A stretch of 64,000 nucleotides of DNA from Armatimonadota bacterium. GTDB taxonomy: Bacteria; Armatimonadota; UBA5829; DTJY01. The stretch spans positions 248,001 through 312,000 of the forward strand of contig JARYMF010000002.1 in NCBI GenBank assembly GCA_029907255.1, written 5' to 3'. The position numbers and the translations under genes are program-made. Positions 1 through 64,000 of this stretch are shown here, piece by piece (the first letter of the stretch is position 1; every line of letters starts with the position of its first letter). Under the pieces are notes generated by a model. It was not told where the DNA came from. It ran no database searches and saw only the letters and a list, made by a program, of their open reading frames with translations.

Positions 1-236
1 ATCATTAGAACAATGATTGCTCCTATGTAGATTAACACCTGCACGGCCGCGAGAAAATCGGCAGCAAGCAAGAGAAATACTCCGGCAACTCCAAGAAACG
101 TAAGCACCAGAAAGAGAAGTGAGTGGAATATGTTGCGTAGTGTAACGACTAGCAAGGCGGAAAAGACCACGGTTGCGGCAATAAACAAAAAGGCTAGTTG
201 CGATAAAGTTGGCAATTCAGGTAATGATATTGTCAC
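1..236 (-). CDS. nuoJ: NADH-quinone oxidoreductase subunit J (5' part only)
   Basis: Membrane subunit of respiratory complex I. The window edge cuts the gene, so only about 78 N-terminal residues are visible. They include one hydrophobic segment, the run HSLLFLVLTFLGVAG and the segment around AAVQVLIYIGAI, both typical of NuoJ. I chose the GTG start at 236. It directly follows the nuoI stop codon and has AGGAGG about 8 nt upstream, inside the end of nuoI, so the two genes are probably translationally coupled. The gene runs off the left edge, where nuoK and the antiporter-like subunits would be expected. Confidence 0.88.
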   Translation of the reverse strand, partial: MTISLPELPTLSQLAFLFIAATVVFSALLVVTLRNIFHSLLFLVLTFLGVAGVFLLLAADFLAAVQVLIYIGAIIVLM

Positions 237-758
237 CTATTCGCCCTCCTTTGCCAAAGTCGATACCTTCTCTTTCTTTTGTGGCTCCTCTTTCGTTTCT
301 TGGACCCCACCAATCTTGTTCAATTTTTTGCGGTCGTAAATTAGTGAGTCGCGAGAGAAATCTGCTAGCTCATACTCACGGCTCATTTTGATTGCACCCA
401 CTGGGCATACTTCCTCACATAAGCCGCAGAACATACAAAGGCCAATGTTGATAACGAATTTATCGACTATGCGCTTCTTGTCTTCACCCATATGGGACTC
501 CACGGTGATTGTTTGTGTGGGACAAATTCGCGCGCATGCTCCACAGCCAATGCAGCGATCAATTCCAGTTTCAGGGTCTACTGGCAGACATGGAGCGCCT
601 CTGTATCCTTCGGGCAACTCTAGTCTTTGCTCAGGATACTGGACCGTTACTTTTTTGCGGAAGAGGTTCCTGATGGTAACAATGTGGCCCTTTGCGATAC
701 TGTAGAGCGTATACCAGGCTTCTTTCAAGTATGAGTTTATAATTTTTAGACTTTGCAT
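237..758 (-). CDS. nuoI: NADH-quinone oxidoreductase subunit I (2x[4Fe-4S] ferredoxin-type)
   Basis: Peripheral-arm subunit of complex I that carries clusters N6a and N6b on the route to quinone. Two ferredoxin-type motifs are visible, CIGCGACARICP and CMFCGLCEEVCP, each a CxxCxxCxxxCP pattern. The N-terminal amphipathic segment before the first motif (RNLF region) is typical of NuoI. The charged C-terminal tail rich in Lys and Glu is slightly long. The frame can extend to a TTG at 779, but I prefer the ATG at 758 because the NuoI-like sequence begins there. Neither start has a convincing Shine-Dalgarno. It lies about 40 nt downstream of nuoH and abuts nuoJ. Confidence 0.93.
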   Translation of the reverse strand: MQSLKIINSYLKEAWYTLYSIAKGHIVTIRNLFRKKVTVQYPEQRLELPEGYRGAPCLPVDPETGIDRCIGCGACARICPTQTITVESHMGEDKKRIVDKFVINIGLCMFCGLCEEVCPVGAIKMSREYELADFSRDSLIYDRKKLNKIGGVQETKEEPQKKEKVSTLAKEGE

Positions 759-797
759 ATTGATTTTATTGCGCAACAACGCTTTAGGTCTTTTGTG

Positions 798-1844
798 TTA
801 AGCAAGTATCAGCACGCCAGTCCAAGCAATATTAAGCAGAGCAAGTGGAATGAGCACCTTCCAACCAAAGCTCATAAGTTGGTCAACTCTTACTCTTGGG
901 AGAGTAGATCTTATCCACATGAGCACGAATACCAGCAATAGCGATTTCGCAAAGAACCACACCACGGATGGGATAAACGACAGTGCTGGGTGAATTGGTA
1001 GCCATCCGCCTAGAAAAAGCGTAGTCGCAATTGCTGATATTGAGAACATTCCAGCGAACTCTGCTAGAAAGAATAGTGCGAATTTCATCCCGCTATACTC
1101 AGTGTTATAGCCTGCGACAAGCTCAGATTCTGCCTCCATGATGTCGAATGGTGTTAGATTGGTTTCCGCAAGTGCGGCGGCTAGGTAAATTAGGAACCCC
1201 AAAATTTGACTTGCTATGAACCATTTGGGTATGATGCCAAACCATGTGCCAGATTGGGCTCTGACAATGTCTTGTGTGCTTAGTGTGCCAGCCAACATTA
1301 CTGGCGGAATCATTGCAAGAACTAACGGTATCTCGTAGCTTATAATTTGAGCTGCCGCTCGAAATGCGCCTAAAAGCGACCATTTGTTATTTGACGCCCA
1401 GCCTGCTGTAATAATGCCGACGATTGGTATGGACATCACTGCAACCAAGTAAAGCACTCCGATGTTCAGGTCTTGAAGAATCCACCCCTTGTCGCCAAAC
1501 GGGATTACCAGATAAACAAGGTACGCAGGGACAAAGACTATAATGGGCGCGATGATAAATGGCCATTTGTCGGCGCATGCTGGGATGGTGTCTTCCTTGG
1601 TTAGGAGTTTTATCGCATCTGCTATTGTCTGTGCTAATCCTTCAGGTCCAACACGGTTTGGCCCAATCCTTGCCTGAATCCACCCCATAATTTTCCTAAG
1701 GCCATAAACCAAATACAGGACTACAAATAGTATGAAGAAAAGTACGATTATGGCGCTTACAAACATAACCGCCGGCTGAACATAGTCCAGCGGAATGTGT
1801 AGCAGCTTGAAAAACCATTTTATTATCTCTGTCAATGTCACCAC
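798..1844 (-). CDS. nuoH: NADH-quinone oxidoreductase subunit H
   Basis: Membrane subunit that forms the quinone-access chamber and joins the peripheral and membrane arms of complex I. It has about eight predicted membrane segments and the family hallmarks RIGPNRVGPEGLAQ near the N-terminus, TNLTPFDIMEAESELVAGYNTEYSG in shortened form around AESELVAGYNTEYSG, and a C-terminal RSTLPRVRVDQLM. Length is about 348 residues, close to the usual 330-350. The open frame reaches an ATG at 1856, but GGAGGT (1854-1849) overlaps that ATG and sits 5-8 nt before GTG codons at 1844 and 1841. A GTG start is therefore more likely. It is the first nuo gene of this block; tyrS lies upstream, not nuoG. Confidence 0.93.
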   Translation of the reverse strand: MVTLTEIIKWFFKLLHIPLDYVQPAVMFVSAIIVLFFILFVVLYLVYGLRKIMGWIQARIGPNRVGPEGLAQTIADAIKLLTKEDTIPACADKWPFIIAPIIVFVPAYLVYLVIPFGDKGWILQDLNIGVLYLVAVMSIPIVGIITAGWASNNKWSLLGAFRAAAQIISYEIPLVLAMIPPVMLAGTLSTQDIVRAQSGTWFGIIPKWFIASQILGFLIYLAAALAETNLTPFDIMEAESELVAGYNTEYSGMKFALFFLAEFAGMFSISAIATTLFLGGWLPIHPALSFIPSVVWFFAKSLLLVFVLMWIRSTLPRVRVDQLMSFGWKVLIPLALLNIAWTGVLILA

Positions 1845-2059
1845 GTTTACCTCCATCGAGGAGGGAGCTCTTCATTTAGCATTTGCCAGTTTTAAGAATT
1901 TGCTTGGCGGTCAAAAGTCTAGCAAATACTAAGTTTATATTCCAATATATTTGTAATAGTCAATATTGCTTCCCTTTCCCCCTTCAATGGATATTTGGTT
2001 TGAAGATTGTTGACGAAGGTTTAACCTCACAATCTTACTATGGGAAGAGGGAAATTACC

Positions 2060-3301
2060 CTATACTATTACAATTCTTCCGAATCTTAACTTCCCAACGC
2101 GGAGCACTTGGCCTGTTTGGATAGAGATTTCGGCGTTTGGATCATCGATTCGCTTGCCGTCGAGGGTGACAGCACCCTGCTGAATGAGCCGTCTTGCTTC
2201 GCTGTTTGAAGGCGCGAATCCTGCTAGTACGATAAGCCTTGGCATCCAAATTTTTCCGTCTTTTAATATCGACGCCGGTACGTTAATAGGTTCAATCTCA
2301 GATGGGAGCTCGCGCTCGCTAAACACGCGTTCAAACTCTGCTTGAGCCGCCGCCGCTGCTTCTGCCCCATGATAAATTGTCACTATCTCGCGTGCTAATC
2401 GCTTCTTGACTTCCATCGGGTGAAGCTTTCCGCTTGCAAGACCGGCTTCGATTTCTTTTATTTCCGACATTTGCACGTCTGTCAATAGTTCAAAATATTG
2501 AATCATTAGATTATCAGGAATTGACATTATCTTTCCGAACATGTCATTTGGCGGCTCGGAGACTCCGATATAATTGCCAAGTGACTTGCTCATTTTCTGG
2601 ACGCCGTCCAAACCTACCAGGATGGGCATAAATATAGCGACTTCAGGTTCCTGCCCGAATTGGCGTTGGAAATCGCGAGCTATTAGTATATTAAACTTCT
2701 GGTCTAGACCGCCAAGTTCGACGTCCGATTCCAAAGCTACCGAATCATATGCTTGGCATACCGGATACAATATCTCATGCATACCTATTGGCTCTCCAGC
2801 TGCCAATCGCGATTGGAAGTCATCCCTTTCTAAAATACGTGCAACTGTAATTTTGGATGTAATATTGATTACATCCGCAAAAGTAAGGGGACTGAGCCAT
2901 TCGCTGTTAAATCGAACTTTTGTCTTCTCTCGGTCAAGTACTAGGCAGTACTGGTCCTCATAGGTCTTCGCATTGGCGGCAATCTCTTCGGGAGTAAGCA
3001 TTGGACGGGTTGCCGAGCGGCCGGATGGGTCGCCAATGCTTGCAGTGAAGTCGCCGATGATTATCACTACTTCGTGGCCCAGCTCTTGGAATTGCCGCAT
3101 CTTTCGCAGAACAACTGTGTGTCCAAGGTGAATATCTGGCGCTGTTGGGTCGAGGCCGAGCTTGAGCTTGAGGGGTTTGCCTGTCTTCTGGGCTTTCTCA
3201 AGCTTTGCGCGAAGTTCGTCCTCGGGAACAATTTCAAGCGTCCCGCGCCGAATGATTTCCATTTGTTTGTCTATTGGAAGTTGGGAAATCAATTTTTGCA
3301 A
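2060..3301 (-). CDS. tyrS: Tyrosyl-tRNA synthetase
   Basis: Class I aminoacyl-tRNA synthetase that charges tRNA-Tyr. The HIGH-type signature appears as HLGH at residues 58-61, following GLDPTAPDI. The KMSKS loop is exact at 236-240. The last 60 or so residues form an S4 RNA-binding domain (ARRLIQQGAVTLDGKRI region). Length is 413 residues, normal for the TyrRS group with a HLGH motif. The start is a TTG at 3301 preceded by GAGGA at close spacing; a second TTG at 3292 is also possible. The gene has its own promoter at 3341-3369. I see no T-box leader, and the mRNA leader is only about 35 nt. Confidence 0.95.
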   Translation of the reverse strand: MQKLISQLPIDKQMEIIRRGTLEIVPEDELRAKLEKAQKTGKPLKLKLGLDPTAPDIHLGHTVVLRKMRQFQELGHEVVIIIGDFTASIGDPSGRSATRPMLTPEEIAANAKTYEDQYCLVLDREKTKVRFNSEWLSPLTFADVINITSKITVARILERDDFQSRLAAGEPIGMHEILYPVCQAYDSVALESDVELGGLDQKFNILIARDFQRQFGQEPEVAIFMPILVGLDGVQKMSKSLGNYIGVSEPPNDMFGKIMSIPDNLMIQYFELLTDVQMSEIKEIEAGLASGKLHPMEVKKRLAREIVTIYHGAEAAAAAQAEFERVFSERELPSEIEPINVPASILKDGKIWMPRLIVLAGFAPSNSEARRLIQQGAVTLDGKRIDDPNAEISIQTGQVLRVGKLRFGRIVIV

Positions 3302-3340
3302 ATCCTCAAAAGTCAGTAAGTAATGAAAAAAGCCGGCGAA

Positions 3341-3369
3341 ATGGTATCACACTAAAGAGTGAATGTCAA
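3341..3369 (-). promoter_or_regulatory. Predicted sigma-70-type promoter of tyrS
   Basis: On the minus strand, TTGACA (3369-3364) is separated by 17 bp from TACCAT (3346-3341), with TGA directly before the -10 box. The predicted start is about 35 nt before the tyrS TTG codon. Confidence 0.6.
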
Positions 3370-3474
3370 CCTCGGATACATAATGGGGAGGATGAACGAG
3401 CATTTATGCTGAACAAGTTATTAGGCGTGCGGCAATATTAAGGAAATTTTGGCCGCCAACGGGGGATAAGAATC

Positions 3475-5214
3475 ATGCAAACGGTCAGAAGACTAATTGC
3501 CTTTGCTATCAAATATTGGCATTGGATACTTCTGGCAACAATTTGCCTATTTGCTGTGACTGGTTTCGACCTGCTAAACCCCCAATTTATTAGATTGATA
3601 ATCGATGAAGGCTTAAAGAGTGGTAAGTATTACTTGATACCATATCTATCCCTTGGAATAGTAGGGATAGCAATAATCCGTGGGTTTTTCTGGTTTGGCC
3701 AGCAATATCTTACAGAGTACATCGCTCATCGAACTATATATGATATTCGCAACCGCTTATTTGACCACATCCAGCGGCTGTCATTTAGCTATCATGATGA
3801 GGCTGAAACTGGTCAGCTGATTTCCAGGGCAACTTCGGATGTGGACATGCTAAGGCGGTTTCTTGGCCACGGCTTAATGCACTTGCTTAGCGATGGGTTG
3901 GTCTTCATCGGGGTGCTTTTTATGTGTATTTACATGAACTGGAAGCTTGCCCTGATTGCCCTTTCCACAACGCCCTTCTTAATCTCAGCCGTTTTTAGAT
4001 ATGGTGGACGTATCCGTCCTCTTTACACCGCAATACAAAACCAAAGGGGCGATATGACCACAGCAATTCAGCAGAATTTGCTCGGTATCCGCGTTGTAAA
4101 GACATTTGCTCGTGAAGACCATGAAATCGCAAAGTTCGACAAACAATCTTATGCATTGCTTGAGCGGAACCTAGAGGCGGCCCAAGTATCTGCAGTTTAT
4201 ATGCCGATGATGGATTTCCTTGCCGCAATGGGGACGACGTTGGTTCTTTTGTATGGTGGCTCCCAAGTAATCAATGGGACGTTGAAGCTTGGTGAACTTG
4301 TGGCGTTTAACGCATACCTTGTGCGGCTAATTTCGTCGGTGCGCATGACTGGATGGATTGTGAATATGGCGCAAAATGCTGTCGCCGCTGCGGATAGGAT
4401 TTTTGAAATACTGGATACACATCCGGAAACCCATTTAAAAGATGGGACGAAGGAGCTCAAAAACTGTCGTGGGCATGTCGAATTCAGAAATGTTTCTTTT
4501 AGCTACAGCGACGGTAGCCGCGTACTGAGCAACATCAACTTGGAAGTAAAGCCGGGAGAAATGGTTGCCCTTGTTGGACCAACAGGTTCGGGGAAGAGTA
4601 CAATCATTAACCTTTTGCCAAGGTTTTATGACGTGACAGAGGGCGCAATTCTTATAGATGGGGTGGATATCCGAGAATACAAGCTGGAATCGCTCAGGAG
4701 AAATATCGGAATTGTTGCTCAGGAAACGTTCCTCTTCGGCGATTCTGCAAGGGAAAACATCGCTTATGGGAAACCCGATGCTTCGCTGGAGGAGGTGATT
4801 GAGGCAGCTAAGGCTGCGAACATCCATGATTTTATAGATTCTTTACCCGATGGCTACGATACACAAATAGGCGAGCGCGGGGTAAACCTTTCGGGTGGTC
4901 AGAAGCAGAGGGTAGCAATCGCTCGTGCACTTCTTATGAATCCGCCCATACTTATCTTGGATGACTCAACTTCAAGTGTGGATACCGAGACGGAAATGCT
5001 CATTCAAAAGGCGCTTGTATCGCTGACCGAATCACGCACTACTTTTGTCATCGCCCAGCGCATATCTACGGTCAAGAGAGCAGACAAGATTGTCGTGCTT
5101 GATAAAGGCAGAATCGTCGAGGTAGGCACGCACGAGGAGCTTCTAGCGAAAGGCGGCCTTTACGCTGAGATTTACAACCTCCAATTCCGCGCTCAGGAGG
5201 AACAATATGCCTAA
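3475..5214 (+). CDS. ABC exporter half-transporter with degenerate ATP site (subunit A)
   Basis: Type IV ABC exporter half: six membrane helices (about residues 15-310) followed by a nucleotide-binding domain. Walker A is GPTGSGKST near 367-375 and the signature is a normal LSGGQ near 472. Two catalytic positions deviate. The Walker B glutamate is Asp497 (ILILDD), and the H-loop histidine is Gln528 (IAQRIST). This D/Q pair is the hallmark of the degenerate-site partner in heterodimeric exporters such as TM287/288 and BmrCD. The gene overlaps its partner by 8 nt. GGGGGA lies before the ATG. The substrate cannot be read from sequence; multidrug or lipid export is typical for the family. Confidence 0.9.
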   Translation: MQTVRRLIAFAIKYWHWILLATICLFAVTGFDLLNPQFIRLIIDEGLKSGKYYLIPYLSLGIVGIAIIRGFFWFGQQYLTEYIAHRTIYDIRNRLFDHIQRLSFSYHDEAETGQLISRATSDVDMLRRFLGHGLMHLLSDGLVFIGVLFMCIYMNWKLALIALSTTPFLISAVFRYGGRIRPLYTAIQNQRGDMTTAIQQNLLGIRVVKTFAREDHEIAKFDKQSYALLERNLEAAQVSAVYMPMMDFLAAMGTTLVLLYGGSQVINGTLKLGELVAFNAYLVRLISSVRMTGWIVNMAQNAVAAADRIFEILDTHPETHLKDGTKELKNCRGHVEFRNVSFSYSDGSRVLSNINLEVKPGEMVALVGPTGSGKSTIINLLPRFYDVTEGAILIDGVDIREYKLESLRRNIGIVAQETFLFGDSARENIAYGKPDASLEEVIEAAKAANIHDFIDSLPDGYDTQIGERGVNLSGGQKQRVAIARALLMNPPILILDDSTSSVDTETEMLIQKALVSLTESRTTFVIAQRISTVKRADKIVVLDKGRIVEVGTHEELLAKGGLYAEIYNLQFRAQEEQYA

Positions 5215-7000
5215 GCCATATTACGACGATGAAGTATTGGGAAAAGCTTTCGACCCCAAGTTGACAAGGAAAATGCTTGTATTTCTGAGGCCATACAAGA
5301 GCCAACTTGTAATTGCAACGTTGACGGTTCTGATGACCTCTGGCTTGGGACTAATAATACCTAAATTATGGAAAGCTGCAATAGACGAGGGCATATCTGC
5401 AAAGAATTTGCGTGTGCTCGAAATTGTCGCCATTCTTTATGTTGTTACATATCTTGTCAGGTGGTTAGCAAGTTATTGGCAGACGTTATCTGTATCGCGG
5501 CTTGGCCAAAGCGTCCTTCATGATATCCGACATCGTCTCTTTTCTCATATTCAGAACATGTCCCTAAGCTTCTTCGACCGGCGCGAGGTTGGTAGATTGA
5601 TTGCCAGGCTTACAAGCGATGTGGAAGCGGTAAATGAGTTGTTAACTTCGGGGACTTTATCCATAATTGCTGACGTTGGAATGCTTATAGGGATTATCAT
5701 AATCCTGGTGCGGGAAAATCTTCAGCTTTCATTGATGACGTTCAGCCTTGTGCCATTTATGTGGATAGTAACCTCAGTATTTCGCACCAAAGCTAGAATT
5801 GCTTACAGGGACGTTCGCCAGAAGGTGGCAACCGTTACAGCTACTGTTGCCGAAAACGTCTCGGGCGTTCGCGTGGTCAAATCGTTTTCGCGGGAGAAAG
5901 AAAACTTGCGCCGTTTCAAGCAGGTAAATCTGGAGAATCGCCGGGCGTTTATGAACGCTGCCCGTGTGCACGCAACCTTTGTTCCTATAATATCTGTACT
6001 CAGTATGGTAGCAGTCTGTATGGTTTATTGGTATGGTGGACTTAGGGTTGCAGCAGGAGTACTCACCATAGGTATATTGGTGGAGTTCGTGCAGTATATG
6101 AATCAGTTCTTTCAACCTATTCGAGACCTAAGCAACCTCTATCACACTATGCAGTCGGCGATGGCTGGTGCTGAACGAATATTTGAAATATTGGAAACTA
6201 AACCGGATGTTTATGACAAACCAAATTGCATTGAGATGCCGCCAATTCGCGGGGATGTTGAGTTCCGACACGTAAACTTTGCATACGACGAGACGCTAGT
6301 TCTTAAAGATGTGAGTTTCTATGTCAAAGCTGGGCAGACGGTAGCCTTTGTGGGTCCAACTGGTGCTGGAAAGACAACGATAATCAATCTCTTGAGTAGG
6401 CAGTATGATGTAACAGATGGGGCAATTTTGATAGATGGCATTGATATACGCAGTGTTTCGATGCGTTCGTTGCGAAAGCAAATGGGTGTGGTCCTCCAAG
6501 ATCCATTTCTCTTTCCTGGAAGCATTAAAGAGAATATACGCTATGGGCGCCTGGACGCTACCGATCAAGAGGTCGAGGCGGCGGCAAAAACAGTTGGTGC
6601 GCATGATTTCATTATTGAGATGCCGAGGGGTTACGATACCGATGTTCGTGAGGGCGGCTCAAAGCTTTCGGCTGGACAAAAGCAGCTTATTTCATTTGCG
6701 CGTGCGCTTCTTGCCGACCCCAGGATTTTAATACTTGATGAGGCCACCTCTAGCGTTGATACCCAAACCGAGATGCTTATCCAGCAAGCGCTGAGACAGC
6801 TGTTGAAAGGCAGAACTTCTTTTGTTATTGCGCACAGGCTGTCAACCATCATCGAGGCAGATATAATCATGGTAATCGAAGATGGCCGTGTTCAGGAAGT
6901 CGGCACGCACGAAGAACTCCTCTCATTAGGCGGTCTCTACAAACGCCTTTATGATATGCAATTCGAGGAGATTGTTGCTGAGGAAGAAATCAAGTCCTAA
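5207..7000 (+). CDS. ABC exporter half-transporter with catalytic ATPase (subunit B)
   Basis: Partner of the preceding half-transporter. It has six membrane helices and an ATP-binding domain with Walker A GPTGAGKTT. Walker B has the catalytic Glu512 (ILILDEATSSVD) and the H-loop His543 is intact (IAHRLST). Its signature is LSAGQ instead of LSGGQ. Together with the D/Q substitutions in subunit A, this gives one competent and one degenerate ATP site, the classic complementary pattern of a heterodimer. The start ATG lies inside the last codons of subunit A, with AGGAGG just upstream, so the two are translationally coupled. Length (597 residues) is typical. Confidence 0.9.
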   Translation: MPKPYYDDEVLGKAFDPKLTRKMLVFLRPYKSQLVIATLTVLMTSGLGLIIPKLWKAAIDEGISAKNLRVLEIVAILYVVTYLVRWLASYWQTLSVSRLGQSVLHDIRHRLFSHIQNMSLSFFDRREVGRLIARLTSDVEAVNELLTSGTLSIIADVGMLIGIIIILVRENLQLSLMTFSLVPFMWIVTSVFRTKARIAYRDVRQKVATVTATVAENVSGVRVVKSFSREKENLRRFKQVNLENRRAFMNAARVHATFVPIISVLSMVAVCMVYWYGGLRVAAGVLTIGILVEFVQYMNQFFQPIRDLSNLYHTMQSAMAGAERIFEILETKPDVYDKPNCIEMPPIRGDVEFRHVNFAYDETLVLKDVSFYVKAGQTVAFVGPTGAGKTTIINLLSRQYDVTDGAILIDGIDIRSVSMRSLRKQMGVVLQDPFLFPGSIKENIRYGRLDATDQEVEAAAKTVGAHDFIIEMPRGYDTDVREGGSKLSAGQKQLISFARALLADPRILILDEATSSVDTQTEMLIQQALRQLLKGRTSFVIAHRLSTIIEADIIMVIEDGRVQEVGTHEELLSLGGLYKRLYDMQFEEIVAEEEIKS

Positions 7001-7195
7001 AAGTTAGTTTTTAAGAATTGAAAGCCTCTAAGCAACTAGCCTAATTTCCTGCATATGGTCTAAAGTAAGTATTTTCTACAAAAATTATTCTATTACAAAG
7101 CTTCGAGCCCATTTTGAAGAAGGAACACCGTTGGAATTTGGCGAAAATCCCCTTGGTTGTAGAGCCTGATTATGGCGCTGAACAACACCTTCAGA

Positions 7196-7204
7196 TGGTA
7201 TATT
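7196..7204 (+). promoter_or_regulatory. Possible extended -10 element upstream of the acyl-CoA dehydrogenase
   Basis: TGG-TATATT matches the extended -10 pattern seen elsewhere in the window. No good -35 box is visible 16-18 bp upstream. It would give a leader of about 70 nt containing the inverted repeat at 7224-7245. Confidence 0.3.
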
Positions 7205-7223
7205 TTCAGGGCAAAGTTTCAGA

Positions 7224-7245
7224 TTATGGATTTCTGAATCCATAA
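7224..7245. promoter_or_regulatory. Perfect 9-bp inverted repeat upstream of the acyl-CoA dehydrogenase
   Basis: TTATGGATT and AATCCATAA are perfect inverted arms separated by TCTG, 37 nt before the acyl-CoA dehydrogenase ATG. It could be an operator for a dimeric repressor of fatty-acid or amino-acid catabolism, or an RNA hairpin. It is not followed by a T-run, so it is not a terminator. Confidence 0.45.
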
Positions 7246-7282
7246 CCTTCAAGTTTAAAGCACGAGGAATGAGGTACCGAAT

Positions 7283-8446
7283 ATGGATTACTTTTTCACG
7301 GAAGAACAGCAAATGATGCGCGAAGTTGCGCGTGAAATTGCAGAGAAGCGCATACGTCCCGTTGCCGCCGAATTTGATGAGACTGGCGAGTTCCCTTGGG
7401 AAATAACCAAGGCAATCGCCGATGCGGACCTTTTCCGCGTTTTTATTCCCGAGGAATACGAGGGCATGGACCTAGGCATGCCCATCACAAACATGTGCAT
7501 AGTAACCGAGGAGCTTTCCAAAGCTTGCGGCGGCATATCCCTAGGATTTGCGGCAACTGGTCTAGGAACTATGCCGATACTCATTGCCGGAAACGAGGAG
7601 CAGAAGGCGAAGTATCTCCCTAGGATTGCTTCGGGTACGCTGGCTGCTTTTGCACTAACTGAGGCAAATGCAGGTTCAGATGCAAGCGCCGTTGCGACAA
7701 AGGCAGTTCTGGATGGTGACCATTACATCCTCAATGGCACAAAGCAGTGGATTACCAATGGTGGTGAGGCCGAAATATACACCGTTTTTTGCGTTACCGA
7801 CCCCACCAGAGGCCCACGTGGAATCTCTGCAATCATCGTAGAAAAGGGCACGCCGGGCTTTTCCTTCGGAAAGAAAGAGAACAAGATGGGCATACGAGCA
7901 TCCGCTACCCGCGAGTTGATTTTTCAAGACTGCCGGGTGCCAAAGGAGAATCTCCTCGGTAAGGAAGGCATGGGTTTCTTCATCGCAATGAAGACATTCG
8001 ACGTATCACGCCCCGGCGTCGCCGCCCAAGCGCTTGGGATTGCTCAGGGGGCGCTGGACCTCGCAGTGAAATACTCTCGTGAGCGACATCAGTTTGGCCA
8101 ACCGATTTGTGCTTTCCAAGGGTTGCGGTGGATGATGGCGGATATGGCAATGAAGATTGAGGCGGCAAGGGCACTTATCTATGCAACCGCCAGATGGATT
8201 GACCAAGCGAAGCCAAAGAAAGCCGCAATGTATTCTGCCATGGCTAAGTGCTTTGCATCTGACGTGGCGATGGAGGTCACAACTAATGCCCTCCAGATTT
8301 TCGGCGGATATGGGTATATGAAGGAATATCCAATCGAGAAATACATGCGCGACGCAAAAATAACCCAAATATACGAGGGGACCAATCAAATACAGCGCGA
8401 AGAAATCTCCAAGGGCTTAATCGCAGCGGCGGCAAGCGGTGATTAA
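7283..8446 (+). CDS. Acyl-CoA dehydrogenase (short/branched-chain type)
   Basis: FAD-dependent alpha,beta-dehydrogenase of an acyl-CoA thioester that passes electrons to ETF. It has the three family domains: an N-terminal helical domain, a middle beta-domain with AFALTEANAGSDAS (FAD/substrate loop), and a C-terminal helical domain with ERHQFGQPI and GGYGYMKEYPIEKYMRDAKI. The predicted catalytic base is Glu365 in YEGTNQIQR, the position used by short-chain and butyryl-CoA dehydrogenases. Length (387 residues) is standard. It is a single-gene unit with a terminator-like hairpin downstream. ETF and thiolase genes are not nearby, so the chain-length preference is unknown. Confidence 0.92.
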   Translation: MDYFFTEEQQMMREVAREIAEKRIRPVAAEFDETGEFPWEITKAIADADLFRVFIPEEYEGMDLGMPITNMCIVTEELSKACGGISLGFAATGLGTMPILIAGNEEQKAKYLPRIASGTLAAFALTEANAGSDASAVATKAVLDGDHYILNGTKQWITNGGEAEIYTVFCVTDPTRGPRGISAIIVEKGTPGFSFGKKENKMGIRASATRELIFQDCRVPKENLLGKEGMGFFIAMKTFDVSRPGVAAQALGIAQGALDLAVKYSRERHQFGQPICAFQGLRWMMADMAMKIEAARALIYATARWIDQAKPKKAAMYSAMAKCFASDVAMEVTTNALQIFGGYGYMKEYPIEKYMRDAKITQIYEGTNQIQREEISKGLIAAAASGD

Positions 8447-8488
8447 TTAATTCAGCCAGAGCTAACAACCGAACAACATGAAACAGCG

Positions 8489-8530
8489 GAGGAAAGAGAC
8501 AACCTGGGTTCTCTTTCCTCTTTGTATTTA
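8489..8530 (+). terminator. Intrinsic terminator after the acyl-CoA dehydrogenase
   Basis: An 11-bp perfect stem (GAGGAAAGAGA, 8489-8499, with TCTCTTTCCTC, 8510-8520) closes a 10-nt loop. It is followed by the T-rich TTTGTATTTA. It sits 43 nt after the stop codon. Confidence 0.65.
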
Positions 8531-8571
8531 TAACTTTCCAAACCAAATTCAACGGTGCATCCGGTGTCTGC

Positions 8572-8600
8572 AGTACCAAGGCTGTTTCTGCCTTGGTACT
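8572..8600. terminator. Strong hairpin between convergent genes
   Basis: AGTACCAAGGC (8572-8582) pairs perfectly with GCCTTGGTACT (8590-8600) around a 7-nt loop. It lies 13 nt beyond the end of the convergent glycosidase gene. There is no T-run on either side, so it may be a processing or bidirectional stabilising hairpin rather than a true intrinsic terminator. Confidence 0.45.
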
Positions 8601-8612
8601 CGAGATATTTTA

Positions 8613-10553
8613 CTATTTCTTAGCAGGGATTTTGATTAGCTCACCTTCAGTAATGCGGCACTTGATTATCTGCCCACACCAATGGCGCTCAACGTCCACG
8701 GGTTTATCGTTGTTGTTATATAGAAGAAGCATATCAGGGAAGACTGCGGTCCAGACACCGTCAGACTTGCCATCGATTTCTGGAGCGCCTTTTAGGCCTG
8801 GTTTGAACTGTTCAGGATGGTAAACTGCCTTATAAACCAACTCTCTAAAGGTTTGATCTTCTGGCTTTGGTTCCTTTGGATATCTGATTATCAAGCCTTT
8901 GCCTAGCGAGAATATGGTGGTTTCTGTAGTCGTCGATGATGAGTGGTTTCCGGCAGATAAAATTATTCCTAAGTCATCTCGGCCTTCAACATCTGTTGGG
9001 GGTTTTGGCATTCCAGCGACGAGTATGCCGCCGCTTTTAATCCATTTTACAATTTTCTGCATAACCGTGCGCTCCACAACCGAACCTTGTAGCCATATGA
9101 GCACACGAATTTTGCCATTTTCAAGATAGCCATCTTCAATTAGAAGTTCGTCTGCCACCTCAAAGTCCGTGATGTCGCGTAGAGAGTCAGCAGTGTGAAT
9201 TGCGGGCCACAGGTCGCCATTCATTCGGTACCATGTTGTCGGGCAATAGACGGCAACGTCGGTAATCGACGGTATGCCGCGATAGAGATGTATCCACTTC
9301 AAACCATCTAGCTTGTGCTTGTCCCATTCATAGCTGAACATTTCGGTTGCGCCATTGCTAGCGTCCATGAAGACCCGGCGAAGGAAGGTTCTCCTATCTA
9401 GACCTCCAGCAGGCTCAGTGGTGAGGGGAATGCCGTAGAACCGATAAGCAGTTCCATACCATCTGTCGCCAAACGGCCTCCCATGGCAGTCGGCTGGTTG
9501 GAGTCTAACCTTGCCATTTGAGCTTCTCACCTTCAGCTCTCCAATAGCTTTTGCATACCCTGGACAGTATGTTCCCCAGGCGATTGGGTTAACACCACCT
9601 GCAGAGCCGCCTGGCTTCATTTTAAGCTTCTGAAGAGGGAAATATTTGCAGGCAATTTTTGTTACTTCAACCGAGAAGTCAATGAGCGATTGGTGATACC
9701 ATTTGATGAAATCCACCCAGCGCCGTCGTGACTTTGGGTCGTTGCGTTCTTCGGCTTTCAGCACTCTTCCTGCTTTTATCTCGGGTGGGAACTCTAGGTC
9801 TTCCCATTTACGGAAATTGGTCCCCCAAGCTTTGTTCAATGACTCTAGACTGCGGTAGCGCTTTTGAAAATCTTCGCGGAAAGCTTTGCGGGCGAATTTA
9901 TCGCCACACCAATACCCTTCGTGGCAGTGGCCAATTTTCAACCAATCGGGAATTGGAAGCGGGTAATTCCCTTCCCCATAAGGGCCGACAAGCCCAACGT
10001 AGGTTCTTCCGATTTTCTCACCAAGCGCCTTTGACATTTCTTTGTAGAATCGTTCGAACCATTTAAGCGTTGCAGGATCCCATATTGAAAATGTATATGT
10101 TTCCTCGTCATGCTCAAGGCATTTCATCATTGTGAAATGACTAGGAGCATCAGGTTCGTTTGGTAACTTTCCCTCGCGCATCCAGGCAGGCGGATTTTGG
10201 AGCCAAAGATATGGGTCGTACTCCAAACCTCCTGCGTTTTGCTTCTCGGCGACTTCTATCTGTCTGCTCCAATCCCATTTGCCAGGTTCGCGCTCAACCG
10301 CACCCCATGCCACATAGTCTTCGTATGCCTTTATGCCAGTCTTGGCGTATGTTGACCAGTTTTCCGCCGGCGGCACGGGTTCGCCGTTGAACGCAGGATC
10401 CGGAAATGCTCCAACTGGTGAATGTTGAATCCATAAGACGCTGAAATTGCCAGTTATGATGGGCAGATTCGTCTTTTGCTTGTTTGCTATAGACTCAGCG
10501 GCGGCTAATGATGCCGTTGTCAATGCGATGAGTACGTAAGTTATCTTTATCAT
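8613..10553 (-). CDS. Secreted TIM-barrel glycoside hydrolase, GH14/GH42-like
   Basis: Probably an exported glycosidase. The protein starts with a clear signal peptide (MIKITYVLIALTTASLAAAES), so I use the ATG at 10553 although the frame is open to 10613. The N-terminal half looks like a clan GH-A barrel: YEDYVAWGAVEREPGKWDW resembles GH42 and related enzymes, and GLVGPYGEGNYP resembles the acid/base region of GH14 beta-amylases (GPxGE). A C-terminal segment (IRVLIWLQGS, GGILVAG) resembles the trimerisation-type domain of GH42. About 646 residues. GGGAG lies 13 nt upstream, somewhat far for a Shine-Dalgarno. Family assignment beyond 'TIM-barrel glycosidase' is tentative and the substrate is unknown. 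Confidence 0.68.
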   Translation of the reverse strand: MIKITYVLIALTTASLAAAESIANKQKTNLPIITGNFSVLWIQHSPVGAFPDPAFNGEPVPPAENWSTYAKTGIKAYEDYVAWGAVEREPGKWDWSRQIEVAEKQNAGGLEYDPYLWLQNPPAWMREGKLPNEPDAPSHFTMMKCLEHDEETYTFSIWDPATLKWFERFYKEMSKALGEKIGRTYVGLVGPYGEGNYPLPIPDWLKIGHCHEGYWCGDKFARKAFREDFQKRYRSLESLNKAWGTNFRKWEDLEFPPEIKAGRVLKAEERNDPKSRRRWVDFIKWYHQSLIDFSVEVTKIACKYFPLQKLKMKPGGSAGGVNPIAWGTYCPGYAKAIGELKVRSSNGKVRLQPADCHGRPFGDRWYGTAYRFYGIPLTTEPAGGLDRRTFLRRVFMDASNGATEMFSYEWDKHKLDGLKWIHLYRGIPSITDVAVYCPTTWYRMNGDLWPAIHTADSLRDITDFEVADELLIEDGYLENGKIRVLIWLQGSVVERTVMQKIVKWIKSGGILVAGMPKPPTDVEGRDDLGIILSAGNHSSSTTTETTIFSLGKGLIIRYPKEPKPEDQTFRELVYKAVYHPEQFKPGLKGAPEIDGKSDGVWTAVFPDMLLLYNNNDKPVDVERHWCGQIIKCRITEGELIKIPAKK

Positions 10554-10718
10554 TGCTGATTCTTTTCTCCCTTGAAAGACTATTAGCAGTTGGGGCTTAG
10601 CGTCAAAGACCAAGAAATAGGTTTTGTTCTCGCCATTTGGTAGCTTAAGATTAAAAGAAAATCGATGTTGCTATTGATTTAGCAACACGAAGTTTTGGAA
10701 TCCTTCTTATCTAATTAC

Positions 10719-10750
10719 CAAAAACAAAAGCCCGGGGCATTCCCCGGGCC
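10719..10750 (-). terminator. Intrinsic terminator of serC
   Basis: On the minus strand a GC-rich 8-bp perfect stem (10730-10737 with 10742-10749) closes a 4-nt loop and is followed by TTTTGTTTTT. It lies about 30 nt after the serC stop codon. It is the clearest intrinsic terminator in the window. Confidence 0.88.
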
Positions 10751-10778
10751 TTTCATCAACAGTTTTTCATTTGTCAGT

Positions 10779-11858
10779 TTATCCGTTCTTACGCTCGAAC
10801 TCTTTCATGAACGAGACGAGGGCGTCCACAGCATCCTGACCTACGGCATTATAAATGCTTGCACGGAGCCCACCAACAGATCGGTGACCTTTTAGACCTA
10901 CTAATCCTTCTTTCTTAGCTTCATTGACAAAGGCTTCTTCGAGTTCCTCGCTTGGCAGGCGCCAAACTACGTTCATAATTGAGCGGCTTTCCTTGTCAGC
11001 AGGGGTAATCCAAAAGTCGCTTGAATCTAGCACATCATAGATTGCCTTTGCTTTTGCTTCGTTTATTTTTTGTATTGCTTTTATGCCACCGAGAGAGGTT
11101 ACCCAATCGGTCACGAGCTTTAGAATGTAGACCGCCCATGTATTCGGCGTGTTGTAAAGGCTCTTTTCCTCTGCGTGCGTCTTGTATCGTAGGAATATGG
11201 GAACGTCTTCTGGACAGCGATCCATCAGGTCTTTTCGGATGATAACGAGAGCTAATCCTGATGGCCCTAGATTTTTTTGCGCCCCAGCGTAAATCAATCC
11301 AAACTGATTTACGTCTATCACTCTGGACATTATCTCGCTAGACATATCGGCGACTAATGGGGCTGTAGTTTTTGGGAATGTAGGATAGCGGATGCCTCCT
11401 ATCGTCTCATTTGAGCATATGTGTACATATTCGGCATCAGGACTCAAGTTGAGCTCGCTCTCTTTCGGGATGCGCATGTAGTTTTCGTCCTTGCCGTCCC
11501 AAGCAATATTAACACTTCCTGTAACTTTAGCTTCTTTGATTGCTTTTGATGACCAACTTCCTGTGTGGATGTAGTCAGCCGTCTTTCCCTTTCTGCGCAG
11601 ATTCATTGGAATCATAGCGAACTGGAGGCTTGCTCCTCCTTGGAGGAAGAGGACGGCATAGTCGTCCGAGATTCCCATAAGCTTTCGGACGTTTTCCTCT
11701 GCCGCGTCGTTTAGCGCTGAGTAGAACTTCGAGCGATGGGACATTTCCATGACAGACATGCCCTCGCCACCACAGTCGAGCATTTCCGCCTGTGCCTTCT
11801 CAAGAACGGGGAGAGGGAGGGCGGCAGGTCCGGCATTGAAGTTGTATACTCGTGCCAT
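10779..11858 (-). CDS. serC: Phosphoserine aminotransferase
   Basis: PLP-dependent class V aminotransferase that converts 3-phosphohydroxypyruvate and glutamate to phosphoserine (serine biosynthesis); it can also act in pyridoxal phosphate synthesis. The N-terminal YNFNAGPAALP motif is diagnostic. The PLP lysine is Lys195 in AGAQKNLGPSG. HRSVGGLRASIYNA near the C-terminus is the phosphate-binding segment. Length (359 residues) is typical. The start ATG has AAGGAG at 7 nt. It is monocistronic with its own promoter and a strong terminator; serA is not adjacent. Confidence 0.96.
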   Translation of the reverse strand: MARVYNFNAGPAALPLPVLEKAQAEMLDCGGEGMSVMEMSHRSKFYSALNDAAEENVRKLMGISDDYAVLFLQGGASLQFAMIPMNLRRKGKTADYIHTGSWSSKAIKEAKVTGSVNIAWDGKDENYMRIPKESELNLSPDAEYVHICSNETIGGIRYPTFPKTTAPLVADMSSEIMSRVIDVNQFGLIYAGAQKNLGPSGLALVIIRKDLMDRCPEDVPIFLRYKTHAEEKSLYNTPNTWAVYILKLVTDWVTSLGGIKAIQKINEAKAKAIYDVLDSSDFWITPADKESRSIMNVVWRLPSEELEEAFVNEAKKEGLVGLKGHRSVGGLRASIYNAVGQDAVDALVSFMKEFERKNG

Positions 11859-11891
11859 GCGTTGCTCCTTGAATAGAGATTTCGTAGTTCT

Positions 11892-11921
11892 ATATTACCA
11901 GATAAGCGCTATGGCGTGCAA
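11892..11921 (-). promoter_or_regulatory. Predicted promoter of serC
   Basis: On the minus strand, TTGCAC (11921-11916), an 18-bp spacer ending in TGG, and TAATAT (11897-11892). It diverges from the promoter of the metallo-hydrolase gene 37 bp away. Confidence 0.55.
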
Positions 11922-11957
11922 GACGTTGCCACGATTTGGTTAATGGTCCCCTACAGC

Positions 11958-11986
11958 TTGTAATCCCAATCGTAATATGTTATAAT
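11958..11986 (+). promoter_or_regulatory. Predicted promoter of the metallo-hydrolase gene
   Basis: TTGTAA (11958-11963), a 17-bp spacer and a perfect TATAAT (11981-11986). The expected start is near 11993, about 35 nt before the TTG start codon. Confidence 0.55.
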
Positions 11987-12027
11987 TTATTCAAAATTGA
12001 GACCGCGGTAGACGGGACTAAAATAAA

Positions 12028-12837
12028 TTGGATTTCTCTGTTCATTCGCTGGGCAGCGGGAGTTCGGGAAACTCCATGCTGGTCCAGGCCGGGGGTACAA
12101 AAATTCTGCTTGACGCGGGTTTGTCTGTGCGGCAGCTCCAAAAGAGGCTGTCGAAATTCCACGTATCGCTGGCCGACCTAGACGCTATCTTTCTTACCCA
12201 CGAACACGGTGACCATTCTAAAAGCGCCTATATATTATCTCGCTTTTACAATATCCCGGTTGTTGCGAACTTTGCTACTTTATCAGAAATTGCTTTCGGT
12301 CAAATTCCCTCAAATTGGTTGGTTATAGAGACCGGCTCGTCCTTAGCATTAAAGGACATTCTTGTCGAGTCATTCCCCGTTTCCCATGACGCGGTCGAGC
12401 CAGTGGGATATAACGTTTATTACAAGTTTTGGAAAGTGTCGTTGGTAACAGATACAGGGGTGGCCAGAAAAGATATCCTTGAGAAGGTTGAAGGTGCAAA
12501 CTTAGCGATTGTTGAGTCAAATCACGATGTTGAAAAATTAATTAACGGCCCGTATCCATGGTTCCTCAAATCTCGAATATTGAGCAATCGCGGCCACCTT
12601 TCAAATGAAGCGGCGGCGAATCTGATATTAGAGCATGCATCGAGCGGCCGCCCTACATGTTATTGGCTTGCGCATCTTAGTGAAACGAACAACTCTCCTC
12701 GCTTGGCTCGCAAATATGTTCAACGCCAGCTTTCTAAAGCTGGTCTTAGGAATGCTGTACTTGAGGTAGCCCTTCGCGATACCGTAAGCCTAACCTGGCG
12801 GCCAGGCAAACGCAGTTATCAGCGAAAATTGTTCTGA
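12028..12837 (+). CDS. Metallo-beta-lactamase-fold hydrolase, YycJ/WalJ-like
   Basis: Probable metal-dependent phosphodiesterase or nuclease of the YycJ/WalJ group. The N-terminus SLGSGSSGNS is characteristic of that group. The metal-binding motif is THEHGDH, followed by further family positions around SHDAVEPVGY, VTDTG, ESNHD and NRGHLSN. Length (269 residues) fits. The only suitable start is a TTG at 12028 with no clear Shine-Dalgarno. The predicted promoter lies only 42 nt upstream, so a more upstream start is excluded. In Firmicutes this gene is linked to walKR; here it stands alone, so cell-wall or DNA-repair roles known elsewhere cannot be assumed. Confidence 0.85.
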   Translation: MDFSVHSLGSGSSGNSMLVQAGGTKILLDAGLSVRQLQKRLSKFHVSLADLDAIFLTHEHGDHSKSAYILSRFYNIPVVANFATLSEIAFGQIPSNWLVIETGSSLALKDILVESFPVSHDAVEPVGYNVYYKFWKVSLVTDTGVARKDILEKVEGANLAIVESNHDVEKLINGPYPWFLKSRILSNRGHLSNEAAANLILEHASSGRPTCYWLAHLSETNNSPRLARKYVQRQLSKAGLRNAVLEVALRDTVSLTWRPGKRSYQRKLF

Positions 12838-12876
12838 GACGATTCCCATTTCGAAGCTGGCGAAGGTTTTTTGATA

Positions 12877-15033
12877 TCAATTGCCAGTTTTTGCCCAAGG
12901 TCCACCTTTGTTTGCTGACATTTGCTGTTGGACTATGTGGAATTTCTCAATTATCCGGCTGCCAGAGGTAAGGTCCCAAATTGAAATGCCTTTCAGTCGA
13001 AGGCCCAGGACTGTAGTTATCCAAGCTGGCCCCCAGCCGCTCTCAACACACCATGCTCCCCAGCCAATGTCGCCTGATGCCGACCAATAGTCCCATTTGC
13101 GATAGTCGAAGGCTCTGAACCAAGTCCCATCTAAATAGGGAATTTTCGGTGCTTTGACTTGGATGCGGCAGAGGAACTCTGCCAACTTATCCTCGGCTTG
13201 CTTTAACCGTTTGTCTCTAGTAGCAGCATATGCTTCATGGAATCCAAGAAGCGCAAAACCAGTTGTGTAAAGCTGGTCACTTGCTGGGTCACCGTTCTCT
13301 TGTATTAGTGGAGTCTCGGTCGTTCCATATGCTTCGTTTGATTGAGGTATGTTGAAGCCAGTTGGGCCGCTGCCGAAGAGTTCTTGAATTGCTCCCGACT
13401 TGTCCTGCCTAGCAATCAGGTCGTCTGCAATTTGATCCAGCCACTGTCGGTGTAAAGGAGTATCCTCTAGTCGAACTAACCAGGCAAGGCAGAGAAGCAT
13501 TCTCGAGCGCTCAATGCTGTCATTCCATCGCCAACCATTGGGATATGCCTCCATTGTCATGCGGATTGCCGTTTTTGTTCGTTCGATGAATGGCTTATAG
13601 CCGGTCTGCTTATATGCCCAAAGGTTGCACGCCCAAAGATATGACTCGTGATGAGGTGAATAGTTGATTGTCGGCGAGTCATTATATGCTTTCCATCCTT
13701 GTGCTTCAATATTTGGCATGTCAATACGGTCGCCTCGAAAGCCGAGTGTGCCGGTAGTACGCAAGTTTGCGAGAAGGATACGCAGGAGGTTCTCATCCCA
13801 TCTATCTGTATTTAGGCATGCGGCGGCGACCATGGTGCTTAGTGCAACGCGCGCGTTGTCATCGCTGTAGTTTGCAATCTCCCACGCTGGGGCGATGTTC
13901 CCCCAACTGATGAGTCCGAAGGCTGGGTGCTCGGGATTACCTCTTTCTCGGCCGTGCATGCCCGATGTGAAGTAAAAATAGTCGAGCAAGTTCTGCGCAA
14001 CATTTCGGCTTTTCGCATCCCCATTTACTGCCCAGCTGAGCGCAAGTGCCATTGCTACCTCTGCGTTACAATCTGAGCGAATAGGTATTCTTTGGTCTTG
14101 GCTTCCATCATATCGAATTTGAGAGGCATAGCCTTCTAGAATGCCGTGCGAGCCATCGCCGACGGGAGAATTGGGTCCGGGAACGGGTCGGGTTTCAACT
14201 CCTGCTTTCAACAGCTGGTGTATCTCTGCTTCTTCGGATGGGTGTATAAGAAGGCGAGAATGATGATAGTATTCTACTGCCTTTTTGAAAGCCCGTGCTT
14301 CGAAGTCCTTTGGTAGCGGTTGACTTGGCCCAAACATTGGTCTCACAATGGGCGTCCATTCAATGGTTGGGCGGTTCTCAGGGTCAAGGACGGAAAGTAT
14401 ATGTTCCCAGACAGCCTGCCAAGCTTTGGTTGGAGCATACCTGCTGGTGATGAAACTGCTCAATTTGGTCGTTGCGATTAGAAGGTTTTCTTTTTCAAAA
14501 AGGGCGGGATGTGTTTCTTGTGGGAGGCCAAAGACTGCTTTGTCAAATCCTGCCACCCTGGCAAAAACAAGAAGCGGCTTTTCTGCTTTGCATGGTATAA
14601 AGATACATTCGTGAGCAGTAAGGATTTGAAGCATTGGCAAGGATTCACCGAATGTGCTTGATGCTACGACTATGCGTTCCCAACCCGCCTTTCGTGGCTC
14701 GGCTAGCTCTATATCCGGTAAAGCCTCTGGATATTCAATATAAAGCTTAAGCCCTTTATTGGCGGCAATGTCAAAAACTGCAGGGTCGATGTGGGTTCGC
14801 ACGCTTGGGTAACCATCAGCGAGTACGAGGACTCCCGACCCTGGCTTGGCATGCTTGACAGCATCTATCGCCGTATCGAATCTGTGGCATTTATAACCAC
14901 AGCTCTTTAGTGCCAAATATAGGTCATTTTTAGTGCTTGAGCAAAAAGATAGGTTCAATTCTTTGCCTCCTGCGCAACATGTCAAGCTAAGCGAAATTAG
15001 AACAAAGCAGAGCAAAATTCTGGAATTTTTCAT
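12877..15033 (-). CDS. Secreted/lipoprotein-like six-hairpin protein, unknown function
   Basis: About 718 residues. I do not recognise a named family. The N-terminus is a signal sequence ending SLTCCAGG, which could be a lipobox-type (Cys-modified) or ordinary signal. Residues from about 230 on contain repeated helical hairpins with aromatic-rich motifs (SWGNIAPAWEIANYSDDNAR, NGWRWNDSIERSRMLLCLAWL), resembling the alpha/alpha six-hairpin fold of many glycosidases and lyases. The start ATG at 15033 overlaps the stop of the upstream gene as ATGA, with GAGGA 9 nt before it; the ATG at 15042 has no room for a ribosome-binding site. Coupling to the GH65-like gene suggests a joint role in carbohydrate processing. 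Confidence 0.7.
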   Translation of the reverse strand: MKNSRILLCFVLISLSLTCCAGGKELNLSFCSSTKNDLYLALKSCGYKCHRFDTAIDAVKHAKPGSGVLVLADGYPSVRTHIDPAVFDIAANKGLKLYIEYPEALPDIELAEPRKAGWERIVVASSTFGESLPMLQILTAHECIFIPCKAEKPLLVFARVAGFDKAVFGLPQETHPALFEKENLLIATTKLSSFITSRYAPTKAWQAVWEHILSVLDPENRPTIEWTPIVRPMFGPSQPLPKDFEARAFKKAVEYYHHSRLLIHPSEEAEIHQLLKAGVETRPVPGPNSPVGDGSHGILEGYASQIRYDGSQDQRIPIRSDCNAEVAMALALSWAVNGDAKSRNVAQNLLDYFYFTSGMHGRERGNPEHPAFGLISWGNIAPAWEIANYSDDNARVALSTMVAAACLNTDRWDENLLRILLANLRTTGTLGFRGDRIDMPNIEAQGWKAYNDSPTINYSPHHESYLWACNLWAYKQTGYKPFIERTKTAIRMTMEAYPNGWRWNDSIERSRMLLCLAWLVRLEDTPLHRQWLDQIADDLIARQDKSGAIQELFGSGPTGFNIPQSNEAYGTTETPLIQENGDPASDQLYTTGFALLGFHEAYAATRDKRLKQAEDKLAEFLCRIQVKAPKIPYLDGTWFRAFDYRKWDYWSASGDIGWGAWCVESGWGPAWITTVLGLRLKGISIWDLTSGSRIIEKFHIVQQQMSANKGGPWAKTGN

Positions 15034-17093
15034 ACCGAACATTCCTCTGTGGACACCTTCCAGTCATCACCCACTTTCTGGCCGGAATGAATGCGTCCGT
15101 CTGCCGTGCGAAGACCGTGGAAGGACACATCAACCCAGTCCTTAGGGCATGATGCTCCAATCTGGGTCTTCCCCCAGTAGTCGGAAACCAGGGCATCGTT
15201 AAGTGCTTGCAGGTAAAGGCCATGGCTGGTGACGTAGAAAGGACTTCCGACTGCCCCTGAGGTTTCGTATATCTGAATCCAATCTGGGTCAACATATTTT
15301 CCTCGCAGGAATTGGCCAAGCTCGTGAAGCAAACCATCGGCATCCTTCATGTGTGACGCGGCGAGGAGATATGCGGCAAGTGTCCACCCGTAATATATGT
15401 TCTCTCTAACTCCGGCACAGATATCGTAACGTCGTTCGTAGGCGCGGAGCACATGGTCACCCACACGTCCCATTGGTAGGAAAATTAGTGGGTTAAGCTG
15501 GACAGGATGTTTTTCTTTGCCTATTTGCTCGCTTCCCAATTGCCCTTCGCAAGTAGCGCATACACCAGCTGTTTCATCATATAGCCGATTGAAGGCAAGT
15601 CCATCGGTGAGAATCTGTTTCCAGCGGTCAAACTCGGGCTCGTGCTGGTCAAGTTCCTCAGCCATTTCTAGTGCAATCTTGAGCGCATAATTAGCGCTAA
15701 AAAGAGCGCAAAGGTAATTTTTCGCATTTATTCCGCCCATTTCGTCCTGTCCCATCGAAGGTTTGATTTGGATGCCCCAAGTCCTATCATCTTCTTGTTT
15801 TAGGATTGAGCCGAAGAACCGCGCCGATTCTCTAACAATAGGCCAGGCTACCTCTAATGTCCACTCTCGATTTCGAATATGCATGGCAGCTTCACGCGCC
15901 ATTCTTGCTGGGTATGCGGCGTTGTGGATTTCAAATTGGCAATAGTTTGGGTAGCCATCGCTTAAGAGTTTTGAATCAGGACCGATTGGGAATTCCCATG
16001 CCCACATTGCACCCTCGGCACCATAAACCCTCCTAGTATACTCCTGCATGTTCTGAAGCCTTTGGCGGTAGAATTCAACCCACGAGCGGGCAATGTCGAG
16101 ATGTCCTAGTCTTAGGAGAGCGGGGTGAATAAATGAGAGATCCTGTGGGAATCCAAATGGCCAACAGTTACCAGACCAACCGTTCGGTGGCGCTGGGGCT
16201 CGAACATCTGGCGCATAGCTTGACAGCACGTAGAATAGTGACCTTGCCCAAAGTGCTTGATACTGCGGCACAGGAATGTTTATAAATGCATCGCCCCATC
16301 GCCGATGCCAGGCTTGCGCTGCTTCTGCGGCGAATTGCTCAGGCGAGCGAATCGAATCAAGTTCATGCTCAATTTCTTGCTTGCGGTGAGCGCCGCCGAC
16401 GCCAACTAACAAAAAGTGACTTCCACTTTCCCCTTCGAATCTAATATTCAAGCCGTCAGTGCCGGCTTTGATATGGCAATCCCCTTGGGTGCTAATAATC
16501 CGCAAGCATAGGAAGCTGTCCGCATTGCCTACTTTTATGCGGCAAACCCATCTCTTTGCTTCCGAATCAAAGATTATACTTTGAGCTTTTCCAATCAGAT
16601 GTTGGCTGTAGTGAGTATAAACGTCCGTTTCAGGCGATACGATTATATCTGGTATTTGCTTTCCAATAGATTCAAATCGCAAGTCTATGGCGAGAAGATC
16701 CCGACGGTAGGGATGAAAATAGGAGGTGATGTCATACCGCAAGCTTGGCCGCCATATTTGTGTTCGAAGCTTGCCTTCATAAATGTCAAGTTCTTGCCGA
16801 TACTTCAACGGCGGTTCATGCGGTGTAGTTGCCCAGGCAATGCGGGCGACCGGTAGCCAGTAGTCGAGCCCCCATGCACCTCGATGCCAGTGGTCAGCAT
16901 GCATTAGACGCGTGTTGCTTATTGTCTCGGATGGCTTCCCACGAAATCCATTGTTCATCAAGCCATATGCATCAAAGCATGCACCAGCGCGGCCACTGCC
17001 AATATAGAGATTAACATGTTCTCTTAAACAAAGGGGCCAGGAATTGCGGAGAATCCTCCCAACTTGGATTGCTTCTCTGAGTTCATTGCTCAT
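15030..17093 (-). CDS. GH65-like six-hairpin glycosidase or phosphorylase
   Basis: About 687 residues with an N-terminal beta-sandwich and a C-terminal alpha/alpha barrel, as in GH65 (maltose and kojibiose phosphorylases, ATHL1-type glucosidases). The segment GQDEMGGINAKNY at 448-460 aligns by eye with the GH65 general-acid region (DEYH...NAYTN), making Glu451 the candidate acid. FPQDLSFIHPALL resembles the substrate-binding barrel entry. No signal peptide, so it is probably cytoplasmic. The start ATG has no Shine-Dalgarno; instead a promoter -10 box ends 7 nt upstream, predicting a leaderless mRNA. It is translationally coupled to the next gene. Hydrolase versus phosphorylase cannot be decided here. 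Confidence 0.62.
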   Translation of the reverse strand: MSNELREAIQVGRILRNSWPLCLREHVNLYIGSGRAGACFDAYGLMNNGFRGKPSETISNTRLMHADHWHRGAWGLDYWLPVARIAWATTPHEPPLKYRQELDIYEGKLRTQIWRPSLRYDITSYFHPYRRDLLAIDLRFESIGKQIPDIIVSPETDVYTHYSQHLIGKAQSIIFDSEAKRWVCRIKVGNADSFLCLRIISTQGDCHIKAGTDGLNIRFEGESGSHFLLVGVGGAHRKQEIEHELDSIRSPEQFAAEAAQAWHRRWGDAFINIPVPQYQALWARSLFYVLSSYAPDVRAPAPPNGWSGNCWPFGFPQDLSFIHPALLRLGHLDIARSWVEFYRQRLQNMQEYTRRVYGAEGAMWAWEFPIGPDSKLLSDGYPNYCQFEIHNAAYPARMAREAAMHIRNREWTLEVAWPIVRESARFFGSILKQEDDRTWGIQIKPSMGQDEMGGINAKNYLCALFSANYALKIALEMAEELDQHEPEFDRWKQILTDGLAFNRLYDETAGVCATCEGQLGSEQIGKEKHPVQLNPLIFLPMGRVGDHVLRAYERRYDICAGVRENIYYGWTLAAYLLAASHMKDADGLLHELGQFLRGKYVDPDWIQIYETSGAVGSPFYVTSHGLYLQALNDALVSDYWGKTQIGASCPKDWVDVSFHGLRTADGRIHSGQKVGDDWKVSTEECSV

Positions 17094-17099
17094 GCGCCG

Positions 17100-17128
17100 A
17101 GAATAGCGAAAATTGCACGAGGTGTCAA
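17100..17128 (-). promoter_or_regulatory. Predicted leaderless promoter of the GH65-like gene
   Basis: On the minus strand, a perfect TTGACA (17128-17123), a 17-bp spacer and TATTCT (17105-17100). Only CGGCGC separates the -10 box from the ATG at 17093. Transcription would begin at or within a base or two of the start codon. Confidence 0.65.
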
Positions 17129-17148
17129 GCCTTTGGTGGAGTGGATGT

Positions 17149-17197
17149 CAAAAAGGAGCGCTGGCTGAAACTGGTGTAGTCTGCTAGCGCTCCTTTT
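17149..17197 (-). terminator. Terminator-like hairpin after the nfeD-slipin unit
   Basis: A 12-bp perfect stem, AAAAGGAGCGCT (17151-17162) with AGCGCTCCTTTT (17186-17197), closes a 23-nt loop. Read on the minus strand it ends in TTTTT. It lies 172 nt after the slipin stop and just upstream of the GH65-like promoter. Confidence 0.65.
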
Positions 17198-17368
17198 GCA
17201 TAATCAGGTCCGCCTCTGCAACGACCTTCTCGGAGGTCTGCTTGCCGCGTGCCTGAGCTAATACTGATTATGGCACGCAGATAAGAAGCCTTCAGGGATT
17301 AAATATGCTAGTTTGTAAAAACAAGCAAATTTAACAGGATTCGGCCCAGGATGCCCCAGCTTTGATTC

Positions 17369-18142
17369 CTATTTATTTTCTTTTAGATTCTTGATAAAGG
17401 GTTCAAATAAATCTATTGGTACTGGGAAAATGGTTGTGCTGTTATGTTCGCTCGCGACCTCAGTAAGTGTCTGAAGGAATCTAAGCTGAATCGCTGCAGG
17501 TTCCTTGCTAATAATCGCCGCGGCTTGAGCCAATTTCTCAGCTGCTTGGAATTCGCCTTCTGCATTGATGATCTTTGCGCGGCGCTCGCGTTCGGTCTCT
17601 GCCTGCTTTGCCATCGCGCGCTTCATGCCGTCAGGTAGGATAACGTCTCTAATCTCGACGCTTGTAACCTTGACACCCCATGGCTCGGTTTGTTCGTCAA
17701 TGACTGTTTGAAGGTGTTCGTTTATCTTTTCGCGTTCGGATAGGAGCTCGTCGAGCATTGCTTGACCGACGGTGCTTCGAAGGGTCGTTTGGGCAATAAG
17801 AGCCGTCGCTTTTACAAAATTTTCAATCTTCAAAACGGCGTCTTGAGCATTTACAACGCGGAAGTATACAACTGCATCAACGGTGACTGGAACATTATCC
17901 CTCGTCATCATCTCCTGCTTGGGTACGTCCATCGTCACAATGCGTAGGTCAATACGAAACAGAGTGTCTACAAACGGAATAATAAATCGTAAGCCAGGCA
18001 ATTTTACATGACTGAAGCGTCCCCACCTGAGTACAACTCCTCGTTCGTATTCTTTGATTACCCGCACCGCAGAAGGCATTACTATTGCACCAAAAAAGAA
18101 AAGTGCGACAATTATTACCGTAATCGTTACATCTGCTGTCAT
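17369..18142 (-). CDS. Slipin (stomatin/prohibitin-family SPFH protein)
   Basis: Membrane-anchored scaffold of the SPFH superfamily. One N-terminal membrane segment (residues 5-25) is followed by the SPFH domain (EYERGVVLRWGRFSHVKLPGL, a typical slipin opening) and a C-terminal coiled coil rich in Glu, Arg and Ala (about 175-225). It starts 2 nt after the stop of the NfeD-type protease gene, with AAGGAG inside that gene's end. The nfeD-slipin pair is a widely conserved operon, and the archaeal NfeD homologue is known to cleave its partner slipin. The role is presumed to be membrane microdomain or quality control. Confidence 0.93.
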   Translation of the reverse strand: MTADVTITVIIVALFFFGAIVMPSAVRVIKEYERGVVLRWGRFSHVKLPGLRFIIPFVDTLFRIDLRIVTMDVPKQEMMTRDNVPVTVDAVVYFRVVNAQDAVLKIENFVKATALIAQTTLRSTVGQAMLDELLSEREKINEHLQTVIDEQTEPWGVKVTSVEIRDVILPDGMKRAMAKQAETERERRAKIINAEGEFQAAEKLAQAAAIISKEPAAIQLRFLQTLTEVASEHNSTTIFPVPIDLFEPFIKNLKENK

Positions 18143-18144
18143 AG

Positions 18145-19437
18145 CTAGCTCTCCTTTCTAACTTTAAGTGTTAGCTTATCAACTGCAACTATTCGAACTC
18201 GCTCGCCCTTTTTTACTGGGTCGCCTTCAGCAATAGCGTTCCAGTATTCACCTTCGATAAACACTTTGCCTTTAGGGTTGAGGTCGGTTCTGGCTTCCAC
18301 TACCTGGCCAACTAAGCCTTCAGCACCTGTAACTACTTTGAGTTTTTGGGCGCGTGCGCCTGCACCTAACGCAAACAAGAAGAATCCGGCAGTCAGAATT
18401 GTCATTGTTATTACAAGTGTCATCGAGATTCGCATGGCAGGCGTCCTGGTCTCAAAAAGGATTAAAGATCCTATAATAAACGCAATAATCCCTCCTACTG
18501 TGAGTATCCCGTGTCCTGGAACAAAGAGATCTGTTACAAAAAGGATTATCCCAAAGGCGATTAGCAAAATTCCCGTTAGGTTGATTGGCAAAATGGCGAA
18601 CGAGTATAAAGCCAGTAAAAGGGCGATGCCGCCGATTACTCCAGGGAAGATTGAACCTGGATTGTTTAATTCGAAAATAATTCCATATATTGCTATTAGC
18701 ATAAGTATATAAGCGACATTGGGGTTGCTTATTATATGGAGAAATTTTTCACGAATTGAAGGCGCAATCTCTTTTAAAGTTGCACCTTTGGTGTTTATGG
18801 TATGCATTCCATCGGCTGTCTTGACTTTTCGGCCATCAAGCTGATTGAGCAGGTCGCGCATATCTTTGGCGATAATGTCAATAACATTCTTTTTTATAGC
18901 TTCCTCCTCTGTTGAGGAAATGCTCTTGCGCACAATCATCTCAGCCCATTCAACATTCCTCCCACGTCGTTTTGCAATGGAGCGTGCGTAGGCTGCGGCA
19001 TCGTTTTCAATTTTAGTAGCCATGGTTTTGTCTACCTGCTCGCCTCCGATGTTGACCGGGTGTGCCGCACCAATGGCTGTTCCTGGACTCATTGCCGCAA
19101 TATGGGAGGCGAGGGTTATTATCGCACCCGCCGAAGCCGCCCGTGCACCCTGGGGCCAAACGTACACCACTATTGGTACACGGCTGTTGAAAAAGTCTTT
19201 GACTATGGCGCGCATCGAGTCATCTAGGCCACCAGGGGTTTCCAGTTTGATGATAAGCGCTTGCGCGTTATCCTGCTCGGCAATTTCGATTGCTCGGTGA
19301 ATATATTGAGCAATGGCAGGACCTATGGGTCCTTCGACTCGAATGATATCTACTGTAGGCGCAGAGGCTGCCATTGCCGATAATGAGAGAAGTATAATTG
19401 CTAGAATCGGTGCAAAGGAAGCAAAGGTTTTAGGCAT
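18145..19437 (-). CDS. NfeD-family membrane serine protease (ClpP-class, long form)
   Basis: Long-form NfeD. It has a signal peptide (residues 1-24), then an extracytoplasmic ClpP-like protease domain with candidate nucleophile Ser102 (ARAASAGA) and general base Lys142, the Ser-Lys dyad arrangement of this family. About four membrane helices (roughly 235-360) follow, then a C-terminal OB-fold NfeD domain (GLVGQVVEARTDLNPKGKVFIEG). Length is 430 residues. I chose the ATG at 19437 because AAGGAG lies 5 nt upstream and the signal peptide begins there; the frame is open to a TTG at 19452. It is co-transcribed with the slipin gene. Confidence 0.93.
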   Translation of the reverse strand: MPKTFASFAPILAIILLSLSAMAASAPTVDIIRVEGPIGPAIAQYIHRAIEIAEQDNAQALIIKLETPGGLDDSMRAIVKDFFNSRVPIVVYVWPQGARAASAGAIITLASHIAAMSPGTAIGAAHPVNIGGEQVDKTMATKIENDAAAYARSIAKRRGRNVEWAEMIVRKSISSTEEEAIKKNVIDIIAKDMRDLLNQLDGRKVKTADGMHTINTKGATLKEIAPSIREKFLHIISNPNVAYILMLIAIYGIIFELNNPGSIFPGVIGGIALLLALYSFAILPINLTGILLIAFGIILFVTDLFVPGHGILTVGGIIAFIIGSLILFETRTPAMRISMTLVITMTILTAGFFLFALGAGARAQKLKVVTGAEGLVGQVVEARTDLNPKGKVFIEGEYWNAIAEGDPVKKGERVRIVAVDKLTLKVRKES

Positions 19438-19482
19438 GATTTCTCCTTGCAAGTTTTTTCGAAAGAGGCTCTCATTGAGGGC

Positions 19483-19511
19483 ATATTATAGGTTTTTTTT
19501 AGAAAAGTCAA
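19483..19511 (-). promoter_or_regulatory. Predicted promoter of the nfeD-slipin operon
   Basis: On the minus strand, TTGACT (19511-19506), a 17-bp spacer and TAATAT (19488-19483). An overlapping TATAAT lies 2 bp upstream with a 15-bp spacer. The predicted leader is about 40 nt. Confidence 0.55.
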
Positions 19512-19620
19512 GTAAACCTATTGGGTTTGTCTGAAGTGCAAAGATAACCTTTGTGAGAGGAATTGCCTTTCGTTTTTAGGTCCAAAGCCTTTCCTAAAAA
19601 GTTGTTGGCTTTGATTTCTC

Positions 19621-19650
19621 TTGACTCTAATTCCTAGAAGGTGATATAAA
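19621..19650 (+). promoter_or_regulatory. Predicted promoter of the S55-peptidase gene
   Basis: TTGACT (19621-19626), an 18-bp spacer ending in TGA, and TATAAA (19645-19650). The predicted leader is about 64 nt before the ATG at 19721. Confidence 0.55.
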
Positions 19651-19720
19651 CTAGTAACAAAACCGAAATCGAGATTTATCGCACTATTTACCGCTTCTTT
19701 TAATGAAAGGGATTCGGCGC

Positions 19721-22700
19721 ATGTCTCTCAAAAGGCTCTGGATTCTCCCCATTTTATTTGGTCTGTTTGTTGGCTTTTCTGCCAATGCGGCAAATAAAGT
19801 AATGCCTCCTATTGACCTGGTTGATGCGAAGAACATAATACTCGTCGATGAAATTAAGCCAGGTATGAAGGGTTATGGTAAGACGGTCTTCCGAGGAACT
19901 AAAATCGAGACCTTTCAGGTTGAAGTTCTCGGCATAATGAAAAAGGTTAACTTCGGCACCGACCTAATCTTGGTTAAAATGACGGGCGGGCCGATTACGG
20001 CTCGAGGTGCGAACTTAATCCAGGGAATGAGTGGAAGCCCCATTTATCTGAACGGCAAAATTGCTGGGGCGTTGGCTTACGGCGAGGCTTTTGGAAAAGA
20101 GCCCATTGCCATGGTAACGCCAATCCAGTATATGCTAGAGGCGTGGGACCCCAAGTTGCCAAGCAAGCCGTCCTCATTCTTCCCATTTAGTACCACTGGT
20201 CTACAGCGGCCAATTACTCTAAATGGGAAATCCTATTCGAAAATAAGCATTGACTATGCTGGTACGCAATTGGCGCCAGAGCCAGGCGTTCTGTACATGC
20301 GTCCGCTTGCCACGCATATATTAGTTAGTAGCATGTCGCCTAGAATTATGGCTTGGCTTAGCGAAAGTCTCAAGCCATTAAATGTGATTCCAATCGCTGG
20401 TCCAGGCAGAGCGGTTGACAAAGCAAATCTAGATATAGACATCCAGCCAGGCGCTGCTGTCGGAGTTTCTTTCGTTACTGGTGACCTTGATGCCACAGGG
20501 ATTGGAACGGTGACTTATCGGCGAGGAAATAAAATAGTTGCCTTCGGACATCCAATGTTCTCAGATGGCTTGATGAACGGCATTGGCCCAATGGCCGCCC
20601 CACTCACCACTGCATATGTGTATGATATATTTCCAAGTATTATGGTCTCGAGTAAGATTGCGGCTCCGGTTAAGACGATTGGATGCGTTTTTCAGGATAG
20701 ACCGTGGGCTATTGCTGGTGAGATTGGTAGAAAAGCAGAAACCATCCCAGTAATTGTTCACGTCACTGACAAGGCAACCGACCGAAAGAGGGATTTTCGC
20801 GTCGAAGTAATCAATCATCCATTGCTTGCAATGAATTTCATTGTGGCAGCAACCGCAGAGGCGATTTTTGAATTAAGAGGCAGCCCAGGCGATGCTACTG
20901 CAAATGTGAAGGTCCAGGTAACCGCAGAAGAGTTAGGTACAATTACACGGGAAAATGTCTTTTTCGATCCTGTCTCGATAGACATGGAATCGGTAAATGA
21001 GCTTATACAAATTTTGAGCATGCTTCGCTTCAACCCCTTCTATCCGGTAGCAGTTCAGAAAGTAGAAGTATGGGCAGATATAACACCAAAGCATCCCACG
21101 GCTAAAATCGATCGCGTATTCCTAAAAGAAGCCAAGTATAAGCCAGGCGATACAGTTGAGATTGGCGTTGTGCTTAAACCTTTCAAAGGCGAAAAACAGA
21201 CAAAAACCATCAAGCTAGAGCTTCCGAAGAATATGCAGTCGGGAAATTACCAAATACAAATCCGAGGCGGCGCCAGCAGCGGCGTGGCGATGGTTGTTTC
21301 TGAGGAAGGCGTGCAGGAGTCTTTGATTATTGGTGGGCAGTCGGTTATTTCGCCTTCGAGGCCTGCATTTGAGAACCTCCAGCAAATGGTTAGGAAATTT
21401 CTGGAGCGTGAAAAGAACAACGAATTGGTAGCAAAGATAACGCTTCCAAAGCTTGTGCCAAGCATTGGCGGAGAAAAACTCTCTGGGCTTCCACCTTCTA
21501 TCGCCGATGCAATGAGATCTTCAAAATCCAGCGCCCTCGCCACAGAGCGCGATGAGGTCAAGACCGTTGTTTCAACCGATTGGATCATTCAGGGTATGCA
21601 AATGCTTTCAATATCCGTACAGAAGGTGGAAAAGAGCGAGAAGAAGTCCACGTCGCCAAAGGGCCCTGAAAGTGCACAACCACCTAGCTCTCAAGGAGGC
21701 GAGGAAGAGCAGGATGAAGGTTCGGCTCCAGGACGTAGTGAAGGCAAGCCGTCGGAGACGGATTATTCGGAATTTGGCATACCGTCGTATGGTGATATTC
21801 AAACTAGGGTTCTATCCTCGACGACTGAGCCTCCCGCCAAGTCTGAGCCCCAGAAAACAGATAAACAAACCGAGATGCTGGGGAGCAAGACCGAATCTCC
21901 CAAGGGGACTACTTCTCCTACTACTTCTACAGCATCTACTGAAGAGAAGCCAGTGGGCAGAGCGGCATCAGTTTGGAAGCAAACCACGCGTAGCGATTTT
22001 ATGCTAGGCACCTTTGTAAACACTGCCGCAACTTCTGGCGACCTTCTATTATTGGCAAGCTCCATCAAGCCGTTTTTCGAGTCAAGCGAGACTTTCGTAT
22101 GGTCCCTTCTTCCAGACGGCAATGGAAACATTTTTGCGGGTACAGGTAATAACGGCATCATATATAAAGTGGCTGCGGATGGAACGGCGTCTGTTTATTA
22201 TGACTCCGATGAGCTGGCAATCCACAGCTTGGCGTTGGATTCCGCTGGCAATGTCTATGCTGGAACTTCTCCAAATGGGAAGGTTCTGAAAATTGCCCCC
22301 GATGGCAAGGCTACCGCGCTTTTCGATGCTGACGAAAAATATATATCGGCTCTTTCACTCGATAGCAAAGGCAACATTTATGCAGCGACTGGCGATAAAT
22401 GCAAGGTTTACCGAATATCGCCTGACTCAAAGGTAGAAGTCCTGCTCGATACTTCAGAATTCCATGCTCTATCGCTAGCTGTAGACAGAAACGATAATGT
22501 GTACGTTGGCACTGGCCTCAACGGTATAATCTACAAAATTACACCAGCCGGCAGGGTTAGCGTATTTTATGATGCTGCCGAAGAATCTGTGACAGCGCTT
22601 GCCGTTAATGAGAGTGGCGTGGTTTTTGCGGGCACATCGCCCAAGGGCGTCATTTACAAGCTAGCGCCAGATGCACCTTCAAGAGTACTTTACGACAAAG

Positions 22701-24106
22701 CAGGTACGGGAATATATGGCATTGTTGCCGAAGCTTCTGGGAATGTTTATGCGCTCAATGCATCTAACGTCTTCAAGATATTTCCGGACGAAACAGTCTG
22801 CACTTTAAACAACGAGCATGATGTGCAATTTCTATCGCTAGCGGTTTCAAATGGTACTCTGTTCGCAGGCACTGGAAATATAGGGTCAATTTACCGGGCA
22901 GATGTAGGCAAAACGACTGAAGGTACATATGAGTCGCCGGTGCACGACTGCGGGCAAGCTTCCTCGTGGGGTGTGATTACTTGGACTGCGGAGACTCCCA
23001 AGGGTTCATCTGTTACGCTCCGAACACGCACAGGGTGGGTGGCCGAACCTGATTCCACATGGAGCGAGTGGTCATCACCCTATCTATCATCTGGTTCAAA
23101 GATTGCCAGTCCGCCGGGAAGATATATTCAGTATATAGCAACGCTTGCTACCGAAGATGCCTCAATTAGCCCCAAGCTGAGGGATGTTGAAATCGTTTTT
23201 CTCCCTAAGAATCAAAGCCCAAAGGTTACGTTTGTCTCGCCTAAGGGAGGAGAGAAGTGGTCAAAGAAAAAGACAATCAAGTGGACGGGCGCTGACCCAG
23301 ATAACGATACTCTAACTTATGAGCTTTTTTGTTCTACCGATAATGGTGCGACTTGGCAGAAGTTGAGCGATAAAGTTAAGTCTTCACCAGAAACGACTAA
23401 CAACTCGCCGAGAGAGCAGTCGTCCGAGAAAAAGGAGCTCAATCGAAAGGCAACTGCGCCGATTAGCATAAAAAACGATGACCCTGAGAAAATGATTGCG
23501 GAGATGGCTGCCGAGCTTGAAAAGCACCCCGAAATTCCGCAGGACGTGAAAGACAAGATAATGGAACAAGCGCCATCAATTATTGCAGAGGGAAGCAGGC
23601 AGGCTAAAGAAAATGCAGATTCAAGAGAAGAGGACAGCAAGGCAGAGGTCAAGACGGATACTTCTTCAACTAAGCAAACAAGCTTTACATGGGATACTTC
23701 GAAGTATCCTGACGGAACATATCTAATCAAAATTGTAGCTTCAGACCGAACAAGCAATCCTATAGACCCTCTTACGGTCGAAGCGATTTCTGAGCCGTTT
23801 ATAGTAACGAACAAAGCTCCGAAGGTTTATGCGTTTAAAAAGACTCTCACCATCTTGGCGGACAGGTCTGTGAGGGTAGAGGGTGTGACGTTCCACGACG
23901 TAGTGGGGGTCGCTGGTGTCCAATTTAAGGTTGACTCTGGAGATTGGATGGCGGCGGCTGCCTCTGATGGCATATTCGATACGCAATTCGAAACTTTCGT
24001 AGTGGTGACACAGCCTCTTGACAAAGGAAAGCACACTGTTGAGATTAAATCAATCGACCAAGCTGGTAATGCGGCGTCCACAAAGTTAGAGGTTGAAATT
24101 AACTAG
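19721..24106 (+). CDS. Very large secreted SpoIVB-type S55 peptidase/beta-propeller protein
   Basis: About 1461 residues with a signal peptide (1-24). Residues 35-290 match the S55 (SpoIVB peptidase) family: LVDEIKPGMKGYGKTVF, QGMSGSPIYLNG at 101-112 with candidate nucleophile Ser104/Ser106, and AFGHPM with His277. Residues 290-630 are beta-rich. Residues 633-750 are a Ser/Pro/Glu/Lys-rich linker. Residues 767-1063 are six to seven propeller blades repeating the pattern GNVYAGT-PNGKVLKI-PDGK. Then come a jelly-roll-like segment and Ig-like modules interrupted by an acidic insert (about 1215-1320). The start was set by AAGGG 9 nt upstream and by the signal peptide; an ATG at 19703 lacks both. 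Probably cell-surface or periplasmic; the substrate is unknown. Confidence 0.8.
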   Translation: MSLKRLWILPILFGLFVGFSANAANKVMPPIDLVDAKNIILVDEIKPGMKGYGKTVFRGTKIETFQVEVLGIMKKVNFGTDLILVKMTGGPITARGANLIQGMSGSPIYLNGKIAGALAYGEAFGKEPIAMVTPIQYMLEAWDPKLPSKPSSFFPFSTTGLQRPITLNGKSYSKISIDYAGTQLAPEPGVLYMRPLATHILVSSMSPRIMAWLSESLKPLNVIPIAGPGRAVDKANLDIDIQPGAAVGVSFVTGDLDATGIGTVTYRRGNKIVAFGHPMFSDGLMNGIGPMAAPLTTAYVYDIFPSIMVSSKIAAPVKTIGCVFQDRPWAIAGEIGRKAETIPVIVHVTDKATDRKRDFRVEVINHPLLAMNFIVAATAEAIFELRGSPGDATANVKVQVTAEELGTITRENVFFDPVSIDMESVNELIQILSMLRFNPFYPVAVQKVEVWADITPKHPTAKIDRVFLKEAKYKPGDTVEIGVVLKPFKGEKQTKTIKLELPKNMQSGNYQIQIRGGASSGVAMVVSEEGVQESLIIGGQSVISPSRPAFENLQQMVRKFLEREKNNELVAKITLPKLVPSIGGEKLSGLPPSIADAMRSSKSSALATERDEVKTVVSTDWIIQGMQMLSISVQKVEKSEKKSTSPKGPESAQPPSSQGGEEEQDEGSAPGRSEGKPSETDYSEFGIPSYGDIQTRVLSSTTEPPAKSEPQKTDKQTEMLGSKTESPKGTTSPTTSTASTEEKPVGRAASVWKQTTRSDFMLGTFVNTAATSGDLLLLASSIKPFFESSETFVWSLLPDGNGNIFAGTGNNGIIYKVAADGTASVYYDSDELAIHSLALDSAGNVYAGTSPNGKVLKIAPDGKATALFDADEKYISALSLDSKGNIYAATGDKCKVYRISPDSKVEVLLDTSEFHALSLAVDRNDNVYVGTGLNGIIYKITPAGRVSVFYDAAEESVTALAVNESGVVFAGTSPKGVIYKLAPDAPSRVLYDKAGTGIYGIVAEASGNVYALNASNVFKIFPDETVCTLNNEHDVQFLSLAVSNGTLFAGTGNIGSIYRADVGKTTEGTYESPVHDCGQASSWGVITWTAETPKGSSVTLRTRTGWVAEPDSTWSEWSSPYLSSGSKIASPPGRYIQYIATLATEDASISPKLRDVEIVFLPKNQSPKVTFVSPKGGEKWSKKKTIKWTGADPDNDTLTYELFCSTDNGATWQKLSDKVKSSPETTNNSPREQSSEKKELNRKATAPISIKNDDPEKMIAEMAAELEKHPEIPQDVKDKIMEQAPSIIAEGSRQAKENADSREEDSKAEVKTDTSSTKQTSFTWDTSKYPDGTYLIKIVASDRTSNPIDPLTVEAISEPFIVTNKAPKVYAFKKTLTILADRSVRVEGVTFHDVVGVAGVQFKVDSGDWMAAAASDGIFDTQFETFVVVTQPLDKGKHTVEIKSIDQAGNAASTKLEVEIN

Positions 24107-24248
24107 CTACTTGTATAAAGTTGTTTGGACCACCTAATAGATTTGGTGTGAAAATAAATCCGCATTGCCTCTTGTTTGCTTCGCTGAAGATAGTTAAAAG
24201 CCTTGGTTGCTGATTTAAGTTGCCGCTGAATATGAGTGGTCGACAATT

Positions 24249-25724
24249 TCAGAAATTAACACCATAGATCTCGCCGTCCACGAACTCGAACCTAAGGCGG
24301 ACGCATTCGTAGCGATGGTCGGCAATTGATGCATTTTTCCACCTAAGAATGTGCTCTTCGCAATCTCCTTGGACTGGTATCGAGTCATTTAGGTGAAAGC
24401 CAGGAAGCTTTCTGCCAAAAGCGTCGCATAATTCAGCTTTCAACCAGCCGCGGATGTTTGCATCAACGCATATTTCTTCGCGGGACGGGAAGAGTGGGTC
24501 GGTAATGAACCCGCCTAGCGTGCGTCCAGCACTTAAACCAACAAAACGGTTTTTTGCAAAGCAAGACCCCATAGTCTTAACTCTATGGACCTTTGCATTG
24601 TGTGGGTCAGGCGTTCCAAAATAGAGCACCAACCATTGGTTGCCCAGGTCTACCCAGGAGTTTGCGGCATAAATGCCCTTTGTATCCATTGCTCCTGAGC
24701 CTTCTTCCGAGCGAGGAATCCAGCCTCCGCGGACGGGGCGCTCCCAGTAGCTTCCGTCGCGCGAAAAGCAAAGGTCGGTGTCCATCGTCTGCTGCCCGTC
24801 TTCAACGCGATAGTAACCTAACATGCCTATCATCAAGTCTTCATGCCATTGGACGGCTAAAAAATAGAACTGCAGGTCCCATGGGTCGCGGTCGTCGGGC
24901 ATTAGAATTAGCTCAGGGTTACTCCAATTTATGCCATCTTCGCTTAATCGTCGGTGGATAAGACGGTGGACCCCCGGCGCGTTATCCACATCTACTCGTC
25001 GGTCTGGTATTGCTGGATGAAGCCAGACGGAATAACACTCAAAGCGGCCAAGCTGGTCGTTGAAATAAACATGCGTCGAGTCGTTTGTCCAAAGGCGTTT
25101 GCGTGCCAGAACTTCGCTTTGTGGGAGCGAAATTTCTATCATCTTTTCAGGACTTAGTCCTTCGGCTAGCTTCCATAGGCCGCCGTCATGCGGATGGTAT
25201 AGGACTGGCTTCTCAATGTTTGGCACGCGCCAGCGTAAGCCGTCTTCACTTTCAGCGATTAGGTAGCGCAGATGCCCTTCTCGATGCTTCCAAAAGTACA
25301 TACGCCATCGCCCGTCTGGTAGCTGTAGAACTTTTGGATGCGTGAGGAATGTTTGGTCGCGGATGCCTTCAAAGCAGATAAGATTAGTGTCATGTCCGTC
25401 AATCTCTACTTGACCTAGTAGTTTTGGAGTCCAGTGGAAAGCATTGAGCGATTCCCAGACGCCGATGCGCATCCCCGATTGTCCCATAATATTAGTCATA
25501 CCATAAGTCCGATATGTGCCGTCTTCTATAGGGATTGGGTCGCACAGCATTATATTTTCGAAATTCGGTCCAGGGCTTTCAATCTGGCATTCTACCTTCT
25601 TTACCGGTGCGTAGACATGCCGTACTCCAAATGCGCTGGCAAGGAGCTTTTCGGAAAAAAAGAATTGGCGGTGGGAAATCTCTCCCTTTGGAAGACGAGT
25701 AATTGTTGGCAAGTATTTTCTCAC
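24249..25724 (-). CDS. GH43/GH32-like five-bladed propeller protein
   Basis: About 491 residues, probably cytoplasmic (no signal). Repeated motifs of the type SEDGLRWRVP, SEDGINWSNP and SRDGSYWERP are characteristic of furanosidase-type propellers (GH32, GH43, GH130). I do not see an unambiguous catalytic triad, so the substrate is open. The start is a GTG at 25724 whose last bases form the TGA stop of ispDF (GTGA overlap), with GGAGGG 8 nt upstream inside ispDF. The frame is open to 25778, but that would discard this clear signal. It is odd that a sugar-active protein is the last gene of a complex I/isoprenoid run. Confidence 0.65.
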   Translation of the reverse strand: MRKYLPTITRLPKGEISHRQFFFSEKLLASAFGVRHVYAPVKKVECQIESPGPNFENIMLCDPIPIEDGTYRTYGMTNIMGQSGMRIGVWESLNAFHWTPKLLGQVEIDGHDTNLICFEGIRDQTFLTHPKVLQLPDGRWRMYFWKHREGHLRYLIAESEDGLRWRVPNIEKPVLYHPHDGGLWKLAEGLSPEKMIEISLPQSEVLARKRLWTNDSTHVYFNDQLGRFECYSVWLHPAIPDRRVDVDNAPGVHRLIHRRLSEDGINWSNPELILMPDDRDPWDLQFYFLAVQWHEDLMIGMLGYYRVEDGQQTMDTDLCFSRDGSYWERPVRGGWIPRSEEGSGAMDTKGIYAANSWVDLGNQWLVLYFGTPDPHNAKVHRVKTMGSCFAKNRFVGLSAGRTLGGFITDPLFPSREEICVDANIRGWLKAELCDAFGRKLPGFHLNDSIPVQGDCEEHILRWKNASIADHRYECVRLRFEFVDGEIYGVNF

Positions 25725-26920
25725 TTTGGAATCCCTCCATGATTTGCGGATGGATATACTGTCGCCACCGCATGGCAAGCTATGCCCTCACCTCTGCCGA
25801 CAAAACCGAGCCCTTCGGATGTCGAGGCTTTTATATTCACTTGGCTGGGACTGATTCCAAGCCATTTCGCGATTTCTGAGCGCATTTCGGCAATACGAGC
25901 CGAAATTTTCGGACGCTCGGCTAGTAGCATTACATCAACATTTCCTACCGCCAAGCCTTCATTCGCAATCAACTTGCCGACCTCTGCCAACAATGTTGTG
26001 CTTCGGATGTCTTTGTACTTTGGGTCGGTATTTGGAAATAATTTTCCAATGTCCCCAAGGCCAGCGGCTCCGAGAACGGCATCCATTATTGCGTGCAGCA
26101 TTACATCTGCGTCTGAGTGACCAATCAGTCCTTCCTCACTTTCAAACTCGACGCCACCTAGGTATAGCTTTCTACCCTTTTTGAGTTGATGGACGTCATA
26201 TCCATAGCCAACTTTGGTTTGAAAATGACATGGAATTCTCTTACTCAAGATTGCCTCCGCAATTATGAGATCTGTTGGTGTAGTGACCTTTATGTTTTCT
26301 TGTGAGCCAGCGACAAGGACGACTGGGATGCCAATGCGCTCAACCAGGGAGGCATCGTCCGTGCCGTAGAATCCATCGGCATATGCGCGCTCGTAAGCGG
26401 CAGTAATTACCTCACGTTTGAAAGTTTGAGGGGTTTGAACTGCGTAAAGTTTGCTGCGGTCAAGTGTGGATTCAACCAATAGTCCGTTAGTAGAGGTTTT
26501 GATTGTATCCGTAACGGGTACTGCTGCCACCGCGGCGCCATAGTCCTTTGCAGCTTTAATCGAATCTTCAATAATCCCAGAGTTTACTAAGGGACGTGCT
26601 CCATCATGGATAACTATAATTTCCGCATCAGGGGAGATTGAGCTAAGGCCATTGCGGACAGAATCTTGCCGCTCTTTCCCACCTGCAACTACTTGTTTAA
26701 CTTTCTTGATGTCATAGTTCTTCAGAATTTGTTTTGCACTGGGAATGTCGTCTTCTCCGACAACGAGTATAACCTCACTAACAGAAGGGGAGAGTTCAAA
26801 AGGGCGAAGTGTAAAGACAATGAGTGGTTTACCTAGTAGGGGGACGAAAGCTTTGCTTATCCCCCTACTTAATCTTCTTCCGAGGCCGGATGCTGGAATA
26901 ATTGCGGATATTTCGCTCAA
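25721..26920 (-). CDS. ispDF: Bifunctional IspD/IspF (MEP isoprenoid pathway)
   Basis: Fusion of two MEP-pathway enzymes. Residues 1-225 are IspD, the 2-C-methyl-D-erythritol 4-phosphate cytidylyltransferase: [12 protein letters not shown] with a downstream SKAF lysine, and [10 protein letters not shown]. Residues 235-395 are IspF, the MEcPP synthase: GYGYDVHQL metal motif and [21 protein letters not shown]-type helix. The start is TTG at 26920 with GAGGA 8 nt upstream. It lies 56 nt inside the end of the YacL-like gene, and the glycine-rich nucleotide loop begins right after, so no later start is possible. IspDF fusions are best known from alpha- and epsilonproteobacteria. Confidence 0.95.
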
Positions 26921-28085
26921 TCAACTCATCCTCTTCTTCCTGAACGGCTTTGAGGTTTGCAAAAATCATTTTTCCCGCTACAGTCTGTAGAACGCTAGTG
27001 ACAACTACGTCTATGGTCTCGCCGATATGTTTTTTTCCGCCTTCAACAACAATCATTGTGCCATCGTCGAGATAAGCGATTCCCTGGTTAGACTCCTTGC
27101 CCTCTTTAATTATAGAGACCGTTAGTTCCTCACCTGGAAGCACTACCGGCTTTAGCGCATTAGCTAATTCATTTACATTGAGAACGGTGACACCATGGAG
27201 TTCAGCCACTTTGTTTAGGTTAAAGTCGTTGGTGACAATGCAACCGCCGATGTCTTTTGCGACTTTTACTAGCTTTTCGTCAACCTCCTCAGCATCTGTT
27301 GGGTCAACCGTATCAAAGCTTTTTACAACCAAGTTCAGCTCTTTTTGCATTTGGTTGAGAATGTCTAAGCCTCGGCGGCCCCTAGCTCGCCTGAGGAAGT
27401 CTTCCGAATCGGCGATATGCCTTAGCTCCTCTAATACAAAGTTCGGAACGTAAATTGTTCCTTCAAGAAAGCCTGTGCGGCAGATATCCGCAATTCGACC
27501 GTCAATTATGACATTTGTGTCAAGAACTTTTGGCTTCTGATATTCCTTGGTGCCTAGTTCGCTGACTCGCGCCAGCCCAGGAAAGTAATGCCTAAGCTCG
27601 TCTTTGATGCTCATGGTTGTCCATACCGATATGTACATCAGGGCGACAAAGACGACTATAGCCAGGAACCAATAAGCATCACCTGCTCGGCTGGATATAA
27701 ATGGTACGAATACGATGCTTAGCAATAAGCCAATGGAGAGCCCTAGGAATAATGCAATCTTATCGATGCCGTCCATGTGCTCGAATTTCTTGCTAAAGCT
27801 GACTAGATTGCGGAAAACCACCGAAGCTATGAGGATTCCACCAAAAATTCCCATTAGTACAAGGGCTGTGGTGATTATTATGGCTCTAACCTGATGGAAT
27901 GCGTACCACTGGAGCCAGCGCTGTATGAACGTCATTTGGTTAATCTCTGCACGGCCTAGACCAGGCTGGTGCATTCCCAACAGGTCGTCGGTGATGCGCA
28001 TGTCAGCTATTGGCTTAATTACTAACCAGAGGACAAGTATGATTGCGGCTATTGCAAGAAGAATCCAAAATGGCCTTGCTGACAA
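26865..28085 (-). CDS. YacL-like membrane PIN/TRAM-domain protein
   Basis: About 406 residues. Four to five membrane helices occupy the N-terminal 150 residues. A PIN domain follows ([15 protein letters not shown] with acidic positions, [28 protein letters not shown]), then a TRAM-type RNA-binding domain near the C-terminus ([16 protein letters not shown]). This is the layout of Bacillus YacL, which also sits immediately before ispD-ispF, so the gene order is conserved across phyla. PIN domains are usually RNases; the physiological target is unknown. The start is a TTG at 28085, preceded by GGGGGTG right after the nuoD stop. The final 56 nt also encode the start of IspDF in another frame. Confidence 0.9.
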
Positions 28086-28097
28086 GTTTTCACCCCC

Positions 28098-29207
28098 TTA
28101 TCTATCAACCTCACCTAGGACTATGTCAAGACTGCCAATGATTGCAACAGTGTCAGCTACTTTCCAGCCTTTCATCATTTCTCTAAGGGCGGCCAGATTA
28201 ATAAATGATGGTGCACGCCAATGGAGACGATATGGGTTAGTTGAACCATCGCTAATCAGGTATACGCCAAGATCTCCCCTTGATGATTCGATATGGGTGT
28301 AGACTTCTCCTGCAGGAGGTTTTAGCACCCTGGGTACTTTGGCAGTATATTCGCCTTCGGGGAGCATGTCGAGTGCCTGTTCAACGATTTTCAGGCTTTC
28401 CCTAATTTCGCCAGTTCGAACTAGATATCTTCCTAGACAGTCTCCCGAAGTTTGCGTTACTACTTTGAAGTCCAAACGATCATATACTGAATATGGGTCA
28501 TCCTTTCTGACGTCAAATGGTACGCCTGAACCGCGCAAATTTGGTCCGCTCATTCCGTAATTAACGGCATCTTCGGCTGAGATGCAGCCGACTCCGCGTG
28601 TCCTAATTAAAACTATTTCATTTTTGCTGAAGAGATCGTCTATCTCGTCCATCCGAGCAGGCATCTTTTTTAGGAAAGCCCTACATTTTTTGTCAAAACC
28701 AGCCGGCAGGTCACGCGCCACGCCTCCGGGTCGGATGTAGTTGTAGGTTAAGCGCGCCCCACAGGTCATCTCGAACAGGTCAACGATATCTTCTCTTTCG
28801 CGGAAGGCATAAATGAACGGTGTGCTGGCTCCAAGATCGAGTCCAAAAGCTCCTACAAATACAAGATGGCTAGCAATGCGATTTAGCTCCATCATAATAA
28901 CCCGGATGAACTCAGCACGTTCAGGGACTTCGATGCCCATGAGCTTTTCGACTGCCAAGGCATAGACTTCATTGTTCAGCATTGAGGAGAGGTAGTCCGT
29001 TCGGTCGGTAAGGGTGACAAATTGAAGGTATGAACGCTTTTCGGCTAATTTTTCGATGCCCCTGTGGAGATAGCCTATATCTGGTTGGGCGTCAACAACT
29101 ATCTCCCCATCCAGTGTAAGCACTACCCTAAGCACCCCATGTGTACTAGGGTGCTGGGGACCCATGCTTATTTGAATTTCTTCAGTTTTTAGCGTGCTTG
29201 TAGGCAT
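28098..29207 (-). CDS. nuoD: NADH-quinone oxidoreductase subunit D
   Basis: Peripheral-arm 49-kDa subunit that forms the quinone site with NuoB. It opens with SMGPQHPSTHGVLR, the diagnostic NuoD motif carrying the quinone-site His. DIGYLHRGIEKLAE and LNRIASHLVF follow, and the C-terminus GSLDIVLGEVDR is the classic NuoD ending. Length is 369 residues, slightly shorter than many. It is separated by 39 nt from nuoC and by 12 nt from the YacL-like gene. The start ATG lacks a strong Shine-Dalgarno. Confidence 0.96.
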   Translation of the reverse strand: MPTSTLKTEEIQISMGPQHPSTHGVLRVVLTLDGEIVVDAQPDIGYLHRGIEKLAEKRSYLQFVTLTDRTDYLSSMLNNEVYALAVEKLMGIEVPERAEFIRVIMMELNRIASHLVFVGAFGLDLGASTPFIYAFREREDIVDLFEMTCGARLTYNYIRPGGVARDLPAGFDKKCRAFLKKMPARMDEIDDLFSKNEIVLIRTRGVGCISAEDAVNYGMSGPNLRGSGVPFDVRKDDPYSVYDRLDFKVVTQTSGDCLGRYLVRTGEIRESLKIVEQALDMLPEGEYTAKVPRVLKPPAGEVYTHIESSRGDLGVYLISDGSTNPYRLHWRAPSFINLAALREMMKGWKVADTVAIIGSLDIVLGEVDR

Positions 29208-29246
29208 ATCTTAAACCATCTTCTTGATACTTAAATTACTTTTTGT

Positions 29247-29690
29247 TTATTGTTCTACATAATCCTTTCTTAATGGGAAACCTTCCCAAGTGGGTTCGAG
29301 AAGTATTCTCTTGAGGTTTGGGTGTCCGTCAAATCGAATGCCAAACATGTCGAAGACCTCTCGCTCCTGCCAATTAGCTGCATTCCAGACGGACGTAACC
29401 GATGGTACCTCGCAGTTCTCCTTGTCAGTTTTAATTTTTAAGGTTAGGAAGTGCTTCTTTTCAATTGAGTAGAGATGGTAAACGACATCAAATCGGTCGG
29501 GCCACTCGACAGCTGTGAGCGACATCAGATAATCAAAGTAGAGGTCTGGATTTTCTTTTAGGAATCGGCATATCTTTACAATGTCGCTGGCCTTGACTGT
29601 GAACGTTGGTTTGCCAAAGACTTCCTCGAATGCCTCAATTGAGTTAGGGAAATGTTCTTCAATTATGTTTTTTATAGTTTCCAAAGTCAT
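29247..29690 (-). CDS. nuoC: NADH-quinone oxidoreductase subunit C
   Basis: The 30-kDa subunit of complex I, which binds NuoD. The family signature is visible as ANWQEREVFDMFGIRFDGHPNLKRILL in shortened form around WQEREVFDMFGI, and the end is EGFPLRKDYVEQ. Length (147 residues) is at the short end of the range. It is a separate gene, not fused to nuoD. The start ATG has no Shine-Dalgarno and follows nuoB by 92 nt, so reinitiation within the operon is likely. Confidence 0.95.
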   Translation of the reverse strand: MTLETIKNIIEEHFPNSIEAFEEVFGKPTFTVKASDIVKICRFLKENPDLYFDYLMSLTAVEWPDRFDVVYHLYSIEKKHFLTLKIKTDKENCEVPSVTSVWNAANWQEREVFDMFGIRFDGHPNLKRILLEPTWEGFPLRKDYVEQ

Positions 29691-29782
29691 TTTTCGAAAA
29701 GTTCAGTGATAAATTGAAAATAAAAGACTTCTCAGAACTTGCTAGCAACTGCCAACAGCTGCTTTTGAAGCGATTTTCAGTT

Positions 29783-30289
29783 CTATTGCTTTGTTGCTTC
29801 CACATTATGCTTTTTGGTTGCGATAGTCTCCTTGCGGATTTTCTCGCGGAGTTTTATGCACGCATGGAGGAGCGCCTCTGGTCTTGGCGGACAGCCAGGA
29901 AGATAAACATCAACCGGTATTACTTCGTCAACGCCCTTCACGACGCTGTACGAATCATAGAAAGGTCCACCTGATATTGCACATCCTCCCATAGCAATCA
30001 CATATCTCGGTTCCGCCATCTGCTCCCATAGGCGGCGTATTCTAGGTGCCATTTTTTTTGTGACTGTGCCGGCGACAATCATTAGGTCGCTCTGCCTTGG
30101 CGATGCTCGGAACATCATGCCAAATCTGTCGAAATCAAACCTGGCTGCTCCAGTTGCCATCAGTTCAATTGCACAGCATGCGAGGCCAAAGAGCATGTAC
30201 CAAAGGGAAGATGTGCGTGCCCAATTTAACACTGTATCCAATGAAGTAGTAATTATGTTTCCCTCTGGCAGCTTCTCAGCTATTCCCAC
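29783..30289 (-). CDS. nuoB: NADH-quinone oxidoreductase subunit B
   Basis: Carries the terminal [4Fe-4S] cluster N2. The four ligand cysteines are visible in GLACCAIE (adjacent pair), GGCAISGG and PGCPPRPE. The N-terminal half contains [12 protein letters not shown], typical of NuoB. The frame is open to a GTG at 30310, but GGGAG at 7 nt favours the GTG at 30289, giving a 10-nt overlap with nuoA. Length is 168 residues, with a Lys/Glu-rich C-terminal tail. The overlap supports translational coupling to nuoA. Confidence 0.95.
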
Positions 30290-30669
30290 CGCAAAACTCC
30301 CTTCCACCACGCATATATGAGCCCTATTAACAGGATTGCAATGAAGACCATCATTTCAATAAATGCAAATACAGCCATGTTTATGTGTCCAAATTGCATG
30401 GCCTTTAGGCTCTTTAAAACCGCAGCCCAAGGGAAAATAAATACGGCTTCGACGTCAAAGATGACAAATACTAGCGCAAATATGTAGTAGCCGATGCGGA
30501 ATTGCTTCCATGCATCACCAAAAGGGACCTCTCCGCACTCATATGTTTCTCTTTTTGCGCCCACGGACTTGTGCGTAGGCCTTAGTGCCCATGAGATCCA
30601 CATGGCTATAACGCAGAACGCAACTCCGATTATTAGCAATAGCCCAATATATGCGTAATTGTTCTGCAT
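30280..30669 (-). CDS. nuoA: NADH-quinone oxidoreductase subunit A
   Basis: Small membrane subunit of complex I with three helices. The conserved loop is [20 protein letters not shown] (the ND3-type loop) followed by [16 protein letters not shown], the most conserved helix of the family. Length (129 residues) is typical. It is the first gene of the nuoABCD block, 174 bp from a divergent isomerase gene. The start is an ATG with a weak ribosome-binding site. Confidence 0.96.
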
Positions 30670-30720
30670 CGATAAAGCCCCAAAAGCAATCGAACATGCT
30701 AAGAAAACATAAGTTCAAAT

Positions 30721-30729
30721 ATTATATCA
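30721..30729 (-). promoter_or_regulatory. Predicted extended -10 promoter of nuoABCD
   Basis: On the minus strand TGA-TATAAT, a perfect -10 with the extended TGn. The -35 region (TAGCAT at 17 bp) is poor. The leader would be about 45 nt. Confidence 0.5.
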
Positions 30730-30781
30730 TATTCGAAAAATGTATGCTAGACGCCATTATTTCCTCTTATTGAAACCTTAC

Positions 30782-30810
30782 TTGACCAAAACTCTCTTAT
30801 TTGGTATTGT
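30782..30810 (+). promoter_or_regulatory. Predicted promoter of the isomerase-symporter operon
   Basis: TTGACC (30782-30787), a 17-bp spacer and TATTGT (30805-30810). The expected start is about 27 nt before the ATG, leaving AAGGAG in the leader. Confidence 0.5.
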
Positions 30811-30843
30811 ATTTGCAATTAAGCGATAAGGAGAAGCACGAAA

Positions 30844-32304
30844 ATGAGCATGCCTGTAAAGATTGGCTTTGTTCCCGCAAACAGGCGTTATTTTTCAACC
30901 GAGCTTGCGCTGAAAATGCGGGACCAGACTCTCGATGCGTTTGGAAGGCTTGGTGTTGAGGTAGTTGTCCCTGACAAGAATGTGACGGAGGCTGGGTGCG
31001 TCAAGAATCGGGATGAGGGACGTAAGTGCGGCGAACTTTTCCGCTCAGCTGGAGTTGATGGTATAGTCGTCGGCGCAATGAATTTCGGTGATGAACAAGC
31101 ATGTGTCACAGCGGTCGAGGGCACCGGCAAAGCCGTTCCGGTAATGATCTTTGGTTGTCATGAGGAAGAAGTTCTTCGCCCCAATCTTCCAAGACGCGAT
31201 GCCTTCTGCGGACTTCTCTCAATAGCCGAGGCGCTACGTCAAGCAGGCATAAAATACACCATTGCTCAAACCCCGATTTGTTATCCCAGCGAGGACGGTT
31301 TTCTTACAGAGCTTGACCATTTTGTGCGTATCTGCAGAGTAATAAAGGGGATGCGCGGAGCACGCATTGGCCAGATAGGACCGCGCCCGGAGGCGTTCTG
31401 GACCTGCCGCTATGATGAGAAAATGCTTCAACAGATAGGTGTGACAGTCGTTCCGAAAGATCTATCGGAGCTCCTGGGTGCGGCGAATAGGCTTAATGAC
31501 GACGAGCCTGGAGTGCAGGCAAAGATGCAAGACATCCAGGCAAAGATAGATACATCGCTCATTTCGCCTGAGATACTTCTAAAGATTGCAAAGTTCGAAC
31601 GAGCGCTTGAAGATATGATCGTCCAATTCGATATGAATGCAGTGGCAATCCAATGTTGGAATTCGCTTCAGCTTAACTACGGCATAGTCGCATGTGGAGT
31701 GCTTGCGCGGATAGGAGATGCTGGCATACCGGTTGCATGTGAGGCGGATGTCCTCGGTGCACTCTCAATGTATGCGCTTACGCTTGCCTCAGGTTCATCA
31801 GCGGCACTGCTCGACTGGAACAATTTACACAACAGCGACCCGGAATTGGTGAATCTTTGGCATTGTGGCGTTTTTCCACCCTCTTTTGCCGAAGAAAAGC
31901 CAAAAATGAACGTGCAGGGAATTATGAGCAAGCACATAGGTTCAGAGATATCAACCGGTGTGCTAGAGCTTCGAGTGAAGCCAGGACCAGTAACTTTGTG
32001 CCGGGTAGCACAGGGACTTCCAGGAGAGGGTTGGAAAGCATTTATCGCACAGGGATTCTTCGAGGAACCAGCGGCGACTTTTGGTGCTGGGGCGTGGTGT
32101 AGGATTCCACGGCTCCAGCATATTTATCGCGACATTCTACTTGACCATTTTACACATCATATAGCGGTTACCCGTGGGCGTGTTGGAAATGTGCTTCATG
32201 AAGTGTTTGGCAATTACTTGGGTATGGCGGTGTACCATGGGGGCCAAGCAATACCAGGCGCATATACCCGCCAGGCGCCATTTGAATTCGTGATAACGGA
32301 TTGA
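30844..32304 (+). CDS. L-fucose/L-arabinose isomerase-family protein
   Basis: 486 residues, resembling the FucI/AraA-like sugar isomerase family: an N-terminal Rossmann-like part (GVDGIVVGAMNFGDEQA) and a central part with AIQCWNSLQLNYGIVACGVLARIGDAGIPVACEADVLGALSMYAL, seen here only in short motifs such as ACEADVLGALSM, which contains the family acidic residues. No signal peptide, so it is cytoplasmic. It heads an operon with a 38-residue membrane protein and a sodium/solute symporter, suggesting uptake and isomerisation of one deoxy or pentose sugar. The actual aldose/ketose pair cannot be told from sequence. AAGGAG lies 10 nt before the ATG. Confidence 0.78.
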   Translation: MSMPVKIGFVPANRRYFSTELALKMRDQTLDAFGRLGVEVVVPDKNVTEAGCVKNRDEGRKCGELFRSAGVDGIVVGAMNFGDEQACVTAVEGTGKAVPVMIFGCHEEEVLRPNLPRRDAFCGLLSIAEALRQAGIKYTIAQTPICYPSEDGFLTELDHFVRICRVIKGMRGARIGQIGPRPEAFWTCRYDEKMLQQIGVTVVPKDLSELLGAANRLNDDEPGVQAKMQDIQAKIDTSLISPEILLKIAKFERALEDMIVQFDMNAVAIQCWNSLQLNYGIVACGVLARIGDAGIPVACEADVLGALSMYALTLASGSSAALLDWNNLHNSDPELVNLWHCGVFPPSFAEEKPKMNVQGIMSKHIGSEISTGVLELRVKPGPVTLCRVAQGLPGEGWKAFIAQGFFEEPAATFGAGAWCRIPRLQHIYRDILLDHFTHHIAVTRGRVGNVLHEVFGNYLGMAVYHGGQAIPGAYTRQAPFEFVITD

Positions 32305-32347
32305 AAAGGTGTAATCATATTCCATTGCTAGTATTAAGGAGGTATCT

Positions 32348-32464
32348 ATGGATTGGATGCTATGGGCGATTGAAGGATGCGGTATTCTCATTTTGTGCAT
32401 CTGGATTGCTGTACCTATAAGTGAATTCAGGCAGATTGCTAAACGACTCAAGGAAGAGCGCTGA
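32348..32464 (+). CDS. 38-residue single-span membrane protein upstream of the symporter
   Basis: A small gene with an unusually strong ribosome-binding site (AAGGAGGT, 4 nt before ATG), lying between the isomerase (43 nt upstream) and the symporter (36 nt downstream). The protein begins MDWMLWAIEGCGILILCIWI, forming one hydrophobic helix of about 20 residues, and ends with a basic amphipathic tail (QIAKRLKEER), which predicts the C-terminus in the cytoplasm. I recognise no named family. Position, size and topology suggest an accessory or stabilising subunit of the adjacent transporter, as is known for other small transporter partners. That role is inference. Confidence 0.7.
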   Translation: MDWMLWAIEGCGILILCIWIAVPISEFRQIAKRLKEER

Positions 32465-32500
32465 GACGAAGAAGTAAATTTTTATTACAAGGTTTAGATT

Positions 32501-34279
32501 ATGACATGGGTTGACTATGCTATTATCGGCATATTCCTAAGTGGTCTTGCGTTGGCAGGATTGACGCTATCGAAGCTTATCAGGCACTCGGATGACATAT
32601 TTGTGGCTGGTCGGCAGTTGACTCCTTTCATCCTCGGGGCTACGATAACCGCTACTAATCTTAGCATGTTTCACTTCATCTCCATGGGAGGAATCGCATT
32701 TCAGAAGGGTATCTCGATTATCTGGCAGAATTGGACTGGCAATATGGCGTTGGTATTGTCGGGTCTTTTTGTCATACCAATCATGCGCCGCTTGCGAGTA
32801 CGTTCAATTCCAGAGTTTCTAGAAATCCGATACAGTCGCTCTCTGCGTGTATTGGTTGGTGCCTTTTGGGGAATTAGGCTTTGCATATTTCTTGGAATTT
32901 TTCTATACGTTGCAACGACAACAGGCATTCAAATCACCGGCTGGAACAATCCATGGGGTTGGCTTATGGTTTTCTCACTAATTGCAATCATGTATTCGGC
33001 GATTGGCGGCGCATGGGCGGTTGCAATTATGGACTCCCTCCAGTTTGCGCTGATTATTCTGGGTGGATTAATCACTCTTCCAATCGCTGTTCACTTGGCG
33101 GGAGGTACGCCAACGCTGATTAACTGGCTTCAAACCCATGGTAAGCCAGTACATGTCCAACTGGTGCCTGCTGGAGCAGGCGAGTTCAATTGGTTGTTTA
33201 TACTTGCGATACTCTTAATTTCTACAAAGTGGGCAACCGTGGACCAAGTAATATTGCAGCGTGCACTTGGAGCAAGGAACCCTCGAATTGGAGCACAAGG
33301 AATGGTTCTATCGGGGCTGATAACAACTCCGCTTGCTTTTCTTTGGATACTTCCAGGCGTCGCTTTGGCAAAAATACATCCCGGACCTATAGAGAACCCC
33401 GATCATGCGATTCCATGGTTCTTGGCCACGTATCTACCGCAGGTGGGAAGGGGGATACTCGGCCTTGTGCTTTGTGGATTGGTTGCTGCACAGGTTTCAA
33501 CCATCACAGCGGATATCAATTCGGTCGCTACTTTATTCACAAATGATGTATTTCGAGCGATGAAGCGAAAGGAGCCAAGCCAGCGCCAGTTAATATATGC
33601 AGCTAGATTTAGCTCTCTTGTTTGTGGAGCGCTTATGCTTTGGGTAGCATATTATCTACTCATGCATTCTGTTTCCGGTGCTGTCAGAGCTAACCTGACA
33701 GTCGTTGGAATAGTGGACCTGCCGTTATTTGTTATAACAGTAATTTGGGGATTGATGTGGAAACGTACAACCTGGCAGGGGGCAATGGCGGGATTTTTTA
33801 TAGGTGGCTTGGCTGGCATTCTTACATACCTGGTGGTAACTCCAACGTATTTCCACAATATTTTATATCCTTTGATGAGTGCTATCCCTGGCAAAGTTGA
33901 TGTATGGGCGGTCGGCTGGCATGAAAGATTGAAGCATCTAGAGCCCGCCCTCAGGAATATTGCTCCTTTTGTTAGCTCGGGAACGGCATTAATTGTTACG
34001 CCAATCGTTAGCCTCCTAACGAAGCCTGTGCAAAGCGAAGGGTCTGTCAGAATTTGGACGTATTTTCGCAAAAGCGCCGATGATGAGAAAGATATTTTTC
34101 TGCTGATTCCAAACAGTTTCCGCGGCAAGATTGGTTTATCATTAGTAATCGTTGGGTTCTTAGCATTTCTTTTTGGAGCTATCTCGGCATCTTGGGGTTT
34201 TTCGCTGGCAACCGTGATGGCTGTTGGTGGAATGTGTGTGCTTTTTGTTGGCGGCGTGCTTCGCGTCTGGTCTGAGTAG
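32501..34279 (+). CDS. Sodium/solute symporter (SSS family)
   Basis: 592-residue membrane protein with about 13-14 helices. DIFVAGRQLTPFILGATITATNLS is the typical SSS opening, seen as FVAGRQLTPF and ATNLS. IPEFLEIRYS and GGAWAVAIMDSLQFALII match SGLT/PutP-type family segments. A long cytoplasmic loop precedes the last two helices. It probably co-transports a sugar or related solute with Na+. It follows the FucI-like isomerase and the 38-residue membrane protein, so the cargo may be the isomerase substrate. Family assignment is firm; substrate is inference. Confidence 0.9.
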   Translation: MTWVDYAIIGIFLSGLALAGLTLSKLIRHSDDIFVAGRQLTPFILGATITATNLSMFHFISMGGIAFQKGISIIWQNWTGNMALVLSGLFVIPIMRRLRVRSIPEFLEIRYSRSLRVLVGAFWGIRLCIFLGIFLYVATTTGIQITGWNNPWGWLMVFSLIAIMYSAIGGAWAVAIMDSLQFALIILGGLITLPIAVHLAGGTPTLINWLQTHGKPVHVQLVPAGAGEFNWLFILAILLISTKWATVDQVILQRALGARNPRIGAQGMVLSGLITTPLAFLWILPGVALAKIHPGPIENPDHAIPWFLATYLPQVGRGILGLVLCGLVAAQVSTITADINSVATLFTNDVFRAMKRKEPSQRQLIYAARFSSLVCGALMLWVAYYLLMHSVSGAVRANLTVVGIVDLPLFVITVIWGLMWKRTTWQGAMAGFFIGGLAGILTYLVVTPTYFHNILYPLMSAIPGKVDVWAVGWHERLKHLEPALRNIAPFVSSGTALIVTPIVSLLTKPVQSEGSVRIWTYFRKSADDEKDIFLLIPNSFRGKIGLSLVIVGFLAFLFGAISASWGFSLATVMAVGGMCVLFVGGVLRVWSE

Positions 34280-34506
34280 TCAAGGCATTCAGAACATAAA
34301 AAGTTAATGACTTTTACCAAGCTGCAAGGAAAAACCTCGGCAACCACAGAAGTCTGCTTTGAAATTATACAACCAACCTTTGATTTCTTCTGGCAAGACA
34401 ACGCGATTCAGCTATTAACCCACTTTAGCGTTTATGCTATTCTTCCAAGCAAAAAGTGGGTATTGACTTTGGCATGTTAGGGTAAAAAGTAAAAGGGAAT
34501 TGCGCT

Positions 34507-34524
34507 TGGTTTTTCGAAAAACCA
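34507..34524. promoter_or_regulatory. 18-bp perfect palindrome just before the DUF4434 gene
   Basis: TGGTTTTTCGAAAAACCA is an uninterrupted palindrome ending 6 nt before the ATG at 34531, where a Shine-Dalgarno should be. None is present. It could be a repressor operator or a hairpin that controls translation. Confidence 0.5.
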
Positions 34525-34530
34525 TATAAA

Positions 34531-35595
34531 ATGAACCGTCGTGAGGTACTTTCTGCAATCGGCAGATGTATCTTTGGTTCAGTAGCAGGATTGTTGGTTG
34601 GCGAACACCTGATGGCATCGCCTAAGCTTAAGTGCGCGCCTTTGATTTTAGGTCCGCTTTGGTGGATGAATCCTGCCGAGTCTGCGAAATGGGGAATATC
34701 AGGCTGGCGGGATGAACTCGACCACCAACGTAGAATCGGCTTTGACCTTCTTTGGCTTACCAATGCGCCTTCGGCGCTCGCCCATCAGGACAATCCTTTG
34801 GACAAACTCATGAATCTTTGCGCCAAGCGGAAGGTAAAAGTCATTCTTGATACCGGTTCTACAGGGAAGTGGTACCTGAAATCCGACCTGAAAGATGAAC
34901 TAGAATTCTGCACAAAAAATGTTAGGCAAATTGGTGAGCGCTTTGCAGGTCATCCTGCATTTTATGCATGGTACATACCCCACGAGATTTATATGTGTTG
35001 GGGCAAGTTCGCTGAATTGATTGAAAGTTTCTACTCTAAGCTAACTGAAAGTTGCAAAAGGGCGGCAAATCTTCCTGTTACGCTTTCGCCCTTTTTCATC
35101 CTTGACCGTGAGAAAGTTTTTGGCGATTTTAGGTATAACGAACCTGATGAGTACCGTCAATATTGGACTAAGCTAATAAAGCGGAGTGGCATTGACGTGA
35201 TAATGCTTCAAGACAGCGGTGAGCATTTTTCTTATGTTACAAATGACCAGCGCAGGCCTTTTTTTGAGGCTATGTATAACGCCTGTCGTGATTCGAATGC
35301 AAGGTTTTGGGGAAACGTTGAAACTGCTGAGTACGTTTGTCAAAGTAAAGAAGAGTACATTAGATTGTATGGACGCGTGCATCATTCGGAGGCAAAGGGG
35401 CTTCCATGGAGGCCCGTGCCAATAGAGCGCCTAAAAGAGAAGCTAATGCTTGCAGCAGAGTACTCAGAGCGTATTGTTACATGGGGTTATCGTGAATTTT
35501 GCCGACCAGTTCTCGGTCCCGAGGCGAAAAAATGGTATGATGACTATAGAAGTTACGTAGTTTCTTTGGTAAAGAAGACAGCCAGTCAAATTTAA
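34531..35595 (+). CDS. DUF4434-like TIM-barrel protein with Tat-like signal
   Basis: 354 residues. The N-terminus MNRREVL followed by a hydrophobic run resembles a twin-arginine signal. The mature part resembles DUF4434, a TIM-barrel family related to glycosidases: KVILDTGSTGKWY, then AGHPAFYAWYIPHEIYM with the conserved His151-Glu152, and VIMLQDSGEHF. The catalytic role of these residues is not established to my knowledge. The next gene, thiL, follows after 19 nt. A perfect palindrome occupies the ribosome-binding region. Exported glycan-active enzyme is a reasonable guess only. Confidence 0.72.
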   Translation: MNRREVLSAIGRCIFGSVAGLLVGEHLMASPKLKCAPLILGPLWWMNPAESAKWGISGWRDELDHQRRIGFDLLWLTNAPSALAHQDNPLDKLMNLCAKRKVKVILDTGSTGKWYLKSDLKDELEFCTKNVRQIGERFAGHPAFYAWYIPHEIYMCWGKFAELIESFYSKLTESCKRAANLPVTLSPFFILDREKVFGDFRYNEPDEYRQYWTKLIKRSGIDVIMLQDSGEHFSYVTNDQRRPFFEAMYNACRDSNARFWGNVETAEYVCQSKEEYIRLYGRVHHSEAKGLPWRPVPIERLKEKLMLAAEYSERIVTWGYREFCRPVLGPEAKKWYDDYRSYVVSLVKKTASQI

Positions 35596-35614
35596 CGCCG
35601 GAAGGTAGGTTGAT

Positions 35615-36628
35615 ATGAACCTAGCAGATATCGGTGAAGAAGTTCTGATTGAGCATCTAATGAAGGAGTTTAGCCTTCCCACATCTTCGGAAGGGCTTGT
35701 TGTTGGCGTCGGAGATGATGCGGCTGTGCTCGACCTCGGCGGTCCGATGCATACGATTATTACCACTGACATGCTTGCTGAGGGCACTCACTATCGCCTT
35801 GACCTAGTCACTCCATATCAGCTAGGCTGGAAATCGGTGGCGAGCAACATAAGCGATATTGCGGCGATGGGAGGGCTTCCAACCTGGACGCTGATATCTC
35901 TCGGATTGAAGCCCGATACCGACATCGGCTTCGTAGATGAAATTTACCGAGGGCTTGTTGAATGTGCCGAGAGATTCGAAAGCAAAATTATCGGAGGAGA
36001 TACTATTTCCGTAAGGCAGGATTCGGTGATTGGGATATGTCAGATGGGCAAAATTGAGCCAAACCTCATCGCACGACGGTCCGGTGCAAGTCCTGGCGAC
36101 CGCATTCTTGTAACGGGCTGGCTTGGAAATTCAAGGGCAGGCTTGGAACTCTTGCTAAGGTTTGGTATGGAGGAAGCAGCGCAGTTGCATGGATGGCTTG
36201 TGAGCCAGCATCTGACGCCAATTCCACGCGTGCTCGAAGCCCGTGCTGCTGTTGCAACCAATGCGGTTCGTGCGATGATGGATATAAGCGATGGATTGGG
36301 TGCTGACCTTCCAAAGTTGTGCAAAGCAAGCGGCGTTGGCGCAGTAGTATATGCTAGCAAACTACCGATAAGCAGTGATCTCCAGTCGGCTGCAGAAAGA
36401 CTGGGAATGGATACGCTGGAGCTCGTTGTCGGCGGCGGAGAAGACTTTGAACTCCTCATGGCAGTTGGACCACATGACGTTAAGAAGGTTATTAAGGCTA
36501 TTAAAGAAGGCACTGGAACTCGCGTAACCGAAATTGGAGAGTTCACAGAAGACAAGACAGTTGAGATTGTCATGCCTGATGGCTCAAAAAGGCCTTTGTG
36601 GGGAGGATGGGAGCACTTCAAAAAATAA
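35615..36628 (+). CDS. thiL: Thiamine-monophosphate kinase
   Basis: Phosphorylates thiamine monophosphate to thiamine diphosphate with ATP, the last step of cofactor synthesis. It belongs to the PurM/ThiL fold. Characteristic segments are GVGDDAAVLD near the N-terminus (metal and phosphate binding), TTDMLAEGTHY, SVASNISDIAAMGG and MMDISDGLGADL; GGGEDFELL is also typical. Length (337 residues) is standard. A purine-rich ribosome-binding site (GGAAGGTAGG) precedes the ATG. Pairing with tsaE downstream is a frequent bacterial arrangement. Confidence 0.96.
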   Translation: MNLADIGEEVLIEHLMKEFSLPTSSEGLVVGVGDDAAVLDLGGPMHTIITTDMLAEGTHYRLDLVTPYQLGWKSVASNISDIAAMGGLPTWTLISLGLKPDTDIGFVDEIYRGLVECAERFESKIIGGDTISVRQDSVIGICQMGKIEPNLIARRSGASPGDRILVTGWLGNSRAGLELLLRFGMEEAAQLHGWLVSQHLTPIPRVLEARAAVATNAVRAMMDISDGLGADLPKLCKASGVGAVVYASKLPISSDLQSAAERLGMDTLELVVGGGEDFELLMAVGPHDVKKVIKAIKEGTGTRVTEIGEFTEDKTVEIVMPDGSKRPLWGGWEHFKK

Positions 36629-36667
36629 CATCTAACTTGACGATTTCTATGGGTTTCCTTTTGATTT

Positions 36668-37132
36668 ATGACACATCTGTCCAAGACGTTTTACACATAT
36701 TCTTCCGAGGAAACAGAGCTACTTGGTGAACAAATCGGTCGGGCGCTGAGACCTGGGGCAGTTGTTGCGCTAATCGGAGAACTTGGTGCAGGCAAGACGA
36801 CGCTCACTAAGGGAATTGCGCGGGGTCTTGGTGTCACCGATCTTGTCCATAGTCCTACTTTTACACTTATCCACGAGCACAAAGGGCGCGTTCCAGTATA
36901 CCACTTCGACCTCTACCGCTTGGAAAGTCGTGAGGAGATGGAAGATCTCGATTATGAGAGCTACTTTCATGGCGAGGGTGTTACAATTATAGAGTGGGCT
37001 GAGAAGATTCCAAGCATACTACCAGACGACCGATTGGAAATATATATCTCGGAGGAGAATTCAGCTCGCCGTTTTGAACTGATTGCAACTGGTATTCAAT
37101 CTGAAGAGGTGCTTCGGCGTATATCCACTTGA
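36668..37132 (+). CDS. tsaE: tRNA t6A-modification ATPase TsaE
   Basis: ATPase partner of TsaB/TsaD in threonylcarbamoyl-adenosine (t6A) formation at tRNA position 37. The P-loop GELGAGKTT lies at residues 37-45. The family motifs SPTFTLIHEH and VYHFDLYRLES follow, and GVTIIEWAEKI is the conserved Trp region. Length (154 residues) is typical. It lies 39 nt downstream of thiL and ends 3 nt from the convergent ATPase gene. Confidence 0.96.
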   Translation: MTHLSKTFYTYSSEETELLGEQIGRALRPGAVVALIGELGAGKTTLTKGIARGLGVTDLVHSPTFTLIHEHKGRVPVYHFDLYRLESREEMEDLDYESYFHGEGVTIIEWAEKIPSILPDDRLEIYISEENSARRFELIATGIQSEEVLRRIST

Positions 37133-37135
37133 TTG

Positions 37136-39889
37136 CTACTGAGTGCGTTGATTTCCAGGAGCGTGCCGAGTTTGTGATGGCATGAATAAGTGTGGTAAAA
37201 ACGCCTTTCTGATTTCTTCAGCGATAAAGACGCTACTGGAAACCGCCACCATAATTGTCCACTCCGATAGGTTTAGAGCCACTGTGCGAAATATTGTTTG
37301 GAAAAATGGTAAATGGACTGATGCAATCTGGGCAACTGCAGACGCGGTTGCGCCAGCCAGCAAGTATGGATTAGTTAGCACGCCAATTTTGAACAATGAG
37401 TAGCGACTCGATCGAACGTTCAATGCGTTAAATGCTTGGAAAAGCGCCATAACCACAAAGGCGAAGGTTCGAGCTTTCCATATGCCTATGCTTCCAAGCC
37501 CCCAGTAGTAAAGCGAGAAGGTTCCAATTAGCATGAAAAGTGCCACAAAAACTATGTTGCTAACCACATAGCGGTTAACTATGCGCTCCTTTGGATCTCT
37601 AGGTGGTTCTTTTAGCAAGCCTGGTTCTTTTGGTTCAAACGACAGTGGAGCTGTGCAAAAGCCGTCAGTGACTAGGTTAATCCAAAGAATTTGCACCGGA
37701 AATAAAGGCAATGGGAGACCTGAGAGAATTGTAGTAAGGTATATGAATACCTCACCGGTGTTTGTTGAAAGCAGATATTGAACAACCTTGCGGATATTTG
37801 CAAATATAGCGCGGCCTTCTTCGACAGCTGATACGATTGTTGCAAAATTGTCATCAAGAAGTATCATATCTGCTGCTTCTTTTGCTACGTCTGTGCCGCT
37901 GATTCCCATAGCTATTCCGATGTCAGCACATTTGAGCGCTGGAGCATCATTTACGCCGTCGCCTGTCATAGCCACAACATGACCGCGCTCTTTTAATGCC
38001 TTAATAATTCGAAGTTTATGTTCAGGTTCAGCACGTGCAATTACAGCAATGCGTCCGATTGCTTGGGCAAGCTCTTCGTCGCTCATTCTGTCCAGCGCCC
38101 TGCCCTCTACAACCATCATTTCTCTTTCTAGAAGGCCTATCGATTCCGCTATGGCGCGTGCGGTATTAGCATGGTCGCCGGTTATCATTATGACACGAAT
38201 TCCAGCTTCCCTTGCTTGCTTGACTGCCATTGGTGCTTCTTCTCTTGGGGGATCCATCATGCCAACTGCTCCAAGGAAAACAAGGCCTGACTCTACATCC
38301 GAATGACTGATTACTTCCTGTTCACGCGGTAGTTCTTTATAGGCAGCAGCAAGGACCCTTAAAGCTTCCTCTGCCATTTCAGCATTTCGAGCTACAAATT
38401 CGGCGGCTTTATCGGAGGTGAGTGGCAGCACATCATTGCTTTTTAGGTAGGTTCCACTCATTGCAAGTATCTTTTCGGGAGCGCCCTTGACATATACGAT
38501 TTTTCGCCCATCTGGCAGTAGATGGAGCGTAGCCATATATCTCCTTTGGGAGTCAAATGGTAGTTCGGCAATCCTCTTTTGTTCATCTTCTAATTCATGC
38601 TTCCGCAAGCCAAGCTTTTCGCCTGCGACGACAAGTGCCCCCTCGGTCGGGTCGCCAACAATGCGCCATCCATTGTCCTCATGATGTAGCCGTGCATCGT
38701 TGCACAAAACTAGTGCCTCAAAAAGCCTTCGAATCCCTATGTGGTTTTTATCAATTTCTTGGTTTCCAATGAGAAACTTGCCAATCGGTGCATAACCTTC
38801 ACCAGTGACAGTGAACGCCTCCTCTGGGGTATAGCCCGCCCGGACTGTCATTTCGTTCTTTGTTAGCGTGCCCGTCTTGTCGGTACAGATTACGGTTGCA
38901 GACCCCAGAGTCTCGACTGCTGGGAGCTTGCGGATAAGTGAGTTCCGCTGTGCCATCCGCTGAACCCCAACCGCAAGTACGATAGTTACAGCTGCTGGCA
39001 AACCTTCGGGAATAAACGACACGGCTACTGCAACGCCAGTGAAGAGCATCTCGTAAAGGCTGAATGCTTTTATCAACCCGGCGGCGATAATAATCACAGC
39101 AATGGCAATTCCTACAATTCCGAGGTTCGACCCAAGAGTTGCAAGATGCTTTTGAACCGGCGTCAGTTCTCCTGGCTCGGTTGCTATGTTCAATGCAATT
39201 TGGCCGATTTTGGTGTTTACACCAGTGGCTGTGATAATTGCTTTGCCGCGGCCATAAACAACTGTTGTTCCCGAATAAACCATGTTCTTTCGGTCTGCTA
39301 GAGGTGTTTCTGGAGGAAGCGGTTCGATACTTTTATCAACTGCAAATGATTCGCCAGTTAGGTTGGACTCGTCCACTTTAAGGTTTATCGCTTCGAAAAT
39401 CCGGGCGTCGGCTGGCACGCGTTCGCCCGTGGTGAGAAGTATCACATCACCTGGCACAAGCTCGCTGGCGGGAATATTCACCTCTTCTTCATCGCGCAGT
39501 ACGATTGCTCGCGGTGCGCCCAACTTTTTCAGAGCTTCGAGTGCTCGTTCCGCCCTGTATTCCTGAAAAAATCCAATGAGTGCGTTTAGGATTAGCACTG
39601 CCATTATCACGCCGCCATCGATAGGATGGTTTGTGACGAATGAGAATAAGGCCGCAATGAGCAAAATGTAAATTAGGGGGCTTCGAAATTGGCGCATAAA
39701 GATTATGAAGGGCGAAACCGGCCTGGCTTCGGGAAGCACATTTTGGCCATATTCTGCTAACCTTGCTTGCGCCTCAGCAGTTGAGAGGCCGTCCGGAGTG
39801 CTCTTTAGGTGATCGAATACCTCATTAACGGTAATTGCGTGCCAGTTTTCTGTTCTTACTTCCTGAATCTGCTCCACTTTTTCGTTCAT
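37136..39889 (-). CDS. P-type cation ATPase, P2A (Ca2+-type)
   Basis: About 917-residue ion pump. An N-terminal cation-ATPase domain leads to helices 1-2, TGES at 178-181 (actuator), PEGLP at 294-298 in helix 4 (a Ca2+-site motif of SERCA-like pumps), phosphorylated Asp337 in DKTGTLT, and [12 protein letters not shown] with GDGVND in the hinge. [11 protein letters not shown] in helix 6 contains the N/D cation ligands of P2A pumps. This favours Ca2+ (or Mn2+) export over Na+/K+ or H+ transport. I chose the ATG at 39889 because AAGGGA lies 6 nt upstream; a TTG at 39892 is also in frame. The promoter is far upstream, leaving a leader of about 195 nt. Confidence 0.9.
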
Positions 39890-39925
39890 CAAATATCCCT
39901 TGTCTAAAACTTATGAGCGATGTTA

Positions 39926-39979
39926 GACTGCTAAGCAGTCCTTAATTTATCAACTAAACGCTTTTATCCGCAAAGCGTT
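39926..39979 (-). promoter_or_regulatory. Two hairpins in the ATPase mRNA leader
   Basis: In the untranslated leader of the ATPase gene, AACGCTTT (39957-39964) pairs with AAAGCGTT (39972-39979), and GACTGC (39926-39931) pairs with GCAGTC (39935-39940). They lie between the predicted promoter (40092-40119) and the ribosome-binding site. I do not recognise a known riboswitch; the yybP-ykoY consensus is absent. Confidence 0.4.
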
Positions 39980-40091
39980 CAGCAATTTTTGGAATTAACT
40001 TCTTTGCTCCTCTATGACAACTTCTTCTAAGAGGATTGCATTGTTGTATCAATTTGTGTTTTTAGAGTTCTTCCTTCAAAAATTCTGGTTA

Positions 40092-40119
40092 ATTATACCA
40101 AATAATCTTTGATAGTCAA
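40092..40119 (-). promoter_or_regulatory. Strong predicted promoter of the P-type ATPase gene
   Basis: On the minus strand, TTGACT (40119-40114), a 16-bp spacer ending in TGG, and a perfect TATAAT (40097-40092). The start would be near 40085, about 195 nt before the ATG. Confidence 0.65.
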
Positions 40120-40506
40120 TGCGGTTGGTTATTTCTTAATAATTATGATAATGGGTTGCTTGGTTCTTGTTTCAAAGATGCTTGGCGCCTCGATGAAAGT
40201 CACCTCTAGTAATCTTGAATCATGGTTTTTCACTTTTTAATCCTCCCAGACTTGGTGCCATTAGTATTTATATTCCCCGTGTTTCCAGTATGCAGTCGCA
40301 GGAATGAACTTGAGCACAGAAAATAAAGCTTTTTGCTAATTGGTTGTCTAACTAAAGGTTCACGAAATCTTCACTTTTTGTTCTTTTATTCTCCCATATG
40401 CTGAGGTCTTGTAATAATGGGAAGACCTCGGCAAACGTTCCAATTTGCGAATGCTGAGAAATTAGTGAACATTCGTTCCTAAATACTGTTATTTAGAGGT
40501 AATTAT
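40120..40506. other. AT-rich intergenic region before the terminase pair
   Basis: No credible gene is visible. Two inverted repeats are present: GAGGTCTT (40403-40410) with AAGACCTC (40422-40429), and CGAATG (40448-40453) with CATTCG (40470-40475). No tRNA, integrase remnant or direct repeat is evident. The strand ahead of the terminase gene has a purine-rich AGAGG before the ATG at 40507 but no clear -35/-10 pair. Confidence 0.5.
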
Positions 40507-40899
40507 ATGCTTACTACAAACCAGCGTAGGGCTATTCCCCTGCTTTTTAGGTTGACAGATGAGGAGATTGCAGAGAAGTTGAGAATAAGCAAAAGGACAC
40601 TTGATGAGTGGAAAAGGAGCCCTGATTTTGCCAGCGCCATATGCGATTATGTCAAAGAAAATCGCCGTACGGCACTTAGGTTACTTTCTGAGCGTTATGT
40701 AGAGGCTGCCCGCGAACTCGAGAGCCTCATCAAATCGAAGGATGAAAAAATAAAATACAAAGCAATTATTGACCTCCTCAAGGCAAGCAATCTTTTAAAG
40801 GACGCGGATGTTCATGAGAATGATTCAATCGAACAAATTCTCCAGCAGATTGAGGCTAAAGAATTAGGTGAAGATGATGACTCCAGCGAAGAGGATTAA
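40507..40899 (+). CDS. Phage terminase small subunit-like HTH protein
   Basis: 130 residues. The N-terminal part has a helix-turn-helix (LTDEEIAEKLRISKRTLDEWK, of the type LT..EIA..L.IS.RTL..W) as in phBC6A51-type terminase small subunits. A helical middle (RTALRLLSERYVEAARELE) is consistent with oligomerisation, and the C-terminus is strongly acidic (EDDDSSEED). Small subunits recognise DNA for packaging. It overlaps the large subunit by 23 nt, so the two are coupled. No other phage gene flanks it. Confidence 0.75.
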   Translation: MLTTNQRRAIPLLFRLTDEEIAEKLRISKRTLDEWKRSPDFASAICDYVKENRRTALRLLSERYVEAARELESLIKSKDEKIKYKAIIDLLKASNLLKDADVHENDSIEQILQQIEAKELGEDDDSSEED

Positions 40900-42265
40900 A
40901 CTTGCGGATTTGCTTTGGGGGTGGAAGCCCCATCCCACGCAAAAGGAGTGGTTATTGGACAATCATCAAGTAAAGGTGGCGGCATGTGGGAGACGTTGGG
41001 GAAAGACCGTAGCCGCAGCAATTGATGTCGCAACATATGCTATTTCAAACAACGGCTCAATCCAAATGATAGTCGCTCCCACTTATGACCAGAGCAAGCT
41101 GATTTCGCGGACAGTCGAGAGGCTGCTCCTCTCCCATTCTGAAATCCGAAAGTATACCAAGATTACTCGAACGCCTTATACTGAAATTTGCCTGCGAAAC
41201 AGCAGAATCATGGCTCGGACAGCTGATGAGGATGGAAGAAATCTCCGAGGCCATTCAGCCGACCGCGTTGTGGTGGATGAAGCTGCGTTTGTGCGTGATG
41301 AAGTAGTCGAAGAGGTTATTGGGCCAATGCTAGCCGATCGAAATGGCCAATTATCGCTGATATCAACGCCTTTTGGCAAAAACCATTTTTATCGTGCTTT
41401 CATCCGAGGAAGCAATTGTCAGCCAACAATAGCAGAGTCTGACGGCAAACATCCGATTTCCAATGCCAGATATTCATATCGTTCGTTCCGTTTCCCGTCG
41501 TGGGCAAATCCATACATCAGCAGACAGTATATAGAAAACCAGCGAGAAATATTGACCGAGCGGCAGTTTAAAATCGAATATGAAGCGGAGTTTATTGATG
41601 ACCAAAATTCAGTATTCGCCTGGGAGGACATTCAAAAGGCGATTTGCACTGAGCAAATCAACTTTGAACCGACGGCCTTTGTGGCGGGTGTTGATTGGGC
41701 ACGTTACTCAGACTACACCGCAGTGGTTGTATTGGCTGTAGGCTACCAATCGCCAGTAAATGGCGTTGGGCATGGCGCCCACCGATTCCACGTAGTTGCC
41801 CTAGACCGTTTCAACCGTATGGAATGGAAGTTGCAGGTTAAGCGAGTTGCTGACATACTTTGCCAATTTGGAGTTCGAGGAATTGCTGTAGACCAGTCTT
41901 CTATTGGCGACCCGCTTTTGGAAAACCTGGGGCATGTGCTTTGGGAAGAGCATGGGCTAGACGCAGAACTTGAGGGCGTAATCTTTACGAATAAGACCAA
42001 GCGCGAATTAATTGATAACTTAGCTGTCCGTCTTGCCCATAATGAGCTTCGGTTTCCGTATATTAAACATCTTATCCAGGAGCTCCAATTTTATGAATAT
42101 GAGCTAACGGAATCGGGGAACGTGAGAACTAGCGCACGGAGGGGATATACTGACGACTGCGTCTGCGCCCTAGCGCTTGCACTGCGCATTGCGCCGAGAT
42201 ATTTGTTTGGTGGTAACTTTTTGACCACAGGCCGAATAAGAGATTCAGTGAAAGGATGGTATTAG
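40877..42265 (+). CDS. Phage terminase large subunit (ATPase plus nuclease), intact
   Basis: About 462 residues. The ATPase domain has a Walker A GRRWGKT and a Walker B VVVDEAAF, then a coupling motif around LISTPFGKNHF. The C-terminal RNase H-like nuclease has its acidic residues in VAGVDWARYSDYTA, GIAVDQSSIGD and DDCVCALALAL. All catalytic positions appear intact, so the protein is likely functional. Start candidates are GTG 40868 and ATGs 40874 and 40877; AGGTGA six nt before 40877 favours the last. The stop overlaps the convergent alr stop by 4 nt. No portal, capsid, tail, integrase or lysis gene is next to it. Confidence 0.88.
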   Translation: MTPAKRIKLADLLWGWKPHPTQKEWLLDNHQVKVAACGRRWGKTVAAAIDVATYAISNNGSIQMIVAPTYDQSKLISRTVERLLLSHSEIRKYTKITRTPYTEICLRNSRIMARTADEDGRNLRGHSADRVVVDEAAFVRDEVVEEVIGPMLADRNGQLSLISTPFGKNHFYRAFIRGSNCQPTIAESDGKHPISNARYSYRSFRFPSWANPYISRQYIENQREILTERQFKIEYEAEFIDDQNSVFAWEDIQKAICTEQINFEPTAFVAGVDWARYSDYTAVVVLAVGYQSPVNGVGHGAHRFHVVALDRFNRMEWKLQVKRVADILCQFGVRGIAVDQSSIGDPLLENLGHVLWEEHGLDAELEGVIFTNKTKRELIDNLAVRLAHNELRFPYIKHLIQELQFYEYELTESGNVRTSARRGYTDDCVCALALALRIAPRYLFGGNFLTTGRIRDSVKGWY

Positions 42266-43398
42266 GCAGTCTGATGGTTTTTCGCGTTGACGTATACCCT
42301 TGGGACCCGCTTGCTGACAGAGCATATGACTTCGTCGGCAATCGTGTTCTGAAGGTCGGCAATTTCTTCTATGGAAATAAACTCGTTTCCCTGCCGCCCG
42401 TAGAGGACAACTTCGTCGCCTGTGGAAACTCCAGGGACGTCGGTTACGTCAAGCATCACTTGGTCCATGCAGACTCTTCCGATGACTGGTACTCTTATTC
42501 CATGAACCAAAGCTGGTGCTCGATTTGAGAGCAACCGGTTGTATCCATCAGCATAGCCAATGGGAATTGTGGCAACCAGAGTGCGCCTCTTAGCAACAAA
42601 AGTTCGGCCATAGCCCACCGATTTACCAGGAGGGAGCTCCTTTAGGAAAACAATTTTGGTCTTTAGGGTCATCGCTTGCCGTAGCTCAACATCACGGACG
42701 AGGTGCTTTGTGTCGTGAAGACCGTATAGCATTATTCCTGGCCGCACCATGTCGAAGTATGACTCGGGTAAGTTTAAAATTGCCGCACTGTTTGCCATAT
42801 GTCGAAGAGGGATGCGGATGCCCGCTTTGCGGATTTCATCTGTGAGTCGTCGGAATTCCTCAATCTGTGCATGAGAAAAACTTAAATCTGGGTCGCCAGA
42901 AGAGGGGAAGTGTGTAAAAATCCCTTCGATTTCCAACCCAGGCATTCCTGAGAGTTGGGTTGAGAACCCCACTGTTTCAGCTGGACTAATGCCCAGGCGT
43001 CCCATGCCAGTGTCAACCTTGATATGGACCTTCATCCGCTTGCCTGCTTCTACAGCGCATTTTGAAAGCTCAGCGGCAAATACAAGATCGCACACCATTG
43101 TGCTCACGTTGTGTGCAATAATCTCCGGAATGCTGTCTGGAAGAACGCATTGAAGGATTAATATTGGCGCATTAATACCAGCGTTCCGAAGTTCAAGTGC
43201 TTCCTCGAGGGTGGCTACTCCTAGCATTTCGGCGCCAGCGTTGAGGACTGCTTGGCTTACGGGGATTGCACCGTGCCCATAGCCGTCAGCCTTCACAGCT
43301 GGACATATCTTTACTTCCGGTCCAACTAGATTTCGGACCTGTCGAAAATTAAACGCAATTGCTTCTAAATCAATTTCGGCAACCGTAGGTCGAAACAT
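42262..43398 (-). CDS. alr: Alanine racemase
   Basis: PLP enzyme that makes D-alanine for peptidoglycan. The PLP lysine is Lys36 in AVKADGYGHG. The second catalytic residue, Tyr, lies in IGYADGYNRLL, and GRVCMDQVMLDVT is the conserved substrate-binding segment. Length (378 residues) is typical. It starts 34 nt after the M20 peptidase gene with AAGGAT upstream, so it is the last gene of a three-gene run. Its stop codon overlaps the stop of the convergent terminase gene. Confidence 0.96.
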   Translation of the reverse strand: MFRPTVAEIDLEAIAFNFRQVRNLVGPEVKICPAVKADGYGHGAIPVSQAVLNAGAEMLGVATLEEALELRNAGINAPILILQCVLPDSIPEIIAHNVSTMVCDLVFAAELSKCAVEAGKRMKVHIKVDTGMGRLGISPAETVGFSTQLSGMPGLEIEGIFTHFPSSGDPDLSFSHAQIEEFRRLTDEIRKAGIRIPLRHMANSAAILNLPESYFDMVRPGIMLYGLHDTKHLVRDVELRQAMTLKTKIVFLKELPPGKSVGYGRTFVAKRRTLVATIPIGYADGYNRLLSNRAPALVHGIRVPVIGRVCMDQVMLDVTDVPGVSTGDEVVLYGRQGNEFISIEEIADLQNTIADEVICSVSKRVPRVYVNAKNHQTA

Positions 43399-43432
43399 CG
43401 TAAAATCCTTATTAAAAAATTACTCTTGATAG

Positions 43433-44542
43433 TCATTTTGCCAATAGTCTAGTTGTGACTTCAGCATATATGCGCGCCGCAAGGCATACCTGCTCCAGGT
43501 CAACGTATTCGTTTGCCGAATGTGCTTGCTCAAGCTTGCCTGGCCCAAATACAACCGCATCAACCCCAATGCCCGTTTGGAATGATTCTGCGTCTGTCCA
43601 TCCGCGCCAGCCGACAATCTCAGGTGCATGCCCGAGAATCTTCTCGCCCGCAGAAGCAAGCGCGCACACAAGGTTTGAGTCATGCGGTGTGTTAAGCGGT
43701 TCGCCCTGTTTTGCAATATTATAGTCTGCCTTCCCCTTCCAATCGTCGAAGTACTGTCTTATGCGATTAAGAAGTTCCTTAACGGTCATTGGTGGCACTA
43801 ATCGAATGTCTACTGCCGCCTCACATCGGTCGGGTACGCGGTTTGGTCGGTCGCCTCCTTTTATTATCCCTAAGTTCATTGTTCCTGGCCCAATTAGCGG
43901 ATGGGATGGGTATTCTGTCGCTACTTTGCGAAGTCCGGAAATAAGCTCAAACATTCGGTCAATCGCATTGACGCCTTGCATTGGGATTGAACCGTGGGTG
44001 GATTTTCCGTAGGTGGTGATCTCCAAAATAAGCAAGCCGCAATGGGTTGGCACCATCTGGAGGTTGGTTGGCTCGCCTGTAATTACCATATCGCATTTAT
44101 AACCATTCTCGATTGCCGACCGAACGCCTTGCGCATCGCCTTCTTCATCAACGGAAATAAACAGGTCTAGTGTGCCGTTAAGTTTGACATCCGCTTCGGA
44201 GATTGCCCGAATTGCGGCAACCATGGCGGCAATTGATGCTTTATCATCTGCACTACCCAGCCCATACATGCGTCCATTCTTAATCTTTGCTTTGGGCACT
44301 GACTTTCCACTAGGAGGAACTGTGTCAGAATGAGCGTTCAGGCAAAGTATGGGGCTTCCATTTCCAATTCGTACTAGAAGGTTAAAGCGGTCTTGCGTTA
44401 CCGTCAGGCGGTGCGGGGTAAATCCCAAACACTTGAGTTCATCCTCAAGAAAAAGCATGATTTCCTTTTCGTTCGGAAAGACGCTTGGTATATTCACAAG
44501 CTTAGTATGCAGGTTGATTAAATACTTATCGTCAATGCGCAT
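43433..44542 (-). CDS. M20-family metallopeptidase/deacylase (ArgE/DapE-like)
   Basis: 369-residue zinc-dependent amidohydrolase. The metal ligands are visible in LNAHSDTVP (His, Asp), GLGSADDKAS (Asp), SVDEEGDAQG (Glu-Glu pair, catalytic Glu) and GEPTN. The dimerisation domain occupies about 175-285, including YGKSTHGS. Substrates in the family are N-acyl amino acids or dipeptides; ArgE, DapE and carboxypeptidase-like roles are all possible. It sits between an FAH-family gene and alr, so an amino-acid role is plausible. Confidence 0.87.
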   Translation of the reverse strand: MRIDDKYLINLHTKLVNIPSVFPNEKEIMLFLEDELKCLGFTPHRLTVTQDRFNLLVRIGNGSPILCLNAHSDTVPPSGKSVPKAKIKNGRMYGLGSADDKASIAAMVAAIRAISEADVKLNGTLDLFISVDEEGDAQGVRSAIENGYKCDMVITGEPTNLQMVPTHCGLLILEITTYGKSTHGSIPMQGVNAIDRMFELISGLRKVATEYPSHPLIGPGTMNLGIIKGGDRPNRVPDRCEAAVDIRLVPPMTVKELLNRIRQYFDDWKGKADYNIAKQGEPLNTPHDSNLVCALASAGEKILGHAPEIVGWRGWTDAESFQTGIGVDAVVFGPGKLEQAHSANEYVDLEQVCLAARIYAEVTTRLLAK

Positions 44543-44620
44543 CTTTAATTAATTGAGCTGAGTGCAAAAGATGGTGTGGTGGAAAACTCTCAAACTTCCA
44601 TTGCCTTATTTTTCTGTGTC

Positions 44621-45520
44621 CTACTCGCTCACCACTGGATTCCTTAAAATTCCAATCTTTTCTATCTCGACTTCCATAATATCCCCGGGAAACACTGGCT
44701 TCATCCCTTCAGGGGTGCCTGTTGAAATAACGTCGCCAGGGAATAGCGTATGATATTGGGATATCCAGTGAATAAGGTATGGTATCTTGAACATCAGGCT
44801 TCGTGTGTTGTCTTTCTGGCGAACTTCGCCATTCACACGAGTTTCAATGTCAAGCTCGACGGGCTCGTGAATCTCGTCTGGAAGCACAATCCAAGGTCCG
44901 AGAGGGCAGAAGGTATCAATCCCTTTCGACCTAAGCCATGGGCTTGAAATGCTTAAATCATGCTTTTGTAAATCACGAGCTGTTACGTCGTTCATTATTG
45001 TGTATCCAGCAATATACGATTCCGCCTCGCTCTCGGGAATGCTTGAGCCTTCCTTGCCAATAATTACTGCAAGTTCGCCTTCAGGATCAACACGAGTAAG
45101 GAATTTTTTGTAAATAACCGGCTCATCTGGACCAATTACCGCCGAGTTCGCCTTTGCGAATATAATTGGTTCGGTCGGTATCGCCATGCCGCTTTCGAGA
45201 GCATGCGCCATATAATTTCGCCCCAGGGCGATAATCTTCGAAGGCCTTTTAATTGGCGCAAGAAGCTTGTACTGCTTCACAGTGAAGCGCTCCATCATTC
45301 CGTGTTTCTTGGAGAAATCAAGAACATTTTGGAATGTCTCGACGGAAAATAATCCCTTTTCCATTAGCTCCATTGGTGAGTGAACGGGGCATTCGCACAC
45401 TTGTTTTTCAAAGAGCTGATATGCCTGAAAGGCACCTGTGAAATTGAATACTTCACCGTTGAGCACGATTCCAATATTTTCTGGCCCAAGATCTGGTGCA
45501 GCAAAGCGAGCGATTTTCAT
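44621..45520 (-). CDS. Fumarylacetoacetate hydrolase-family protein
   Basis: About 299 residues. The C-terminal two-thirds is the FAH fold: KIIALGRNYMAHALESG, then DPEGELAVIIGKEG with the metal-binding acidic residues (E-x-E-L-A type), GYTIMNDVTARDLQ, and FPGDVISTGTPEGM. These enzymes hydrolyse or decarboxylate beta-diketo or oxo acids (FAH, oxepin, HpaG, oxaloacetate decarboxylase activities). I chose the ATG at 45520 because AGGAG lies 7 nt upstream; the longer frame to 45562 has no such site. It begins a minus-strand run with the M20 peptidase and alr. Confidence 0.87.
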   Translation of the reverse strand: MKIARFAAPDLGPENIGIVLNGEVFNFTGAFQAYQLFEKQVCECPVHSPMELMEKGLFSVETFQNVLDFSKKHGMMERFTVKQYKLLAPIKRPSKIIALGRNYMAHALESGMAIPTEPIIFAKANSAVIGPDEPVIYKKFLTRVDPEGELAVIIGKEGSSIPESEAESYIAGYTIMNDVTARDLQKHDLSISSPWLRSKGIDTFCPLGPWIVLPDEIHEPVELDIETRVNGEVRQKDNTRSLMFKIPYLIHWISQYHTLFPGDVISTGTPEGMKPVFPGDIMEVEIEKIGILRNPVVSE

Positions 45521-45552
45521 ACTATTACTCCTAATAAGTTGGTTGCAGAGGT

Positions 45553-45582
45553 ATGTTACCACTGCCTTCGAATATGGGTCAA
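45553..45582 (-). promoter_or_regulatory. Predicted promoter of the FAH-M20-alr run
   Basis: On the minus strand, TTGACC (45582-45577), an 18-bp spacer ending in TGG, and TAACAT (45558-45553). The start would be about 27 nt before the ATG at 45520. Confidence 0.5.
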
Positions 45583-45749
45583 GAGGATGAAAAAATGGAA
45601 GATGGGGCTGTATGAAAGTAGGTCAAAGTATTTATTTTGCAAGCGATGATTCTTCATCTCCTCCTAAAGGATTGCCATCTTTGGTTGTCGAACAGATAGG
45701 CCAGATATCCATGGGATTGCACTCGAACTAGAAGTCAAGGATTCTACCA

Positions 45750-48700
45750 ATGCACATTTCTTCAGACGTTGTAGGCTCTCGTGTTGACATTGCGCCTTTT
45801 GGCATAATTAGCTATTGGATTGGCTCAGATAGGTTTACAATTGAAAGACGTGACGCTCCGAGTGATGGAACGGCATGGCTTCCAGTTGATGCACCGGAGC
45901 ATGGTGGACCGCATATTGGGTTGGAATGGGAATGCCCACGCCGTTTTTCGATGGTCGAAGTCAGGTATGCCAAACAGCAAGCTCCTTCGCCAGGCATGGT
46001 GAAGCTCCAATATTGGAATCATACCTGGCCTGAACAATGGGCAGGTGGTTGGACTGCTGTCGAGGATGCATATAATGGCAAATGGGTAACAGCCCACGAT
46101 AATGTTGAAGTAGTAGGAGATGTTTGGAGACATACCTTCGACCCACTTGACATTGTTGAGCTTCCGCATGCGGAGGACTTTTCGGTAAAGTTCCGCCAAT
46201 CGCTCAAACTCCGTCTGCTTTTTCATGATACTGGTCCACGTATTGAGCATATCAGCGTCTTTTCTGATTCAATCTGGCGGAAGGCGACACTACGCGTGGA
46301 ATTTGGGATAAATAGCGGGGGTATTACCTTTGCAGGCAATGTGGAGGTTTACAATGGCTATCTACTTTCAATGGATGAGTCGAATCCGAAGGCAATTGTC
46401 ATTGAGGTTTTGTATGCCGATGTGGATGCTGACTTTCTTGAGAAGGCGGCTCCTTTGCATCCCGATGCGACAGTGGTAACCGTTAAGTGTAGGGAACGGA
46501 GTTTCTCATTTCAAGTGACCGATGCACTCAACAGCGGCGTATATATCCCCGATTTTGGGGTATTTGTTGGTAAAGAGGGCTCAGGCGGATTTAAGCAATG
46601 GCGTCGAGAAGGAGTGGTCTCAATCTACGACCGGGTCGCTGCTGAACCGGAGCAAACATACGAGCGTGCCAGCGCAGAGATACCTCGGCTTTGGAAAACT
46701 CGCCAGGGCCCATATGGCCGTTACTGTCCAATTGGATGCGATGCTAACCGTCAGGAGTTCGCAGTTCGATATAATGGTGACATCTTTGCGGACAAAAGTT
46801 TGTTGAAACTGGTCGGTAGGGACGCTGCAAGGCTCCTTTGGCCAGGAAAAGCAATTTGGTTCAAATTTCCTTCTGGCGAACCACCTGACTTCCGTGAGCG
46901 CGAAGATGCAACCAGCCAGTCGCCGCTGAGGGGCTATCTGCCAATCTACTTGAGCCAATGGATGAGCGGAGACATCCAGTATAAGCAAACAACATTTGCT
47001 GCTCTTTTGTACGAAAGCCCTTGGCAGGAGGAAAGCAAGCGTGGAGACGAGCCGGTTGTTGCATTGTCTAGAGTTGCCATTCGCAATGTGGGAGCTCGGC
47101 GCCAGGTTAGTCGTTTATGGCTAGTAATCGAGAACCCTGAGTTGCTTGTCATAGACAAAGGTTTTATTTATGCAACAGGCCGGGCAAGGGATGCTAATTC
47201 GCATGACCCAAGCAAACCAAAAAAGTGGATTGTTGAGCCATACGATTCGCCTCGGATGAGGGCTTTTATAGATACAAGGTGCAAGGGGGTGGCGGCACCA
47301 TCGTGTTGTTCATATTCTCCATTGGATGTTATTGGCATCAACAATGCAATTGCCTATGACGTTGAGCTTGAACCAGGCCAGGAACACGAAATTGAGTTTC
47401 GTATTCCATTTATAACGTTTACTGGCAATGAAGGCGTGGAGGCAGTCGGGGCTCTTAATTATGAACTTAAGCTCGAAGAGACAATCGAGTACTGGGAGGC
47501 TCAGATTAACTCGGGCGCCGCTTTCTATGTGCCAGAGCAGTTACTAAATGATTTCAACCGTGCCAATCTATGCCATATCGCTATCACAGCAGATAAGGAT
47601 GTTGATACAGGACTTTATATGTTAGGTGCAGGAACTTGGGACTATCAGGTATTTGGCACTGAGACAGTTGACCAAGTTAGATCCCTTGATTTAAGAGGTT
47701 ACCACGAACGTGCGCGCAAATATATCATGCCTTTTGTTGAACTGCAAGGTAGCCGCCGGATGGACGGACGGTTTAAATCGCAAGAAGGCGCACTTCATGG
47801 ATTGCGAGTAAGCGAGGATTATGACTACCAGGTAGGTGATTACAGCCTTGACCACGGGACGATTCTTTGGATGCTGGGCGAACATTATCGCCTTACGAGA
47901 GATAAGGTATGGCTGTCCAAGATTGCGCAAAATATGGTTGATGCTTGTAATTATGTGGTCAGAGAACGACAAGCTTCAATGCGCACAGCACCTGACGGTT
48001 CGAAAGTGTGGGAATATGGACTTCTGCCGCCGTGCCACCTAGATGACAACCCTGAGTGGAAGTATTGGTACATAGTGAATGCCCTCTGCTACAAAGGGAT
48101 GAAAAGTACAGCGGATGTGCTAAAAGAGATTGGCCACCATGAAGCTGAGCGAATTTCCTGCGAAGCAAGGGCATATGGCGAGGATATCCGGCGGGCAATA
48201 GCGGTTTCGATGGAGCGTTCTCCTGTCGTGAAGCTTTTGGACGGCAGCTGGATTCCACATTTGCCGGTGCGTGCCTACCTGAGGGGCCGTGATGTCGGCT
48301 GGATTCGAGATTCGCTCTATGGCCCGATTTTCAATATTGACTGCGGCTTGATTGAGCCAAATTCCATTGAGGCAACTTGGATTCTCAAGGATTACGAAGA
48401 TAATGTCTTTGTCTCAAGGTCGTTAGGCAGGGATGTCGACCTTGAACATTTCTGGTTCAGCCATGGAGGAATTACCATCCAGTCAAACCTACTACCGAAT
48501 CCGCTTGTTTACCTTGTTCGCGGGCAGGTCGAGCATGCGCTTCGGGCTTTCTATAATAGTTTTGCAGCTAATCTCTATGCTGATGTACGTTGTTTTACAG
48601 AGCATCCTGTCGTAGCTTATGGCTGGGGCGCAGGGCCATTTTATAAGACACCTGATGAGTCAGCGTTCCTCACCTGGTTTAGGTACCTTTTGTTAATGGA

Positions 48701-49034
48701 GCGTGAGGATGCGCTTTTGCTGTGTCCTGGAACCCCCAGGAAATGGTTAGACGACGGCAAAGAGATTGAAATTACTGAAGCTCCTACATACTTTGGCCCC
48801 ATAAGCTACCGTGTGGTATCTGAAGCCTCAAAAGGCCGCATTTTTGCTGAGATTACTCCGCCCCGCAGGAATCCGCCGGCAAGTCTGAAACTTAAACTGC
48901 GCCATCCAAGCAAACTGCCGATTAAATCTGTCAAAATTAACGGAATGCCATGGTCAAACTTTGATATGGCAACTGAGATAATTTCGATTTCAATGCCTCT
49001 GCAAGAGGCATTGGAGGTAATCGTAGAGTACTAA
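45750..49034 (+). CDS. Large six-hairpin (alpha/alpha barrel) glycosidase-like protein
   Basis: 1094 residues. The N-terminal 600 residues are beta-sandwich domains. Residues 620-1000 look like an alpha/alpha toroid with repeated helix pairs, including GTWDYQVFGTETVDQVR, DHGTILWMLGEHYRLT and FYNSFAANLYADVRCFTEHP. This layout is found in GH78/GH95/GH127-like enzymes, but I cannot name the family or place the catalytic acid. A C-terminal beta-sandwich (about 1000-1094) completes the protein. There is no signal peptide, so it is probably cytoplasmic. The start is the first ATG in frame and has no Shine-Dalgarno. Confidence 0.68.
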   Translation: MHISSDVVGSRVDIAPFGIISYWIGSDRFTIERRDAPSDGTAWLPVDAPEHGGPHIGLEWECPRRFSMVEVRYAKQQAPSPGMVKLQYWNHTWPEQWAGGWTAVEDAYNGKWVTAHDNVEVVGDVWRHTFDPLDIVELPHAEDFSVKFRQSLKLRLLFHDTGPRIEHISVFSDSIWRKATLRVEFGINSGGITFAGNVEVYNGYLLSMDESNPKAIVIEVLYADVDADFLEKAAPLHPDATVVTVKCRERSFSFQVTDALNSGVYIPDFGVFVGKEGSGGFKQWRREGVVSIYDRVAAEPEQTYERASAEIPRLWKTRQGPYGRYCPIGCDANRQEFAVRYNGDIFADKSLLKLVGRDAARLLWPGKAIWFKFPSGEPPDFREREDATSQSPLRGYLPIYLSQWMSGDIQYKQTTFAALLYESPWQEESKRGDEPVVALSRVAIRNVGARRQVSRLWLVIENPELLVIDKGFIYATGRARDANSHDPSKPKKWIVEPYDSPRMRAFIDTRCKGVAAPSCCSYSPLDVIGINNAIAYDVELEPGQEHEIEFRIPFITFTGNEGVEAVGALNYELKLEETIEYWEAQINSGAAFYVPEQLLNDFNRANLCHIAITADKDVDTGLYMLGAGTWDYQVFGTETVDQVRSLDLRGYHERARKYIMPFVELQGSRRMDGRFKSQEGALHGLRVSEDYDYQVGDYSLDHGTILWMLGEHYRLTRDKVWLSKIAQNMVDACNYVVRERQASMRTAPDGSKVWEYGLLPPCHLDDNPEWKYWYIVNALCYKGMKSTADVLKEIGHHEAERISCEARAYGEDIRRAIAVSMERSPVVKLLDGSWIPHLPVRAYLRGRDVGWIRDSLYGPIFNIDCGLIEPNSIEATWILKDYEDNVFVSRSLGRDVDLEHFWFSHGGITIQSNLLPNPLVYLVRGQVEHALRAFYNSFAANLYADVRCFTEHPVVAYGWGAGPFYKTPDESAFLTWFRYLLLMEREDALLLCPGTPRKWLDDGKEIEITEAPTYFGPISYRVVSEASKGRIFAEITPPRRNPPASLKLKLRHPSKLPIKSVKINGMPWSNFDMATEIISISMPLQEALEVIVEY

Positions 49035-49089
49035 GCCGGGAAAACGCGAGACTCGAGTCTCATGTAGGCGGTTTCGTCAGGCATGGACA

Positions 49090-50586
49090 TTAGCCGGCTA
49101 TTTTCTTAACTAAGTGGTAAAAAGTGCGCACTCCCACGCCGGTTGCACCTGGAGCTCGGTACGACTCTGCTTCTGCTCCTGGAACGTCTGAGGTTCCGGC
49201 AATGTCGAGATGGACCCACGGCGTATCCTCAGCGAACTCCTTCAGGAAAAGGGCGCCAGTGATTGCACCGCCAAACCTGCCGCCAGCGTTTTCAATATCG
49301 GCGATATCGCTTTTGAGTTGCCGCATGTAATCCTTTTCGAGTGGAAGTTCCCACATTTTTTCGCCTGCAGACTTTGAAGCGTCGAGAACATACTCAATCA
49401 GCTTGCGGTTGTTTCCGAAGAGACCCGTAATTTCAATCCCAAGGGCTATCACACATGAACCGGTCAGCGTGGCGATATCCACCAGGTAGTCTGCGCCCAG
49501 CTGTTTTGCGTAAGTAATTGCATCTGCAAGAAGCATTCGCCCTTCGGCGTCGGTTGTGATAATCTCCACAGTTTTGCCACTCATGCAGGTAATCACATCG
49601 CCAGGCTTATATGCTTTCCCGTCGGGAAGATTCTCTGATGCAGGAACAACACCCAGAACGTTGATTGCTGGTTTAAGCTGAGCAATAGCCTTCATGGCGC
49701 CGAGTACTGCGGCACCGCCGGCCATGTCGAACTTCATGTCACGCATGTTTTCGCTTGGCTTTATGGAAATGCCGCCGCTGTCGAAGGTCAGCCCTTTGCC
49801 AATAAATGCGATTGTCGGCTTGTCGTCGCCAGCTTGATATCGCATGACAATTAACCTTGGCGGTTGCGCGCTACCTTGAGCGACTGCAAGGATTGCTCCC
49901 ATGCCTAAATTATTCATGCGGTTCTCATCTAGAATGTCTATCTCCAGACCATATTCTTGTGCTATCTCCTGTGCCTTCTCGGCTAGTATAGTTGGCGTCA
50001 TCTTGTTCGCTGGCTCGTTTGCCAGGTCACGTGCGTAGTTGGTTGCTTCGGCGAGAATTTGTCCCTCGGCTGCAGCTGCCTCGAACTCGGAAGCCTTCTG
50101 GGGGTCTCGTTCGACTAATGTAAAGGTCTCAATCCGTTGGGATTTTTCTTTCTTGTAAAGATCAGGTTCATACATGCCAAGGATTGTAGCCTCTATGGTG
50201 GCCCGCGCTGCTTCGGCGGGGTTAAGTCCACCAATACCTGCTCCATGGACTATTGTAGTGACGCTCCGCAAGCTTTTGCCTTTCAAGAAGCGGATTGCGG
50301 CGCCAGCAGCTTTACGGACGGCATACAAGTCGAATTCATCGGTCTTCCCAAGGCCAACCACCAGAACCCGTTTCGGTGCAATCTTCCCATGCGTATGAAT
50401 GAGCGTAGTCTCACAAATTTTGCCTTTGATTTCACCTGCGGCGATCAGCTCGCTGATAGCTCCATCAAGTGCACGATCTACCGCCCCAGTCGCACCGCCG
50501 GGAGCGGTGACGCCCTCAAAAAGGTTTACTATTAATGCATCGCTAGGTATTTCAGTAATAGACCCTTGTACAACTCTAACTTCCAC
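49090..50586 (-). CDS. pepA: Leucyl (cytosol) aminopeptidase, M17
   Basis: Manganese/zinc M17 aminopeptidase that removes N-terminal residues from peptides; some homologues also bind DNA. The C-terminal catalytic domain has GKGLTFDSGGISIKPSENM (metal-binding Lys/Asp region), DMAGGAAVLGAM, and TTDAEGRMLLADA, the M17 signature with its catalytic Arg. The last part, DTPWVHLDIAGT, is also conserved. Length (498 residues) is standard. The start is GTG at 50586 with AGGAGG 8 nt before it. The sulfatase gene ends 45 nt upstream on the same strand. Confidence 0.95.
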   Translation of the reverse strand: MEVRVVQGSITEIPSDALIVNLFEGVTAPGGATGAVDRALDGAISELIAAGEIKGKICETTLIHTHGKIAPKRVLVVGLGKTDEFDLYAVRKAAGAAIRFLKGKSLRSVTTIVHGAGIGGLNPAEAARATIEATILGMYEPDLYKKEKSQRIETFTLVERDPQKASEFEAAAAEGQILAEATNYARDLANEPANKMTPTILAEKAQEIAQEYGLEIDILDENRMNNLGMGAILAVAQGSAQPPRLIVMRYQAGDDKPTIAFIGKGLTFDSGGISIKPSENMRDMKFDMAGGAAVLGAMKAIAQLKPAINVLGVVPASENLPDGKAYKPGDVITCMSGKTVEIITTDAEGRMLLADAITYAKQLGADYLVDIATLTGSCVIALGIEITGLFGNNRKLIEYVLDASKSAGEKMWELPLEKDYMRQLKSDIADIENAGGRFGGAITGALFLKEFAEDTPWVHLDIAGTSDVPGAEAESYRAPGATGVGVRTFYHLVKKIAG

Positions 50587-50631
50587 CCATCTATCCTCCT
50601 AGATAGTCTGTCCATATTTTAATTTAAAACT

Positions 50632-52023
50632 TTATTGATTTGCGGCTTTTCTTCTTTGTTTTGCCATGCGTTTTTTAGTTGCTCCGCGCCCTTTCCATAA
50701 GGGCTCGGCAAGCTCAGAATCCCATTTCGCCAGCAAATCACTAAGTTCCTTTACTTTCTCTTGGTTCTTTGAATTGAGATTATTCTTCTCACCGATATCT
50801 TCTTCCAAGTTATAAAGTTCGGTGTAGCCATCCTCCAATTTCACAAGCTTCCAATTGCCTTTTCGAATTGCTGATTGAGCACCAAATCGCCAGTATAAAA
50901 CATCATGGGGATTGTCTTTCGATTTGCCTGTCAGGAACGGAAGCAGGTTAACACCGTCGAACTTGGCTCCTTTTGTGTCGGCGCCCGCTACCGCACACGC
51001 GGTTGGCGCAATATCTAGCGATATGACTGGCTTGTCGTAAACCTTACCTGCGGGAATCACGCCTTTCCATTGAACCAAATAGGGCACGCGAATTCCGCCT
51101 TCATAAACTTGGCCTTTATACCCCCTTAGCGGGTCGTTTCTCGAAGTTGTATTTAGCGTTGGCCCGCCGTTATCGCTTATGAAGAAGATCAGCGTATTTT
51201 CCTCAATCTCATTTTTCCGAAGAGCGTCGAGAACCTTTCCAACCGCATCGTCCATCGCCGAAAGCATTGCAGCAAATGTCCGGCGCTTTTTATCGGTGAT
51301 TGAGGCGAAACGGCTAAGGTATTTTTCGGGTGCCTGCAGAGGCGAATGTACTGCGTTGAACGCTAGATAGAGGAAAAATTTTTCTTTGCTATGCCTATTA
51401 ATAAACGAAACTGCCTCGCGGGCAAAAGCATCGGTTAGGTATTCTTTCTCTTCCACTGGTTCTTTTCCCCGCATTATGCGGTTCCGAGCCTCTTTGCCCT
51501 CGCCGAAGTATTGGTGAGCACCACCAAGAAATCCAAAAAACTCGTCAAATCCTCTGTTTATCGGCCAATAAGGTTCATTGTAGCCGAGGTGCCATTTCCC
51601 GACGATTCCTGTTTTGTAGCCGGCAGTCTTGAGCCGTGCAGCCAAAGTGGTTTCAGTAAGAGGAAGCCCAAATTGGGCGTCTGCTACGTTAGCCGGACCT
51701 GGATTAAATTCATGCCCGAATCTTTGTTGATACCTTCCTGTGAGTAGCCCCGCCCTAGTGGGACTGCAGACTGGACATGAGACGTATCCGTTGGTGAAGC
51801 GGACCCCATTTTTCGCAATGGAGTCAATGTTTGGCGTAGGGATATCTTTGCATCCCTGACATCCCAATTCGGCATAGCCCTGGTCATCGGAGACAATTAC
51901 AATTATGTTTGGTTTATTGTCTCCCACAGCCGTATTTGGAAGCCAGCTTGGTAGAGCAAGTGCTGCCGCACCTATACCTGCGATTTTCAAAAATTCGCGC
52001 CTGTTCATTGCGTTTTCCGCCAT
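50632..52023 (-). CDS. Secreted sulfatase (type I, formylglycine-dependent, Tat signal)
   Basis: About 463 residues. The start ATG at 52023 has AAGGAGG 10 nt upstream, and the N-terminus has a twin-arginine signal (NRREFLKIAG then a hydrophobic run). The sulfatase signature CSPTRAGLLTGR has Cys86 as the residue converted to formylglycine. Asp46-Asp47 in VSDDQGYAELG are metal ligands, and NGGPTLNTTSRN with FISDNGG contributes further ones. It hydrolyses sulfate esters, probably on exported or environmental glycans. The activating formylglycine enzyme is not in the window. The substrate (for example sulfated polysaccharide) is unknown. Confidence 0.92.
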   Translation of the reverse strand: MAENAMNRREFLKIAGIGAAALALPSWLPNTAVGDNKPNIIVIVSDDQGYAELGCQGCKDIPTPNIDSIAKNGVRFTNGYVSCPVCSPTRAGLLTGRYQQRFGHEFNPGPANVADAQFGLPLTETTLAARLKTAGYKTGIVGKWHLGYNEPYWPINRGFDEFFGFLGGAHQYFGEGKEARNRIMRGKEPVEEKEYLTDAFAREAVSFINRHSKEKFFLYLAFNAVHSPLQAPEKYLSRFASITDKKRRTFAAMLSAMDDAVGKVLDALRKNEIEENTLIFFISDNGGPTLNTTSRNDPLRGYKGQVYEGGIRVPYLVQWKGVIPAGKVYDKPVISLDIAPTACAVAGADTKGAKFDGVNLLPFLTGKSKDNPHDVLYWRFGAQSAIRKGNWKLVKLEDGYTELYNLEEDIGEKNNLNSKNQEKVKELSDLLAKWDSELAEPLWKGRGATKKRMAKQRRKAANQ

Positions 52024-52130
52024 AATGGTTTGTCCTCCTTGGCTTTCTAAGACCTTTCTCAGGATAGCCAAAAATGGCTACCAATGCAATAGACGCTCAA
52101 ATTCTACGTTAGTTCGCTTGCGGCAAATCC

Positions 52131-52160
52131 TTGACCAAGTTATGCGTGAAGTGGGATAAT
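52131..52160 (+). promoter_or_regulatory. Predicted promoter of the TIM-barrel epimerase gene
   Basis: TTGACC (52131-52136), an 18-bp spacer ending in TGG, and GATAAT (52155-52160). It leaves a short leader with AAAGGAGG before the ATG at 52186. Confidence 0.55.
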
Positions 52161-52185
52161 CAGGAAAAGTAAAGGAGGCAGAGCA

Positions 52186-53064
52186 ATGAAAATTGGGGTT
52201 AGTTCATACAGCTGGGCGCGCTATCTTAGAGAGGGCAAGCTGGATATTTTTGGCGTCATTAAGGAAACTGCCGCAATGGGGTTCGATGGCATTGAGTTCT
52301 CAGGGCTTAATGCGCCGGAGGGAACTACTGACCTTGTGGATTTTGCAAAAAAAATCAAAGAAGCTTGCGCTGAGGCAGGGCTTCCTATCATAAGCTACAC
52401 AATTGGCGCGGACTTTTTAAATGCACAGGGCGGTTGGGAAGCAGAGGTCGAGCGGTTGAAGGGCGAAGTGGATATTGCCGCCGTCCTTGGCGCACCTCGC
52501 ATGCGACATGATGCCACGCGCGGACCTGCGCCTGAGCGTTTAAGCACATGGGACTTTTTCCAGGTGCTTCCAATTCTTGAGAGAGGTTGCAGAGCCGTTA
52601 CCGAATACGCGGCGGATAAGGGTATCAAGACGATGGTTGAGAACCATGGACGGTTTGTGCAGGATAGCGATCGGTGTGAGGCGCTAATGATTGCTGTTAA
52701 TCATCCTAACTTTGGTGCGCTTGTAGATATCGGGAACTTTATTTGCGCTGACGATGACCCCGTGCGTGCAGTCACTCGGATGTCTCCCTATGCATTCCAT
52801 GTTCACGCCAAGGATTTTCATAGAAAGCCTGGATATGAAGACCCTGGCCGAGGGTGGGGACGCTCGCGAGGAGGCGATCTATATCGGGGCGCAATAATTG
52901 GCCATGGAAATATAGATGTCCGCGGGTGTATTGCTGCTCTTAAATCGGCTGGGTACGATGGCTACCTTTCGATTGAATTTGAGGGTATGGAAGATAATCA
53001 CCTTGCCCTAGAAATTGGCCTTGAGAACCTGCGAAGGTACGTCGCTGCCGTCGAACAACCATAA
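52186..53064 (+). CDS. Sugar phosphate isomerase/epimerase-like TIM barrel
   Basis: 292 residues of the xylose isomerase-like TIM-barrel/AP endonuclease 2 superfamily. Conserved metal-site segments are MVENHGR (Glu, His), GALVDIGNF (Asp), FHVHAKDF (His) and LSIEFEGMED (Glu). KIGVSSYSW is a typical opening. Family members interconvert keto-sugars and sugar phosphates, or are inosose/hydroxypyruvate isomerases. No signal peptide. A strong AAAGGAGG precedes the ATG. It stands in its own transcription unit, so the substrate is not deducible. Confidence 0.85.
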   Translation: MKIGVSSYSWARYLREGKLDIFGVIKETAAMGFDGIEFSGLNAPEGTTDLVDFAKKIKEACAEAGLPIISYTIGADFLNAQGGWEAEVERLKGEVDIAAVLGAPRMRHDATRGPAPERLSTWDFFQVLPILERGCRAVTEYAADKGIKTMVENHGRFVQDSDRCEALMIAVNHPNFGALVDIGNFICADDDPVRAVTRMSPYAFHVHAKDFHRKPGYEDPGRGWGRSRGGDLYRGAIIGHGNIDVRGCIAALKSAGYDGYLSIEFEGMEDNHLALEIGLENLRRYVAAVEQP

Positions 53065-53112
53065 TCCGGCTTGTCATTGACTTGCGCATTCTTATTCGAG
53101 AGTAAAATTTGC

Positions 53113-53141
53113 TTGATAAGGTTTTCTCTGAGTGATATTAT
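53113..53141 (+). promoter_or_regulatory. Predicted promoter of the DUF134 gene
   Basis: TTGATA (53113-53118), a 17-bp spacer ending in TGA, and TATTAT (53136-53141). The start would be near 53148, about 22 nt before the ATG. Confidence 0.6.
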
Positions 53142-53155
53142 GGGCATATGCTCAT
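53140..53155. promoter_or_regulatory. Near-perfect palindrome over the DUF134 promoter start
   Basis: ATGGGCATATGCTCAT is palindromic except for the third pair in from the centre of each arm (ATG-n-GCATATGC-n-CAT). It spans the end of the -10 box and the predicted start site. It is a plausible operator for autoregulation by the downstream DNA-binding protein. Confidence 0.4.
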
Positions 53156-53169
53156 AATGGAGAAAGCAA

Positions 53170-53634
53170 ATGCCTAGGCCAAGAATTTGCAGATGTGTTC
53201 GAGCGCTTCCGATTGTAGACCATTTTCACCCCTGCGGGAGGCCGTCCAGCGGGCAAGTAATTCTCGGAGTGGAGGAGCTTGAGGCCCTCAGGCTTGCAGA
53301 TCTTGAAGGCAAGACACACGAAGAAGCCGCTGGTGCTATGAGAGTCTCCCGCCAGACGTTCGGGCGTATTGTTGAATCGGCCAGAGCAAAAGTTGCAGAT
53401 GCACTTGTGAGCGGGAAAAGTATTGTAATCCGGGGAGGCGTGTACGAAATGGCAAAGCGCGAGTTTAAATGTGTAGACTGCGGTTATGTATGGGAAGTTC
53501 CTTTTGGAACGCCAAAGCCCGATGGGTGTCCAAAGTGCAATGGTGTGAACATTCACAGAGTTGGTGCACCACGAATAGCAAGGCGCGGCCCAGCGTGGTG
53601 TTGTTGCTGCATGGAGGAGTCAAATAAGCCGTAA
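53170..53634 (+). CDS. DUF134-type HTH regulator with C-terminal zinc ribbon
   Basis: 154 residues. Residues 1-95 match DUF134: PRPRICRCVRALP, HPCGRPSSG, VEELEALRLADLEGKTHEEAA, and an HTH in RVSRQTFGRIVESARAKVADAL. It continues with a zinc-ribbon segment with CxxC pairs (CVDCGY, CPKCNG) and ends in an unusual run of four cysteines (WCCCCME). DUF134 proteins resemble sigma-factor-like DNA binders, often near Fe-S/NifB or cluster-related genes. The zinc-ribbon and Cys tail suggest metal or redox sensing. It ends 12 nt from the convergent hisA. Confidence 0.85.
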   Translation: MPRPRICRCVRALPIVDHFHPCGRPSSGQVILGVEELEALRLADLEGKTHEEAAGAMRVSRQTFGRIVESARAKVADALVSGKSIVIRGGVYEMAKREFKCVDCGYVWEVPFGTPKPDGCPKCNGVNIHRVGAPRIARRGPAWCCCCMEESNKP

Positions 53635-53646
53635 AGCATGACGTCA

Positions 53647-54375
53647 TTAGCCCGACTTGGCAACGGCAATAGCTTTCCTTAGGTCAATCGCACCAGTATA
53701 TAGCGCCTTGCCAACAATAACGCCCTCGATGCCGATGGATTCGAGGTTTTTGAGTTGCTTAATATCGGCAATGCTTGAGACGCCGCCAGATGCAATGACG
53801 GGTATGCTAACTGCTCGAGCCATTTCTTCCATTGCAGTTATATTTACGCCCTCAAGCATCCCGTCGCGCTTGATATCGGTATAAATAATCCGCCGTGCGC
53901 CCAGCGATTCCATATGCCTAGCAAATTCGACAGCTTTTAGGTTTGTACTACCCTGCCATCCATGAGTAGCGACATAGCCATCGCGGGCGTCCAAGCCGAG
54001 GATTGCACGTTCTCCAAATTTGCGGAACATTTCCTCTGCAAGGTTGCTGTCAAGCGCCGCGGTAGTGCCGATTATAATGCGGTCAAGACCAAGGTCGAGC
54101 ATTTTGCGCGCAATTTCAAAAGTTCGAATGCCGCCACCTAGTTGAACTGGAATTTTCAACGTTCGAACAATGCGGGCGATAACCTCGACATTTTGCGGAC
54201 TGCCGGTTCTTGCGCCGTCCAAATCAACAACATGCAAGCGCTCGGCCCCGAGAGATGCCCAGTGCTCAGCCATCGCTATTGGGTCATCCGAAAACACTGT
54301 CTCACGGTCGAAATCTCCTTGAAGAAGCCTTACGCACTTTCCATTTCGTATGTCGACGGCAGGAATAATAATCAT
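53647..54375 (-). CDS. hisA: HisA, ProFAR isomerase
   Basis: 1-(5-phosphoribosyl)-5-[(5-phosphoribosylamino)methylideneamino]imidazole-4-carboxamide isomerase of histidine synthesis. It has the (beta/alpha)8 barrel with the duplicated phosphate-binding pattern: IIPAVDIRNGKCVRLLQGD (catalytic Asp), LGGGIRT, GLDARDGYVATHGW and VIASGGVSS, then GVIVGKALYTG. Length (242 residues) is standard. It is the last visible gene of a minus-strand his run and starts 55 nt after hisB. Confidence 0.96.
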   Translation of the reverse strand: MIIIPAVDIRNGKCVRLLQGDFDRETVFSDDPIAMAEHWASLGAERLHVVDLDGARTGSPQNVEVIARIVRTLKIPVQLGGGIRTFEIARKMLDLGLDRIIIGTTAALDSNLAEEMFRKFGERAILGLDARDGYVATHGWQGSTNLKAVEFARHMESLGARRIIYTDIKRDGMLEGVNITAMEEMARAVSIPVIASGGVSSIADIKQLKNLESIGIEGVIVGKALYTGAIDLRKAIAVAKSG

Positions 54376-54430
54376 TAGAAGCTCCCAGTGACGAGTGCAA
54401 GTAGTTTAGCCTTTGTTCCTTCGATTGAAT

Positions 54431-55021
54431 CTATAGCACGCCTTTTGTTGAAGGCACCCCATGGATTCGCTCGCTGATTCGTGTCGCGGCTTCAAGCGCT
54501 TTGGCAAAAGACTTAAAAACTGCTTCGGCTGTGTGGTGTGGGTCTTCACCGGAAAGCTTGCGAATGTGCAAAGTTATGCCGGCATTGCGAGCGACTGACT
54601 CAAAAAATTCGGGAATTAAGATTGAATCCATCGTGCCAATTTTTTCTTGCTCAATGACAACATCATAACATAAGAGGCCACGCCCGCTTAGGTCAATGGA
54701 TGTTAGCACCAGGGCTTCGTCCATTGGCACGATCGCCCAGCCGTATCTTGCTATTCCAACCTTATTGCCGAGCGCCTTGTCTATGGCTTTCCCAATAAGG
54801 ATACCAACGTCTTCGATTGTGTGGTGCGGGTCAATTTCTAGGTCGCCCTTTGCTTGTACTTGCAAATCAAATAAGCCATGTTTTGCCAGTGCTGTAAGCA
54901 TGTGGTCAAAAAATCCTATCCCTGTGTGGATGTTTGATTCTCCGCTACCATCAAGGTCTAGGCTTACCTTGATCTCAGTTTCTTTTGTTTTCCGCTCCAA
55001 CTCTGCTTTTCGGCTGGGCAT
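54431..55021 (-). CDS. hisB: Imidazoleglycerol-phosphate dehydratase
   Basis: Manganese-dependent dehydratase that makes imidazole acetol phosphate. The signature GIGFFDHMLTALAKHG and the two His-rich metal motifs, HHTIEDVGI and DPHHTAEAVFKSFAKAL, are intact. Length (196 residues) corresponds to the dehydratase alone; the N-terminal HAD phosphatase domain found in enterobacterial HisB is absent. AGGAGG precedes the ATG. The gene begins 10 nt after the HAD-type gene, which may provide the missing phosphatase. Confidence 0.96.
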   Translation of the reverse strand: MPSRKAELERKTKETEIKVSLDLDGSGESNIHTGIGFFDHMLTALAKHGLFDLQVQAKGDLEIDPHHTIEDVGILIGKAIDKALGNKVGIARYGWAIVPMDEALVLTSIDLSGRGLLCYDVVIEQEKIGTMDSILIPEFFESVARNAGITLHIRKLSGEDPHHTAEAVFKSFAKALEAATRISERIHGVPSTKGVL

Positions 55022-55031
55022 GATGCACCTC

Positions 55032-56057
55032 CTATAGTAACATGCTTAATGCCAAGAGGGCGGCGTTCACGTTATCTGCTACCATATCGGCCCTTTGGCT
55101 GATGAAAACTTCACGCAAGTTTGGGTCACTCAAACCCGTCAGCACCGCGCAAGATGCTATTTCATAACCCAAATCTTTATAGTTGCGAACGGTAGCCAAG
55201 TCGTCTGGAGTGTCGCCTACGTACATTGGAAGTTTGCAGCCTGTACGTTCGACTGCAAGCCTGAGTACTTCGGGATTGGGCTTCCAAAGGTGGTCGTCCT
55301 CTGTTACGAGCACTGCAGGCGGAAACAAATCGGACAGGCCCATCAGCCGAAGTCCCGTGATAGTTTCGCCAAGGGTACGCCCAGTAGCAATCCCCAGCTT
55401 TAACCCATTTGGCACTAGCTGTTTATTTAGAATGCACCGGTCACGGTGAATCAATCCCAATCCTTCGACTATCGTTGCTTTGTATCCGTATACCTCTGGA
55501 CAGAGATCACCAGAGTAGGTTTCCTGGAATACCTTTTCAAGTAGCTTTCTGTCAGACCAAGCCGAAAGCACATCCCATTCCTCTTGCGAGGCAAGTTTTT
55601 GTAATACCTTTCGAGCATTTTCCAATCCGCCGCCAAGTTTTGCCACACATGCAGTGAAATCCATAATTGTTGGCGGCTTGCTTCTTAGTTCAGACCCCTT
55701 AGTGCTCGAATATCGCACGCTTTTTAGTAGGTAAAGCAATACCCACGCTGTGGCAAGATCCCAGTCGCTGTTGAAACCGCGAGCGAGTTTAAAGGCATCC
55801 ACATCTTCTGGGGTAATCATGCCTTCGCAATCGGTCCAACCAAGCATGCCAAAGTAAATCTCAGCGACTCTTCCGTGCGCTAGCTGGATAGATTCTCTTA
55901 CATCTATGAGCACCCCGTCTACGTCGAAAATAATCCCATCTATACTTGATAAATATTTCACTGAGTCATGATGGATTAGCGTTTCTCCAGCCTTTGTTCC
56001 AATTATTTTATAGTCTCCAATTACCTTGCTTGTTCTGTTGTCAATCACCAGTTTCAA
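55032..56057 (-). CDS. HAD-family phosphatase (subfamily IA) within the his operon
   Basis: 341 residues. HAD motifs: motif I IIFDVDGVLIDV with Asp45 and Asp47, motif II ATGRT, motif III Lys in WKPNPEVL, and motif IV VGDTPDDL. An alpha-helical cap is inserted after motif I, as in subfamily IA. It sits between hisD and hisB, with spacings of 26 nt and 10 nt, in the slot where hisC often is. The neighbouring HisB lacks a phosphatase domain, so the leading candidate role is histidinol-phosphate phosphatase. That is inference; other phosphatase substrates are possible. The start is a TTG at 56057 with AGAGG 6 nt upstream. Confidence 0.8.
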   Translation of the reverse strand: MKLVIDNRTSKVIGDYKIIGTKAGETLIHHDSVKYLSSIDGIIFDVDGVLIDVRESIQLAHGRVAEIYFGMLGWTDCEGMITPEDVDAFKLARGFNSDWDLATAWVLLYLLKSVRYSSTKGSELRSKPPTIMDFTACVAKLGGGLENARKVLQKLASQEEWDVLSAWSDRKLLEKVFQETYSGDLCPEVYGYKATIVEGLGLIHRDRCILNKQLVPNGLKLGIATGRTLGETITGLRLMGLSDLFPPAVLVTEDDHLWKPNPEVLRLAVERTGCKLPMYVGDTPDDLATVRNYKDLGYEIASCAVLTGLSDPNLREVFISQRADMVADNVNAALLALSMLL

Positions 56058-56083
56058 TAATCACCTCTGATTGAGAATCACTG

Positions 56084-57373
56084 TCAGTCGTTTTTAAGTC
56101 TTTGTCGAATAGCATTTGCGTGTGCATCAAGGCCCTCCGCTTCGGCAAGTTCAACAGCGGTTGGTCCTTCGGCTTCCAAGCTTTCTTTAGAATACATGAT
56201 TACGCTCGAAACCTTGGTAAAATCGGCTACGGTTAGCGGTGAAGAGAAGCGAGCTGTTCCGCTGGTAGGCAGTACGTGGCTTGGCCCGGCGATGTAATCT
56301 CCAATCGGCTCGGTGGAGTATTCACCAAGGAATATCGCCCCAGCGTTCTTGATTGATTTTAGGTATTGGCGGGCATCTTTAACCATAAGTTCTAGGTGTT
56401 CGGGAGCGACTCTATTTGCAATCTCGATTGCTTTTTCGATATCCGGAACTATGATTATTAAACCGTTTTCTTCGATGCTTTTGCGTGCCGTTTCGCTTCT
56501 GGAGAGCAAGTTTAGTTGTTTTTCAAGTTCGGCTTTGACTTCATTTGCAATGAGAGCCGAAGTGGTGACTAGAATGGCCCGGGCATCGGTTTGGTGCTCT
56601 GCTTGCGAAAGCATGTCCGCCGCCACATAGCATGGGTTGGCGGTTTCGTCTGCAATCACAAGCACTTCACTTGGTCCAGCTAGCATGTCAATGCCTACTT
56701 CGCCAAAGACAAAGCGCTTTGCCATTGTTGCGTATATGTTTCCAGGCCCGACAATTACGTCCACCTTGGGAACGGTTTGTGTGCCATACGCAAGCGCTGC
56801 GACCGCCTGTGCACCGCCCATTCTGAATATGCCGTCAACTCCTGCCTCGACCGCTGCCGCCGCAACAGCAGGGTGTATTGTTCCGTCTTTTCTTGGCGGG
56901 GTGGCGACATAGACCTCCCGTACGCCGGCAACTTTTGCTGGGATTGCCGACATCAAGAGCGAACTTGGGAGAGGCGCGGCGAAGGCGGGAACGTGTATCC
57001 CAGCTCTTTCTACAGGGTTTACTATTTGCCCAAGGAGAATCCCAGGCCGCTCGCTATCGAACCATGTGGTCTGAACTTGCTTGAGGTGAAATCGCTCTAT
57101 ATTTTCTTTTGCAACCCTGATTGCAGAAATAAGTTTGCTTGGAACCTGAGCAGCTAGGCTATTGACCTCACTTTGTGGAATGGCAATTGTATTTGCGTTT
57201 GGCCAGTCAAACTTTCTCGTGTACTCTAGTACTGCTTCGTCGCCCCTAGCTTTTACATCGGCGATTATTGCACGAACGGTGGCTTCAACCTCAGGGTTTT
57301 CCTGAAGAAGCGGTTTATCTAGGATTGTTGATAATTCTTCCGGTTTGCAGTTTTCAGTGTTTAATATTCGCAT
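56084..57373 (-). CDS. hisD: Histidinol dehydrogenase
   Basis: Zinc enzyme that oxidises histidinol to histidine with NAD+. Characteristic segments include PRKDGTIHPAVAAAA, FRMGGAQAVAALAYGTQTVPKVD and GPGNIYATMAKR, plus GPSEVLVIAD and LSQAEHQTDARAILVTTS, whose Gln/His residues bind zinc. Late in the protein, GPSHVLPTSGTARF is the standard motif. Length (429 residues) is normal. It heads the run hisD-HAD-hisB-hisA. The ATG is preceded by a perfect TATAAT and six bases, with no Shine-Dalgarno, so the mRNA should be leaderless. Confidence 0.96.
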   Translation of the reverse strand: MRILNTENCKPEELSTILDKPLLQENPEVEATVRAIIADVKARGDEAVLEYTRKFDWPNANTIAIPQSEVNSLAAQVPSKLISAIRVAKENIERFHLKQVQTTWFDSERPGILLGQIVNPVERAGIHVPAFAAPLPSSLLMSAIPAKVAGVREVYVATPPRKDGTIHPAVAAAAVEAGVDGIFRMGGAQAVAALAYGTQTVPKVDVIVGPGNIYATMAKRFVFGEVGIDMLAGPSEVLVIADETANPCYVAADMLSQAEHQTDARAILVTTSALIANEVKAELEKQLNLLSRSETARKSIEENGLIIIVPDIEKAIEIANRVAPEHLELMVKDARQYLKSIKNAGAIFLGEYSTEPIGDYIAGPSHVLPTSGTARFSSPLTVADFTKVSSVIMYSKESLEAEGPTAVELAEAEGLDAHANAIRQRLKND

Positions 57374-57379
57374 GCGCAG

Positions 57380-57408
57380 ATTATACCAGACGCCATATAA
57401 GATAGCAA
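57380..57408 (-). promoter_or_regulatory. Predicted leaderless promoter of hisD
   Basis: On the minus strand, TTGCTA (57408-57403), a 17-bp spacer ending in TGG, and TATAAT (57385-57380). CTGCGC separates it from the ATG at 57373. Transcription would begin essentially at the start codon. Confidence 0.7.
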
Positions 57409-57422
57409 CTCAGGTTGATTGC

Positions 57423-57451
57423 TTGACTCCTGGCATTAAAGTAGATAATAT
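57423..57451 (+). promoter_or_regulatory. Predicted promoter of the pseudopilin-like gene
   Basis: TTGACT (57423-57428), a 17-bp spacer and TAATAT (57446-57451). It diverges from the hisD promoter 14 bp away. Confidence 0.5.
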
Positions 57452-57488
57452 GGGTGAAATCGCAAGACAATTTTAGGGGTGAATAGTC

Positions 57489-58013
57489 ATGTTCAACCAG
57501 GAATCCCAATATCCTCCACCAAGGCCAGAAAGAAAAATGAGCTGCCTGAAGATAGGAGCCATTTCGTGTTTGGTGCTTGTTTTTGTAATAATAGTTGGAA
57601 GTTATTGGCTGTATAGGGTTATTGCAAGCAATCCTGCTTTCAAGAAGGGGATAGAGGAAGCAAAAGCAATGGCACAATGTACAGTACAGCTTCAGGAGCT
57701 TCACAGAGCGTTAGAGAGATATTATGCAAAGAATGGCAAATATCCTTCTTCGCTGGGCGAACTCTATCCAGACTATTTGGAGGACAAAAAGATTCTTTAC
57801 TGTCCATCGGACAAAGCGCATTCAGGCGAGAGCAGTTACATCTATTACCCGCCATCGCCAAAAACCCCAGATAGCGCCGTCGTGTTGGAATGTCGCCGTC
57901 ATATCCTGATTGAAGGCCAGCCGCCGCAGGTGATAAGACTCCGCAAGGATGGCCGCATCGAGGGCGCGGGATATCAGCCTCCCAGGACACCAAGCCCTGC
58001 GAAGACTCGTTGA
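57489..58013 (+). CDS. Pseudopilin-like single-span membrane protein
   Basis: 174 residues. A short cytoplasmic N-terminus, one membrane helix (about 22-43), and an extracytoplasmic domain. The segment LQELHRALERYYAKNGKYPSSLGELYPDYL, with the YYAKNGKYP and LYP pattern, matches the type II secretion G-type pseudopilin fold region, and a Cys pair (ILYCPSDK) follows. The usual prepilin cleavage motif is not evident, so secretion-system membership is not established. The C-terminus is Pro-rich. It has its own promoter. AGGGGTG lies 7 nt before the ATG. Confidence 0.75.
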   Translation: MFNQESQYPPPRPERKMSCLKIGAISCLVLVFVIIVGSYWLYRVIASNPAFKKGIEEAKAMAQCTVQLQELHRALERYYAKNGKYPSSLGELYPDYLEDKKILYCPSDKAHSGESSYIYYPPSPKTPDSAVVLECRRHILIEGQPPQVIRLRKDGRIEGAGYQPPRTPSPAKTR

Positions 58014-58109
58014 TAAACTTGGCGTCTACTAATGTAAAGTTTGCTTTTGCTAAAAAACTGGGCTTGGCATGCTTTGCTATTCCAACGCTAAAAACATGCA
58101 CGGCATTTC

Positions 58110-58139
58110 TTGACAAAATGGCTTGTCGGTTGGTATACT
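58110..58139 (+). promoter_or_regulatory. Predicted promoter of purA
   Basis: Perfect TTGACA (58110-58115), an 18-bp spacer ending in TGG, and TATACT (58134-58139). The start would be near 58146, giving a leader of about 80 nt that contains a terminator-like hairpin. Confidence 0.65.
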
Positions 58140-58157
58140 GGCTGAGCTTGGAGTTTA

Positions 58158-58199
58158 GGAAAAGTGGATAGCAATAAGGCTATCCACTTCCTTATTTTG
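58158..58199 (+). promoter_or_regulatory. Terminator-like hairpin inside the purA leader
   Basis: AAGTGGATAGC (58162-58172) pairs perfectly with GCTATCCACTT (58179-58189) around AATAAG, extended by GG/CC over a two-base bulge. It is followed by TTATTTTGT. It lies between the purA promoter and its GAGGAG ribosome-binding site, so it may be an attenuator; alternatively it serves the gene upstream. Confidence 0.5.
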
Positions 58200-58224
58200 T
58201 GAACAATGAAGAGGGAACGAGGAG

Positions 58225-59496
58225 ATGGCAAATACGGTTGTCGTGGGTGCCCAATGGGGCGACGAAGCAAAAGGCAAGGTTGTGGATGTCCTTGCCGCAG
58301 ATGCTGATTATGTTATTCGCTACAATGGCGGAAACAATGCTGGCCACACCGTTGTCATAGGGTCTGAGGTTTATAAATTTCACCTTATCCCTTGCGGTAT
58401 ACTTCGGAGTAATGTTGTTTCTGTTATAGGTGATGGCGAGGTTGTTGACCCAGGTGTATTGGTAAGTGAATTGGATGAACTCGAGCGGCGAGGGATATCT
58501 ACAAAAAACTTAAAAGTCAGCATGAATGCCCATGTCATTATGCCGTATCATGTTCTTCTTGACCGCCTTGAAGAAGAGCGAAAGGGCAGAAATGCACTAG
58601 GTACCACAGCTCGCGGCATAGGACCAGCATATGCAGACAAAGCGTCGAGGATAGGCATTCGCATGGCCGAATTCATAGACCCCGGGCGTTTTCGCAGCCG
58701 ATTATCCGAAAACCTCAAGCTAAAAAATGCAATTATTACCAAAATTTACGAAGCAGAGGGCTTCCCTTTGGATGCAATCCTCGAAGAGTATCTTGTGTAC
58801 GCAGACCGTATTAGGCCTTACGTAACCGATACGAATTACCTTGTAGCAGAGGCGGCGCAAAAAGGAGCTAGGTTATTATTCGAGGGGGCTCAGGGTACCC
58901 TCCTGGATATAGACTATGGCACATATCCTTTCGTCACATCATCCCACACGGTAGCAGGTGCAGCGTCGCTTGGTACTGGGGTTGGGCCGCGTGCATTCGA
59001 TAGGATAGTTGGTGTTGCTAAGGCGTATACAACACGTGTTGGCGCTGGCGTTTTCCCTACGGAATTGCTCGATGCGACAGGTGAATATATTCGGGAGCGG
59101 GGAAACGAATATGGCACGACCACAGGCAGACCAAGAAGGTGCGGCTGGTGTGACACCGTGGCAATCAGATACTCAGCAATGGTGAACGGCTTTACCGATC
59201 TTGCAATTACTCTTTTGGATGTGCTGACCGGGCTTGAAACTTTGAAGATTTGCCGTGCCTATCTTTGCGATGGCTCTGAGACTGATCGGCTTCCCAGCGA
59301 CTGGGAATCTATACGCGAATGTGTGCCAGTCTACGATGAACTTCCTGGCTGGACGGAGGATATCTCAAGAATCACTCATTTTGATGACCTTCCGGCAAAC
59401 GCGAAGGGATACATTCAACATATCGAGCGATTAGTCGGCGTTCCGGTTAGCCTCATCAGCGTTGGTCCCAGCCGAGAGCAGACAATTGAGTTGTAG
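58225..59496 (+). CDS. purA: Adenylosuccinate synthetase
   Basis: GTP-dependent ligase of IMP and aspartate, first step from IMP to AMP. The N-terminal P-loop reads GAQWGDEAKGKVVD; the family usually has GDEGKGK, so one glycine is replaced by alanine. Other segments are intact: YNGGNNAGHTV, ARGIGPAYADK, FEGAQGTLLDIDYGTYPFVTSS, and GTTTGRPRRCGW with the conserved Thr/Arg loop. Length is 423 residues. GAGGAG lies 1-2 nt from the ATG (with a further GAGGGA upstream), so the ribosome-binding spacing is tight. It is probably monocistronic. Confidence 0.96.
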   Translation: MANTVVVGAQWGDEAKGKVVDVLAADADYVIRYNGGNNAGHTVVIGSEVYKFHLIPCGILRSNVVSVIGDGEVVDPGVLVSELDELERRGISTKNLKVSMNAHVIMPYHVLLDRLEEERKGRNALGTTARGIGPAYADKASRIGIRMAEFIDPGRFRSRLSENLKLKNAIITKIYEAEGFPLDAILEEYLVYADRIRPYVTDTNYLVAEAAQKGARLLFEGAQGTLLDIDYGTYPFVTSSHTVAGAASLGTGVGPRAFDRIVGVAKAYTTRVGAGVFPTELLDATGEYIRERGNEYGTTTGRPRRCGWCDTVAIRYSAMVNGFTDLAITLLDVLTGLETLKICRAYLCDGSETDRLPSDWESIRECVPVYDELPGWTEDISRITHFDDLPANAKGYIQHIERLVGVPVSLISVGPSREQTIEL

Positions 59497-59654
59497 ACAA
59501 ATTGTGCCTGTAGCATATTGACTCCATTTACCATTGGAACCAATTGCCTAAAGCAAGCCATAGGGCATGCGGAAAGCCTTTAATTCTCAGCAAGAGGGCA
59601 TTTTTGGGGATGTCAGATGCAAGGTGTAGTTTTAAATAGCTTGGCGCCGAATTT

Positions 59655-60683
59655 TCAGCCAGCTATGCGAATGCCTTCATCAAGGACAGCTAGGTAGTTT
59701 TCGACCGGCATGTAGTCGGTTAAAGAATTGCCGGTGCCAAGAGCCCAGTAGCCATCGTAGAAGCATTCCTCTATCATTCGCCTAGCATATGTGCGAAGGT
59801 CTTCCTCTGAGCTTCGGCAGATGACGTCTACATCAAGCCCCCCCAGGGGAGTAACCCTTCTTCCATACTTTCGCTTGAATTCCTGGACAGGCATAATGGC
59901 ATCTTCGAATGAGTGCTTGGCATCTATTCGGCAATATTCAATTAGGTCTTCGTAAACTTCCGATAAATTGCCGCAAGAGTGAAGTATAAACGGCTTGCCA
60001 GCTTTATGTGCTTCTTCGACCATTTGCTTATAGATGGGAAATACAAAGCGGCGGAGGTCGGCTGGGCTCAGGAACGTTGATGTTTTGAAACCAAGGTCAT
60101 CACCTTGACGGAGTGCGCCTATTGCATCCAAAGTAGCAAGCTGGCGGACGGCGCTAATATGGAGTCGTCCTATCCTTTGGAAAACCATCGCAACAAGTTC
60201 AGGATTATCTGCAAGCGCATACGATAATCCGATTGTGCCCATCATCCTAGATACCCACTCATAGGGGCCTGCGCAAACTCCGCCGACAATTTTAACTCCA
60301 TCTGGAAGTAAGCTGGCCACTGTCTCGAAATATTTGAACTCAATCGGGTGCGATTCTTCAGGCCATGGGTATTTCTCATAGTCTTCAAGTGTACGTATGA
60401 CCACTTGTGCCTCGCTTCCATGCGACAGCCCACCGCCTGTGGAGGGAAGGGGGCAATTAAGGCTGATTTCCATTGGGATGCAGTCGAAACCCATTCCAAG
60501 CCAGAAATCAACATAAGTACGCCAGTACTCTGTGTCATCGAGGTTCATTTTGTCGAACGGCTTTCCGGTTCTTCTAGTAATGAACCCTGGACTAGCGATG
60601 TGCTCGTAAAATGGTAGGTGATTGGGTTTTCCTTGTCTGCGGAGGACTTTTAGGAATTGTTCAAAGTCTGGCTTTCGTTTCAT
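59655..60683 (-). CDS. Uroporphyrinogen decarboxylase-family protein
   Basis: About 343 residues of the UroD/MtaA TIM-barrel superfamily. The Zn-site pattern HSCGN is present at the strand where corrinoid methyltransferases bind zinc, and LGGLDVDVICR follows. The true heme-pathway UroD N-terminal motif (RPVWxMRQAG type) is absent, and other heme genes are not nearby. A methyl-transfer role or a catabolic enzyme is therefore more likely than haem synthesis. I prefer the ATG at 60683; the frame extends to a TTG at 60689. It is convergent with purA. Confidence 0.8.
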   Translation of the reverse strand: MKRKPDFEQFLKVLRRQGKPNHLPFYEHIASPGFITRRTGKPFDKMNLDDTEYWRTYVDFWLGMGFDCIPMEISLNCPLPSTGGGLSHGSEAQVVIRTLEDYEKYPWPEESHPIEFKYFETVASLLPDGVKIVGGVCAGPYEWVSRMMGTIGLSYALADNPELVAMVFQRIGRLHISAVRQLATLDAIGALRQGDDLGFKTSTFLSPADLRRFVFPIYKQMVEEAHKAGKPFILHSCGNLSEVYEDLIEYCRIDAKHSFEDAIMPVQEFKRKYGRRVTPLGGLDVDVICRSSEEDLRTYARRMIEECFYDGYWALGTGNSLTDYMPVENYLAVLDEGIRIAG

Positions 60684-60849
60684 AAACAATTCTGCCTTCC
60701 CATAAAAAGCGTATTGTTATATTACTTTATCATATGCAAAATGGCGATTCAAATGAACAATTTTCCAAAATCTCCGTCTAAAGCGTTTGGAATTTGCTGA
60801 GCACAGCACATTCCGAACGACATAATCCAATGAAAGGAGGATAAAACTA

Positions 60850-61446
60850 ATGGTTAGAAAAGTGGTTGCAGTAGCTTTGGTTCTGGTTTTTGTGTTTGCA
60901 TTGATGGCATATGCCCAGAATCAGCCGCAGGTCAAGCCAGCGAAACAGAAGCCGGTTGTAAGCGGATTTGCTGGTCCGCAGGGTCTTATAGGGCGGAGAC
61001 CCATGGATAAAACTTATTGGTTCTATCGCAATGTCTACCTTCAGAGGTATCTGCTACCGCCCGGAAGAGGCGAGATTGAAAAGCTCGCTGTTACCATAGG
61101 GTTGACCGAGGAGCAGAAGCAGAAAATTCTTGAGCTCTGCAAGCAGTTCATGGAAAAGGTTAGACCCTTACTTGAACAGAAAGCAGCCGGAACGAAAGAA
61201 GTGTTAGACATACTGCAGAGTCCATCGCCGAACAAGGGCGCGCTGAATGCGGCTGCGAATAAGGTTTCTCAGGCAGAGAACGCTATTCTAGATGCTGAGT
61301 TTGATTTCTGGTTGGCATTTAGGGGCATACTGAATGCTCAGCAGCAGCAAGGCTTCGCGCAGTATTTACATCAGAAAGTGCAGAGAGAGATAGGAGGTCC
61401 GCGACCGCCAGCGCCAGGTGCGCCTCAACCTCCTGCAAAGCCCTAG
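60850..61446 (+). CDS. Spy/CpxP-like periplasmic protein (first of pair)
   Basis: 198 residues with a signal peptide (about 1-22). The mature part is helical, and GLTEEQKQKILELCKQFMEKVRPLL resembles the LTxxQ motif region of Spy/CpxP and heavy-metal-resistance periplasmic proteins. A Pro-rich C-terminal tail follows. AAAGGAGG precedes the ATG. The helices could act as a chaperone or as a metal or stress sensor; that is inference. It is followed by a strong terminator. Confidence 0.68.
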   Translation: MVRKVVAVALVLVFVFALMAYAQNQPQVKPAKQKPVVSGFAGPQGLIGRRPMDKTYWFYRNVYLQRYLLPPGRGEIEKLAVTIGLTEEQKQKILELCKQFMEKVRPLLEQKAAGTKEVLDILQSPSPNKGALNAAANKVSQAENAILDAEFDFWLAFRGILNAQQQQGFAQYLHQKVQREIGGPRPPAPGAPQPPAKP

Positions 61447-61478
61447 TTTGAATTAAAGCATCAATTTTTAATCTTCTG

Positions 61479-61525
61479 GTCCAGGGCGAGGGTGAAAGTT
61501 AACCTTCGTCCTGGACTCATTTTTT
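61479..61525 (+). terminator. Intrinsic terminator after the first Spy-like gene
   Basis: GTCCAGG (61479-61485, with an extended inner arm through GCGAGGGT) pairs with its complement ending at GGAC (61516), about 15 bp including G-U pairs, around an 8-nt loop. It is followed by TTTTTT (61520-61525). Confidence 0.85.
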
Positions 61526-61583
61526 ATCCTAGTGTATTATTGAAGTCAGCGTTAGCAATGTGAGCTCAAAAGGGGGAATAACT

Positions 61584-62162
61584 ATGTTGCGAAAAAGGTT
61601 TGCTTTGCTTGTGATTGTATTAGTCTCTATTGCGGCTCTTGTTATCATCGCTTCTTCTGTTCTTGCTCAGGTTAGAAATAAACCAGGAGTTCAGTCTGCT
61701 CCGCCTATTCTGCCTCTCGACCGTTCGGTTCTCCAAGGTGGGCCATGCCCTGTCAGGGTATTCTCACTACCTTCTCTGCAGTCTCTCCAGAGACTTGGTG
61801 AGGAGCTCAACCTCGACGAAGACCAATTGCGAAAAACCGAAGAGCTTTTCAAGTCTGCACAGCAGAAAATCCAACAAATCACCCAGTCTGGAACTCAGAT
61901 GTCTGCTTTAGTGAATGAGTTGAAGGCTGATTCGACCGATGCGACAAGAGTAAAAACATTAGCAACAGCAATTGCAAAGCAAGAGGAGACAATTCTGTTA
62001 ATCGAAGTTGATACATGGACTGCGTTCGAAAAGCTCCTCAAGCCAGAGCAGAATTCGAAGTTCTGGGAAAATTTCTCTCGAAGGCTTCCCGGCGCAAGGA
62101 CTCAGACGCAAATTCCTAACGAGCCGACTTCATTGCCTCCGATTCCTGTTCCTGGTCAGTAA
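61584..62162 (+). CDS. Spy/CpxP-like periplasmic protein (second of pair)
   Basis: About 192 residues. It has a signal peptide (about 1-26), then helical segments: GEELNLDEDQLRKTEELFKSAQQKI resembles the LTxxQ-type helix, and a second helical pair follows. Proportions and layout resemble the preceding gene, suggesting a diverged tandem duplicate. I chose the ATG at 61584 because AGGGGG lies just upstream; the longer GTG start at 61560 would put extra residues before the signal peptide. The C-terminus is Pro/Gln-rich. Confidence 0.67.
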   Translation: MLRKRFALLVIVLVSIAALVIIASSVLAQVRNKPGVQSAPPILPLDRSVLQGGPCPVRVFSLPSLQSLQRLGEELNLDEDQLRKTEELFKSAQQKIQQITQSGTQMSALVNELKADSTDATRVKTLATAIAKQEETILLIEVDTWTAFEKLLKPEQNSKFWENFSRRLPGARTQTQIPNEPTSLPPIPVPGQ

Positions 62163-62186
62163 GTTCAAGCAGTCTGCAATAGAATC

Positions 62187-62195
62187 TGGTATAAT
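62187..62195 (+). promoter_or_regulatory. Predicted extended -10 promoter of comEA-comEC
   Basis: TGG-TATAAT, the same TCTGGTATAAT string as at hisD. The -35 region is poor. The leader would be about 30 nt, including GGAGAGGGG before the GTG at 62234. Confidence 0.5.
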
Positions 62196-62233
62196 TTTAG
62201 CCATTGGCAAGGTTGAAAGGAGAGGGGCAATCC

Positions 62234-62923
62234 GTGTTCAACTTCAGCAGGGGCCAGCTTGTTGCTGCGTATTTAATCGTGGGACTTGCACTTTTGGGTA
62301 CAGGCATTCTCGTGGCGAGGTCGGGAACGTTTAGTTCAAACGAAGGAATTAAATTTATCGAAGCTGGGTCGAAAACAGCAGAACCTAGCGAGAATATTAA
62401 GCCCGAACTCCCTGTTAGCGCCAAAATATGCGTTCATGTCGCCGGTAATGTAAAGAAACCAGGCGTTTATTTCCTGAAACCAGACAGCAGAGTTAATGAT
62501 GCAATCAAAGCAGCCGGCGGTCCTGTTGGGAAAGCGGACCTTGATAGCATAAACCTCGCCGAGAAGCTTCAAGATGGCCAGCAGTTGTATCTTGCGGCGA
62601 AAGGCGAGATTCCCGCCCCAAAGATTTCCATCGTCCGCAGTGGTAAAGTTACAAAACAAAGTACTTCAGTCGGCAGCAGGACTGAAAGCGCTGAAAAGAA
62701 GGGTCCACAAAAACTAACAACGCCAGGGGAGGGAACCGTAAATCTCAACACTGCAGGTTTTGAGGAACTTCAACGCCTCCCGGGCATAGGTCCAGCTATG
62801 GCACAGAGAATCTTAGATTATCGGGCTGAGCATGGGCGTTTCCAGTCAATTGATGAGCTTAATGAGGTCAGCGGAATAGGCCCTAAAAAACTTGAGAAGC
62901 TTCGGCCTTTCGTGTCTTTGTGA
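62234..62923 (+). CDS. comEA: ComEA-like DNA-binding competence protein
   Basis: About 229 residues: an N-terminal membrane anchor (residues 8-28), an SLBB domain at about 64-125 (ICVHVAGNVKKPGVYFLKPDSRV), then a Ser/Thr/Lys linker and the helix-hairpin-helix DNA-binding domain at about 166-229 (NLNTAGFEELQRLPGIGPAMAQRIL). ComEA binds incoming dsDNA at the cell surface for transformation. The start is a GTG at 62234 because GAGGGG lies 6 nt before it; the frame is open to a TTG at 62204. It ends 6 nt before comEC. Confidence 0.93.
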   Translation: MFNFSRGQLVAAYLIVGLALLGTGILVARSGTFSSNEGIKFIEAGSKTAEPSENIKPELPVSAKICVHVAGNVKKPGVYFLKPDSRVNDAIKAAGGPVGKADLDSINLAEKLQDGQQLYLAAKGEIPAPKISIVRSGKVTKQSTSVGSRTESAEKKGPQKLTTPGEGTVNLNTAGFEELQRLPGIGPAMAQRILDYRAEHGRFQSIDELNEVSGIGPKKLEKLRPFVSL

Positions 62924-62929
62924 GGCCGA

Positions 62930-64000
62930 ATGAGCTTACATAAACGCCCACTTTTTATTTTTACGATTACTTATATTGCAGGCATTATTTGCGCTGTTCA
63001 AGCGCATATGATTTGCTCAGCCGGTTTCTGGATTTGTGTATGCATCTTGTTGCTGGGGTTTTCTTTCATTAAAAGGCCTTTCCCTCCCTATGCGCTTATT
63101 CTAGGGCTATTGTTATTTACTGTCGGATTCATTCGAACCTCTCTTTATCTAAGAATCCCCAATAACGATGTATCGTTGTTTGCTAATGGCAGGCTAGTTC
63201 GTGTTACGGGCAGGGTAGTTTCGGACCCGGAACCACGTGGAGACAGAGTGCGCTTTATCTTGGAAGCAAGCAGGATAAAGACTTATGCAGGCGAGTTTCC
63301 AGTACGTGGGAGAATCATGGTGACCGTTTACAGTACTAAATATGTGCCTAAGCCTCAGCAGGTGCCCTTCTTTGGCAATATGGTTACCATATACGGTAGG
63401 TTGCGCCACCCGCCTCCACCTTCGAATCCAGGGGCTGTTGACTACCGCAGCTATCTGGCAAGATTGCGTATTTACTCAAGCCTTTCAACTTATTACGATA
63501 ACATCACCATCAACAAACAAAATACCGGCGGTTTGGCGGTGGTTATAGCTCGGTTCAAAGATGCGTTAATGTCCAAAACAACCGAAATGTTTCCCCAAGT
63601 ACAAGGACAACTCCTGCTTGGGATACTGCTTGGCAACTATTCACTCTTGCCGCTGGATATACAGACGGTGTTTATGCGTAGCGGAACTATGCATCTTTTC
63701 GCCCCATCCGGGTACAATTGCGTGGTTATTATCACAATCTTAGGTTGGATAGTGCTTCGGCTCACGATACCCAGGTTTTGGCGGCATTTAATCTTGATAG
63801 CTTCAGTTTGGGCTTTTACTCTTCTCGTAGGAGCAAGTCCATCAATTGTGAGAGCTGCGGTTATGGTAACAGCCCATTTGTCATCATATTTATTTTGGAG
63901 ATCAACCGACCTGCCGAATGCTGTAATGCTAGCTTGTTTAATCGTAACGGGTTTGAATCCGCTAAGCCTCTACCATGTAGATTTTCAACTTTCTTTTGCT
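62930..64000 (+). CDS. comEC: ComEC DNA-uptake channel (5' part only)
   Basis: Membrane channel for single-stranded DNA in natural transformation. The visible 357 residues include three N-terminal helices, an OB-like extracellular domain (RVTGRVVSDPEPRGDRVRF and GRLRHPPPPSNPGAVDYRSYL regions), and the start of the competence domain with LLLGILLGNYSLLP and MHLFAPSGYNCVVII. That last segment differs from the usual HLLAVSGLHV-type consensus. SPSIVRAAVM matches the family. The gene runs off the right edge, so the C-terminal metallo-beta-lactamase-like domain is not seen. Confidence 0.9.
   Translation, partial: MSLHKRPLFIFTITYIAGIICAVQAHMICSAGFWICVCILLLGFSFIKRPFPPYALILGLLLFTVGFIRTSLYLRIPNNDVSLFANGRLVRVTGRVVSDPEPRGDRVRFILEASRIKTYAGEFPVRGRIMVTVYSTKYVPKPQQVPFFGNMVTIYGRLRHPPPPSNPGAVDYRSYLARLRIYSSLSTYYDNITINKQNTGGLAVVIARFKDALMSKTTEMFPQVQGQLLLGILLGNYSLLPLDIQTVFMRSGTMHLFAPSGYNCVVIITILGWIVLRLTIPRFWRHLILIASVWAFTLLVGASPSIVRAAVMVTAHLSSYLFWRSTDLPNAVMLACLIVTGLNPLSLYHVDFQLSFA

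Follow-up and report, generated by a model that had tools for sequence, protein, structure and literature searches.

Two intact, overlapping reading frames on the forward strand, encoding the small (TerS) and large (TerL) subunits of a phage terminase, lie in what we call the window, the 64,000-nucleotide stretch of Armatimonadota DNA analysed here (Table 1). The frames share positions 40868-40899, with the ATG at 40874 as a likely start of TerL, and TerS carries a helix-turn-helix that is detected by profile and also visible in the TerS alignment. In an alignment of 31 TerLs, the GRRWGKT loop, D137-E138, D276, D342, D429 and D430 are invariant; we take these to be the Walker A, Walker B and nuclease residues, respectively. 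A coupled, intact terminase pair with its catalytic motifs, as proposed by an earlier sequence-only reading of this DNA, is thus borne out by the overlap, the profile matches and the invariant columns, and the overlap by 4 nt of the TerL and alr stops (42262-42265) is likewise as described there.

Ten flanking proteins were scanned (30844-49031), of which nine are of host type (fucose isomerase, SSF symporter, DUF4434, AIRS-family (ThiL-like), TsaE, P-type ATPase, alanine racemase, M20 peptidase and FAA hydrolase); the remaining protein matched no Pfam family at 1e-8. As its neighbours are host genes, the terminase pair is locally alone, and the earlier statement that no other phage gene accompanies it holds for the neighbourhood but fails for the genome, which carries head genes on another contig, C4. 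The protein without a Pfam match at this threshold is 1094 residues long and is encoded at 45750-49034 of the window. No tRNA was found in the window or in the four other loci scanned, Rfam gave no match upstream of TerS, and no integrase was seen in the subset of proteins scanned near the terminase and head loci.

After the Pfam profile PF03354 returned no match in the own genome, we searched for TerL relatives with a protein query, and 52 of the 101 genomes searched gave a match. TerLs with 37-40% identity to that of the window were also seen on four Archaeoglobales contigs (L046-L049).

Table 1. Features of the terminase locus (window coordinates) and of the head-gene locus (contig coordinates).
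Feature	Position	Strand	Evidence or remark
44-nt block	40379..40422	+	33/44 identical, ungapped, to C4:19764-19807 (minus strand), upstream of portal
Promoter-like motif GTCTTRTAATWATGGGA	40406..40422	+	core of the 44-nt block
LexA-type box GAACATTCGTTC (putative site)	40467..40478		40 nt upstream of the TerS start
TerS, helix-turn-helix	40507..40899	+	phrog_7344 1e-15; PF13022 9.4e-7
TerL	40868..42265	+	phrog_2 1e-45; Terminase_6N 2.5e-10; PDB 4zni 1.8e-22
Major capsid	C4:16115-17017	-	profile; Mu-like gpT 1.7e-80
Protease (Mu-like)	C4:17626-18411	-	profile
Portal	C4:18527-19711	-	profile; Portal_Mu 4.8e-76
Endolysin VanY/M15 (family f1)	L121:13796-14215		end of the C4 head block; phrog_2649 1.6e-28

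A second locus with head genes

Profile searches of the own genome gave one match each for portal, capsid and protease, all on the minus strand of C4, and each core gene searched is single-copy in this genome. The check that the sequence-only reading had proposed, a genome search for these three genes, therefore recovered all of them, and the absence of portal, capsid and lysis genes that it noted on both sides does not extend to the genome, where an endolysin gene also lies beside the head genes. The block runs from 19747 to 13796 (C4:13.8-19.7 kb) in the order portal, protease, cement protein, capsid, a 113-residue protein, adaptor, stopper, two small proteins of 92 and 104 residues, and the VanY/M15 endolysin. 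Its flanking genes are CysD-, CysNC- and sulfotransferase-like, as named by eye, and include one for a GFO/IDH oxidoreductase, as tested on the copy in genome G001. The portal additionally matches P23-45_portal_barrel. The lysis enzyme varies by family: several genomes of family f3 carry an Amidase_3 (L096:19081-19548) in place of the VanY/M15 peptidase of family f1.

PHROGs assigned no family to the adaptor or the stopper, which we describe from predicted structures. The model of the 103-residue candidate stopper (pLDDT 94) aligns with the T1 stopper (Z 9.9, rmsd 3.0, 90 aligned residues), with lambda (Z 8.7, rmsd 2.9, 85 aligned) and with 6tba_3A, a chain from the native virion of the gene transfer agent RcGTA (Z 6.8, rmsd 4.0, 79 aligned); as predicted, this protein has the stopper fold of phage neck proteins. 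For the 146-residue candidate adaptor (pLDDT 77), Foldseek alone gave no fold, and a second structure comparison ranked phage adaptors first, with the P74-26 neck nearest (Z 8.3, rmsd 3.3, 100 aligned) and the SPP1 connector complex also matched (Z 7.2, rmsd 4.3, 102 aligned); at Z values under 13 for a helical protein, these matches are only suggestive of an adaptor. Both proteins, which are tail-attachment parts, are conserved across families. Of the rows obtained for them, 25 of 28 were used for the stopper (L277, L140 and L139 left out) and 23 of 29 for the adaptor (L158, L277, L160, L140, L139 and L137 left out), where one omitted row in each set had a stop codon and the rest were dropped by choice.

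Tail genes were sought with four probes, a small and model-bound set. Neither the tape-measure family PF10145 nor the baseplate family PF04865 has a match in the own genome or in family f1, while 8 of the 28 class genomes match each of them (for PF10145 at E 0.01, with six over the cut-off). Of the two probes taken from phage contig L168, the tail tube gave a single weak match in the 28 genomes (G005), not in the own genome, and the tape measure gave none in the 28; both proteins were named by eye, and the tape-measure probe lacked a positive control. PHROGs gave no tail name to seven genes of phage contig L167 or to three of L149. Prophages with tail or baseplate genes do occur in some genomes of the class.

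Distribution, descent and selection across the class

In relatives from the same class, the genes that follow TerL include those for the portal, the head protease, a phrog_1731 virion protein and the major head protein. Most other families of the class keep terminase and head genes in a single cluster, which is unbroken or almost so in many genomes (e.g., G005, G024, G018 and G007). Host genes sometimes lie within it: G008 has one of the aquaporin family between TerL and portal, and G012 and G027 have one for an SDH-type protease. In family f1 (the own genome G000, G001, G003 and G004), TerL and the head genes are found on different contigs, and in family f8 they lie 152 kb apart (TerL to portal) on one contig of G100, where an NFACT gene adjoins TerL. 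In the own genome, a distance of 68 kb or more separates the two loci, provided that contigs C2 and C4 abut. The comparison with relatives that had been suggested from the sequence alone thus did reveal a contiguous head cluster, but not the loss of the rest here: the remaining genes have been relocated rather than deleted, and the case that would have refuted that reading, a full prophage in relatives whose other genes are missing here, was not encountered.

Among the 28 class genomes (the own and 27 others), TerL, portal and protease are each found in 23 and capsid in 25; all four occur in 21, some in four and none in three (G002, G010 and G025), a tally that leaves aside a weak TerL match in G002 (28% identity), probably from another phage. 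The element's genes also turn up on five contigs classed as viral in IMG/VR (L051, L165, L166, L170 and L171), where they are 46-91% identical to those of class genomes; these contigs are probably fragments of bacterial chromosomes rather than viral DNA. One genome has a second, different capsid set beside long uncharacterised genes (G006:C68, L149), probably a true prophage, and the capsids of phage contigs L167 and L168, which have other downstream genes, are 64-66% identical to those of the element, making these contigs its possible nearest free relatives.

The trees of the element's genes largely follow that of rpoB. Mantel correlations are 0.896 for TerL and 0.886 for capsid (30 genomes each) and 0.917 for portal (28 genomes), with none of 2000 permutations as high in any of the three, and they remain at 0.84, 0.70 and 0.81, respectively, within the class, where the fast-evolving G013 and G021, kept in the full test, were excluded. 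Agreement with rpoB is nonetheless partial: 16 of 27, 15 of 27 and 17 of 25 splits are in common for TerL, capsid and portal, and G013 and G021 are misplaced in the element trees. Where computable, and with saturated values excluded, dN/dS of the element's genes ranges from 0.019 to 0.238 over eight genome pairs, with capsid lowest in most of them; between the own genome and G001, it is 0.115 for TerL and 0.111 for the adjacent alr. By these trees and dN/dS values, the element's genes are under purifying selection and are mainly vertically inherited. In-frame stops were observed in the portal and capsid of G001 (L123), from the same genus, though not in its TerL, and one each in the capsid of G015 and the TerL of G013; they mark either defunct copies or mistakes in the assembly.

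Upstream DNA common to terminase and head genes

A pattern-free comparison of the 250 nt upstream of TerS with those upstream of the portal brought out the 44-nt block of Table 1. This pair has the top score of the 1275 formed by 51 upstream regions, and 300 shuffles reached at most 27; a second pair scoring at least 30 among the 1275 involves neither TerS nor portal. With up to two mismatches, the core of the 44-nt block, GTCTTRTAATWATGGGA, which, like the LexA-type box, had been spotted before being tested, occurs 12 times on the two strands of the 2.14 Mb of stretches fetched, 11 times before TerS or TerL and once before the portal of G037. This promoter-like motif marks terminase operons across the class. 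Its 12 matches in IMG/VR contigs are all away from the element's genes.

The pattern of the putative LexA-type box, GAACN4GTTC, resembles the Gram-positive SOS box. In 6 of 18 genomes, it is present no more than 300 nt upstream of TerS, against a mean of 0.072 and a maximum of 2 of 18 over 2000 rounds of shuffling, and upstream of both TerL and portal in G004. Of 30 LexA-like loci, nine also have it, 433-456 nt ahead of the LexA domain, but a perfect box is absent at both LexA-like loci of the own genome. A further copy inside the cement gene was set aside as probably coding.

A proposed GTA-like particle and its alternatives

Our best reading is of a vertically inherited system with a Mu-like head, whose terminase and head loci are unlinked in family f1, and we consider it probable that TerS and TerL form the packaging motor of a particle of phage origin, domesticated by the host, that packages DNA in the way of gene transfer agents (GTAs). 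The dispersed GTA raised in the sequence-only reading is therefore the best supported of its proposals, through the second head locus, the mainly vertical inheritance, the purifying selection and the common upstream DNA. In such a system, head assembly would start on a stress signal, which in some families would probably be DNA damage that relieves LexA; TerS and TerL would fill the heads with mainly host DNA until full, the adaptor and stopper would close them, and the lysis proteins would set the particles free. Host DNA is the expected cargo because the loci are probably too distant for one headful and no mobility gene was seen nearby.

A definition of GTAs (RcGTA, BaGTA, VSH-1) by six features is given in PMC9662315: particle proteins derived from caudoviricetes; full endogenization, often over multiple loci; mostly vertical inheritance, co-diversifying with hosts; inability to package the own whole genome; packaging of mostly random host DNA; and delivery of DNA to other cells. 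Read against these features, and by its genes, the system described here has caudoviricete-derived proteins (similarity of TerL, portal, protease and capsid, and the stopper fold), is endogenized as two loci among host genes, and follows rpoB with Mantel r of 0.89-0.92. It thus resembles RcGTA, BaGTA and VSH-1, as there described, in having head and packaging genes of phage origin that are fixed over several loci of the host genome and inherited with the host. It differs from them in its Mu-type head proteins, in its phylum, in that no tail gene was found, and in the helix-turn-helix of TerS. The last difference counts against a GTA, as the TerS of RcGTA is reported to lack a specific DNA-binding domain (PMC7947584). 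Going by its genes, the system could work like a GTA and may be one.

Among phages, its portal, protease and capsid families are those of Mu-like phages and prophages (PF06074, PF10123, PF10124), the capsid being ∼40% identical to that of Faecalibacterium phage Mushu, but unlike in these no tail cluster lies beside the head genes, the loci are split and descent is vertical. Besides the adaptor and portal likenesses described above, Thermus phages P74-26, P23-45 and G20c have TerLs about 28-31% identical to that of the window; these are free lytic phages, unlike the element.

The Mu type of portal, protease and capsid, the in-frame stops in G001, G015 and G013 and the lack of a detected tail gene would also be expected of a Mu-like prophage in decay, broken up and dispersed by rearrangement; the genes are, however, intact here, all four core genes are kept in 21 of 28 class genomes, the terminase-operon motif is conserved and dN/dS stays within 0.019-0.238 in eight genome pairs, which makes decay quite unlikely. 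Capsid-forming phage-inducible chromosomal islands have a head-only gene set too, and are mobile and single-locus. A satellite of this kind, borrowing the tails of helper phages, could find these in the tailed prophages of some class genomes, but the two unlinked loci, the mainly vertical descent and the lack of an integrase among the proteins scanned render it very improbable.

That the terminase was captured by itself, as a host nuclease or DNA-handling module, would fit its separation from the head genes in families f1 and f8; we regard this as exceedingly unlikely, and the stand-alone nuclease module of the sequence-only reading as disfavoured, given that terminase and head genes co-occur in nearly every class genome and have upstream DNA in common here. 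A domesticated head and packaging system might instead serve another job, such as altruistic lysis, DNA storage or protection, or interference with infecting phages. The retention of head, packaging and lysis genes and the failure to find a tail gene in the own genome speak for such a role, whereas the conservation of the adaptor and stopper across families, together with the narrowness of the tail search, speaks against it, and we think it unlikely on balance. Returning to the GTA-like particle, a more specific version can be put forward only tentatively, as possible though rather doubtful: an ancient, tail-less GTA of Mu-like head origin, present in several families and induced in SOS fashion, whose sealed, DNA-filled heads would be freed by lysis and whose DNA would reach kin through natural uptake or borrowed tails.

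No description of such a system was found, by title or start of abstract, in open-licence literature on GTAs with Armatimonadota or Armatimonadetes or on prophages with Armatimonadota. Incomplete prophages of Armatimonadetes are tabulated in PMC8597652, and one entry, of 7.1 kb and annotated "Portal; head; capsid", is possibly the same element. New GTAs in distant bacteria cannot yet be located through homology or gene content, as stated in a review (PMC11841831).

Proven GTAs come from few lineages, and a head and packaging system that is dispersed, mainly vertically inherited and found across families of Armatimonadota would represent an independent domestication of a phage. A gene set limited to the head prompts one to ask what a particle of this kind requires, and the operon-marking motif offers a handle for finding the remaining genes.
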